From positions 1 to 40,388 of the forward strand of contig JAFVXW010000033.1 of assembly GCA_017500935.1 (NCBI GenBank): DNA of 40,388 nucleotides, in the 5' to 3' direction. The notes under the pieces were generated by a model. The model was not told the DNA's origin. It saw only the letters and a list, made by a program, of their open reading frames with translations, and made no database searches. The stretch is from Lachnospiraceae bacterium (GTDB taxonomy: Bacteria > Bacillota > Clostridia > Lachnospirales > Lachnospiraceae). The position numbers and the translations under genes are program-made. Numbering within the stretch: position 1 is the first letter of the stretch; the number at the start of each line of letters is the position of its first letter. Shown one piece after another: positions 1-40,388 of this stretch.

Positions 1-251
1 ATTCTTCTGTTGCCGCTGGTCTGCCATCCCTCTGATAAGCATTCCGGCTTCACCAATCCGTTTTTAAAATCATAAATTCGGGTAATATTCTCACGTGTAT
101 CCCGTGAAATACCCAGGCAATAAACCAATGCTGCATGATAAGCATCATGCCTTCTGCATTTTTGTAAATAGTAGTAAAAGAATTCTTCGTGTTCTTTTCC
201 ATTAAAAGTGATTGCTGTTTTGTTTTCCGCTCTTTTCGCTGTGCTATTCAT
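1..251 (-). CDS. DUF6075-like conserved hypothetical protein, C-terminus cut by window edge
   Basis: Only the first 83 codons lie in the window. The reading frame starts with ATG at 251 behind a good AGGAGG ribosome binding site (about 258-263) and runs off the left edge without a stop. The peptide contains a His-Glu-rich opening (KEHEEFFYYYLQKC), a LVYCLGIS stretch, then IYDFKNG and CLSEGWQTSG. These resemble, from memory, the small DUF6075 proteins that are common in accessory and mobile regions of Lachnospiraceae. No catalytic motif is visible and the function is unknown. A terminator-like hairpin lies immediately upstream, between any upstream promoter and the start codon, so expression may depend on readthrough. 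The family assignment is moderate; that it is a real gene is likely. Confidence 0.6.
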   Translation of the reverse strand, partial: MNSTAKRAENKTAITFNGKEHEEFFYYYLQKCRRHDAYHAALVYCLGISRDTRENITRIYDFKNGLVKPECLSEGWQTSGNRR

Positions 252-276
252 CTCATTTCCTCCTTGAAAATAAAAA

Positions 277-320
277 GGACTAAATCAGTAAGCGATACTT
301 CCTTCTCGCTGATTTAGTCC
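277..320 (-). terminator. Terminator-like or attenuator hairpin just upstream of the DUF6075-like start
   Basis: Perfect 12-bp inverted repeat, 277-288 against 309-320 (GGACTAAATCAG / CTGATTTAGTCC), with an additional GCGA/TCGC pairing inside the loop. Read on the minus strand the stem is followed by TTTTTATTTT, the form of an intrinsic terminator, and the RBS and ATG of the DUF6075-like gene follow within 30 bases. It may end an upstream transcript or act as an attenuator. Confidence 0.7.
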
Positions 321-338
321 AACAATATACCTATGTGA

Positions 339-410
339 TTATTTACAACTTCCCTCCTTTTGGATATGCTTAAAGAAAGTCACATAGCCTTTAACCATTA
401 AGTGTTCCAT
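339..410 (-). CDS. Possible 23-residue leader peptide upstream of the hairpin
   Basis: A short frame from ATG at 410 to TAA at 339 encodes 23 residues beginning MEHLMVKGYVTFF and ending EGSCK. It sits directly upstream of the terminator-like hairpin that precedes the DUF6075-like gene, the position a leader peptide would have. No convincing Shine-Dalgarno sequence precedes it, so it may be chance. Confidence 0.2.
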   Translation of the reverse strand: MEHLMVKGYVTFFKHIQKEGSCK

Positions 411-562
411 TAGTGACAAGTCAATTCAATTTTTCTTCATTCCGGCGCCGTCCTGACAAAAATTACTGACTTTTCATGTAAAAAGTTACATTTTTGCTTT
501 GGACTAAATCTCTGGAAACCCTTGATTTTACTGCGGTTTTCTCGATCTGTCATTATAATATC

Positions 563-901
563 TCAATCTCCTGCCGGGGTACAGGCCCAGCCCAGTCCCA
601 GAATGTTAGCGATCAGATTCGTCGCGATATAGCCTCTGGCAGGATGATCGCGTGGAATGCGCGGGAACATAAAGGTTACAAAAGGTCCGATCCCTTTTGT
701 CAGACGCTCTGTCAGTCCTGTTGTCTGCGCGATTTCCATCAGCCCCATCCAAAAGCCCATCACACCAATCATCGTGACACAAAGTTCCACCGCCTCCTGT
801 GCAGAAGAAAGTGCCGCATCAGAAACTGCCTCAATATTTCCGGTAAATGCACCGTATAGAATACCGATCACGATCATACCCGACCAAATATAATTCAGCA
901 T
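563..901 (-). pseudogene. spmA: spmA fragment (spore maturation protein A), 3'-truncated
   Basis: The 112 residues match the N-terminal half of SpmA, a membrane nucleoside-recognition (gate) domain protein needed for spore core dehydration together with SpmB. The start MLNYIWSGMIVIGILYG, the FWMGLMEIAQ segment, FPRIPRDHPA and NILGLGWACTPAG all follow the family in order. SpmA normally continues after the TPxG motif for about 80 more residues; here the frame hits a stop two codons later and no spmA-like sequence follows, nor is there an spmB. The start codon sits four bases after a terminator stem with no separate Shine-Dalgarno other than the G-rich stem itself. The gene is therefore broken at its 3' end, probably by the insertion or deletion that placed the DUF6075-like gene beside it. 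Confidence 0.8.
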
Positions 902-908
902 AAGAAAA

Positions 909-947
909 CCCGCCCGTTTTTGACATCATATGCCAGAACCGGGCGGG
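909..947 (-). terminator. Intrinsic terminator after the aldose-epimerase-like gene
   Basis: GC-rich 8-bp stem, 909-916 (CCCGCCCG) against 940-947 (CGGGCGGG). Read on the minus strand it is followed by TTTTCTT. It lies 20 bases beyond the stop of the 967-1815 gene and closes the glycosidase operon. The spmA fragment starts right behind it. Confidence 0.75.
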
Positions 948-966
948 GCATTCTATTCATTCTGAT

Positions 967-1815
967 TTACACTGAAAATCCCCATCTTCTTGTCCAGGTA
1001 ACTTCTTCGCCGGGCGCAAGATCAACAGGTGCAAACACTTCACAACACATTACATAATAATCGTTCCATACCTGCAGTCTGTCAGGTACAAAATCTACCT
1101 TTTCATAACAGGAAATACCTGTACTCTTTGAGCGCATTTCCCATGCCATACCGTCTTCCCGTACCGGTTTTGTGTCAAAGGTCTTGAAAAAACAGCTTCT
1201 GGTCGGATAATCATCATATGTAAATATGCCGTTTTCCATCACCATTTCTTTAAAAGAAAAGCTTTCCGGTTTCTGAATACAATACACCCTCATCTCATAA
1301 TCGGTGCCAATATCCAGTCCGCCAAGGGAAAGGAAATTATGGTTGTACTCACTGCAGGCAAAGCGCTTGCTTCCGGTATTGCGCAGTGTCACGGTTTCTT
1401 TGATCTCATCATCTTCCAGCATAATCTTTCGGGTTTCAAAATAAGAATAACCGTCCACATCCGGAGACTGTGTTGTAAATACCGCATGCAGATCATCATA
1501 GGAAAACTCTGTAGGAAGTCGTTCAAATTCTCTTCCGGTATCCCCCGCTGTCAGCACACCCACACCGGGCATCAGATAACGCTGGCCGTCTGCAGGCTTT
1601 TCCATTTCCAGAGGCTCATATGCCGCACACATGCCGGAACCCTCTGTGGTAGGATCGCCCTGACTGCGCTCGTATTCGGAAAACTTCACATTTTTGTACC
1701 AGATATCTGTGATAAATCCGCTGTGACAAAAACGTTTTCCCTCATATTTTTTATTCACCGGAAATAAAATCTTGGCTCTGATCGTTCCGTTATCCAGATA
1801 AAAAAATTCTTTCAT
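967..1815 (-). CDS. Aldose 1-epimerase-like (galactose mutarotase superfamily) protein
   Basis: The 282-residue protein appears to be an all-beta protein of the galactose mutarotase-like superfamily. It opens MKEFFYLDNGTIRAKILFPVNKK, contains a conserved-looking EGSGMCAAYEPL segment (around 60), SEYNHNFLSLGG (around 160) and a C-terminal tryptophan-rich end. The internal ExNHNF motif is compatible with a sugar-binding or active-site histidine, but I cannot assign the mutarotase catalytic His/Glu pair with certainty. The start is set by GGAGG about ten bases upstream of ATG 1815. It is the last gene of the minus-strand glycosidase block, 21 bases after the GH42-like gene, so a role in interconverting released sugar anomers is the natural inference. 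No signal peptide. Confidence 0.6.
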   Translation of the reverse strand: MKEFFYLDNGTIRAKILFPVNKKYEGKRFCHSGFITDIWYKNVKFSEYERSQGDPTTEGSGMCAAYEPLEMEKPADGQRYLMPGVGVLTAGDTGREFERLPTEFSYDDLHAVFTTQSPDVDGYSYFETRKIMLEDDEIKETVTLRNTGSKRFACSEYNHNFLSLGGLDIGTDYEMRVYCIQKPESFSFKEMVMENGIFTYDDYPTRSCFFKTFDTKPVREDGMAWEMRSKSTGISCYEKVDFVPDRLQVWNDYYVMCCEVFAPVDLAPGEEVTWTRRWGFSV

Positions 1816-1836
1816 TTGGCTAAAACCTCCTTATGC

Positions 1837-4044
1837 TTACAGAAAAGTTTCCCCGTAAAAATACAGTCTGGTGGTTCTTCTTTCCATTCTGTCTGTGAAA
1901 ACATGGGTATTTTCCGCTACTTTGCGGCCGGTGAAGGCATCCCAGACATTGGTCTTTTTGGGCAGACGGATGGTTTTGTCACCGCCGCGCACGGTATGCA
2001 GCATCACAAAATGACCGTTGGCATACATCACATCCTCTTCCTCTGTAAAGACATGAACACCCGCATAACGCGCCAGTTCACGCAGCACACCGGGAGGGAT
2101 GTTGGGGCCTGCGGAATATACTGTTGTATAAGTTTCATTTTCACGGATCGCAAAACCGGTTTCGGAGCGGCCCTGCTGGATCACAACGGTGCCAAGCTCC
2201 CGTACAGCGGGATCTTTTTCCACGGTAAACAACGGTCCCAGACGCATATCGGTTCCCCAGTAGGTGGATGTGGGCAGATTTTGTGTAATGGGATGTTCAA
2301 AATCTGACAGATACAGATTCGGACTCCACTGACGGCTGTACTGACGCAGCGGCATTTCTGTCAGTTCACGGCAAAATGTCACATCCATACGGTCATCGTT
2401 TAAAAAGCCGGGCGCCCAGAGCCACAGGATCACCTTGTTGTCTTTATATAATCTTTCCCGGATCAGCGCTCTGTCTGCATCGGAAAAATGGAAGGTATTC
2501 ATCATGAAATACAGCTTATATTCCTTCGCCTTACCGCTTAAGATATCGTCCAGCATGACATAGTCCGTGGGTACACCCATGCGGGCCAGCCCCCAGGCAC
2601 GATTGCGCCAGTTAGGCATATCAAAATTGTTGCGGGTGGAACGGTAAAAAGAGCTGTAAGCATCGATGACAACCGCCACCTCCGCAGAGGAACCTCTGTC
2701 CGGCAGGTTCAGATCCAGATTTGCCAGCTTCATCATCTGCGCAAAGGCATCCATCACCTTCGGATCGTCAAAAACACCGATCTTTCCGCTGTGCCACCAG
2801 TCGCAGAACCATGCACCGGCTCCATGCACCAGCAGATTGGAAAACTGACGGGTCATGATGGTAACAGTTTCTTCCGGTGTTTCAGCTTTGCCGTAACCGG
2901 CATCCTCCGGATAATGAAAAGTTCTGATATCTTCTTCACTGATCCAGAGCTTGCCTGCCAGACGCACGCTTTCCTCGGGACTCATAAAACCGGCTTCGCC
3001 GCCGATGCCGCGGAAGCCATAGCCTACAGGACTGCAGAAAAAGTCAACTGCCGGGCTGTCCAGAGTCTTTCTAAGACCTCCGTGACCGCTTCTTGCTGCC
3101 GCAGAATGATCCACATCCGCATCCAGTCTGCCCTGCCCGAAAAAGCCGTTGTTCCAGACCATTTCATGCAGATAGCCGTAGAAGACGCCCATCAGATGTC
3201 TGTGATCAGTCACACTTTCTGCCGCTTCGCAAAGCTCGATGATATCCTGTGCCACAAGGTCAGCCAGGAAATGGAAATGATCGATGGAATCCCTGTTTTT
3301 GACAGGGTCCTTCATCAGATATAACTCAGCTGCGCCCTGCGCCTCAGGAGAAGGCACCGGATTTTCAAAATCTGCCTCCGGATTGCCCCATGCTTTACGC
3401 AGATTTTCCACTGTCTGATACTTGTTTTTAAGCCATTCGGAAAACGCCTTCTGCATGGGCGCGGAATAATCTGCCGCCCAGTCCTCCATGGGACCTATTT
3501 TAACCCACTCGCCGGAATCCGCGCCGCCGATCAAAAGTCCCAGCAGATTGTCTTCCAGACCAAGCTCCACCAAAGACTCCATCAGCGCGACCAGATAACG
3601 TTTGGCATCCTTCATCCAGACTCTGGACGCATAGGAAGGACAGGGATAAAAGGCATCCACGCCGTCCTGATTGATCTCCCATTCTTCGGGATGCATTTTT
3701 AACCAGGGAGAATCTGCGCCGCGGGGCTCGGGATGCACACGGATCAAAAATTTGGTATCCGGCCATTTCTGCGCATAAGCGCGAAGTGCCGCAAAACCGG
3801 CAAAGGCTTCTTTTTTAAAGGTATCGGTTTCCGGGTCCCAGGCTTTGTCAAAGTTGACAAATTCCTCTGACAAAACGCTCATCAGGCTAAATCCGGCATC
3901 TTTAAAGCTTTCCGTAAACCGGTCAGGACCTGTCGCCTCCTCGCCAAACACCTTGCAGCGCAGATGCAGCATGGCAGGCACCGGTTTTTCATTGATAAAA
4001 AGTGTGGGAGCACCGTTGTGATCGCGAACTGTAAGTCTGTCCAT
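1837..4044 (-). CDS. Beta-galactosidase-like (GH42-related, clan GH-A) hydrolase
   Basis: The 735-residue protein has the layout of GH42-type enzymes: a TIM-barrel domain to about residue 420, a glutamine-amidotransferase-like second domain (about 440-640: VAVVIDAYSSFY, YKLYFMMNTFHFSD, KVILWLWAPGFL) and a small beta C-terminus. Candidate catalytic carboxylates are E179 in ADSGEW and E370/E371 in WISEEDIRTFHYP. I cannot place it in a numbered family with certainty; it could be a divergent relative of GH42. The ATG at 4044 is preceded by AGGAGG at a seven-base spacing; a GTG one codon earlier is less likely. The protein lacks a signal peptide and sits between GH2 and the epimerase-like gene, so a cytoplasmic role on an imported galactoside or similar oligosaccharide is inferred. 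A terminator separates it from the GH2 gene, so it may have its own promoter. Confidence 0.6.
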   Translation of the reverse strand: MDRLTVRDHNGAPTLFINEKPVPAMLHLRCKVFGEEATGPDRFTESFKDAGFSLMSVLSEEFVNFDKAWDPETDTFKKEAFAGFAALRAYAQKWPDTKFLIRVHPEPRGADSPWLKMHPEEWEINQDGVDAFYPCPSYASRVWMKDAKRYLVALMESLVELGLEDNLLGLLIGGADSGEWVKIGPMEDWAADYSAPMQKAFSEWLKNKYQTVENLRKAWGNPEADFENPVPSPEAQGAAELYLMKDPVKNRDSIDHFHFLADLVAQDIIELCEAAESVTDHRHLMGVFYGYLHEMVWNNGFFGQGRLDADVDHSAAARSGHGGLRKTLDSPAVDFFCSPVGYGFRGIGGEAGFMSPEESVRLAGKLWISEEDIRTFHYPEDAGYGKAETPEETVTIMTRQFSNLLVHGAGAWFCDWWHSGKIGVFDDPKVMDAFAQMMKLANLDLNLPDRGSSAEVAVVIDAYSSFYRSTRNNFDMPNWRNRAWGLARMGVPTDYVMLDDILSGKAKEYKLYFMMNTFHFSDADRALIRERLYKDNKVILWLWAPGFLNDDRMDVTFCRELTEMPLRQYSRQWSPNLYLSDFEHPITQNLPTSTYWGTDMRLGPLFTVEKDPAVRELGTVVIQQGRSETGFAIRENETYTTVYSAGPNIPPGVLRELARYAGVHVFTEEEDVMYANGHFVMLHTVRGGDKTIRLPKKTNVWDAFTGRKVAENTHVFTDRMERRTTRLYFYGETFL

Positions 4045-4086
4045 CACGTTTCCTCCTGTATAAACATATACCTATCGTACAAAATA

Positions 4087-4118
4087 CGGCAGACAGTCTT
4101 TTACAAGACCGTCCGCCG
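4087..4118 (-). terminator. Terminator between the GH2 and GH42-like genes
   Basis: A 14-bp stem with two G-U pairs (arms 4087-4100 and 4105-4118, four-base loop) is followed on the minus strand by TATTTTG. It lies 27 bases after the GH2 stop and implies partial or complete separation of the last two genes of the block. Confidence 0.65.
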
Positions 4119-4144
4119 CCACTTATTTTGCCATTATGTACTTC

Positions 4145-5860
4145 TTAGTCTTCAATCGCTGCTTTTCTTGCGTTGATCGCATGGAAGATTGCGGGATCGA
4201 ATTTTGCCTTGCGGCCGTAAGTATACAGACCGTTTACTTCCTGCTCTACGTCGTAAAGCTGGGTGTAGCAGAAGCCGAACATATTGGGATTATCCAATAA
4301 CACATCGGTCAGACCGCGGTAGCGCTCGATGAACTCTTCTTCGGTCTTGGGTCCGTTGCCGTAGCCCCAGCTGTCTGCGATGGTCTGATCCACATCCCAC
4401 TTGATGCCGCCGTATTCACTGATGAAGGTAGGCAGGCCCATGATCTGCTTATCACCGGGCAGGGTCAGATGGCTGATCACGCCGGTAGTGCCAAATTCAG
4501 CAAAGTGAGCTGCAAATTCTGCAGGATCCTGAGTATAGTCATGTGCATCGTATACGTCGGTAACCACGTGATAACCGCCGGAAACATCCAGACAGGGTCT
4601 GGTGGGATCGTACTGCTTGGTCATCTGGTAAATAATACGGATCAGGTCTTCGTCATGCATACGTCCGTTGTATTTCCAGGATTCATTGACAGGGCACCAA
4701 CCGATGATGGAAGGATGGTTGAAATCGCGTTCCACAGCTTCCATCCATTCAGGCAGGAAAGTCTTTAATCTGTCGGCAAAGCTGAAATCACAGCCCCAGT
4801 TTGCATGCTCGCCCCATACAATGTAGCCGAGTCTGTCGCAGTGATACAGGAATCTGGGCTCAAAGATCTTTTCATGGAGGCGTGCGCCGTTAAAGCCCAC
4901 TGCCTGGGAGATCTTGATATCGTTGATGAGCGCTTCATCGGAAGCTGCGGTATAAATACCGTCGGGATAAAAGCCCTGATCCAGAACCAGACGCTGGAAT
5001 ACGGACTTGTTGTTGATCAGATATTTGTAGCCATCCAGACGTACACTTCTCATACCAAAGTAGCTCTTTACCACGTCTTCGCCAAAGGAAAGTTCCAGAT
5101 CGTACAGATTGCCCACGCCAACTTCCCACAGATGCAGTTCGGAAAGTGCGATGGTTAAACATGCGCTGTCAGCAGAAAGGATCTTCACCTGACCGCAGCC
5201 GCATTCTTTGCCTTCATAGGAAGCCTTTGCTGCCAGAGTGCCTGTTCCAACCACTTTTGCTTCAATGGTCAGAGTCTGGTTGTCGATATCGGTAAAATAA
5301 CGAACATTCTTAATATATGCCTTGGGCACAAATTCAAGCCATACAGTCTGCCAGATACCGGTGGTACGGGTATATACACATCCCCAGGATTCATAACGCT
5401 GGCTCTGCTTGCCTCTGGGCTGCATGGTGTCTCTGCTGTCGTCGATGGCATAAACAGTCAGGCTGTTGGTGCCGGGATTCAGCGCATCGGTGATATCAAA
5501 TGCAAAGGAGCTGTAGCCGCCTTTGTGCATGCCTACTTCCTTGCCGTTTACATAAACATGGCTTTCAAAATCAACTGCGCCAAAATGCAGGATCACATGG
5601 CCGTTTAACTGTTCTTCGGTGATCTCCACATTTTTCTGATACCAAACGGCATTCATATAATCTTTGTAGCCGATGCCGCTTAATTCACTTTCAGGACAGA
5701 AGGGCACGATGATCTTCTGTTCAAAATCGGTTCTTTCATACCATTTACGGTCAACACCGCTTTTGCCGAAGTCAAAAGCGAAATTCCATTCACCGTTTAA
5801 GTTCTGCCAGTTAGCTCTTTCCATTTGGGGAAAGGGATGTTCAGGTCTGGGCATTGCCAT
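4145..5860 (-). CDS. Glycoside hydrolase family 2 (beta-galactosidase/beta-glucuronidase type)
   Basis: The 571-residue protein has the GH2 order: sugar-binding jelly-roll domain (about 10-185, with FESHVYVNGKEVG), immunoglobulin-like domain (about 190-290) and TIM barrel. The acid/base is E393 in WCPVNESW and the nucleophile E482 in FISEYGG, both in the expected places. It is much shorter than LacZ (about 1000) and close to small bacterial GH2 enzymes; substrate specificity cannot be read. The barrel opening carries LVLDQGFYPDG instead of the LacZ-like RHEHHP motif. ATG 5860 is chosen because AGGAGG lies seven bases upstream; the frame remains open for 32 further codons without a better site. 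No signal peptide. A 145-base gap with a hairpin separates it from the upstream GH35 gene. Confidence 0.85.
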   Translation of the reverse strand: MAMPRPEHPFPQMERANWQNLNGEWNFAFDFGKSGVDRKWYERTDFEQKIIVPFCPESELSGIGYKDYMNAVWYQKNVEITEEQLNGHVILHFGAVDFESHVYVNGKEVGMHKGGYSSFAFDITDALNPGTNSLTVYAIDDSRDTMQPRGKQSQRYESWGCVYTRTTGIWQTVWLEFVPKAYIKNVRYFTDIDNQTLTIEAKVVGTGTLAAKASYEGKECGCGQVKILSADSACLTIALSELHLWEVGVGNLYDLELSFGEDVVKSYFGMRSVRLDGYKYLINNKSVFQRLVLDQGFYPDGIYTAASDEALINDIKISQAVGFNGARLHEKIFEPRFLYHCDRLGYIVWGEHANWGCDFSFADRLKTFLPEWMEAVERDFNHPSIIGWCPVNESWKYNGRMHDEDLIRIIYQMTKQYDPTRPCLDVSGGYHVVTDVYDAHDYTQDPAEFAAHFAEFGTTGVISHLTLPGDKQIMGLPTFISEYGGIKWDVDQTIADSWGYGNGPKTEEEFIERYRGLTDVLLDNPNMFGFCYTQLYDVEQEVNGLYTYGRKAKFDPAIFHAINARKAAIED

Positions 5861-5921
5861 GGGAATTTCCTCCTTATGTTGGATATCTTTTTTAAAAATA
5901 ATACTGACTATAGTATAAACG

Positions 5922-5943
5922 CTATCGCCGGGAAAAGCGATAG
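5922..5943. promoter_or_regulatory. Inverted repeat upstream of GH2 (operator or antisense terminator)
   Basis: 7-bp arms CTATCGC (5922-5928) and GCGATAG (5937-5943) around an eight-base loop. On the plus strand the hairpin is followed by ATTTTTTTT, so it could stop antisense transcripts. On the minus strand it sits just upstream of a TATACT box (5911-5916 region), where an operator for the GH2 gene would lie. No plus-strand gene ends nearby. Confidence 0.4.
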
Positions 5944-6005
5944 ATTTTTTTTGCACTTTTACAGCATTCCTTGTTGCTGCTTATGCTGTCTGCAGTAACG
6001 TTTCC

Positions 6006-7781
6006 TTACTCCAGCTCAGGTTCGTCTGTAAGAAAGACTGACTCTGCCGCCTTACCTTCCGTTTCAAACAAAATGATCTCGTTTTCCCCTTTATGCAGCA
6101 GGGCGCCGGGCAGATACAGGCGTTTCTGGGGACCAATTTCCCAGAATCTTCCCAGATTAAAACCGTTGACAAAAACAACGCCCTTGCCCCAGCCGGTAAA
6201 ATCCAGGAAAGTATCCTTTGCTTCGTCTGCCTCAAAGGTAAATCTGTAAAAGGCAGGAAGTCCTTCTGTATAATCCTTTTCAAAGCTTAAGTTTTCCAGA
6301 TTGTTCAACGGCAGACACCAGGCTGTCCAATCGTGCTGCGAAAAGGTCTGGTTGATATGTACGCAGTTATCAATGCCTTTTTTCTGGGTATTGAGCATCG
6401 GACCGTAATTGACGCGCCCCATATTTTCTGTCAGAAGCTTAAGTGTTTTGCCTTCGCATGCAGTCTCTTCAAAGCTCTGTTTTTCCAAAAGCTCCCTGTC
6501 AAAGGCAGTAAACAGCTTCTGTTCGTCCAGATAGCCGATGACACGGTCATTGGCGCCAAACAGGCGCACGCTGCGCAGTGTTTTTTCGGTATCCAGCACG
6601 GAAGTATACAGGGTATAGCCAAAATCCTGTCCCATCTGTTCCATGGACAGGGGTGTTTTGGTCTGCACCGGCTTGGAAAGCTCTGTCAGGGATTCAAACA
6701 GACCGGTTTTTTCGCAAACCTTTACTTCCCCGTAAGCTTTCGCATCTCTGCCGCCGAAGCTGTCGGGATCTGCCAGCGCTGCTTTCTTTTCTTCCGGCAG
6801 ATATCTGCAGATGATATCGCGGAATCGTCTGTACTTGGGTGTGATCTGTCCGTCCTCTGTCAAAAGTGCATCGTAATCGTAGGAAGTCACATCAGGCGTC
6901 AGGAAATCATAATAGTTTGCACCATTGTAAAAGCCAAAATTGGTGCCGCCCTGGAACATATAAAAATTCACATTGCCGTGCTGCAGCATGTATTCCAGAC
7001 ACTCTGCCGCCACTTGGGCATCGCCGTAATGCTTTTGGCTGCCCCAGGCATCAAACCAGCCGATCCAGAATTCCGCACACATCAGCGGACCGCCGTGGTT
7101 GTATTCTTTTAACAGTGTAAACGCTTCCTCTGCTCTGGAGCCGAAATTGGCGGTGGGAAACACCCCTTCAATGGCAGTGTTGGAAAGCATATTGTGCTGG
7201 GGACCGTCGGAGGAAAACAGCGGTATCGTAATGTCATTTCTGCGCATGATATCGCGGATCGCACGCAGATAATCCTTGTCATTGCCAAAGGAGCCGTATT
7301 CATTTTCCACCTGCATCATCAGTACCGGGCCGCCCCTGTCGATCTGCAGCGGTGCCAAAACTGCCATCAGCTTTTCATAATACCGCTCCACATACGCCAT
7401 AAATTTCGGATCGGATGTGCGCAGCTTCATATCTTCCTTTAACAGCCAGTAAGGCAGACCGCCGAACTCCCACTCCGCACAGATATAGGGAGTAGGGCGC
7501 AGAATGACCCACAATCCCAGCTTTTGTGCCTTTTTGACAAAGGCTGCGATATCCAGCATCCCGTGATATTTTTCACCGTAAAAATCAAACTGTCCGCTCT
7601 CCGGCTCATGCATATTCCAGGGGATATAGGTTTCCACGGTGTTGCAGCCCATGGCTGCCAGCTTTTTTAACCGGTCTTCCCAGTATTCGGGCAGTACACG
7701 GAAATAATGGATACTGCCGGATATGATCTGAAACGGTTCGCCGTTTACATAAAATTTGTCTTTGATCTCAAAGGTTCCCAT
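6006..7781 (-). CDS. Glycoside hydrolase family 35 beta-galactosidase
   Basis: The 591-residue enzyme is of the usual length for small bacterial GH35. It cleaves terminal beta-galactosyl residues. GH35 hallmarks follow in order: GSIHYFRVLPEYWEDRL near residue 22, TYIPWNMHEP around 52, LRPTPYICAEWEFGGLP around 95, the acid/base E161 in MQVENEYGSFG and the nucleophile E237 in CAEFWIGWFDAWG. The C-terminus holds beta-sandwich domains with GWGKGVVFVNGFNLGRFW near 545, typical of the family. AAGGAG lies nine bases before ATG 7781. It begins 12 bases after malQ, so the two are cotranscribed. No signal peptide, suggesting a cytoplasmic enzyme acting on imported galacto-oligosaccharides. Confidence 0.93.
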   Translation of the reverse strand: MGTFEIKDKFYVNGEPFQIISGSIHYFRVLPEYWEDRLKKLAAMGCNTVETYIPWNMHEPESGQFDFYGEKYHGMLDIAAFVKKAQKLGLWVILRPTPYICAEWEFGGLPYWLLKEDMKLRTSDPKFMAYVERYYEKLMAVLAPLQIDRGGPVLMMQVENEYGSFGNDKDYLRAIRDIMRRNDITIPLFSSDGPQHNMLSNTAIEGVFPTANFGSRAEEAFTLLKEYNHGGPLMCAEFWIGWFDAWGSQKHYGDAQVAAECLEYMLQHGNVNFYMFQGGTNFGFYNGANYYDFLTPDVTSYDYDALLTEDGQITPKYRRFRDIICRYLPEEKKAALADPDSFGGRDAKAYGEVKVCEKTGLFESLTELSKPVQTKTPLSMEQMGQDFGYTLYTSVLDTEKTLRSVRLFGANDRVIGYLDEQKLFTAFDRELLEKQSFEETACEGKTLKLLTENMGRVNYGPMLNTQKKGIDNCVHINQTFSQHDWTAWCLPLNNLENLSFEKDYTEGLPAFYRFTFEADEAKDTFLDFTGWGKGVVFVNGFNLGRFWEIGPQKRLYLPGALLHKGENEIILFETEGKAAESVFLTDEPELE

Positions 7782-7793
7782 GGCAAAATCTCC

Positions 7794-9320
7794 TTATTTT
7801 TCACCCTTTTTGCTGTCAGCAGCCGGTGCTTCGGCCAAACGACCGTAACGCTGGCTGACTGTACGGATTTCTTTTGCCAAGGCTGCCGTCAGTTCACTCT
7901 TTTTTACGCGCCACTGCCAGTTGGTTCCCATGGAGGAGGGGAAGTTGACACGGGCAGAATTGTCCAAAAGCAGATAATCCTGCATCGGGATCACACACAG
8001 GTCAGACACTGCCGCATGGGCTGTGCGCACCAGCTCTTTTGCCAGTTCTTCCTCATTCATGCCGGGGCGGTTTAAGTATTCGCGCACCATCTTTTTCTGT
8101 GCTTTGTCAATGCCCTTTACCCAGCCGTAAATGGTCTCATTGTCATGGGTTCCGGAATAAACCACGCTGTTTGGAGTATAGTTGTGCGGCAGATAATCGC
8201 CCTTGGCATTCACATCCGTGACATCAAAGGCAAACTGAATGACCTTCATGCCCGGATAACCGCTGTCCTTTACCAGTCTGCGCACGCCGTCTGTCATATA
8301 GCCAAGATCCTCTGCGATGATATCCCTTTCGCCCAGACGCCATTTCATCGTATTGAAAAAGTCCATGCCGGGTCCTTTTTTCCACTGACCGCTCTTTGCG
8401 GAAGGTGCATCCGCAGGAATAGAAAAATATTCATCAAAGGCACGGAAATGGTCGATACGCACTACATCGTAGAGCTGGAAACAGTACCAAATGCGGCCTG
8501 ACCACCAGTCAAAACCTGTATTGCGGTGATGTTCCCAGCGGTACAAAGGATTGCCCCACACCTGACCGTCCGCAGAAAAGCCGTCCGGCGGGCATCCTGC
8601 CACATTTACCGGCTGTCTCTTTTCATCCAGTTCAAACAGTTCGGGATGTGCCCACACATCCGGGCTGTCATAAGCCACATAAATCGGGATATCACCGATG
8701 ATCTTAATGCCCTTGTCGTTGGCGTATTTTTTCAGTTTTTTCCACTGCTGTAAAAACTTGTACTGCATCCACTCATGGAAGCCGATTTCCTTTGCATAGG
8801 TTTTCGCATAATATTCCATGGCGTTGCCCCAGCGGTAGCGGATATCCTCTGCCCACTTGTCCCAGCGGTCATTGAAGATCTCCTTGACGGCGCGGAACAT
8901 ACAGTAATCCTTTAACCACCACGCCTGGTCTTTTTTAAACTCCTCAAAATCAGGATCTTCTTTTTCCAGACTTCTCTCGTATGCTGTTTTTAACAGCGGT
9001 ATTCTGTTGTTGTAAAGCTTGGCATAATCGATCTTTTCGCCGTCGCCCATGTCACAGGCATCCACCTCTGCTTTCTTTAACAGTTTTTCTTTTACCAGCT
9101 CATCCAGATCGATGAAATAGGGATTGCCCGCATAGGTGGAATAGGACTGATACGGCGAATCACCGTAGCTGGTAGGGCCCAGCGGCAGAATCTGCCAGCA
9201 GCTCTGACCGGCTTTTGCTAAAAAATCCACAAACTGATAGGCTTCTTTTGAAAAACATCCGATCCCATGCGGGGACGGAAGGGAAAATATAGGGAGTAAA
9301 ACCCCTGCTGCTCTTTTCAT
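7794..9320 (-). CDS. malQ: 4-alpha-glucanotransferase (amylomaltase, GH77)
   Basis: MalQ transfers alpha-1,4-glucan segments between maltodextrins. The 508-residue protein matches the family length and motifs: PHGIGCFSKEAYQFVDF and WQILPLGPTSYGDSPYQS at the N-terminus, PPDGFSADGQVWGNPLY around 244, the nucleophile D290 in VRIDHFRAF, the acid/base E337 in IAEDLGYM and D393 in GTHDNET. ATG 9320 has AGGAGG about eight bases upstream. It lies 32 bases after the GH127 gene and 12 bases before GH35. Its presence in a galactoside/arabinoside block is unusual, since no alpha-amylase, glycogen phosphorylase or maltose transporter accompanies it. It may supply general maltodextrin metabolism while being coregulated with the block. 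Confidence 0.95.
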   Translation of the reverse strand: MKRAAGVLLPIFSLPSPHGIGCFSKEAYQFVDFLAKAGQSCWQILPLGPTSYGDSPYQSYSTYAGNPYFIDLDELVKEKLLKKAEVDACDMGDGEKIDYAKLYNNRIPLLKTAYERSLEKEDPDFEEFKKDQAWWLKDYCMFRAVKEIFNDRWDKWAEDIRYRWGNAMEYYAKTYAKEIGFHEWMQYKFLQQWKKLKKYANDKGIKIIGDIPIYVAYDSPDVWAHPELFELDEKRQPVNVAGCPPDGFSADGQVWGNPLYRWEHHRNTGFDWWSGRIWYCFQLYDVVRIDHFRAFDEYFSIPADAPSAKSGQWKKGPGMDFFNTMKWRLGERDIIAEDLGYMTDGVRRLVKDSGYPGMKVIQFAFDVTDVNAKGDYLPHNYTPNSVVYSGTHDNETIYGWVKGIDKAQKKMVREYLNRPGMNEEELAKELVRTAHAAVSDLCVIPMQDYLLLDNSARVNFPSSMGTNWQWRVKKSELTAALAKEIRTVSQRYGRLAEAPAADSKKGEK

Positions 9321-9352
9321 GATGTCTGATCCTCCTGATGTTCCAGTTTTTG

Positions 9353-11071
9353 TCAGTTCAGCTTCAACCAGCTTACATACTGGCTTCCGGTCTCACCCAG
9401 ATGATAAAAATCACATAATGTCACGCCGCAGGCAAGCGGAATACATATCTTTTCGCCGCAGATCTCTGCTGCTGCCGCGCTGATTTCTTCTTTATTTAAT
9501 ACCGGCAGATTTTCCAGATCATAGCCGCCTGCCAGACTCACATCCGTGCCAAACAGGATGGGGCCGCGGAAAATACTAGTGCAGCCGTCAAAGTCTTCTG
9601 CGCCTTTCAGATATCTTGTCGTAAAGTCAAAGACAAGCTCTGCCTTTGTCTCGCCGTCACAGTCGATGACAAAATAGCTGCATGCCTCAGGTGCTGCCGT
9701 GTTGCCGTTTACATTAATCTGTGTCTTTTCAGACCATTCAGGGATGCGCAGTGCCAGTTTGCCGGTATAACCTTTGGCAGTGACTGTCACGCTGTTTTTT
9801 GCCGGGTAGCCGCCGGTGATCTTAATGCTGATTCCGTCTTCTGTTTCAAAGTCTGCATCTTCATATCCGTTGATGTAAAGCACGTCCTCATCCTGCATCA
9901 CAGCCCATTCGCCGTACATGCCGATGCCTCTTGCCGCATTGACGGAACAGCAGTTTAACTCCGGTGAGCCGGGACGGCTCTGGAACACAATGTCCTGAAT
10001 ATTGGCAACACGGATGCCGTTCATGGGCGTGTCATAGGTAGACCAGCGGCCGGTGGGTGACCAGAAGCCCATACATGCGTTGTAATGTGCCCTTTCCAGA
10101 AAATCGATAACACGCACATCTTTTGTCAGCTTGAAAATGTCCACGCCCAGCGCATCGTAGGCGATGACGCAGCAGGTCTCGATGGGGCCTTTTTTGAAGG
10201 GTGTGCCGACAGCCTGTTCCGTCGTGGAAAAACCGCCGGTATTGTGCACGTCTGTCTTTAAAATGGACCAGAAGATCTGCTCCACAACCTGTCTGTAATA
10301 ATCCCTGCCGGTGGCATGGTAAAGCTCCAGAATGCCCAGAATAACATGGATGCTCTCCCAGCGGGGCTTGGGACACTGATAATATTCCAGTCCGTTGAGC
10401 GCATGCTGGATATAATTTCCTGCCTGCTCATCCGCAATATCAGTCTCGATCTCCAGTGCAAAATCCAGATATTCCTGTTTGCCGGTGAGATGGTACAGCA
10501 GCACAAATACATGGATCGGTGCCAGATTCATCTCCGCAAATCCGATGGATACCAGACGTTTTGCGCCTGTTTCAGGATTGAAAAATGTCTTTATAAATAA
10601 GGAAGCAGCCTTCTCTACTGCCTGCAGGTAACGGGCATCCTTTGTTTCGTCATACCACAAAAGCAGACCGAACATGATATGATAATGATTCCATCCATCC
10701 CAGGTTTCGCCGGATTTTTCCGGGTTCTGGGAATAGGCGCCGGTCAGCTGGCAGTCCTTTGAAAAGCAGCCCATATAGCCGTTATCCGCCTGCGTGGAGA
10801 GCAGTTCTTCAATAAAATTGAGGACATAAGAGCGCAGGCTCTCATCCAGTGTCATACGGTAGATGTAATAAGCACCTGTGATATATTTTCCGGCAAACTC
10901 CCCGGACCAGGGCAGCAGGCTGCGGTAAGGCAGTCTGTCACGCTCCATAAACATGTCCAGAATTGCCGGATTGGTCTGTCTTAAACCGATCAGCCAGTTT
11001 TTTGTGATATTCTGTGCCAGAGTACCTGTCATGCCTTTGAGCTGACTGGATTTCATACGAACTGTTTTCAT
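9353..11071 (-). CDS. GH127 family beta-L-arabinofuranosidase-like (DUF1680)
   Basis: The 572-residue protein has the (alpha/alpha)6 barrel of GH127/DUF1680 with C-terminal beta domains. The retaining cysteine-glycosidase site known for Bifidobacterium HypBA1 (two Glu, three Cys around zinc) is present in order and at similar spacing: E285 in FSTTE, E298 and C300 in IETCC, and C374/C375 in ELNCCSVN. Family members cleave beta-L-arabinofuranosides, but related families differ, so the substrate is inferred. ATG 11071 is preferred because AAGGCGG lies eight bases upstream; ATG 11092 has a weaker site. The frame stays open upstream to 11305 only because it runs through the 59-bp repeats. First gene of the minus-strand block. 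No signal peptide. Confidence 0.85.
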   Translation of the reverse strand: MKTVRMKSSQLKGMTGTLAQNITKNWLIGLRQTNPAILDMFMERDRLPYRSLLPWSGEFAGKYITGAYYIYRMTLDESLRSYVLNFIEELLSTQADNGYMGCFSKDCQLTGAYSQNPEKSGETWDGWNHYHIMFGLLLWYDETKDARYLQAVEKAASLFIKTFFNPETGAKRLVSIGFAEMNLAPIHVFVLLYHLTGKQEYLDFALEIETDIADEQAGNYIQHALNGLEYYQCPKPRWESIHVILGILELYHATGRDYYRQVVEQIFWSILKTDVHNTGGFSTTEQAVGTPFKKGPIETCCVIAYDALGVDIFKLTKDVRVIDFLERAHYNACMGFWSPTGRWSTYDTPMNGIRVANIQDIVFQSRPGSPELNCCSVNAARGIGMYGEWAVMQDEDVLYINGYEDADFETEDGISIKITGGYPAKNSVTVTAKGYTGKLALRIPEWSEKTQINVNGNTAAPEACSYFVIDCDGETKAELVFDFTTRYLKGAEDFDGCTSIFRGPILFGTDVSLAGGYDLENLPVLNKEEISAAAAEICGEKICIPLACGVTLCDFYHLGETGSQYVSWLKLN

Positions 11072-11101
11072 AGGATTTACCGCCTTTTTCATTTCTACCT
11101 T

Positions 11102-11234
11102 GCTGCGCCTTCTCGGGTCTCTTTGCAAACGCTTCGCTTTTTGCAAAGCAGCGCCAACAGGCTGCGCCTTCTCGGGTCTCTTTGCAAACGCTTCGCTTTT
11201 TGCAAAGCAGCGCCAACAGGCTGCGCCTGTTGGC
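11102..11234. repeat. 59-bp tandem repeat (two full copies and a partial third) with palindromic end
   Basis: Two identical 59-bp copies lie at 11102-11160 and 11161-11219, and a third begins at 11220 and decays after about nine bases. Each copy contains an internal inverted repeat CTTTGCAAA...TTTGCAAAG. The junction with the partial third copy creates a perfect 9-bp stem, 11212-11220 against 11226-11234 (GCCAACAGG / CCTGTTGGC). The array lies in the probable 5' leader of the GH127 transcript, immediately before its RBS. 59 is not a multiple of three, so it is not protein-coding. Confidence 0.9.
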
Positions 11235-11237
11235 TTC

Positions 11238-11243
11238 ATTATA
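11238..11243 (-). promoter_or_regulatory. Possible -10 box for the GH127 operon
   Basis: TATAAT on the minus strand, with no good -35 hexamer at 16-18 bases. If used, transcription would start inside the palindrome at 11212-11234 and the two 59-bp repeats would form most of a 160-base 5' untranslated leader. Confidence 0.35.
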
Positions 11244-11301
11244 TATCTCTCTGGGGTTTTAAACCAGCGTTTTTTTCTTTCCATGTATTTTCTTGGGTTC
11301 A

Positions 11302-11655
11302 ACAAGCAAGGTGCTTCTATTTCCGTATTCCTGCTGGCCCAACTTTACTTTACACTTATGTTTCAACAAGTATGCCGCATATTTCTGGCATATCTGCTGG
11401 TCAATCCATCCTCAGTGGTCATATTTCCACAAGCACGTCGCGCCTTTTGGGCATATCTGCTGGTTAAACCACTCCCAATGGCTATGTTCCAACAAGCAAG
11501 GTACTTCTTTTTTTACATGTCTGCTGGTCAAGTATCGATAAACACTTAAATCTCAACAAGCAAATTGCTTCTTTTTCCGCATCACTGCTGGTCAAGTACC
11601 ATCAACAGCAATATTGTAACAAGCAGAGCTTATCATTTTTCCGATATTGCTGGTC
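11302..11655. repeat. Six-unit degenerate tandem repeat, period 63-64 bp
   Basis: Units begin with ACAAG(C/T)A at 11302, 11366, 11429, 11492, 11556 and 11619 (spacings 64, 63, 63, 64, 63). Every unit carries TGCTGG 29-30 bases later (11332, 11395, 11458, 11522, 11586, 11648). The block from ACAAGCA to TGCTGGTCAA, about 38 bases, is the better conserved part; the remaining roughly 25 bases vary. ACAAGCA and TGCTGGT can pair with a single A-G mismatch, and most units also hold a local hairpin of the AAGCA-N3-TGCTT type. The array fills the intergenic space between the divergent GH127 and GH78 genes. One-base changes of period break any reading frame, which argues for a DNA- or RNA-level element. 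Confidence 0.85.
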
Positions 11656-11667
11656 TGACTCCAGCAA
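11647..11667. repeat. Perfect 7-bp inverted repeat at the end of the 63-bp array
   Basis: TTGCTGG (11647-11653) and CCAGCAA (11661-11667) flank a seven-base loop. The left arm is the last TGCTGG of the tandem array. No T-run follows on either strand, so it is not an evident terminator. Confidence 0.6.
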
Positions 11668-11775
11668 CACCCCCGCATGTTCCTCAGACGGGCAAGTTTT
11701 CTTACACGAAATGCAAAAAACAAGTTCATTTTTTCACCACATTCTGTTATTATTAGTATCAATAAGGGGATTTTC

Positions 11776-11807
11776 TGCGAAAGGGATTTTGCGCCCATTT
11801 TTTCGCA
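11776..11807. promoter_or_regulatory. Inverted repeat upstream of GH78 (possible operator)
   Basis: TGCGAAA (11776-11782) and TTTCGCA (11801-11807) form 7-bp arms separated by 18 bases, 38 bases before the GH78 start. A TATTAT box at about 11747 could be the -10 of the GH78 promoter, which would put the repeat just downstream of the start site. Confidence 0.4.
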
Positions 11808-11844
11808 CCATATACCATCCCACATGATTAAGGAGGGCTTTCAT

Positions 11845-14037
11845 ATGCAATGGAATGCAAAATGGATCACCACATCCACAGACATGGGAGAAATCTGTCC
11901 CGTATTTAAAAAGGAATTTACATGCGCTAAAGAAATCGCGTCCGCGAAGCTTGCCATGACCGCTATGGGTACTTATGAAGCGATCTTAAACGGCGAAAGA
12001 ATCAGCGATTACGTATTGGCTCCCGGCCAGACCACTTATCATGCACGTCTGCAGGTGCAGGAATATGATGTTACCGCTATGGTAAAAGAGAACAACGCGC
12101 TCAACATCACTCTGGGCAAGGGCTGGTACCGCAGCAGTATGGTAGGCGTGGAAGGCACCAGATTAAGCTGGATCTGGACTGAAAAAGCAGAAAACTTAAA
12201 AGGTCTCCCCGGCGGCATCACCGCAGAACTGACCCTTACATATGCTGACGGCACCACTGAGATCATCAGCACTGACGAAAGCTGGCAGGCAGCTGCAGGC
12301 CCTGTTCTTTACTCCGATATTTACGGCGGTGAAATCTTTGATGCTACCGTTGAGCCTGCAGACTGGGAAGCAGTAAAGACCTATGAAGGCCCCAACGAAA
12401 CCCTGATCCCTCAGCAGGGCGAAAAGATCATCGAGCAGGAAAGAATTCCCGCAGCACGCGTATTTACCACACCCAAGGGTGAAGTGATCGTAGATTTCGG
12501 TCAGGAAGTGACCGGTTATGTAGAGATCACTGTTGATGCCAAAGCCGGCGATGTTGTGGATTTTGTTCACGGTGAAGTTCTGGACAAGTTCGGCAACTTC
12601 TATAACGAAAACTACCGCGCAGCAAAGACCACCTACCGCTATACCTGTAAGGACGGCGTTCAGACCCACAAGCCCGTACTGACTTTCTACGGCTTCCGTC
12701 TGATCCGCATTAACGAATTCCCCGGCGGCGCAGCAAATGCAAAACCCGGGAACTTTACCGCAATTCAGGTAAACTCCGACATCAAGCGCACCGGTCATCT
12801 GGCAACCTCTGATCCGACTCTGAACAGACTGTTTGAAAATATTATCTGGGGCCAGAAATGTAACTTCCTGGATGTTCCCACCGACTGTCCTCAGCGTGAC
12901 GAACGCCTTGGCTGGACCGGCGACGCCCAGATTTTTGTACGCACCGCAAGCTATAACTACGACGTTGAAAAATTCTTCACCAAATGGCTGGCTGATCTGG
13001 CTGCTGACCAGAAGGAAAACGGCATGGTAGGCCATATCATTCCCGATATGCTTCCCACCAAAAACGGCAGTGCTGCATGGGGCGATGCTTCCACCATCTG
13101 TCCCTGGCAGATTTATCTGACCTACGGCAATCCCGCTATCCTGGCACAGCAGTTTGAGAGCATGAAGAAGTGGGTTTCCTACATCACAACTACCACCACC
13201 ACCGAAAACATGTGGACCGGCGGCTCTCACTTTGATGACTGGCTTGGTCTGGATGCGCCCTCCGGCACCTACAAAGGCTCCACCCGTTCCGACTTTATCG
13301 CAACCGCATTTTACGCAAATTCCGTAAATCTGGTGATCAAAGCCGGTAAGGTTCTGGGCGAAGATGTTGCTGAATATGAAGCACTTTACGAAAGAATCGT
13401 TGCTGCATTCCGCGAAGCATTCCCTACCTGCACCACACAGACCGAATGCTGTCTGGCTATAACCTTCAATCTGGCTGCTGACTGCCAGGCAGTTGCTGAC
13501 CAGCTTGCTGAAATGGTAAAAGAATGCGGTCACTTAAAGACCGGTTTCGTCGGCGCACCTTACCTGCTGCGTTCCCTTTCCGATCACGGTCACTTTGATC
13601 TTGCCTACGAACTGCTTCTGCGCAAGGAATATCCCGGCTGGCTCTACCAGGTAACCAAGGGTGCAACCACCATGTGGGAACACTGGGACGGCATCATGGA
13701 AAACGGCGATTTCTGGAGTGCAGACATGAACTCCTACAACCACTACGCATACGGCGCTGTGGCTGACTGGGTATACAGTGATGCTGCAGGTATCAATACC
13801 GTGGAAGAAGCTCCCGGTTTTGAAAAGATCCTGATTCGCCCTGTTCCCGATTCCCGCATCGACTGGCTGGAAGCTTCCATCGAAACCCGTCACGGTTATG
13901 TTTCCTCCCGCTGGAGCAAACAGGAAAACATGTGGCGCTACGAGATCGAAACTCCTGTTGACGCACACATCATCATCGCAGGCAGAGAATACGATGTAAA
14001 GAAAGGCCGTTACCTGTTCTTCTCCGAACTTGCATAA
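11845..14037 (+). CDS. Alpha-L-rhamnosidase (GH78)
   Basis: The 730-residue enzyme releases terminal L-rhamnose. N-terminal beta domains (about 1-300: MQWNAKWITTSTDMGEICPVFKK opening, LNGERISDYVLAPGQTTYHAR, LGKGWYRSSM) precede the (alpha/alpha)6 barrel with the family signature DVPTDCPQRDERLGWTGDAQ near 345, followed by GMVGHIIPD and the later TTMWEHWDG that carries the second acidic residue. Length is at the short end for GH78. ATG 11845 is fixed by AGGAGGG seven bases upstream; an open frame of 56 codons before it has no RBS. It heads a plus-strand unit with the deacetylase-like and URO-D-like genes. No signal peptide, so cytoplasmic hydrolysis of imported rhamnosides is inferred. Confidence 0.92.
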   Translation: MQWNAKWITTSTDMGEICPVFKKEFTCAKEIASAKLAMTAMGTYEAILNGERISDYVLAPGQTTYHARLQVQEYDVTAMVKENNALNITLGKGWYRSSMVGVEGTRLSWIWTEKAENLKGLPGGITAELTLTYADGTTEIISTDESWQAAAGPVLYSDIYGGEIFDATVEPADWEAVKTYEGPNETLIPQQGEKIIEQERIPAARVFTTPKGEVIVDFGQEVTGYVEITVDAKAGDVVDFVHGEVLDKFGNFYNENYRAAKTTYRYTCKDGVQTHKPVLTFYGFRLIRINEFPGGAANAKPGNFTAIQVNSDIKRTGHLATSDPTLNRLFENIIWGQKCNFLDVPTDCPQRDERLGWTGDAQIFVRTASYNYDVEKFFTKWLADLAADQKENGMVGHIIPDMLPTKNGSAAWGDASTICPWQIYLTYGNPAILAQQFESMKKWVSYITTTTTTENMWTGGSHFDDWLGLDAPSGTYKGSTRSDFIATAFYANSVNLVIKAGKVLGEDVAEYEALYERIVAAFREAFPTCTTQTECCLAITFNLAADCQAVADQLAEMVKECGHLKTGFVGAPYLLRSLSDHGHFDLAYELLLRKEYPGWLYQVTKGATTMWEHWDGIMENGDFWSADMNSYNHYAYGAVADWVYSDAAGINTVEEAPGFEKILIRPVPDSRIDWLEASIETRHGYVSSRWSKQENMWRYEIETPVDAHIIIAGREYDVKKGRYLFFSELA

Positions 14038-14139
14038 AAAAAAGGCACTTTGTACATTCCCCATCCGTGCGAGTGAACATAAAAACAATGATCCGGAGCG
14101 TCGCCTGTGCGGCGCTCTGAGCCCATTTCACCCATATTT

Positions 14140-14158
14140 TTCCGGCACTGTACCGGAA
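14140..14158 (+). other. Short hairpin before the 14175 gene
   Basis: TTCCGG (14140-14145) pairs with CCGGAA (14153-14158). It lies 16 bases before the start codon, in the position where a Shine-Dalgarno would be expected, and could modulate translation. No T-run, so not a terminator. Confidence 0.35.
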
Positions 14159-14174
14159 GATTCCAGAGTTATTT

Positions 14175-15752
14175 ATGAGCAAACGTCAGATTGTCAACAT
14201 CATCAACTTCATCCGCGGCGTCGAACCGCGCATGGACATGGACCTGATCACACCGGTCAGAGAGCAGATCAGGCTGATCGATCAATACCATTTTTCCGCA
14301 ACCTTTCTGATCCAGTATGATGCCCTTTTGATGCCCGAATATCAGGAAATCCTGCGCGCGCTGGATCCTGCACGCTATGAGATCGGTGTCTGGTTTGAAA
14401 TTCCCCAGCCGCTGGCTGAGCGCTGCGGCCTTACCTGGACCGGACGTTACCCCTGGGACTGGCACTGCCACTGCGGTTTTTCCGCAGGATATACCCACGG
14501 GCAAAAACAGCTTCTGCTGGATGAACTTTTCAGCCGTTTCAAGGAGATTTTCGGCTATTATCCCAGAGTTTTCGGTTCCTGGTTTTTTGATTCTTTTACC
14601 GCACGCTATGTGACAGACACCTACGGTCTGGATGCCATGTGCAACTGTAAAGAGCAGTACGGCACCGACGGCTATACGCTCTGGGGCGGTTATTACGGTC
14701 AGGGATACTATCCCAGCCGTACCAATGTTTTCATGCCTGCCCAGACTGCAAACATGCAGCTGAATGTGCCGCTCTTCCGCATGCTTGGTTCCGATCCGGT
14801 TTATCAGTACGACTTTGGTCTGGATGTATCGAACAGCCAAAATCAGGTGCAGGGCGTGATCACGCTGGAGCCGGTTTACAATGCTTCCACCGGAGGCGGC
14901 GGCGGTCTTCCCGAATGGGTTGACTGGTACTTAAATGAGAATTATAATGGAGATTGCCTAAGTTTTGGCTATGCACAGGCCGGTCAGGAAAACAGCTTTG
15001 GCTGGGATGCCATGAAGGACGGACTGATTTATCAGTTTGCCCGTTTTGATGAACTTTCCAGACAGGGACTGCTTACCGTGGAACCGCTCGGTGCCACCGG
15101 CCGGTGGTTTAAAGAGACATACCCCTCCACACCTGCCAGTGCCATCACCGCGCATTCTGCATTTGATGATGAAAACAAAAAAAGTGTCTGGTACTGCACC
15201 AAACACTATCGCATCAATATTTATCAGGATGAACAGGGTCTGCGCATCCGCGACCTGCATATTTTTGCAGAGGATTATGCCGATCCTTATGAAAATACAC
15301 TCTGCACCGCCAATGATGCCACTTATGACACACTTCCTGTCGTGGACGGCAACTTAAACAGCGGAAACGGCATTTTATCCGGCCTGTATCTGCAGGATGC
15401 CGCCGGTTCTGCCCTGCAGCCTTTTATGCCGCAGTCAGAAATGACTTTTTCCGATCTGGAAAACAGCAGAGCCTCTGTCCTGTTTACCGACGGCAGCCGG
15501 GAAGTGATGTTTCTTCTGGAAGAGGACGCTGTCGAGATTCACAGTTCGCAAAAATTTGTCCTCAGACACGCCATCGGCAGAAAGAGCCATCATCTGCCCG
15601 CCGTCACAGCACAGTCATCTGACGAACTTGCCCTGACTTACAAAAATCATGCATACCGCATTGTTCTCGAATCCGGCAGTTTTTCCGACACCTGTACCGT
15701 TACTGCACAGGACAATGTCATCCGTGCCCATTTTATCAACGGGAACCGGTAA
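14175..15752 (+). CDS. Uncharacterised protein, polysaccharide-deacetylase-like barrel with beta C-terminus
   Basis: The 525-residue protein opens MSKRQIVNIINFIRGVEPR. Its first 290 or so residues alternate strands and helices in the style of the NodB/polysaccharide deacetylase barrel (ATFLIQYDALL, EIGVWFEIPQPLAE, DWHCHCGFSAGYTHGQKQ, FGYYPRVFGSWFFD). The classical TFDDG metal motif is absent, so enzymatic activity is uncertain. A glycine run (TGGGGGLPEWVDWYL) lies near 240. The last 200 residues look like a beta-rich domain. The start codon lacks a clear Shine-Dalgarno, and a small hairpin precedes it. It sits 137 bases after GH78 and 60 bases before a URO-D-like gene, so it is probably cotranscribed and may act on the same carbohydrate. 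It could alternatively be an unrecognised glycosidase. Confidence 0.5.
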   Translation: MSKRQIVNIINFIRGVEPRMDMDLITPVREQIRLIDQYHFSATFLIQYDALLMPEYQEILRALDPARYEIGVWFEIPQPLAERCGLTWTGRYPWDWHCHCGFSAGYTHGQKQLLLDELFSRFKEIFGYYPRVFGSWFFDSFTARYVTDTYGLDAMCNCKEQYGTDGYTLWGGYYGQGYYPSRTNVFMPAQTANMQLNVPLFRMLGSDPVYQYDFGLDVSNSQNQVQGVITLEPVYNASTGGGGGLPEWVDWYLNENYNGDCLSFGYAQAGQENSFGWDAMKDGLIYQFARFDELSRQGLLTVEPLGATGRWFKETYPSTPASAITAHSAFDDENKKSVWYCTKHYRINIYQDEQGLRIRDLHIFAEDYADPYENTLCTANDATYDTLPVVDGNLNSGNGILSGLYLQDAAGSALQPFMPQSEMTFSDLENSRASVLFTDGSREVMFLLEEDAVEIHSSQKFVLRHAIGRKSHHLPAVTAQSSDELALTYKNHAYRIVLESGSFSDTCTVTAQDNVIRAHFINGNR

Positions 15753-15812
15753 TTTTGCACATATGCGGCATTTTGCCGCTCAGGATATCAATATATACAA
15801 AGGAGTTACCCC

Positions 15813-16781
15813 ATGAACAGCACAGAAAGAGTAAAAAATACCCTTCTTGGCAAACCTGTTGACCGCCAGCCCATCTATGGCTGGGTTTCCGCCAACTTAA
15901 CGGAGCAGATTTCCGAAGTTTACGGTTCTGTGGAAGCATTCGAAGACAAATATGAATTCGATGCTGCCCACATTTTCAGCGGACTGTCCCCTTACAATCA
16001 GGAGCTTCTCGCAAAACTGCGTGAAGAAAACGAAGAACTGACTCCCGATCTTTTACTGGATGTGGACTTTTTCACTGATCCCGATGCGGAAGGCGCATAC
16101 CAGCAGCTGACCGATTCTATCAAATTCCACAAAGAACGTGACCGTTTCTGTTATGTACAGACCCCCGGCTTCTTCGAACCCTTCAACGATGTTTTCGGCA
16201 TCGAAAACCAGCTGATGTACATGGCTCTGTATCCCGATGAACTGGCAGAGCTGTATGCACGTCAGGCAGAATGGACCATCAGATATGCCGCACACTGCAT
16301 CGATCTGGGCGCTGACTGTATTCACATCTCCGATGACTGGGGCGCGCAGAACAATCTGATGTTCAGCCCGACTCTCTGGTGGGATATGATCTACCCCAAC
16401 ATGAAGAAAGTCATTGACTACGTTCACTCCCGCGGCGTATTCGCAAGCCTGCACTCCGACGGCTGCGTCTTAAAAGTAACCGACGGCATCGAAAAACTCG
16501 GTCTGGACATGGTTCATCCCTGGCAGGAAAACGCAGGCATGTCCCACGACCTTTACAAGGAAAAATATGCTGACAAATTTGCCATCCTCGGCGGTATCTG
16601 TGTACAGTCCGCAATCGGCATCATGCCCACCGAGCAGCTTGGCGAAGAAATCCGCAGAGTATTCAAAAACTTAAAGGGTCAGCGCTGGATCTGCTGTACT
16701 TCCCACTTTGTACAGGATCACTGCACCATCGACGATCTGACCTATGCTTATGATCTGATCTATAAACTGGCAAGAGAATAA
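15813..16781 (+). CDS. Uroporphyrinogen decarboxylase-fold (URO-D family) protein
   Basis: The 322-residue protein begins MNSTERVKNTLLGKPVDRQP, the typical start of MtaA/URO-D superfamily proteins, and matches their length. Characteristic motifs are ISDDWGAQNN (around 172) and HSDGC (H214-C218). Methylcobamide methyltransferases of the MtaA type have a HxCG zinc motif; here aspartate occupies that cysteine position (HxDGC), so simple assignment as a corrinoid methyltransferase is unsafe. No corrinoid protein gene is adjacent. AAAGGAG lies eight bases before the start. It is the last gene of the GH78 unit. A second protein with the same DDxGxQN and HxDGC signatures is encoded at 30039-31022. 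The reaction is unknown. Confidence 0.75.
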   Translation: MNSTERVKNTLLGKPVDRQPIYGWVSANLTEQISEVYGSVEAFEDKYEFDAAHIFSGLSPYNQELLAKLREENEELTPDLLLDVDFFTDPDAEGAYQQLTDSIKFHKERDRFCYVQTPGFFEPFNDVFGIENQLMYMALYPDELAELYARQAEWTIRYAAHCIDLGADCIHISDDWGAQNNLMFSPTLWWDMIYPNMKKVIDYVHSRGVFASLHSDGCVLKVTDGIEKLGLDMVHPWQENAGMSHDLYKEKYADKFAILGGICVQSAIGIMPTEQLGEEIRRVFKNLKGQRWICCTSHFVQDHCTIDDLTYAYDLIYKLARE

Positions 16782-16785
16782 AGCC

Positions 16786-16814
16786 AAAAAGAACTCTCAA
16801 TGAGAGTTCTTTTT
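16786..16814. terminator. Bidirectional intrinsic terminator
   Basis: Stem of 9 GC-containing pairs extended by A/T pairs (16786-16798 against 16802-16814) with a three-base loop, T-runs on both sides. It ends the convergent GH78 unit (plus) and the MATE gene (minus). Confidence 0.9.
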
Positions 16815-16819
16815 TTATG

Positions 16820-18190
16820 CTATTTCACTTTCAATCCGCCTTTCATGATTTTTACGTAAGCAATATAGGAAACAACCACATTCAGTCCATCTGCGATCAG
16901 CTGTGTCCAGACAATTCCAGACATGCCAAACAGGAAATTAAGCAAAATCACAATTGGAATATTTAGACACAGCTGACGGATAATCGCCAGATAAAAAGAC
17001 AGCTTCCCCCTGTCGATCGCCTGCATGAAATGTATCATGTGAAAACTCAGAAACATAACAGGCGTTGCAAAACAGCGTGCCTGCAAAAATTCTGTTCCAT
17101 ATCTGACTGTATCCGCATCTGTGATAAATGCCCGTATAATATAAGGCGCGCAAAAACGGTATAAAATCACACACAAAACTGCCGTTACAAGCCCTGCAAT
17201 ACGAGCCGCCGCAAAAAACTCTTTCATGCGCCTGTGATTTTTGGATGCATAATTGTATGCCACAAGAGGCATCATTCCAAGACAGATCCCGATTCCGGTA
17301 TTTAACGGAAGACGTTCCACTTTCAAGACAATTCCTATCGCCGCCAGTTGGACATCACCGTGACCGGCTGCCAGCCGGTTGATTACCATATTAGTCACAT
17401 CAAACAACAGCAGATGCATTGCTGCCGGAACACCGACAGAAAAAAGCGACTGCAGTGAGTCTTTCCGTATTTTTTCAACTGTCCTCGGCATAGAAAGAAC
17501 CGTGCTTTTTCTCAGTTTTCCATACACCAAGATAAAATAAATCAAAGTGATCACATTAGACAACATGGTTGCCACAGCAGCACCCACAACTTCATAACCA
17601 TCCGGCAGGATTAAAAACATAAAAAGCGGGTCCAGGAGCACATTCAACAGTCCCCCCATACCAAGACCAAATCCCGCCTCCTTGGAATAACCGATATTTC
17701 TTACCATAAAACTCATAGTTGTGGAAAGAACTGTGGGCATTCCACCGATCACTACCACAAACAGTATATACTGCCTGGCATATCCGACCGTATTTTCACT
17801 GGCGCCTAACAGATGAAGAATGGGATCCATAAATAACAGGCACAATACAGAAAATCCCAAACCCGCTCCCGCTGCCATGATCAGGCTAAGCGAAGCCACT
17901 TTTTTTGCCTCCTCTTCGTCCCCTTTTCCCAAAAGGCGAACCACCAGATTTCCTCCACCCACGCCAAACAGGTTGGCAAGTGCCGTTGCGATCATAAAAA
18001 CTGTCAGTCCCAAAGATGATGCTGCAACCATATACGGATTATTTGTCCGACCGATAAACCAGGTATCTGTTATGTTATAAAACAGCGTGATCAACTGACT
18101 TATGACTGTGGGAACCGCCATAGTCGCAAGCGCATACGCTATCGGTTTTGATTCAAAAAGTTCTTTAGTCTGTGTTTTTTCCTTTGCCAT
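16820..18190 (-). CDS. MATE family efflux transporter
   Basis: The 456-residue protein is a 12-helix multidrug and toxin extrusion (MATE) transporter of the Firmicute type, expected in the cytoplasmic membrane and driven by sodium or protons. The N-terminal half holds MAVPTVISQLITLFYNITDT and FIGRTNNPYMVAASSLG (first helices), LGKGDEEEAKK between helices 2 and 3, and GMPTVLSTTMSFMVRNIGYS. The second half repeats the fold (FDVTNMVINRLAAG, GICLGMMPLVAYNYAS). Length is normal. ATG 18190 is preceded by AGGAAG. It is a single-gene unit, divergent in function from the neighbours, convergent with the GH78 operon. The substrate cannot be inferred. Confidence 0.93.
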   Translation of the reverse strand: MAKEKTQTKELFESKPIAYALATMAVPTVISQLITLFYNITDTWFIGRTNNPYMVAASSLGLTVFMIATALANLFGVGGGNLVVRLLGKGDEEEAKKVASLSLIMAAGAGLGFSVLCLLFMDPILHLLGASENTVGYARQYILFVVVIGGMPTVLSTTMSFMVRNIGYSKEAGFGLGMGGLLNVLLDPLFMFLILPDGYEVVGAAVATMLSNVITLIYFILVYGKLRKSTVLSMPRTVEKIRKDSLQSLFSVGVPAAMHLLLFDVTNMVINRLAAGHGDVQLAAIGIVLKVERLPLNTGIGICLGMMPLVAYNYASKNHRRMKEFFAAARIAGLVTAVLCVILYRFCAPYIIRAFITDADTVRYGTEFLQARCFATPVMFLSFHMIHFMQAIDRGKLSFYLAIIRQLCLNIPIVILLNFLFGMSGIVWTQLIADGLNVVVSYIAYVKIMKGGLKVK

Positions 18191-18270
18191 TGTAAATTAC
18201 TCTTCCTTTCATACGCGAACCTGCCTGTACGGACTAAACAGGAAGTAAAATAACAGCTGCAAAAAATATA

Positions 18271-18295
18271 AGGGGAAAATCCTAAGATTTCCCCC
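18271..18295 (-). terminator. Terminator of the amino acid ABC operon
   Basis: Near-perfect stem between 18271-18281 (AGGGGAAAATC) and 18285-18295 (GATTTCCCCCT). On the minus strand it is followed by ATATTTTTT. It lies 20 bases after the stop of the binding-protein gene. Confidence 0.8.
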
Positions 18296-18314
18296 TTTAT
18301 CTTACACTATTTTA

Positions 18315-19067
18315 TTATTCAGCAACAGAGTATTTGTCGGAAAGTTCACCAACAGTGCCGTCTTCGAGCAGCTTTTCGATGGAAGCATTGATCTTTTCAA
18401 GCAGTTCGGTGTTTTCTTTTGCAACTGCGATCGCATATTCTTCGGAAGCAAATGCTTCTGCATCTTCTACGATCTTAAGGCCTTCGTTGTCAGATACATA
18501 CTTGCTTGCGGTAGCGGAGTCGATCACAACTACATCTGCCTTGCCGTTTACAAGCTCCATAACAGCGTCAGTACCCTTCTTGAAAGAAGTATATTCATAG
18601 CCCATATCGTTTACACAGATTTCACCGGTGTAGCCCTGGATAACTGCGATCGCTTTGCCTTCCATATCAGCAGCGGTTTCGATGTCGGAATCTTCCTTCA
18701 CGATCATAACCTGGGTTGCCAGATAGTAAGGGGTGGAGAAGTTAACTTCTTCCAGTCTTTCTTCAGTCACAGTCATACCTGCGATAACTGCGTCAACCTG
18801 ACCGTTCTGCAGTGCGATCAGCAGAGAGTCAAATTCCATGTTGGAGATTGCAGCGGTCATGCCGTTATCTTTCGCGATAAGGTCTGCGATCGCCATGTCG
18901 ATACCGTCAAATTCGCCGATCACACCCTTGGATGCAACAAATTCAAAGGGAGGGAATTCTGCGTTGGTACCAAATACGAGTTCTTCTGCAGCTTTTTCTT
19001 TGCCGCAGCCTGCAAATGTGAGCATTGCCATCACAAGTGCCATTACAAGTGCGAGAGTTTTTTTCAT
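18315..19067 (-). CDS. Amino acid ABC transporter substrate-binding lipoprotein
   Basis: The 250-residue precursor carries a lipoprotein signal peptide with lipobox LTFAGC (C21). The mature part is a type 3 solute-binding protein: LVFGTNAEFPPFEFV, IGEFDGIDMAIADLIAKD, SLLIALQNGQVDAVIAGMTVTEER, FSTPYYLATQVMIV. These are the signatures of polar amino acid binding proteins (cystine/glutamine/His-Arg type); the exact amino acid is unknown. ATG 19067 is chosen for the AAAGGAG nine bases upstream and the immediate signal peptide. It is the last gene of permease-ATPase-binding protein order, and an attenuator-like hairpin precedes it, consistent with separate tuning of the binding protein. Confidence 0.93.
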   Translation of the reverse strand: MKKTLALVMALVMAMLTFAGCGKEKAAEELVFGTNAEFPPFEFVASKGVIGEFDGIDMAIADLIAKDNGMTAAISNMEFDSLLIALQNGQVDAVIAGMTVTEERLEEVNFSTPYYLATQVMIVKEDSDIETAADMEGKAIAVIQGYTGEICVNDMGYEYTSFKKGTDAVMELVNGKADVVVIDSATASKYVSDNEGLKIVEDAEAFASEEYAIAVAKENTELLEKINASIEKLLEDGTVGELSDKYSVAE

Positions 19068-19095
19068 AATATAACACTCCTTTAAAAAAATATTT

Positions 19096-19120
19096 ATCAA
19101 GAGGATCTCACCTCTTTGAT
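19096..19120 (-). terminator. Attenuator-like hairpin between ATPase and binding-protein genes
   Basis: ATCAAGAGG (19096-19104) pairs with CCTCTTTGAT (19111-19120) with one bulged base. On the minus strand the stem is followed by AAATATTTTTTT, then the RBS of the binding-protein gene. It could act as a partial terminator or as a 5'-end stabiliser of a processed transcript. Confidence 0.6.
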
Positions 19121-19127
19121 GACTAAA

Positions 19128-19850
19128 TTAAAGTACCTTGCTTAAGAAGTTCTGGGTTCTTTCGTTACAGGGATTTGTAAAGATCTGCTCAGGAGTTCCC
19201 TGTTCCATCACAATACCCTGATCCATAAACAGCACTCTGGTGCCAACTTCTCTTGCAAATCCCATTTCGTGGGTAACCACCACCATGGTCATGCCGGATT
19301 CTGCCAGATCCTTCATAACATCCAGAACTTCGCCGACCATTTCAGGGTCAAGCGCACTGGTAGGTTCGTCAAAAAGCATGATCTCGGGCTGCATCGCCAG
19401 CGCTCTGGCAATGGCAACTCTCTGCTTCTGACCGCCGGAAAGCTGTGCCGGATAAGCATTGGCTTTGTCGGAAAGGCCGACTCTTTCAAGCAGTTCTTCC
19501 CCTTTTTTCACGGCTTCCTGCTTTGTCATTTTTTTCAGTTTTACAGGAGCCAGTGTAATATTTTCCATAATGGTCAGATGGGGGAACAGATTAAACTGCT
19601 GGAATACCATGCCCATCTTCTGTCTGATTTTGTTTACATCTGCTTTGGGGGATGTGATCAGCTCGTCATCCACATAGATTTCACCGTTGGTAGGCTGTTC
19701 CAGCAGATTCAGGCAGCGCAAAAAGGTACTTTTGCCGGAACCGGAGGGTCCGATCACCACCACAACTTCACCTTTTGAGATGTGCTCGTCGATGCCTTTT
19801 AAAACATCAATTTTTCCAAAGCTTTTATGCAGGTTTTTTACTGTGATCAT
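19128..19850 (-). CDS. Amino acid ABC transporter ATP-binding protein (GlnQ type)
   Basis: The 240-residue cytoplasmic ATPase energises the importer encoded with it. Walker [10 protein letters not shown] starts at residue 34, the Q-loop region is [16 protein letters not shown], the signature is LSGGQKQR, and Walker B is [14 protein letters not shown], followed by the switch His in [10 protein letters not shown]. The length equals that of GlnQ/ArtP/HisP-type proteins. ATG 19850 lies seven bases after AAGGAGG; a GTG two codons upstream overlaps the RBS and is unlikely. It follows the permease gene by 12 bases. Confidence 0.95.
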
Positions 19851-19862
19851 CTGCACACCTCC

Positions 19863-20561
19863 TTATCGAACTTCAGACTTACGCAGGGCTGCTTCCACGC
19901 GTGCCATGGCAAGTGTGAGGATCTTGATCAGTACAAAGTAAATGATCGCCGTCGCGATCAGAGGCATAAATGCTTCAAAGGTCGCACTCTTGATAAAATC
20001 GCCGGCCTTCTGGATATCCACCAGACCAACATAACCTACGATCGCGGTTTCCTTGATCAGTACAATAAACTCATTGCACAGCGCCGGGAAAATATTCTTC
20101 ACCGCCTGCGGAATGACAATGCTGACCATGGTCTGTGTCGCATTAAGTCCCAGAGATCTGCCGGCCTCTGTCTGCCCCTTATCAATGGAAAGAATACCTG
20201 CACGGATGATTTCAGATACATATGCACCGGAGTTAATACCGAATGCGATCGCCGCGATCAGCCACTTCTCCCAGTTTACCGTAGCAAACACAACGAAATA
20301 AATGATCATCAGCTGTGTCACGGAAGGCGTACCGCGAATGACATCTGTATAAATCTTACCGATGATATTCAGCAGTTTGTTCTTTGACAGATTGCAGAAT
20401 GCAATGATCAGGCCGATCGCAATACCAAGTATCACTGCCAGCAGCGATACCTTGATGGTTACGCCGATACCGTCCAGTAAAAGCATGTATCTGTCATCTT
20501 TGATAAAACATTTGACAAAAGTGGCAGCAAATTCCTCCCACCACTGTGTAATTCCATTCAT
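19863..20561 (-). CDS. Amino acid ABC transporter permease (HisM/GlnP type)
   Basis: The 232-residue inner-membrane permease begins with a soluble stretch (MNGITQWWEEFAATFVKCFI) and then GIGVTIKVSLLAVILGIAIG, the start of the transmembrane domain. The EAA loop that contacts the ATPase is EAGRSLGLNATQTMVSIVIPQA around 140. About five membrane spans are visible. AAGGAG before ATG 20561 is good. It is the first gene of the operon, 78 bases after a well-formed promoter. A single permease implies a homodimeric channel. Confidence 0.94.
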   Translation of the reverse strand: MNGITQWWEEFAATFVKCFIKDDRYMLLLDGIGVTIKVSLLAVILGIAIGLIIAFCNLSKNKLLNIIGKIYTDVIRGTPSVTQLMIIYFVVFATVNWEKWLIAAIAFGINSGAYVSEIIRAGILSIDKGQTEAGRSLGLNATQTMVSIVIPQAVKNIFPALCNEFIVLIKETAIVGYVGLVDIQKAGDFIKSATFEAFMPLIATAIIYFVLIKILTLAMARVEAALRKSEVR

Positions 20562-20602
20562 GCTGTATCTCCTTTTTCTTCAAATATCAACAATAGGACT
20601 CT

Positions 20603-20631
20603 ATCGTATCACTCCTTTTTCAAGAATGCAA
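20603..20631 (-). promoter_or_regulatory. Sigma-A-type promoter of the amino acid ABC operon
   Basis: On the minus strand -35 TTGCAT (20626-20631) and -10 TACGAT (20603-20608) are separated by 17 bases. It lies about 45 bases upstream of the permease start codon. Confidence 0.6.
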
Positions 20632-20682
20632 GTTCTTTGTATAAATATACACAATATTTCCAGCGGATGCGTATCAAAAAAA

Positions 20683-20709
20683 CGGGCTTTCGTTTTTTCA
20701 GAAAGCCCG
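20683..20709 (-). terminator. Terminator after the NifX-domain gene
   Basis: 9-bp stem CGGGCTTTC (20683-20691) with GAAAGCCCG (20701-20709), followed on the minus strand by TTTTTTT. It closes the GH38 - NifX-domain unit and isolates it from the ABC operon. Confidence 0.88.
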
Positions 20710-20760
20710 CCCGAAATAGTTCTGTCAAAAAGCACAGGTTTTGATATTCCAACTCCTGCC

Positions 20761-21273
20761 TCAATGCTCGTGATGATGACCGCAGCCGCAGTCGTGGTCA
20801 TGTTCATGATGGTGTTCATGGTGATGTTCGTGCTCATGATCGTGTCCGCATCCGCAGTCATGATCATGGTCGTGATGATGCTCATGTTCATGGTGGTCAT
20901 GGCCGCAGCCGCAGCCACATCCATGTTCGTGATCGTGATGGTGATGATCACAGTTTTCTTCACTTGCTGCCTCCAGAGTACCTGCCAGGTATGCTCTTAC
21001 TGCATCGTCTGCATCGCCGGATACACCGCTGCAGATCTCAATGTCTGCGTCATCCAGCGCGATACGTGCGCCCATGCCGATGCCGCCGCAGATTAAAAGC
21101 TCTACACCCAGATTTTCCAGAAATTCTGCCAGTGCGCCATGGCCGGATCCGTCGGTGCCTACAACAGTAGCCGCCCAGACTTTGCCGTCTTCAATTTCAA
21201 AAATCTTAAATTCTTCGGTACGTCCAAAATGCTGATTGATTTCGCCTTCTGCGTATGTTACTGCAATTCTCAT
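20761..21273 (-). CDS. NifX/NifB-family (dinitrogenase FeMo-cofactor biosynthesis) domain protein with His/Cys-rich tail
   Basis: Residues 1-100 form the small RNase-H-like domain of the NifX/NafY/NifB-C-terminal family (MRIAVTYAEGEINQHFGRTEEF, LLICGGIGMGARIAL), known to bind iron-sulfur or Mo-Fe clusters; in non-diazotrophs the role is uncertain. Residues 108-170 form a low-complexity tail with 30 His and 8 Cys out of 63, including four Cys-Gly-Cys clusters separated by His/Asp/Glu runs, so strong binding of transition metals such as Ni, Zn or Co is expected. ATG 21273 is preferred over an upstream ATG because AAGGAGA lies ten bases before it. It follows the GH38 gene by 17 bases and shares its promoter. 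No other nif gene is in the window. Confidence 0.85.
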   Translation of the reverse strand: MRIAVTYAEGEINQHFGRTEEFKIFEIEDGKVWAATVVGTDGSGHGALAEFLENLGVELLICGGIGMGARIALDDADIEICSGVSGDADDAVRAYLAGTLEAASEENCDHHHHDHEHGCGCGCGHDHHEHEHHHDHDHDCGCGHDHEHEHHHEHHHEHDHDCGCGHHHEH

Positions 21274-21290
21274 TTTTCTAATCTCCTTTT

Positions 21291-23660
21291 TTACCATTCC
21301 ATCAGATTTACTTCTCTGCCGTTTTCATCAACAGTCTTTAATTCGTGGTGTGCCACGTTACAGGTAATATCCTTATCAAAAATACGGATTTTCGCCGCTG
21401 TATCCTTGCCGTTCCATTCGTTGAAACGAAGGATCACATCATCGGAGTCCTCCGCTTTTTTCACTGCGGTCACAACGATATCGTCACAGCTGCACTCATA
21501 ACAGCTCATCTGCTCAGGCAGTGTGCCTGTATGGAAGCTTTCTGTCACAGACTGCAGGCCGAAGTTTAATACCTGTGCCCTGCGCTCCGCATCCGCATTG
21601 GTGGTATAAGGGAAAATACTGTAATTAAACTCATGAATTCCCTGATCCATATATTCACACAGGTCATCTCTGACACCAAAATGATCGGCATAGATCGCGC
21701 CGCGCAGAATGCTCATGCGCATTTCGCCGTTTTCGGTGTCATAACCGTATTTGGCATCATTTGCCACACAGATATCCCCGGAAGCCATCCAGCTGCCGAA
21801 AGGCTCTTCGCCGGTATAACCCACTCTTTCAATCGTGCCGTAAGGAATCTGTGCGATCACCTTTTCATCCGTCATCGGGAAGGTGAATTTGAGCAGTTTA
21901 TGCTTTTCATGGAAATCTGCTTTTACGGCCACTTTCACTTCGCTGCTGCCTGCTGTCAGCATATAGTCTCTGACCAGTGCAGAATTGCCGTAGGAAGTGA
22001 TCACGCGCAGCTTTGTCCTTACGGGCCCTTCTTCCACAATACGGAATACGGGATCACCGAATCTTCCCACTGTCTCACCAAGATAAATCTTGTCATGCGC
22101 CCAGGTGTCGCAGTCAGTTTCATCCACAAGCACCGCTTTGCAGGTCTTTCCGATCAGCTCTTTGTCGTTTTCCTTATCATAAAAACGGCAGATATCGCCG
22201 GTGGAAGCGTCAAATTCCACACGCACTTTGTCATTTTCCATAAATCTGCTGCCGACAGACATCGGATTTTCAAATGCCGCTTCGCTTTCCTTTTCCAGAT
22301 ACGCTCTGTAAACGGTATAGCCCATAGGAGGAACTTCTGCCAGGAATGCAGTATAATACTTATCGTTTTCGCAGTTGGTCTGCTGGCCGCGCACAATCTG
22401 GAAAGGCACCTCACTGCCGTAAACATCCGTCACCTTTTTGGCAACAGAATTCACATAGACAGGCATGGAAACAGGCCAGGTATAGGGATTAAATACCACC
22501 ACAGGAGTGCCAAGCACCTCATGTCCCCACAGCTGCCAGTAGACACCGCCCTTGTAGGAGGGAAGCGTTTCACCCTGTAGGGTATCAATTCTGCGGCTGA
22601 TGCTCTGCAGCGAAAAATTCATGATCTGCTCGGTCATGCTCATGGTCTCGCCGTAAGCATAGCCCGCATCTGTGTAAGCATCCTTAATGGAACAGCCGCC
22701 CAGAATATCATGGAACTGGTTAAACAGCACATTCTTCCAGCCCCTGGTCAGTTTTTCCTGTGGATATGCCACGCCTGCGATCTTATTTGCCATTACTGCA
22801 AACATTTCCGCACGCAGCAGATTGTTCTCACAGTTTCTGTTGGACTGTTTGACGAAGCTGCATGCGGTATAACAGCCCCTTGCGTGGTGCTGCAGCTCAT
22901 CATGCACCACCTTCATGCCGGATTTATCCATTTCGTCAAAATATTCGTCAGGAGTGGAATACTTTGCATCGATCGTGGGCAGGGCATTGATCGCATCCAT
23001 CAGTTCAATGGTAGGACCGCCGCCGTGGTTGCCCACACCGTAGAATGCCATATAATCCTGATTTTCTTCATTGGCTCTTTTCTGAATCTTTTCCATCCAG
23101 GGAAGTTCTTCTTTTTTCAGGCAATAAGAATAAGGAATACGGAAGGTATTCACCTGGCTGCCGTCATCGCTTTCCCATTTAAAGAAGCTTTCCTTAATAT
23201 CCTTTTCATTGGGCATCGGACGCATGAACACATAGTTATCCATGCCGCTGTTTTTCAAAATCTTGGGAAGGCTGGCATTATGTCCAAAGGAGTCTACATT
23301 ATAGCCGGTCTTGGCGGTCACACCGAATTTTTCCTTAAAATAACGCTGGGAGATCAGTGCATGGCGCGCAAAGCTTTCACCTGTGGGAATATTACAGTCA
23401 GGCTGAATATACCAGCCGCCCACAATGCTCCATCTGCCTTCTGCCACTCTCTGTTTGATCTCCGCAAACATATCGGGATCCACTTTTTCCACCCATTCAT
23501 AGTAGCCTGCGCAGGCACTGGTAAACTTAAAATCATCAAAATCCTTCATGCGTTCCAGCGCACTTCTGTAAGTCGCCAAAATCTCCGCAAAACCCTCTTT
23601 CCATCTCCAAAGCCACACCGGGTCTAAATGTGCATTGCCGATCAGATATAATTTTGCCAT
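21291..23660 (-). CDS. Alpha-mannosidase (GH38)
   Basis: The 789-residue enzyme belongs to the shorter bacterial GH38 group. Zinc ligands H11 and D13 lie in IGNAHLDPVWLWRW, the nucleophile is D123 in GYNVDSFGHN, and the surrounding family motifs GGWYIQPDCNIPTGES and KNVLFNQFHDILGGCSI (zinc-site His) are intact. The C-terminal half is the usual beta-rich mannosidase domain. It removes alpha-linked mannose; no signal peptide, so imported N-glycan or mannan fragments are the likely substrate. AAGGAGGAG precedes ATG 23660. A strong promoter with an overlapping palindrome lies just upstream. It is cotranscribed with a His-rich NifX-domain gene, an unusual partner. Confidence 0.93.
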   Translation of the reverse strand: MAKLYLIGNAHLDPVWLWRWKEGFAEILATYRSALERMKDFDDFKFTSACAGYYEWVEKVDPDMFAEIKQRVAEGRWSIVGGWYIQPDCNIPTGESFARHALISQRYFKEKFGVTAKTGYNVDSFGHNASLPKILKNSGMDNYVFMRPMPNEKDIKESFFKWESDDGSQVNTFRIPYSYCLKKEELPWMEKIQKRANEENQDYMAFYGVGNHGGGPTIELMDAINALPTIDAKYSTPDEYFDEMDKSGMKVVHDELQHHARGCYTACSFVKQSNRNCENNLLRAEMFAVMANKIAGVAYPQEKLTRGWKNVLFNQFHDILGGCSIKDAYTDAGYAYGETMSMTEQIMNFSLQSISRRIDTLQGETLPSYKGGVYWQLWGHEVLGTPVVVFNPYTWPVSMPVYVNSVAKKVTDVYGSEVPFQIVRGQQTNCENDKYYTAFLAEVPPMGYTVYRAYLEKESEAAFENPMSVGSRFMENDKVRVEFDASTGDICRFYDKENDKELIGKTCKAVLVDETDCDTWAHDKIYLGETVGRFGDPVFRIVEEGPVRTKLRVITSYGNSALVRDYMLTAGSSEVKVAVKADFHEKHKLLKFTFPMTDEKVIAQIPYGTIERVGYTGEEPFGSWMASGDICVANDAKYGYDTENGEMRMSILRGAIYADHFGVRDDLCEYMDQGIHEFNYSIFPYTTNADAERRAQVLNFGLQSVTESFHTGTLPEQMSCYECSCDDIVVTAVKKAEDSDDVILRFNEWNGKDTAAKIRIFDKDITCNVAHHELKTVDENGREVNLMEW

Positions 23661-23680
23661 AGGAACTCCTCCTTGCCGGT

Positions 23681-23695
23681 ATCAGATATTCTGAT
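23681..23695. promoter_or_regulatory. Operator-like palindrome overlapping the GH38 promoter
   Basis: ATCAGATATTCTGAT is a perfect inverted repeat of 6-bp arms with a three-base centre. It overlaps the -10 box and the expected start of transcription, the classic position for repressor binding. Confidence 0.55.
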
Positions 23696-23722
23696 TATAA
23701 AATTGCCAAACAGGAAAGTCAA
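23694..23722 (-). promoter_or_regulatory. Sigma-A promoter for GH38 and the NifX-domain gene
   Basis: On the minus strand -35 TTGACT (23717-23722) and -10 TATAAT (23694-23699) are separated by exactly 17 bases, 34 bases upstream of the GH38 start. This is one of the best promoter matches in the window. Confidence 0.85.
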
Positions 23723-23735
23723 GCTGCCCTTCCGT

Positions 23736-24824
23736 TTACTGCCGTGCCGCCTCTGCCTTTGCATCAAACATATCCACGATCTGCCCCATCAGCTCCTCGT
23801 CCAGCTTGTAATAGACCGTGTAATCTATAAATTCCTTCCGGAATGCCGCATGGATTTCTGTGCTGTCCGACAGCTTGTTTTCGTACAGATATCTGCTGTA
23901 GGCCGCCTCGTAATGCCTGCGGTTTTTGATGGTTTCCGTAGGATAAAACAGCTGGCTGTGTCCGCGGCTGCCATAAAGAACAAAATGAACCCGCTCCTTC
24001 CCACTGTGGGCTTTGTAAAACAGATCGTAACCGTTTTCCTGCAGAACAGTTTTGTCATCTTTGCTGTGCACGATCAGAATCTGCGCATCCTTTGCCGCCT
24101 CAATGCCTTCACTGGCTGTCGTCAGCGCATATTTTCCATATTTTGCCCACTCATAAACCCGCACAAAGGGAATCAGCAGATCTCCATATTTTCCTGCCTT
24201 ATTGCGGCCTTCCTGACGCAAAAGCGCCGCTGAGCTGTCAATACCGGCAAACAGCACCGCGCCCTGAATATCCGTGTGAAAATTCAGCACATTTCCCACG
24301 GAATAACCGCCCCAGCTGTGCCCCATCAAAAAAACAGGCAGCCCCTGATAATCTGCGTCTTTTTTTACATAGCGCAGCGCATAATCCAGATCGATGATCC
24401 CCTGCGGAAAACCGCCTATGTATTTGCCTTCACTCTCATAATTACCCGTAATATCATAGGAAAAAACAGCATACCCATGTTCCGCCATATAGGCGATCAG
24501 AGGCATGTAAATACAGTGACTGCCGCCGCCGAAGCCGTGAGCAAACACCATGACCCCCTTGGGCGCTTCCACCTGTTCCATCCGGTATTTGTAACCGACA
24601 AGAGTATGCCCCTGTTTTGTCTGGAACAAAACCCGCTTGGCCTGCAGTCCTTCAAAATCTTCTGCCGTAAAAATCTCATCTGCATCCGGCTCAAACCGCA
24701 CCTTAAAAACTGACTGATATACCATCACCGAAACAGCAAACGCTGCGATAAGCGCCAAAACCACGATCACAGCCAGAACAATTACACTTATTTTCAGCAT
24801 TTTCTTTCCTCTTTCCGTATTCAT
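23736..24824 (-). CDS. Membrane-anchored alpha/beta hydrolase
   Basis: The 362-residue protein has an N-terminal hydrophobic segment (about 12-32, preceded by basic residues) that would anchor or export it, then a lipase/esterase-type alpha/beta hydrolase domain. VMVFAHGFGGGSHCIYMP provides the oxyanion region, the nucleophile serine is in MGHSWGGYS, the acid is in HSKDDKTV and the histidine in SRGHSQLFYP. The substrate is unknown; monoacylglycerol lipase-like or peptidase-like relatives exist. The ATG at 24824 has AAAGGAG nine bases upstream; an upstream TTG is less likely. A promoter with TATAAT lies immediately before it, divergent from the sulfite-reductase-like gene. Confidence 0.85.
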   Translation of the reverse strand: MNTERGKKMLKISVIVLAVIVVLALIAAFAVSVMVYQSVFKVRFEPDADEIFTAEDFEGLQAKRVLFQTKQGHTLVGYKYRMEQVEAPKGVMVFAHGFGGGSHCIYMPLIAYMAEHGYAVFSYDITGNYESEGKYIGGFPQGIIDLDYALRYVKKDADYQGLPVFLMGHSWGGYSVGNVLNFHTDIQGAVLFAGIDSSAALLRQEGRNKAGKYGDLLIPFVRVYEWAKYGKYALTTASEGIEAAKDAQILIVHSKDDKTVLQENGYDLFYKAHSGKERVHFVLYGSRGHSQLFYPTETIKNRRHYEAAYSRYLYENKLSDSTEIHAAFRKEFIDYTVYYKLDEELMGQIVDMFDAKAEAARQ

Positions 24825-24849
24825 GTCCAAAACTCCTTTTACAAGGTCT

Positions 24850-24877
24850 ATTATACACCATGATTTACTGTATGCAA
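24850..24877 (-). promoter_or_regulatory. Promoter of the alpha/beta hydrolase gene
   Basis: Minus-strand -35 TTGCAT (24872-24877) and -10 TATAAT (24850-24855), 16-base spacer. Its -35 box directly abuts the -35 box of the divergent promoter. Confidence 0.75.
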
Positions 24878-24906
24878 TTGATTTCCTGCCGTTTCGGTGC
24901 TACAAT
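24878..24906 (+). promoter_or_regulatory. Promoter of the sulfite-reductase-like gene
   Basis: Plus-strand -35 TTGATT (24878-24883) and -10 TACAAT (24901-24906), 17-base spacer, 53 bases before the ATG at 24960. Confidence 0.75.
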
Positions 24907-24959
24907 GAAACTGATTGATATTCTCAGCAAACCTTCTGTTTTCAAGGAGACTAACTATT

Positions 24960-25862
24960 ATGAACAACATTACAACCCAAAATGCTTTAACCCCTGAACA
25001 GATCAAATATGTAAAAAGTCTTGGCTGTCTGCGCGACAAACGCTATCCTGATGTCTTCAACGTGCGCGTCATCACCAGAAACGGCCGCCTCACTTCTGCA
25101 GAACATCATGCCATTGCAGAAGCTGCAGAGCGCTTCGGCAGCGCCGCTGTTGCCATGACCTCCCGCCTTTCTCTGGAAATCCAGGGTGTCAGATACGACA
25201 ACATCGAAGCTTTGATCGCATTCCTGAAAGAAAATGGTCTGGAAACCGGCGGCACCGGTCCTTTGGTCCGTCCTGTTGTTTCCTGTAAGGGAACCACCTG
25301 TCAGTACGGCCTGATCGATACCTTCGGCTTAAGCGAAAAGATTCACGAGCGTTTCTATATCGGTTACCACAATGTAACCCTGCCTCACAAGTTCAAGATC
25401 GGCGTCGGCGGCTGCCCCAACAACTGTGTCAAACCCGATTTAAACGATCTTGGCATCATCGGCCAGAAAGTCCCCACTGTTGACCTTTCCAAATGCCGCG
25501 GCTGCAAAAAATGTCAGGTGGAAGCAGCCTGCCCCATCAAGCACGCTCAGGTGATCGACGGCAGGATCTGCATTGATCCTGCACAGTGCAATCACTGCGG
25601 ACGCTGTCAGGGCAAATGTCCTTTCGGCGCGGTTGCGGAATACCAGCAGGGCTACAAAGTATGCATCGGCGGACGCTGGGGCAAAAAAGTGGCGCAGGGC
25701 CGTCCTCTGGGCAAAATATTTACTTCCGAAGAAGAAGTTCTTGATATCGTTGAAAAAGCGATCCTGCTGTTTAAAAACGAAGGCATTGCCGGTGAACGTT
25801 TTGCAGACACCATCAACCGCCTTGGTTTTGAATATGTGGAAGATAAACTCTTAAATTCCTAA
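24960..25862 (+). CDS. Sulfite/nitrite reductase-like siroheme-4Fe-4S protein with ferredoxin domain
   Basis: The 300-residue protein begins with a ferredoxin-like half domain (to about 95), followed by the siroheme/4Fe-4S site: C109 and C114 (SCKGTTCQYG) and C152 and C156 (GCPNNCVKP). An inserted 2[4Fe-4S] ferredoxin follows with C179, C182, C185, C191 and C210, C213, C216, C220. This order is that of small single-chain dissimilatory-type sulfite reductases and AsrC-like proteins of anaerobes; reduction of sulfite (or nitrite) with electrons from ferredoxin is the expected reaction. The first cysteine pair is spaced by four residues. No asrA/asrB neighbours are present, so it works as a single gene or with distant partners. 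AAGGAG lies ten bases before ATG 24960. Cytoplasmic. Confidence 0.85.
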   Translation: MNNITTQNALTPEQIKYVKSLGCLRDKRYPDVFNVRVITRNGRLTSAEHHAIAEAAERFGSAAVAMTSRLSLEIQGVRYDNIEALIAFLKENGLETGGTGPLVRPVVSCKGTTCQYGLIDTFGLSEKIHERFYIGYHNVTLPHKFKIGVGGCPNNCVKPDLNDLGIIGQKVPTVDLSKCRGCKKCQVEAACPIKHAQVIDGRICIDPAQCNHCGRCQGKCPFGAVAEYQQGYKVCIGGRWGKKVAQGRPLGKIFTSEEEVLDIVEKAILLFKNEGIAGERFADTINRLGFEYVEDKLLNS

Positions 25863-25932
25863 AAAAACTGCGCATCGCGCAATCAAAAAAATATGCACTT
25901 TGCGCATATAAATATTGTCCCTATCAGGATCT

Positions 25933-26071
25933 GCCGGACCGCACAGACGGTGAATGGCTTTAAAACGTATCCGTAAGGACTGACACAATACAGACAGGGG
26001 GCTTTTGTTCCTTCTGTTTGCTGTGCCGGTCGCCGGAAAACCAAGGCCTCCACCGCCTGTACGGTTCTTTT
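25933..26071 (+). ncRNA. Candidate structured leader RNA (riboswitch-like) before the metal-chelate ABC operon
   Basis: A long-range helix joins 25933-25946 (CCGGACCGCACAG core) with 26021-26036 (CTGTGCCGGTCGCCGG), about 13 pairs with two small bulges. Inside it are a CAGACAG/CTGTTTG hairpin (25991-25997 with 26014-26020) and a TCC-GTAA-GGA mini-hairpin (25970-25979). It is followed by a terminator-like hairpin: AACC (26039-26042) and AGGC (26044-26047) pair with GCCT (26055-26058) and GGTT (26063-26066), then TTTTGTTTTG. The element occupies most of the 246-base gap before the binding-protein gene. I do not recognise a known riboswitch class; the cobalamin consensus was looked for and not found. 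Confidence 0.45.
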
Positions 26072-26108
26072 GTTTTGCCCAAACTCTTTATGGAAAGGAT
26101 ATTCATTC

Positions 26109-27119
26109 ATGTCAAATAATTCCGTTGCCCGCCGTCAAATGACTTTGATCGCGGCCCTCCTACTGCTTCTGACATCGATCCTCACCGGATGCAGCGCCAG
26201 CTCTGCTGTCCCCTCACAGGAGTCTGACACAGTTATCGGGGCATCTGCCGATACCGATTTAGAGGCAGCCTGCACCTTCACCGATGCACTCGACCGCAGC
26301 GTCACGGTCCATGCTCCCCGGCGCACTGCAGCCCTTCTGGGCAGTTTTGCGCAGATCTGGCAGCTGGCAGGAGGTGAAGTCTGTGCCACGGCCGATGATG
26401 CCTGGGATGACCTTGCACTTGACCTTGCCCCTGATACGGTCAATCTGGGCAAAACCAAGGAGCTGAGCCTGGAAAAGCTTCTGGAAGCCCGGCCCGATTT
26501 TATCCTTGCCAGCACCAACACGCGCCAGAACGTGGAATGGAAAGACACGCTGGAAGCTGCAGGCATTCCCGTGGCCTATTTTGACGTTTCGGATTTTGAA
26601 GATTACCTGCAGCTTCTCAAAATCTGCACCTCCATCACCGGGCGCAGCGATCTGTATGAAAAAAACGGACTTAATGTCCAGACACAGATCGAGGCTGTTC
26701 TGCAAAAAAGTCAGGAACGCATCGCCGTCAGCGACAGCCCAAAGGTTTTGTCTCTGGCAGCATCCGCCTCCAAAGTACGCGCCAAAAACAGCACCAGCAA
26801 TGTGCTGGGCAGAATGCTGTATGCGCTGGGCTGTGAAAACATTGCCGATTCCGACCAAACACTGCTGGAAAATTTAAGTCTGGAACATATCCTGCAGGCC
26901 GACCCGGATTTTATTTTTGTGGTCCAGCACGGTGATGATACGGAGGGAACGCGCAGACTGTTTGAGCAGATGATGGACGAACAGCCCGCCTGGAAACAGC
27001 TTTCCGCTGTGCGCAGCGGCCGCATTTATTTTATGGAAAAATCACTTTACAGCTTAAAACCCAATCATCGCTGGGGCGAAGCCTATGAACTGCTGGAGGA
27101 AATTCTTACTGATGAATAA
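26109..27119 (+). CDS. Iron-siderophore/corrinoid ABC transporter substrate-binding lipoprotein
   Basis: The 336-residue precursor has a lipoprotein signal with lipobox ILTGC (C28). The mature protein is a type III (BtuF/FhuD/FepB) binding protein: FTDALDRSVTVHAPRRTAALL, LSLEKLLEARPDFILASTNT, and YALGCENIADSD in the second lobe. It captures a metal chelate (ferric siderophore, haem or cobalamin) at the cell surface and delivers it to the permease next door; the ligand is not readable. ATG 26109 has GAAAGGA about ten bases upstream; an in-frame ATG 39 bases earlier has no RBS. It overlaps the permease gene by eight bases. Expression may be controlled by the structured leader upstream. Confidence 0.9.
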   Translation: MSNNSVARRQMTLIAALLLLLTSILTGCSASSAVPSQESDTVIGASADTDLEAACTFTDALDRSVTVHAPRRTAALLGSFAQIWQLAGGEVCATADDAWDDLALDLAPDTVNLGKTKELSLEKLLEARPDFILASTNTRQNVEWKDTLEAAGIPVAYFDVSDFEDYLQLLKICTSITGRSDLYEKNGLNVQTQIEAVLQKSQERIAVSDSPKVLSLAASASKVRAKNSTSNVLGRMLYALGCENIADSDQTLLENLSLEHILQADPDFIFVVQHGDDTEGTRRLFEQMMDEQPAWKQLSAVRSGRIYFMEKSLYSLKPNHRWGEAYELLEEILTDE

Positions 27120-28098
27120 AAAGCTTCTCTTTACGGCCGCTGCATTTTTTGTCCTGCTTACGGCACTGTTTGGACTTCTTCTGGGCGCCGCCAGCTTGTC
27201 TTTGCCGCAGCTGGTACATGCAGTCATAAACGGCCCTGCCGATACCGCAGGCGCGATTTTCTGGTATGTCAGGCTCCCGCGCACTGCTGCAGCACTCCTT
27301 TCGGGTGCCGCCCTTGCCACCGCCGGCTGTATCATTCAAAATGTGTTAAACAGTAAACTGGCATCTCCCGGTATCATCGGTGTCAACGCAGGCGCCGGCC
27401 TTTTTGTCACACTCTGCTGTGCGTTTGGCGTTGTGTCCGGCTGGGCGATCGCTGCATCTGCCTTTTTTGGTGCGCTGCTTTCTGTTTTTCTGGTGATGTA
27501 TCTTGCCTGCAAAACAGGTGCTTCCCGCACCACCGTCATTCTTTCCGGTGTGGCTGCAAACAGTATTTTAAATGCCCTTTCCGAAGCGGTCACCACTCTG
27601 GTTCCCGATGCGGCCGCCATGACAGTGGATTTCAGAGTCGGCGGTTTTTCCTCCGTGGCATATACGCGCCTGATCCCGGCAGGTATTCTGATCCTGTCTG
27701 CACTGGCTGCTGTCTTTACATTATGCAATGAACTGGATCTTTTATCCCTCGGGGAAGAAACAGCCCAGAGCCTTGGACTGCCAGTCCGCAAAACCCGCAC
27801 CCTGCTTTTGCTTCTTACCGCCATGCTGGCAGGCGCTGCCGTCAGCTTCAGCGGGTTATTAGGCTTTGTCGGACTGATCGTACCCCACGCAGTCCGCAGA
27901 CTTGTGGGAACGGAAAGCAGATATACGCTCCCGCTGTGTGCTTTGGGCGGCGCAGGCTTTGTCGCCTCCTGCGACCTGGCCGCGCGTCTTCTTTTTGCAC
28001 CGTACGAACTGCCCGTCGGCATTTTAATGTCTGTGATCGGCGGTCCCTGTTTTCTGGTGCTTTTATTAAAAAAGAAAGGAGAGCCGCAGTATGAGTAA
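27112..28098 (+). CDS. Iron-siderophore/corrinoid ABC transporter permease (FecCD/BtuC family)
   Basis: The 328-residue polytopic membrane protein shows the FecCD features: WYVRLPRTAAALLSGAALATAG near residue 48, NVLNSKLASPGIIGVNAGAG near 80, and LLGFVGLIVPHAVRRLVGTE near 250, the ATPase-coupling region. About nine to ten helices are expected. The start at 27112 overlaps the upstream stop (ATGAATAA) and has GGAGGA 11 bases before it, so translational coupling is likely. It would form a homodimer with two copies of the ATPase from the next gene. Confidence 0.94.
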   Translation: MNKKLLFTAAAFFVLLTALFGLLLGAASLSLPQLVHAVINGPADTAGAIFWYVRLPRTAAALLSGAALATAGCIIQNVLNSKLASPGIIGVNAGAGLFVTLCCAFGVVSGWAIAASAFFGALLSVFLVMYLACKTGASRTTVILSGVAANSILNALSEAVTTLVPDAAAMTVDFRVGGFSSVAYTRLIPAGILILSALAAVFTLCNELDLLSLGEETAQSLGLPVRKTRTLLLLLTAMLAGAAVSFSGLLGFVGLIVPHAVRRLVGTESRYTLPLCALGGAGFVASCDLAARLLFAPYELPVGILMSVIGGPCFLVLLLKKKGEPQYE

Positions 28099-28855
28099 TG
28101 CTGTACACATAAAAAACACCTGTGCCGGATATGTCAGCAAAGATGTCCTTTTTGATATCAATATGCAGATTCCTGCAGGAAAGATCACTGTCATTGTCGG
28201 TCCAAACGGCTGCGGCAAATCCACGCTTTTAAAAACCCTTTGCGGTCTTGTACCTGTTCGCCGCGGTGACATTCTGATCGGTGACCGTTCCATCCATGAT
28301 TTTACGCCGCAGATGCTGGCAAGACAGATCGCTTTCCTGCCGCAAAACCGGCCTGTTTGCGCCGCCACTGCCGGACAGATGGTGCTTCATGGGCGTTTTC
28401 CCTATTTATCATATCCCCGCCGTTACCGTACCTCCGATCAAAAAATCGCACAGCAGGCCATGGAACGTATGGGAATCAGCGGCCTTGCCGATTCCCCCAT
28501 ACATACCCTTTCCGGCGGTATGCGCCAGAAAGTATATATTGCCATGGCACTGACACAGGACACACCCGTTATTCTGTTTGACGAACCCACCACCTATCTT
28601 GATATTTCCCACCAGCTGCAGATGATGGAACATGCCCGTTTTCTGTGCCGGGAAGGGAAAACGGTTGTGATGGTGCTCCACGATCTTCCCATGGCACTTA
28701 AACTTGCTGACAGAATTGCTGTCATGCAAGACGGCAGGATCACCGCCTGCGGCACACCGGAGGAAATCTATGCCTCCCAATGTCTTGATGCCGTATTTGG
28801 CGTAGGCCTGCGCCGGGTACAGACTGATGATGGATGGCAGTATTATACGGTTTGA
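28091..28855 (+). CDS. Iron-siderophore/corrinoid ABC transporter ATP-binding protein (FecE/BtuD family)
   Basis: The 254-residue ATPase completes the importer. Walker A is GPNGCGKST (around 38), the Q-loop region IAFLPQNRPVCA, the signature LSGGMRQK, Walker B VILFDEPTTYLDI and the switch histidine in VVMVLHDLPMA. The gene overlaps the permease by eight bases, with AAAGGAGA upstream. No terminator with a T-run follows; only a small GTGCA/TGCAC palindrome is seen near 28858. Confidence 0.94.
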   Translation: MSNAVHIKNTCAGYVSKDVLFDINMQIPAGKITVIVGPNGCGKSTLLKTLCGLVPVRRGDILIGDRSIHDFTPQMLARQIAFLPQNRPVCAATAGQMVLHGRFPYLSYPRRYRTSDQKIAQQAMERMGISGLADSPIHTLSGGMRQKVYIAMALTQDTPVILFDEPTTYLDISHQLQMMEHARFLCREGKTVVMVLHDLPMALKLADRIAVMQDGRITACGTPEEIYASQCLDAVFGVGLRRVQTDDGWQYYTV

Positions 28856-28900
28856 AGTGCACAGCTGCACATCAACACTGCAGAAGCCTTGCGTTTCCCC

Positions 28901-29377
28901 TCAGGACTCTTCCACCAGTTTCCCGCAGATATGCTCCGGAACCAGCTTCATCAGTACCGTGCGATGCGCATGCTTCTCAATTTCATCTTCAATATATGCT
29001 TCATCCTGCGTAAACTTATAGCTGAGCTTTCTGGTGATCGCTTTAATGGTTTCCTGATCCTCAAGCAGTTCCATTCTGCCAAAAATAATGACACTCTTTA
29101 CATTGAGCGCCCACTCGCCTTCTTTGCGGTATCCCTGATCATACACACAAAAGGAAACTCTGCTGTCCTTTTTCAGTGCCTCCAGCCGATGTCCGATGTT
29201 GCCGCCATGAAAATAGACACATCCGTCCTCTTCTTCGTACCAGTGATTCATAGGCATACCGTAAGGATAGCCGTCATCTCCGCACACTGACAGCACACCG
29301 CGCTTTTCACTCCTTAATACCCGCACGCAGTCCTCCATGGACAGCTGCTTATCTTTTCTGATCAATTCCCGAAACAT
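28901..29377 (-). CDS. Pyridoxamine 5'-phosphate oxidase-related flavin-binding protein
   Basis: The 158-residue protein has the split-barrel FMN-binding fold of the PNPOx-like/NimA group: MEDCVRVLRSEKRGVLSVCGDDGYPYGMPMNHWY at the N-terminus and VYFHGGNIGHRLEALKKDSRVSFCVYD in the middle. Such proteins in gut Clostridia are small flavoproteins of largely unknown reaction; some are nitroimidazole reductases. ATG 29377 follows AGGAG by eight bases. It begins 28 bases after the iron-sulfur flavoprotein gene and ends the unit. Confidence 0.88.
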   Translation of the reverse strand: MFRELIRKDKQLSMEDCVRVLRSEKRGVLSVCGDDGYPYGMPMNHWYEEEDGCVYFHGGNIGHRLEALKKDSRVSFCVYDQGYRKEGEWALNVKSVIIFGRMELLEDQETIKAITRKLSYKFTQDEAYIEDEIEKHAHRTVLMKLVPEHICGKLVEES

Positions 29378-29405
29378 TTCTCTTACTCCTGTCCACTCAT
29401 AAAAA

Positions 29406-30023
29406 TCAACGGATAAAGTTTGTAGATACTCTTTTTTCCTGTTCAGGCAGGCCAAACTTCTCTTTTCCCAGTGCAATACTCTTCATCAGGAATGCCATAT
29501 TGGCTGCCAGCGTCCGCATGATCTGAAGCCCCTCGCCATCCTGCACTCCTTCTCCGGGAGCTGTCCCATGAATACTGTTCCAATACTGACCGGACGCCAC
29601 AGGCATACCCGAAATCGTAAAATATTTGTTCAGCACATCAAAGCTGGAAGACAGACCGCCTCTGCGTGCTGCCACTACAGCCGCTCCCACCTTCATCCGC
29701 TTGTCAAAGCCGGTACTGTAAAACAGACGATCCAACACTGCGATCAAGGTTGCGTTGGGACTGGCATAATATACGGGACTGCCCACCACAAGGCCATCAC
29801 ATTCCTCAAATTTTGATGCCAGTTCATTCACAACATCATCCACCACACATTTTCCGTTCCGATAGCAGTAGCCGCAGGCCACACAACCGCGCACAGCCAG
29901 ATGTCCTACCTGTACGATCTCCGTTTCGATTCCTTCTTTTAAAAAAACGGCTTCCATTTCCTTTAAGGCAATCGCCGTATTTCCGTTTGCCCTGGGACTG
30001 CCGTTTAGCAGCAATACCTTCAT
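29406..30023 (-). CDS. Iron-sulfur flavoprotein / NAD(P)H-dependent FMN reductase family
   Basis: The 205-residue flavodoxin-fold protein starts with the FMN phosphate loop MKVLLLNGSPRANGNTAIAL. A compact cysteine motif C47-x2-C50-x2-C53-x5-C59 (CVACGYCYRNGKC) matches the CX2CX2CX4-7C pattern of archaeal and clostridial iron-sulfur flavoproteins, so a 4Fe-4S cluster plus FMN is expected. GLVVGSPVYYASPNATLIAVLDRL is the second FMN-binding loop. It likely shuttles electrons in the cytoplasm. AGGAGGAA precedes ATG 30023. Adjacent to the PNPOx-like gene and 15 bases after the URO-D-like gene. Confidence 0.88.
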   Translation of the reverse strand: MKVLLLNGSPRANGNTAIALKEMEAVFLKEGIETEIVQVGHLAVRGCVACGYCYRNGKCVVDDVVNELASKFEECDGLVVGSPVYYASPNATLIAVLDRLFYSTGFDKRMKVGAAVVAARRGGLSSSFDVLNKYFTISGMPVASGQYWNSIHGTAPGEGVQDGEGLQIMRTLAANMAFLMKSIALGKEKFGLPEQEKRVSTNFIR

Positions 30024-30038
30024 AACTTCCTCCTGTTA

Positions 30039-31022
30039 TTACCCTTTGTATTCCCGATACTCTCTCACCGCATCAAACAGTGCCACGATATTTTCCTTCG
30101 GGATTTCGTAATTCAGTTCAATATTCAGCGCCAGACCGCCCTGGGGCAAATACATCCGCTGTACGCATTCCCGCACATGCTCACGGATCTGTGCCGGTTT
30201 TGCAAACGGGAACATCTGACGATCCAGATCCAGATTGATCGGAATCTTTCCTTTGCATACCTGTTCCAGTCTGTCCAGACCGTTGGCCCTAAACTGCGGA
30301 TTGACCATATTGGCGCCAACCTCATACAGATCCGGGATGATCTCATGGATGCATCCGTCTGTATGCATATAAACATAGATGCCCTTATCACGAAATACCT
30401 TATAAATCTGCGCAAAGCAGGGTTTTAAATACTTACGCCATTTCGCCGCACCGATCGCCAGGCCGTTCTGCATCCCCAGATCATCGCCCAGATACACGAT
30501 ATCGCCCGGTTTCATTTTAGCTGCGGCAACCTCTGCCTGTATCAGATTATACTGAAGCACTTTGTCAAGCAAAGTTTCCAGCGCTTCTCCTTCTTCCGCA
30601 AAATCAATCATCGCCTCTTCAAAACCGCGCAGATCAAGAAGCCGCAGATACATAAAACCATGGGGCAGACTGCCGTCTCTGTTTTTAGGAATTTCCAGCT
30701 TGAAAATGTCGTCCTGTGTCGGCACAGGATGTCCTGTCACGATACCGTCCATGCCATGTTCCACATTGCTGAAAACACATCCCCACTCATCCACCCATTC
30801 ACCGCAGCGATAACGGGCTGAAAGATTCTCTTCCAGATGCTCCAGATCCGGAAGCAGCATAATATCCTGATACTCACTGACCAGCTCTGCAAGCTCCTTT
30901 CCCCTTTTCATCCAGGCCGCCGGCAAAAAACCGCAGCTAACCGGAATCACCTCGGGATAGTCGTAAGTCATCGCTTTTTTCATCAGTTCCTGATGATATA
31001 CAGGATCAAATTTTTTGTACAT
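30039..31022 (-). CDS. Uroporphyrinogen decarboxylase-fold (URO-D family) protein, second copy type
   Basis: The 327-residue protein has the URO-D/MtaA barrel. It shares with the 15813-16781 protein the motifs DDLGMQN (around 180) and HTDGC (H220-C224), so both belong to one subfamily although overall they differ. In characterised corrinoid methyltransferases a HxCG motif binds zinc; here aspartate replaces the cysteine, leaving the reaction open. ATG 31022 is chosen because GGGAGGG lies eight bases before it; the frame is open for 22 further codons. It heads a unit with the iron-sulfur flavoprotein and PNPOx-like genes, which suggests redox-linked C1 or demethylation chemistry, but that is inference. 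Confidence 0.75.
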   Translation of the reverse strand: MYKKFDPVYHQELMKKAMTYDYPEVIPVSCGFLPAAWMKRGKELAELVSEYQDIMLLPDLEHLEENLSARYRCGEWVDEWGCVFSNVEHGMDGIVTGHPVPTQDDIFKLEIPKNRDGSLPHGFMYLRLLDLRGFEEAMIDFAEEGEALETLLDKVLQYNLIQAEVAAAKMKPGDIVYLGDDLGMQNGLAIGAAKWRKYLKPCFAQIYKVFRDKGIYVYMHTDGCIHEIIPDLYEVGANMVNPQFRANGLDRLEQVCKGKIPINLDLDRQMFPFAKPAQIREHVRECVQRMYLPQGGLALNIELNYEIPKENIVALFDAVREYREYKG

Positions 31023-31101
31023 ACTGTTTTCCCTCCCAGCCATACAGAGTCTATTCCCAGCCTGTGTGTTTACACCGGTCTGTGTCATTCCTGCTGCCTC
31101 T

Positions 31102-31110
31102 ATTATAACA
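31102..31110 (-). promoter_or_regulatory. Extended -10 promoter for the URO-D-like unit
   Basis: TGTTATAAT on the minus strand (TGn directly before TATAAT at 31102-31107), no good -35. It lies about 80 bases before ATG 31022. Confidence 0.5.
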
Positions 31111-31179
31111 GCATCCCGGTTTAAATGCTATCACAAAGCTGATTTGCGGCACTTATCTCTTATAAAAAACAGCAAAATA

Positions 31180-31188
31180 TGGTACAAT
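31180..31188 (+). promoter_or_regulatory. Extended -10 promoter for the flavodiiron gene
   Basis: TGGTACAAT (TGn plus TACAAT at 31183-31188), with a weak -35 (TTATAA). It lies 67 bases upstream of the ATG at 31255. Confidence 0.5.
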
Positions 31189-31254
31189 GATGCAAACTGG
31201 ATTTGAACTACTAATACTTGCGCATTCCCACCGGAACCGCAGACAGGAGGAACT

Positions 31255-32598
31255 ATGTTTATCACAGATACCATCAAATATGCAGGGGTCAACGATCATG
31301 AGATCGATCTTTTTGAAGGACAGTATGTCGTTCAAAACGGCATAGCTTACAATTCCTATGTGATCCTCGATGAAAAAAACGCAGTCATGGACACTGTGGA
31401 TGTCCGCTTCTGCGAGGAATGGCTTAATAATATCCAACATATCCTCGGCGGCAAATCCCCTGAGTACCTGATCATCCAGCACATGGAACCGGATCATTCC
31501 GGCAGTATTTTCAATTTCATGAAGCTCTGGCCCCAGACAAAAATCGTTTCTTCTGCCAAGGCATTTGTCATGATGAACAATTTCTTCGGCACTGATTTTA
31601 AGGAAAATCAGATTATCGTAGGTGAAAACAGCACGCTTTCTCTGGGCAAACATACGCTGACTTTTGTTACTGCTCCCATGGTACATTGGCCCGAAGTGAT
31701 CGTTACCTATGACAGTCTTGACAAAGTACTGTTCTCCGCCGACGGCTTCGGCAAATTCGGTGCGTTGGATACAGAAGAAGACTGGGCATGCGAAGCCCGC
31801 CGCTACTACATTGGCATCGTGGGAAAATACGGTGCGCAGGTTCAGGCTCTGCTGAAAAAAGCAGCTGCTCTGGACATTCAGAAAATATGCCCGCTTCACG
31901 GCCCTGTGCTCACGGAAAATCTCGGTTACTATCTTGACCTTTACAACACCTGGTCAAGCTATGCCGTTGAAGAGGAAGGAGTTATGATCGCATACACTTC
32001 CGTTTACGGCAATACAAAAAAAGCGGTGGAATGCCTCGCTGAACTGCTCAGACAAAATGGCTGTCCCAAGGTTGTAATAAACGATCTGGCAAGATGCGAT
32101 ATGGCAGAAGCTGTGGAAGATGCCTTTCGCTACAGCAAGCTTGTTCTTGCCACTACCACTTATAACGGCAGTATCTTCCCCTTCATGCGTACCTTCATCG
32201 ACCATCTGACAGAACGCAATTACAGCAACAGAACCGTAGCGTTTATCGAAAACGGCTCCTGGGCACCCACAGCTGCAAGAGTCATGCAGGGTATGCTTGA
32301 AAAGAGCAAAAACCTGATCTTCGCCGAGCCTTCCGTCAAGATCCTGTCTGCCCTGAACGAAGAAAGCGCCGCGCAGTTAGAGGCCCTGGCCGATGAACTG
32401 TGCCGCTGTGGCATTGAGGAAGATCCCTTTGCCGATTCTGTTATCCCCGGTATTTCCGTGATTCTGCCCAATAGTGCTCCCAACAAAAAATTTGTCTGCA
32501 GAATCTGCGGATATAGCCACGAAGCTCCTGAACTTCCCGCCGATTTTGTGTGCCCGCTGTGCAAAAAAGGGGCTGACTTTTTTGAGGAAGTAAAATAA
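31255..32598 (+). CDS. Flavodiiron protein with C-terminal rubredoxin domain
   Basis: The 447-residue cytoplasmic protein is an oxygen (or NO) reductase that protects anaerobes. Residues 1-245 form the beta-lactamase-like diiron domain with H76-x-E78-x-D80-H81 (HMEPDHSG), H144, D163 and a final His in CPLHGPVL. Residues about 250-390 form the flavodoxin domain (YTSVYGNTKKA for FMN phosphate). The last 36 residues are a rubredoxin module with C415, C418, C433 and C436. The fusion lets the enzyme take electrons without a separate rubredoxin, so only a reductase is needed. GACAGGAGGAACT before ATG 31255 is a strong RBS. Single-gene unit with its own promoter and terminator. Confidence 0.95.
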   Translation: MFITDTIKYAGVNDHEIDLFEGQYVVQNGIAYNSYVILDEKNAVMDTVDVRFCEEWLNNIQHILGGKSPEYLIIQHMEPDHSGSIFNFMKLWPQTKIVSSAKAFVMMNNFFGTDFKENQIIVGENSTLSLGKHTLTFVTAPMVHWPEVIVTYDSLDKVLFSADGFGKFGALDTEEDWACEARRYYIGIVGKYGAQVQALLKKAAALDIQKICPLHGPVLTENLGYYLDLYNTWSSYAVEEEGVMIAYTSVYGNTKKAVECLAELLRQNGCPKVVINDLARCDMAEAVEDAFRYSKLVLATTTYNGSIFPFMRTFIDHLTERNYSNRTVAFIENGSWAPTAARVMQGMLEKSKNLIFAEPSVKILSALNEESAAQLEALADELCRCGIEEDPFADSVIPGISVILPNSAPNKKFVCRICGYSHEAPELPADFVCPLCKKGADFFEEVK

Positions 32599-32610
32599 GA
32601 TTTTTTAGCA

Positions 32611-32644
32611 AAAGGAGGAATCGGCATCAGCCGATTCCTCCTTT
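32611..32644 (+). terminator. Terminator of the flavodiiron gene
   Basis: Perfect 15-bp stem (32611-32625 with 32630-32644), four-base loop, then ATTTTGTTTG. TTTT on the other strand means it may also stop the minus-strand GH95 transcript. Confidence 0.92.
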
Positions 32645-32775
32645 ATTTTGTTTGAAATTGCCTCCTGACATGTAAAACAGCAAAATTTCATTTTTTACTT
32701 GCTGCCATTATTCGCCGCCGTTGAACTCTTGTAACTACGCTGTTTTGATATACTATTCCGATTCCATCTTCATTA

Positions 32776-34971
32776 TCACATCTTCACGTTCGCCGCTTCC
32801 CCGGCCTTCAATTCCAGCGACCACTCACTGTCACCGGAAATCACCTTCAGCACCTGATCCTCAGCGGCAATCACTTCAAATCCGGTCAGTACCCCATTTT
32901 TCCATGTATAGCTGACGGTCACATTATCCTGTGCCCGGAAGTTCTTCACGCTGCCATCAGGCCACGCCTTGGGCAGTGCCGGCAGCAGATACAGCGTGCC
33001 TCGGCGGGACTGCATCAACATTTCGCAGACGCACGCAGTACCGCCCATATTGCCGTCGATCTGGAAGATCCGCGGCGGATGCAGGTCAAGTAAAGACACC
33101 GTGGCAAAATCACCGATCAGTGCCATAAAGTGTTTCCATGCCTCCTCACCTCTTCCAAGGCGTGCCATCATACAGGCAACCCAGGAACGGCTCCATCCGG
33201 TATGACCGCCGCCGTTGCTCAAACGGGAATCCAGAGATTTCTCCGCAGCTTTCCATTCCCAGCTTCCGGGTTCAAACAGTTGAGACGGATGCAGACCGTA
33301 AAGATGAGAAAAATGTCTGTGACCGGGTTCCACTTCCACACGCTCTTTGTCCCATTCATTCAGTCTGCCCTGAGAATCGGTACTCAGTTCAGGCAGTCGT
33401 GAAACAATCTGACGCCACAGGCAAACCTTATCGCTGTCCACGCCCAGAATTTCTGCTGCCTCTGCGGCACTGTTCATTAATTCTGTGATCAGCTCCACAT
33501 CCATAGCACTGTTGACACCAATGGAAACCGGCCAGTCACCGGTCCCTTCAAACCGGTTTTCCGGAGACTGGGAAGGTGCGATCCACAGCATACCGTCTTT
33601 TTCAAATAAGTAATCCTCAAAAAATGCCGCAGCCTCCTTTAAGAAAGGATAACAGCGATCCTTTAAGAAGTTTATGTCCTTTGTATAACGCCAGTGCATG
33701 AACATATGCTGTCCAAGCCAGGGCGCAGCGCCCAGCCAGACAGCCCATCCGCAGGCCTCGGGTGTCACTCTGCCCCATACATCGGTCTGAATGCACATGG
33801 TCACACCCTTACAGCCGTACAGCTTCTGCGCTACCACCTTTCCATAGGGCACATAGCGCTCGATCAGGTTAAAAAGTGTGTTGGCCGCATGCTTCATGCC
33901 CAGTGTTTCCACAAACCAGTAACACATTTCCAGATTGATATCCAGATGATAATCAGCTTCCCAGGGCGGCTGGAGTTCCTCGTTCCACTTACCCTGCAGA
34001 TTGATGGGAAGCTCGCCCGAAGAACCGCTGACCATCAGATAACGTCCATATTCAAAATACAAAAGAGGCATGGCCGGATCGCCGCCTTCTCTAAACAGCC
34101 TGATCCGCTGATCGGTGGGCAGATCACAGTCCTCCACATCTACATCCAGCACCGCATCTCCCTTTAAAGTGCGGAATGTGTCCGCATGGCGTTTCAAAAG
34201 CAGCTCAAAATCCCATTCTGCCGGGAAAGTCATCTCAGCTTCGGGTGCTTCGCCTTTGGCATTTGTGCCTGCCTGAATCAGCAGCAGCAGCTTTGTTGCC
34301 CCTTTTACAGATATCCGGTTTTTCTCCAATATCCACGTACCGTCTGTGTTTATCAGAAGCTTAGCCTTAAAAGAAATTCCATCCAGAAATGCACCGCTCA
34401 TACATACGCCGTCTGCGCATGCTTCATATCCGATCTCACATCTGGGATCCTCAATTCTTGACAGAATCACCGCCATATCACAGGAATTCTCAGCAGTCAC
34501 ATCCACTGTAACACAGCCGTCCGTACAGCTTACAAACAACCGCTGTGACACCTGACCGCAGGGCGCTGTAAAAACAGTTTCGGCCAAACCTGTTTCCAGA
34601 TCCAGACGGCGAGTGTAACCGCCGGCCTCTCCTGCATCCATTTCAATCCACACATCACCCACCGGCTCATAAGGATCTACCCTGTGCTGTATGCCGCTGA
34701 TGCCGCCGTTGCCGCCAAAATATTTATTGGCAAGCTCTGTTCCTTTCAGAAAATCCTCTTCCAGCAGTGCTTTGCGGACCTCTTCCAGATGTGCCGACAC
34801 ATCCTCCATTTCCCGGAAACGGTTTTCTCCCCGCCACATCCACTCGTGATTAAGCGCAATGCGCAATTTTTCCGGACGCCCCAGCATCATGGCTGCCAAT
34901 CTGCCGTTTCCCACCGGCAGACCTTCCATATACTCTTCCGTCCATTTATCAAACCATAACTGTTTTTTCAT
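32776..34971 (-). CDS. GH95 family alpha-L-fucosidase-like
   Basis: The 731-residue enzyme has the GH95 order: N-terminal beta-sandwich (WFDKWTEEYMEGLPVGNGRLAAMMLG start), linker and (alpha/alpha)6 barrel. Residues aligned to the characterised bifidobacterial AfcA appear in order: general acid E471 in APSQSPEN, D639 in FQIDGNMGG, and the asparagine pair region LDINLEMCYW where N346 is kept but D344 replaces the first asparagine. GH95 members hydrolyse alpha-1,2-L-fucosides or alpha-L-galactosides; specificity is not settled. No signal peptide. GGGGGA lies nine bases before ATG 34971. It is the last gene of the GH5-phosphoesterase-PHP-GH95 unit. Confidence 0.87.
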   Translation of the reverse strand: MKKQLWFDKWTEEYMEGLPVGNGRLAAMMLGRPEKLRIALNHEWMWRGENRFREMEDVSAHLEEVRKALLEEDFLKGTELANKYFGGNGGISGIQHRVDPYEPVGDVWIEMDAGEAGGYTRRLDLETGLAETVFTAPCGQVSQRLFVSCTDGCVTVDVTAENSCDMAVILSRIEDPRCEIGYEACADGVCMSGAFLDGISFKAKLLINTDGTWILEKNRISVKGATKLLLLIQAGTNAKGEAPEAEMTFPAEWDFELLLKRHADTFRTLKGDAVLDVDVEDCDLPTDQRIRLFREGGDPAMPLLYFEYGRYLMVSGSSGELPINLQGKWNEELQPPWEADYHLDINLEMCYWFVETLGMKHAANTLFNLIERYVPYGKVVAQKLYGCKGVTMCIQTDVWGRVTPEACGWAVWLGAAPWLGQHMFMHWRYTKDINFLKDRCYPFLKEAAAFFEDYLFEKDGMLWIAPSQSPENRFEGTGDWPVSIGVNSAMDVELITELMNSAAEAAEILGVDSDKVCLWRQIVSRLPELSTDSQGRLNEWDKERVEVEPGHRHFSHLYGLHPSQLFEPGSWEWKAAEKSLDSRLSNGGGHTGWSRSWVACMMARLGRGEEAWKHFMALIGDFATVSLLDLHPPRIFQIDGNMGGTACVCEMLMQSRRGTLYLLPALPKAWPDGSVKNFRAQDNVTVSYTWKNGVLTGFEVIAAEDQVLKVISGDSEWSLELKAGEAANVKM

Positions 34972-35034
34972 ACATCAGATTCCCCCTTATCAATATGCCG
35001 CCAAACTTTCGTACCGCACCTATTTCTTTGCTGC

Positions 35035-35979
35035 TTACTTAAAATACACAGGATTTGTGTATGCCTTAAGCCCGTTTGCATCGATCAGCTCAATACGCAG
35101 ATAAGGCAGGTCCTTATTGACCGTGGCCTCTGCAGAAAATCTGCGTCTGCCGTCCACCAGTGTATATTCATTCTGGTAAGACCGCACTATCCACCCCTCC
35201 CTGCACCCGGGCATGAACACCACATCACAGGGGCGGTCAAAGGTGATACGCACTTTATCATCTGTGTATTCCAGATCAAAGATCTGAATACCCGCAGTCG
35301 CATAAAACCGCCCTTCGCGGATCGCCTCCAAAATAGCAGGAACAGTCTTTTCCTTTGCCTTGACTTCAATCCAGGCATGGCCAAACTCCGGTTTATGGCT
35401 GTCATCAGTGGCAAAACCCATGATCCTCTTACCGCGCATGAGCATGGTATCCCAATATATTTCATGATGCCCTCTGCCGCACTGCTCCTCACAGACGTAG
35501 TTGTAGGCTTCCATCCCCACATACCCCTGATATTTCAGATAGGGTTCCGTCATATTGATCATAAAATAAGGATGACACATGATCGCCATGCCGCCGATCA
35601 CATTGAGATGGTCAATGATCTGCTGCGGACTGATCTTCGGATCATTTTTTACATGACCGGTCCTGTCGGGATCTAAAAATGCAGGCAGCTCTCTGATATT
35701 GATTCCCAACATATCCAGCGTATAAGTCGGCTCTTCCTCCGGATCATAGCCAAATTCCAGTCCGGGAATCAGAAGCATCCCTTTTCCGTCCAGCTTATCC
35801 ACATCGGTGATCACGTCATGGTCTGTGATCGCCAGAAAATCATATCCGTTTCTCTGATACCAGCTCACCAGCTCCTCCGGTGTGGCATCACCGTCCGAAT
35901 TGATAGTATGGGAATGCAGATTGCCGCGATACCACTCGCCCTCTTCCTTAAACACATCAAAAGCACGAAAATCCTTCAT
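35035..35979 (-). CDS. PHP-domain metal-dependent hydrolase
   Basis: The 314-residue protein is a polymerase-and-histidinol-phosphatase superfamily member of the CehA/McbA-like type. Metal ligands are H22 and H24 (NLHSHTINSDG), D53 and H54 (ITDHD), the glutamate in PGLEFGYD, the histidine in MCHPYF and a final pair in FATDDSH. A small beta C-terminal domain (from about 240) follows. It likely hydrolyses a phosphoester; the substrate is unknown. ATG 35979 has AAAGGAGA seven bases upstream. It stands between a metallophosphoesterase and GH95, so action on a phosphorylated glycan fragment is a reasonable guess only. Confidence 0.85.
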   Translation of the reverse strand: MKDFRAFDVFKEEGEWYRGNLHSHTINSDGDATPEELVSWYQRNGYDFLAITDHDVITDVDKLDGKGMLLIPGLEFGYDPEEEPTYTLDMLGINIRELPAFLDPDRTGHVKNDPKISPQQIIDHLNVIGGMAIMCHPYFMINMTEPYLKYQGYVGMEAYNYVCEEQCGRGHHEIYWDTMLMRGKRIMGFATDDSHKPEFGHAWIEVKAKEKTVPAILEAIREGRFYATAGIQIFDLEYTDDKVRITFDRPCDVVFMPGCREGWIVRSYQNEYTLVDGRRRFSAEATVNKDLPYLRIELIDANGLKAYTNPVYFK

Positions 35980-36030
35980 CGATTCTCCTTTCCAAATCAT
36001 CTGACCGCACACCGCCGCTTCCGCCTTGCC

Positions 36031-37191
36031 TTATTTTTCCAGCGTCAAGGTATCAAACAGCTTGCCCTCATAATCAAATGCCTGCAGTTCAAAGCGCCAG
36101 GGAGTAATTGCCACATGCACGTAATTGGGACGTGCACAGATCTTGGCAGAAAGACCGTTCTGCTTTTCTCTGAACCAGTCATCCAAATCTCCGTAACCGC
36201 CTACCAGAATGTAACGCACACCGTCCTTGGCAACCTTACCGCCTTTGACCGGATGAGAACGGTCATATACGATCGCATGGGAATTAAATACCACATCCAC
36301 ACCGTACTTTTCAAAAATTGGCGCAAGAACCTGCAGCTGCGGCACATCAAAAATAGAAGATGTATAAGGCGGATAATGGAAAACCACAAACTTCCATTTT
36401 GCATTGCTTGCTTCCAGATCACTTACCAGAAAACGATAGGCTTCACTGTTTTCAAAATCGGGCTTCAGCACAGTAATATAATTGTCACTGTCACTGGTAT
36501 TTACCGCTTCAAACATGGACGGGCAATCCAGTACCACAAAATGTGCACATCCGTAGTCATAGGAATAATTTCTGGGCACTGCAAAATAGTTTTCATAGTT
36601 ATGATAATGCTTTTCCATCTCACAGTCCGGCACTGCAGTATCAGCAGCTTCATGATTCCCGACACAGGGATAAAAAGGCGTATTGCGCAGAAGGCCTCTG
36701 AACGGTCCGAAGAAATAAATATCCCAATCCGGTGCGTTCATGCCGTTGGACACAATATCACCCACAGACTGAATGAAGTCCGGACGTTCTCTTCTGATCA
36801 GTTCTACAATGGAACCCACATAGGGATTGGAAGGATTGCAGATACCGCCGTTTTCTGCCGTCAGTACAAAAGAAAAGGCTGTCTCTTCATCCGGTGCTGT
36901 CTTAAACAAAGCTTTATCACTGATCACACTGTCACCGTCAGCTTCCGATATCACTTCATAGTAATACTCCTGAAAGGTTTTCAAACCGCTCACTTCCACA
37001 CTGTGTAGCAAGCCGGGCTCGCCACTGAACACAAGCGCTTCCTCATATGCAGGGAATTTGCTCGCAGGCACCTGTGCATGATACCCTTCATACACACGCA
37101 CTTCGCTGGTAGATTCCACATCCGTTACCCAGCGGATGATCATGGAATTCTTAGCGGGTTTCTGTAAATAAGGTCCTTTTTCGATAAACAT
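36031..37191 (-). CDS. Metallophosphoesterase with N-terminal fibronectin-like domain (purple acid phosphatase-like)
   Basis: Residues 1-100 are a fibronectin-III-like domain (PYLQKPAKNSMIIRWVTDVESTSEVRVYEG, EYYYEVISEADG) as found before purple acid phosphatase domains. The calcineurin-like domain keeps GD at 144-145, GNHE at 178-181 and VVFHYPP (H272). The first motif, normally GDxG, reads AENGG (112-116) and the last, GHxH, reads SHAI (H305), so two metal-binding positions are altered. No signal peptide, unlike exported PAPs. ATAAGGAG precedes ATG 37191. It starts 11 bases after the GH5 gene. Either a divergent phosphatase or a protein with changed metal use. Confidence 0.82.
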   Translation of the reverse strand: MFIEKGPYLQKPAKNSMIIRWVTDVESTSEVRVYEGYHAQVPASKFPAYEEALVFSGEPGLLHSVEVSGLKTFQEYYYEVISEADGDSVISDKALFKTAPDEETAFSFVLTAENGGICNPSNPYVGSIVELIRRERPDFIQSVGDIVSNGMNAPDWDIYFFGPFRGLLRNTPFYPCVGNHEAADTAVPDCEMEKHYHNYENYFAVPRNYSYDYGCAHFVVLDCPSMFEAVNTSDSDNYITVLKPDFENSEAYRFLVSDLEASNAKWKFVVFHYPPYTSSIFDVPQLQVLAPIFEKYGVDVVFNSHAIVYDRSHPVKGGKVAKDGVRYILVGGYGDLDDWFREKQNGLSAKICARPNYVHVAITPWRFELQAFDYEGKLFDTLTLEK

Positions 37192-37202
37192 AGCAATGCT
37201 CC

Positions 37203-38294
37203 TTATATCTTCTCTCCGCGAATGATCCGCGCCATTTTTTCACTTAAAATCTGCCTGTTGTCATCGTCAACCAGACTGAAACGGTTGCCGTCATTGGGCG
37301 TACTCAGATAATTCCATACACAATACGGAATCTCCTGTTCCTTCAAAAATGCGATCACATCCTGCATCCAGTTCTCACGCCACCGGATATCCGCATGCCG
37401 GATCGTACCAAATTCACCGCACCATAAAATCTTGTCCGGATGCGCTTTGATCCAGTCTGCTGCCGGCTTAAGAAACTGCCGGATAAAGGCACTGTCCATC
37501 TGCGCAAGTCCACTGTAAGCATCATTCGCTCCAAACAACGTCCTGCGAAAATCCCGGTATCTCTCGATGTCACAGGGATACGGCATTTTCCGGTTGTAAA
37601 ACAGAGTATCTGCCTGCAGAACACCTCTCTGATGCGTAAATTCAAAAGGCTCATACATATGAAATGTATAAATAACATTTGCATCTTCAAAAATCTGCAG
37701 TTTATCCAGTGTCTGTACGCTGTTCCAGCATGTGGAGCCAATGATCAGCTTTCTGTCCGGATTTTGCTGCCGGATCGCATTGATCGTCTTTTGGGCCAGC
37801 TGATTCCATTTGACCGGATCTACGTCGCGCACTTCGTTGAGCAGCTCAAAGGCAATGGAATTATCCTGCGCATAACGATTTTCAAAAGCAAGCCACAACG
37901 CGATAAATCTTTCCTGCAGTCCCTCATCATCCAGAAGCTCCACTTCCTCCTGAATATCGCAGTAATTTCCCACTGCCTTATGAAGATTGAGCACCACGTT
38001 CAGACCGTACTTGTTACACCATGCAATAAAATTGTCAATATGTTTAAAAATCTCTTCCCGATACACACCGGGCACTTCCTCCACCACGATCTGGTCAAAT
38101 CCCAGCCGGATATGATCCATGCCAAGCTTTGCAATATATGCCACATCCTCCTCGGTAATGTAAGATGCAAAATGCTCCATATCGCCGATCGTCAGCATCA
38201 GACGTCTGTTTTGCGGCAGCACATTGAACCGCTTATAATTGGTCAGCCAGCCGCCGATCCCCATACCATGTTCGAAACCGGTAAATCTGCGCAT
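37203..38294 (-). CDS. Glycoside hydrolase family 5 (cellulase superfamily)
   Basis: The 363-residue single-domain TIM barrel is of GH5 size. The acid/base is E154 in FELLNEVRD and the nucleophile E294 in LWCGEFGTI; HIRLGFDQIV, NVVLNLHKAVG, TFHMYEPFEFTHQ and CVWNYLSTPNDG fill the other conserved positions. The subfamily, and so the substrate (beta-glucan, mannan, xyloglucan or others), cannot be read. No signal peptide or carbohydrate-binding module, so an oligosaccharide-active cytoplasmic enzyme is likely. ATG 38294 has GGGAGG nine bases upstream. First gene of the unit that continues to GH95. Confidence 0.9.
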   Translation of the reverse strand: MRRFTGFEHGMGIGGWLTNYKRFNVLPQNRRLMLTIGDMEHFASYITEEDVAYIAKLGMDHIRLGFDQIVVEEVPGVYREEIFKHIDNFIAWCNKYGLNVVLNLHKAVGNYCDIQEEVELLDDEGLQERFIALWLAFENRYAQDNSIAFELLNEVRDVDPVKWNQLAQKTINAIRQQNPDRKLIIGSTCWNSVQTLDKLQIFEDANVIYTFHMYEPFEFTHQRGVLQADTLFYNRKMPYPCDIERYRDFRRTLFGANDAYSGLAQMDSAFIRQFLKPAADWIKAHPDKILWCGEFGTIRHADIRWRENWMQDVIAFLKEQEIPYCVWNYLSTPNDGNRFSLVDDDNRQILSEKMARIIRGEKI

Positions 38295-38388
38295 TGCAGC
38301 AGTCCTCCCGTCCTTTATCGCTGTAACTCATCATAGTTTTTGTTTGGTTTCAGTGTACCGCAGGCTGTATCCGGGGTCAAGAAAAAAA

Positions 38389-38426
38389 ACACTGCCCGTG
38401 GCAGTAAGTATACCGCCGGGCAGTGT
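38389..38426 (-). terminator. Terminator of the Rpn-like gene
   Basis: 10-bp stem ACACTGCCCG (38389-38398) with CGGGCAGTGT (38417-38426), followed on the minus strand by TTTTTTTTCTTG. It separates the Rpn-like gene from the GH5 unit. Confidence 0.9.
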
Positions 38427-38448
38427 CTGCTTCTCTGGTTATAAAAGA

Positions 38449-39354
38449 TCAGCTGGCTGAAAATTTGTCGTAATATTCGTTGGCTTTTTCTTCTGACATA
38501 TCAAAAAATGTCTGAAGTTTGGAAAGAATCGTTTCTCTGGTCAGTTCCAACGAAAGGCACACCCGAACCATCGCACGGATACCGTCCTGTAAACCGGCTT
38601 CCTTACCATTATTAAAGCCATCATTAAAGCCATCATTAAATACAAGCTGTGATAAATGGGTCATATTGTACTCCTCCTTGAATTGTTCCATTTTCTCTTT
38701 TCCAAGAAACTTTTCACCCAGCATGATAAGAATTGATACCAGACTTTTTATCTGTTCATATCCGACCTGCGGATACTGTTCCTTAAGAAACTGAAAACTT
38801 TTTCTCACCCTTTGTTCCATGGACATTTTGCCGCCCAAAAGCGGACTCAGTGCTATCGGAATGAGATCTTGACTCAGGATGTCAGATCCCGCTTTCCGCT
38901 GCAGGTTTTCAATGATCTCATCGACCGAAAAATCCTTCAGCAAAATCATGCGGACCCGGTAAGTATTGATACCTGTATTGAGTTCCTCGATCACCTTTTG
39001 TCCGGCATCAGAGCAGATGATGTATGTGACAACGTCAACATCATGCACATAACTGGTCGTCGCCTCGTATTCTCGAAACCGTTTGAGTGCCTTCCGGGTT
39101 ACTTTGCCGCTCTCAAACTCAAAATGATACCACTCGCCATTCTCCATGATATAATTGAAATCCTCATAGGTATGACGTACTTTCGTCTGAACATGCTCCG
39201 TCGGTGCCGCGGCAACCGTTCTCTCGCGGATATTAAGCCACGCAAGAACCTCACTGCCAAAGTAGGCAACCGCCGCTTTCTGCGCCAGATCTTCGGCATG
39301 GCAATGCCCGTTGTCAGGCACAGGGGGATTAGATTGTGTGTTTTGTTTCTGCAT
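38449..39354 (-). CDS. Rpn/PD-(D/E)XK nuclease-family (transposase-like) protein
   Basis: The 301-residue protein belongs to the Rpn-type group of PD-(D/E)XK proteins, linked to recombination-promoting DNases. The N-terminal domain holds a candidate nuclease core: the aspartate of YEDFNYI followed by GEWYHFEFESGK. The middle is helical (YPQVGYEQIKSLVSILIML), and the C-terminus has the short NDGFNDGFNNGKEAGLQDG repeat seen in many members, then a helical tail. ATG 39354 is set after AGAGG at a short three-base spacing; a TTG/ATG start further upstream would lie within about ten bases of the predicted transcription start. Promoter and palindrome are clear. Function in the cell is uncertain: DNA repair, defence or domesticated mobile element. 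Confidence 0.8.
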   Translation of the reverse strand: MQKQNTQSNPPVPDNGHCHAEDLAQKAAVAYFGSEVLAWLNIRERTVAAAPTEHVQTKVRHTYEDFNYIMENGEWYHFEFESGKVTRKALKRFREYEATTSYVHDVDVVTYIICSDAGQKVIEELNTGINTYRVRMILLKDFSVDEIIENLQRKAGSDILSQDLIPIALSPLLGGKMSMEQRVRKSFQFLKEQYPQVGYEQIKSLVSILIMLGEKFLGKEKMEQFKEEYNMTHLSQLVFNDGFNDGFNNGKEAGLQDGIRAMVRVCLSLELTRETILSKLQTFFDMSEEKANEYYDKFSAS

Positions 39355-39417
39355 TAACCTCTCTTTCCGGATCATGCAGAAATACTGCGAACAGGAATAA
39401 AACGCAAAGCAGTTAAC

Positions 39418-39441
39418 CAATTATCGTTTATATGATAATTG
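39418..39441. promoter_or_regulatory. Palindrome overlapping the Rpn-like gene promoter
   Basis: CAATTATC (39418-39425) and GATAATTG (39434-39441), 8-bp perfect arms with an eight-base centre. It overlaps the -10 box and expected start site, fitting an operator. Confidence 0.55.
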
Positions 39442-39466
39442 TACAACCAAATCACGTAAAAAGCAA
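39438..39466 (-). promoter_or_regulatory. Sigma-A promoter of the Rpn-like gene
   Basis: Minus-strand -35 TTGCTT (39461-39466) and -10 TACAAT (39438-39443) with a 17-base spacer. Confidence 0.75.
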
Positions 39467-39526
39467 CAACTATCCTTACATAAAATCTCAACAATGGTAA
39501 TATGCCGAAATATGGCACGAAAAAAA

Positions 39527-39545
39527 AACGGCTCCGCAGAGCCGC
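39527..39545 (-). terminator. Terminator after the sortase gene
   Basis: CGGCTC (39529-39534) pairs with GAGCCG (39539-39544) around CGCA; on the minus strand a run of nine T follows. It lies 28 bases beyond the sortase stop. Confidence 0.88.
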
Positions 39546-39573
39546 TTTATCATATATTTATATTCTTTTCCGC

Positions 39574-40191
39574 CTATTGCTGCGATGCACCTGCATCAAC
39601 CCGCTCACAATAAGCCGCCAATCTCTTTTTTCCGCCTGTCGTGCAGGTATAGAGCACCAAATCATAAGGATTGTACATGACTTCCTGCAGATCAGTACCT
39701 TTAATTGTCACCACTTTGCGTACCACATAATGGTTTACATACCCATCCATCTCGGTAAAAGTCACTTCGTCACCGTCTTTGAGCGTTCCCAGCGCCCCGA
39801 AATGTCTGCGGTAATTGTGTGCTGCAATCACCAGATCATCCGTTGCTGCCGCACCGAAATGTCTGGCAGGTGCAATTTTCAGCCCCGCTTCGCTCCACTC
39901 AGAAAGAACCGGCAGTTCCAGCCCCAACGCAGGAATATTCAGATATCCGATGTATGCATATCCGTCAATGATTGCCTCCTGCATCTGTAAGGGGCGCGTT
40001 TCCTTACTTTCTGTCTCCTGCTCGTTTTCTGCTTCCTGCGTTTCCAAAGCACTTTGCATGTCAGAAATCACAGTGTGGGAGGCATTTCCCGCAGAAAAGT
40101 CCTCCCACCAGTTGTTAAACATAAGCAGTAATGCAAGCAAGATTAGGATCAGTGCCAGTTTGATCAGCAGATTTCCCTTTTCTTCAGACAT
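39574..40191 (-). CDS. Sortase (cysteine transpeptidase)
   Basis: The 205-residue membrane protein has an N-terminal anchor (about 9-25) and a Glu/Gln-rich linker (about 45-70), then a sortase barrel. The catalytic residues are H125 (VIAAHNYRRHFG), C183 (LYTCTTGG) and R190 (KKRLAAYCER). It cleaves a sorting signal and links a surface protein to the wall or to pilus subunits; class B/D-like placement is only approximate. The ATG at 40191 overlaps the stop of the preceding surface-protein gene by eight bases (ATGTCTGA), with GAGG before it, so the two are translationally coupled and probably enzyme and substrate. Confidence 0.92.
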   Translation of the reverse strand: MSEEKGNLLIKLALILILLALLLMFNNWWEDFSAGNASHTVISDMQSALETQEAENEQETESKETRPLQMQEAIIDGYAYIGYLNIPALGLELPVLSEWSEAGLKIAPARHFGAAATDDLVIAAHNYRRHFGALGTLKDGDEVTFTEMDGYVNHYVVRKVVTIKGTDLQEVMYNPYDLVLYTCTTGGKKRLAAYCERVDAGASQQ

Positions 40192-40388
40192 TATGTTTCC
40201 TCTTTTTTGATTTTGCGATAATTCCAGCCGTCAGAAGCATTGCTGCGGCGATAAGCAGAAGGTAAATGGGCCAGTTTAACTGTCCGGTCTGCAACAGTGA
40301 AGACACATTGGTAATTACAATGGTATTTCCGTGTCTGCTGTACATGGCTCTGTAACCCATCGGTACGGATGTTTCCACTACTGACCAG
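40184..40388 (-). CDS. C-terminus of a Cna-B-type surface protein with QTG sorting signal, 5' part outside the window
   Basis: The frame is open to the right edge, so only the last 67 or so residues are seen. ETSVPMGYRAMYSR, then NTIVITNVSS, is the typical end of a Cna-B/SpaA-like collagen-adhesin repeat. It is followed by SLLQTGQLNWP, a hydrophobic stretch of about 17 residues (IYLLLIAAAMLLTAGII) and the basic tail AKSKKRKHNV: a complete cell-wall sorting signal. The pentapeptide reads LLQTG rather than LPXTG. The neighbouring sortase is the likely processing enzyme. It may be a pilin or adhesin. Confidence 0.85.
   Translation of the reverse strand, partial: WSVVETSVPMGYRAMYSRHGNTIVITNVSSLLQTGQLNWPIYLLLIAAAMLLTAGIIAKSKKRKHNV

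Follow-up and report, generated by a model that had tools for sequence, protein, structure and literature searches.

The window, by which we mean the whole 40,388-nucleotide stretch of Lachnospiraceae DNA analysed here, carries between 1837 and 14037 a run of glycosidase genes on the minus strand (GH42-like, GH2, GH35, GH77 and GH127) opposite a GH78 gene, and more glycosidases (GH38, GH95 and GH5) lie within 21291-38294. The GH127 gene (beta-L-arabinofuranosidase family, PF07944; 9353..11071, minus strand) and the GH78 gene (alpha-L-rhamnosidase family, PF17389 and PF08531; 11845..14037, plus strand) diverge from likely start codons that we read from the sequence, at 11071 for the former and at an ATG at 11845, following AAGGAGGG, for the latter. 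Within the 773-bp gap between these starts, 231 bp from that of GH127 and 190 bp from that of GH78, sits an array of six 63/64-bp units (11302..11655), to which we assign no strand. A perfect 59-bp direct repeat in 2.2 copies (11102-11228) lies between the GH127 start and the array, and a terminator-like hairpin on the plus strand (11212-11234) is found at this repeat. Read on the plus strand, each unit joins a left arm, ACAAGCA or in unit 2 ACAAGTA, to a right arm, TGCTGG: 11302-11308 and 11332-11337 in unit 1 (11302..11337), 11366-11372 and 11395-11400 in unit 2 (11366..11400), 11429-11435 and 11458-11463 in unit 3 (11429..11463), 11492-11498 and 11522-11527 in unit 4 (11492..11527), 11556-11562 and 11586-11591 in unit 5 (11556..11591), and 11619-11625 and 11648-11653 in unit 6 (11619..11653). 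Successive units begin 64, 63, 63, 64 and 63 bp apart, and TGCTGG lies 29-30 bases 3' of ACAAG in all six. The arms are 95% identical between units, a figure in which 5 of the 7 positions per arm are identical by construction, as the arms were found by ACAAG and GCTGG; identity is 45-46% in the inner linkers and 41-47% in the outer ones. The first-pass annotation had described just such an array, with fixed arms in otherwise diverged sequence, and had called it non-coding, and we agree on both points, finding no frame open across it.

TGCTGGT is the near-inverse of ACAAGCA (its reverse complement being ACCAGCA), and the arms repeat one half-site of about 9 bp, CAACAAGCA, inverted at every other copy. 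The array can thus be written as CAACAAGYA and TGCTGGT in alternation, one half-site every 31-32 bp on average. When such alternation is scored as a chain in which an 8-mer and its reverse complement take turns, the longest chain in the window has 7 members, against at most 3 in 25 dinucleotide-preserving shuffles. The same half-site, which we call family A, is found at three further places in this genome (G000, 95% complete), giving 16 units in all: the six of the window (C16), six in the gap between rsmH and a PadR gene (C79:68k), three between an ABC-transporter permease gene and a GH43 gene (C79:237.8k), and a lone unit whose neighbours are an HTH-TPR gene and a nitroreductase gene (C44). 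The linkers differ among the four places, and one family-A position is degenerate (A/C) without compensation. Because the right half-site outside the window array is mostly TGCTTGT, we take the family consensus to be CAACAAGYA-N~22-TRCTTGTTG. A sequence-only model of the 16 units, with which we scored the best 150 of 1259 first-look candidates in this genome and 150 in each relative, returned those 16 as its best matches here, below which come three weak matches elsewhere (E 0.07-0.93) and a hit to the other strand of the C79:68k array. Among the best 150 candidates of each of 12 other genomes of the genus there was no convincing match, the one weak hit having an E of 0.08. Copies of the element do occur elsewhere in this genome; within the genus the family is, on these candidates, restricted to it.

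Arrays of the same design built on other half-sites occur both here and in other Lachnospiraceae. We looked for them with two sequence-agnostic detectors: one requires an 8-mer to alternate with its reverse complement in steps of 27-37 bp, and the other is an open scan that accepts periods from 30 to 150 provided inverted copies recur at a constant offset; near-palindromic 8-mers were excluded, and block-shuffle controls of both detectors gave zero hits. Coverage of this genome was 757 kb, picked partly around known arrays. It holds a ACATGTAC array adjoining prfA with a period of 63.5 (C86), a nine-unit CATGCAAAT array with a period of 52 that has a glycosidase gene on either side (C79:222k), and a weaker CATGCAAA-type array with a period of 62 (C2). 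The nine-unit array (L198 2122-2560) alternates CATGCAAAT and ATTTGCATG at steps of 25/27 bp, and its last two half-sites change together to TTTGCCTG and CAGGCAAA, extending to a longer hairpin. Arrays of different half-site families also lie directly upstream of PadR-like regulator genes at L163 and L274, the PadR assignment coming from Pfam in L163 and by eye in L274. Among the other genomes, G340 has five measured arrays of a TTACCWTCC half-site (63.7-65 bp) and a possibly coding 63-bp TGCGTTCC array; three arrays each were measured for TTAGTCACT in G320, TGCCTACGC in G341 and AGACCC in G277, one of the last between genes that we judged by eye to be secY-like and adk-like, and two of 62 bp for CGTTGCAC in G086. 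A seventh genome, G040, yielded a AACCGTAT array (period 53, inner step 22) after the 22 arrays had been measured, and was the only source of an array in 329 kb from 20 genomes. There was no chain of at least 4 in 230 kb of G320, where the open scan gave two weak hits, and no array in the 200 kb sampled from each of G047 and G181. The perfect TTACCWTCC unit has 32 copies in G340 and none in 199 other genomes searched. As a net for arrays of about 63 bp, an AACAAG pattern allowing only periods of 62-66 matched 15 of 397 genomes against 14 with a reversed control, so this motif is not enriched family-wide. Several of the arrays came to light through this pattern, and the limit on period applies to them.

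The 22 measured arrays leave out arrays of G150 and G255, G340 C3, a second G277 array, two further G341 arrays and C2 of this genome, and the G340 array of C22 in L172 is the same as that of L267. Detector hits set aside were G320 L219 and L223, G340 L261 (86 bp) and L264 (30/33 bp), and L281 (111 bp) and L195 (chain of 4) of this genome. Further tandem arrays of about 64 bp lie near measured ones, at L167 1006-1145 (G341, with AGACATACC/GGTATGTCT arms), L169 1762-2121 (G341) and L173 2965-3245 (G277). Among 25 arrays checked, 19 lack a frame that stays open from end to end, and the six crossed by one are C79b, G340_L263, G340_C3, G086_b, G277_C27 and G277_C43. Two of these with exact 63-bp periods, G340 L263 (among the 22) and G340 C3, could be coding. 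Exact 63-bp arrays with open frames throughout on one or both strands are seen at G340 L263 5100-6010 and L170 1724-2405, and 63-bp repeats in G046, G267 and G313 that looked coding from the letters were left out. In G340 the first 132 bases of contigs C5, C15 and C16 each hold a recurring unit, TTACCTTCC-AATGYAAGAAAAAACTTAAAT-GGAAGGTAA, and units stand near contig ends as if arrays break assemblies. We found no description of Lachnospiraceae arrays of such design in the literature searched, most subscription papers lying outside its reach.

Across the 22 arrays, from six genomes, half-sites alternate every 23-38 bp (mean about 32), and periods are 62-65 bp except for one of 52. In each of the five other genomes one of the two spacings is near-constant and the second shifts by roughly a base apart from occasional larger steps. 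The inner spacing is 30 bp in 30 of 31 pairs in G340 (5 arrays), 26 bp in 14/14 in G277 (3 arrays), 27 bp in 16/16 in G341 (3 arrays), 30 bp in 8/8 in G086 (2 arrays) and 34 bp in 22/25 in G320 (3 arrays). Constancy within an array, or between G340 L265 and L267, which share linkers and so count less as independent evidence, can come from duplication; the G340 spacing is also the same across arrays with different linkers. Family-A half-sites in this genome shift by about a base, with a spacing of 29-30 in the window and 28-32 by a noisier automatic assignment. Because the steps are uneven in G277 (26/37), G341 (27/37) and G320 (34/30), only the dyads and the full period keep phase there. The open scan, which was not bound by the 62-66 limit, gave four clear families with other half-sites or in genomes that the pattern had not caught. 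Their periods are 63.5, 52, 53 and 41 bp, which at 10.5 bp per turn make 6.05, 4.95, 5.05 and 3.9 turns. A second array of the CATGCAAA type in this genome has 62 bp instead of 52. As the weaker hits that we set aside have periods of 30, 33, 78, 86, 108 and 111 bp, the helical-phasing argument, which is post hoc, is suggestive and not proven. A central run of at least three A or T is present in 25 of 25 inner linkers and 12 of 22 outer linkers of the five measured arrays of this genome, a contrast that is weaker or reversed in some other genomes, where the run is sometimes in the other linker.

Inverted arms could also pair within a transcript, and pairing had been central to the annotation's account, with one A-G mismatch per unit and a wobble in unit 2. 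That description holds for units 2-6, which pair at 6 of 7 positions if the wobble is counted; in unit 1 the right arm reads TGCTGGC, which gives a second mismatch (5/7). A competing AAGCA-N3-TGCTT hairpin had been described in most units. In a fixed register units 1-6 form 5, 3, 2, 4, 5 and 2 of its 5 pairs, so that it is complete only in units 1 and 5, and dealing its 3' halves out among the units shows no partner effect (21 pairs observed, mean 21.2 over all permutations). Small hairpins in any register do exceed those of mononucleotide shuffles, the best stem averaging 4.0 against 2.98 (P ~0.001), an excess to which units 1, 4 and 5, alike by descent, contribute. If pairing were selected, one would expect true partners to match better than partners reshuffled within the same array, and over 22 arrays they do not, with 979 paired cells against 984.3 (sd 3.2) in the first register and 953 against 948.5 (sd 3.3) in the second; many arrays are uninformative in this test, their permutation sd being 0. 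Changes on both sides occur in 5 of 1174 and 9 of 1141 cells, and 195 and 188 cells are unpaired. The 18 arrays that remain without L263 and three family-A arrays give 797 against 801.3 and 781 against 779.8 (z -1.6 and +0.4), and removing L263 alone gives z -2.2 and +1.3. Since the test assigns half-sites automatically, with up to 3 mismatches, and places some of those in C16 visibly off register (steps of 28), we recounted family A on an alignment of hand-cut units: across the 16 units no pair out of 7 has changed on both sides, and one of the pairs fails to form in 9 of them. No compensatory change is seen in family A. In G340 the position W of TTACCWTCC makes T-A, A-A or T-T depending on the array. 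The window array folds no better than shuffles on the plus strand (z +0.24) and gives z -1.94 on the minus strand, where 6 of 100 shuffles are as stable, and no Rfam family matches it at the gathering threshold. As the partner arms do not covary and the RNA is no more stable than its shuffles, we see no support for RNA hairpins.

Our best explanation, to which we would give an even chance, is that the arrays are tandemly amplified, helically phased lattices of half-sites for one or more predicted sequence-specific DNA-binding proteins. Each unit holds two inverted copies of CAACAAGCA, separated by about three helical turns and with an A/T-tract close to the inner dyad, and because the next unit follows at about six turns, the dyads lie on one face of the helix. 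We propose that a sequence-specific and probably self-associating protein binds the half-sites cooperatively and coats or bends the intergenic DNA, and that its effect might be on local chromosome structure or insulation. The arrays may grow and shrink through tandem duplication, with selection holding the half-sites and their spacing and leaving the linkers to drift; ACATGTAC, CATGCAAAT and the half-sites of other Lachnospiraceae would then serve other binders through the same architecture. A DNA lattice fits better than an RNA because the half-sites behave independently, their spacing is near-fixed and the period is near whole turns. A position that degenerates without compensation (A/C in family A, A/T in TTACCWTCC) is what one would see in a protein recognition site, and the similar rows that relatives build from other words suggest docking tracks, not RNA hairpins or a two-gene switch. 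Of the annotation's proposal of selected RNA or protein-binding elements, the conserved and probably selected elements in a diverged array are retained, as is protein binding, one of the options that it offered; the RNA is not. Counting against the lattice reading, it calls for more than one protein in a genome that has several half-site families.

How the arrays are distributed among relatives bears on what they could be for. In a comparison of 110 GH78 loci (738,942 bases, the window's own locus included) there is no other chain of at least 5, and the weaker signals are a low-complexity chain of 4 at L093, 41 bp in 16 copies at L088 and 108 bp at L024. At several of these loci the contig breaks off with little DNA upstream or none (e.g. 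L027, a genus relative, with 189 bp); among the six genus relatives whose GH78 is 61-66% identical, five have at least 1.4 kb upstream. The L088 repeat (5387-6040) has a palindromic ATCCAAT..ATTGGAT core, stands beside a GH78 relative and is covered by no listed ORF, and L024 3357-3720 (G004, a genus relative) holds different, GC-rich repeats in both orientations (GCCAGGGGCGATGCAG...) upstream of GH78. No array is found at the prfA loci of 12 genus relatives, of which L237 and L240 stop some 400 bp beyond the gene and L245 is partial, nor at the rsmH locus of the one relative that passed the cut-off. The annotation had looked to copies in related genomes and to compensatory changes to bear out its proposal, and on that score the RNA reading fails at this locus. 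As the arrays are absent from orthologous places in relatives, we see no conserved regulatory role, and with divergent, codirectional and convergent gaps all represented, nothing points clearly to a role in 3'-UTRs or promoters. The best reading is that arrays are gained and lost fast.

The main rival to the lattice, and a serious one even if we think it unlikely, is that the arrays are functionless satellites, produced by slippage or rolling amplification of a quasi-palindromic seed. In that case the six-turn (or five-turn) period would reflect a physical preference of amplification, and the half-sites would look conserved through recent duplication or detection bias. Arrays that sit in gaps of all three orientations in one genome of the genus, with none at orthologous loci, would suit a satellite, as would the near-identity of whole units in some arrays (G340 L266 and L263). 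A satellite accounts less well for the diverged arrays C16 and C79:68k, where half-sites stay near 95% identical or recognisable while the C16 linkers fall to 41-47%, for the recurrence of one half-site at four places with different linkers, or for the equal inner spacing of G340 arrays whose linkers differ.

It is less probable still, and in our view doubtful, that the arrays are elements of the REP, BIME or REPIN type moved by a RAYT-like or other transposase. Alternating orientation, extragenic location, genome-specific families and several loci per genome would all agree with this, and so would two features of G340, where one unit recurs at many places and the arrays L265 18660-19250 and L267 15280-15800 have common linkers and flanks, with GTATAGGTTGTGAAACAC or a variant inverted around them. 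This shared flank and end motif suggests that some arrays may have moved within a larger element, and L265/L267 are perhaps a mobile element carrying an array. Of 24 arrays, three, every one in G340, have flanking inverted repeats above the highest control value (L267, 19 against 10; L265, 15 against 14; L261, 12 against 10), and none of the six arrays tested in this genome does. Y1 transposases (Y1_Tnp) match once in G320, nine times in G341 and three times in G086, with one match below the cut-off in G277. However, there are none in this genome or in G340, and G047 and G181 have Y1_Tnp yet no array in the DNA sampled. The G340 half-site, at up to one mismatch, has 84 sites against 42.7 expected, arrays included; the four exact copies inspected outside arrays lack a partner at array spacing, and this genome has only one solitary family-A unit.

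The annotation had suggested that the array coordinates the two divergent glycosidase operons, and its position 231 bp and 190 bp from their likely starts could be cited for a multi-site operator of GH127 and GH78, as could the glycosidase genes beside two more arrays in this genome. Against it, the half-site is shared with the rsmH/PadR, ABC-permease/GH43 and HTH-TPR/nitroreductase gaps, GH78 loci of relatives have no such array, we found no sigma-70-like promoter in the gap, and a Pfam scan of 29 window proteins, 4 of them without a match, showed no regulator, so that we regard coordination as improbable. An array of structured RNA hairpins, for which complementary arms, the minus-strand fold and the excess of small hairpins could be cited, is very improbable, the covariation and fold tests having led us to reject conserved RNA hairpins, and an integron attC-like idea was dropped by inspection.

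If the lattice reading is right, several gut Lachnospiraceae organise intergenic DNA by genome-specific, helically phased arrays, and the protein partner could be fished directly with an array as bait. More speculatively, and here we would bet against ourselves, the arrays may represent an undescribed class of Lachnospiraceae chromosomal elements, phased rows of alternating half-sites that serve as lattices for fast-evolving architectural DNA-binding proteins whose specificity shifts with the arrays from species to species, forming a centromere-like or nucleoid-organising system with no known counterpart in other bacteria. If the arrays are instead neutral, bacterial satellites can take on a period near whole helical turns and an alternating symmetry without a detectable RAYT transposase. 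Either way, such arrays could confuse CRISPR finders and RNA-motif searches.

CRISPR arrays have a similar period and partly palindromic units. Unlike them, the array described here has no unique spacers, since both linkers look like diverged copies, and its arms alternate throughout. BIMEs and REP clusters are short intergenic elements with regular spacing and alternating orientation, species-specific and present at several loci, and some are reported to bind proteins (PMC2817692, PMC3116915, PMC3733652). The arrays here share the regular spacing in alternating orientation and the extragenic location. They differ in being built of half-sites of 8-10 bp where BIME/REP elements are imperfect palindromes of about 20-40 bp; CAACAAGCA, at 9 bp, is non-palindromic, although family B does have a palindromic core, ACATGT. 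The GTAG (or CGTC) tag found at one end of REP elements is also missing, 11299-11658 containing no GTAG, CTAC or GACG and a single CGTC at 11436, in unit 3 only. The cognate RAYT is lacking here and in G340, compensatory hairpin changes like those of BIME/REP are not seen, and, unlike BIMEs, family A occurs mostly in arrays with a period near whole helical turns. The F plasmid sopC/parS centromere consists of twelve 43-bp tandem repeats, each holding an inverted repeat to which a dimer binds, and serves as a lattice for a partition protein (PMC9178275). The likeness lies in tandem repeats with inverted arms and in the proposed lattice. Whereas sopC has a single 16-bp inverted repeat per unit, the arms here are about three turns apart, and unlike sopC the arrays are on contigs with ordinary chromosomal genes, at several places and with several half-site types per genome; among the same 29 window proteins, 4 of them without any match, there is no partition family. 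BIMEs thus come nearest in architecture among described systems, and sopC gives the nearest functional picture.
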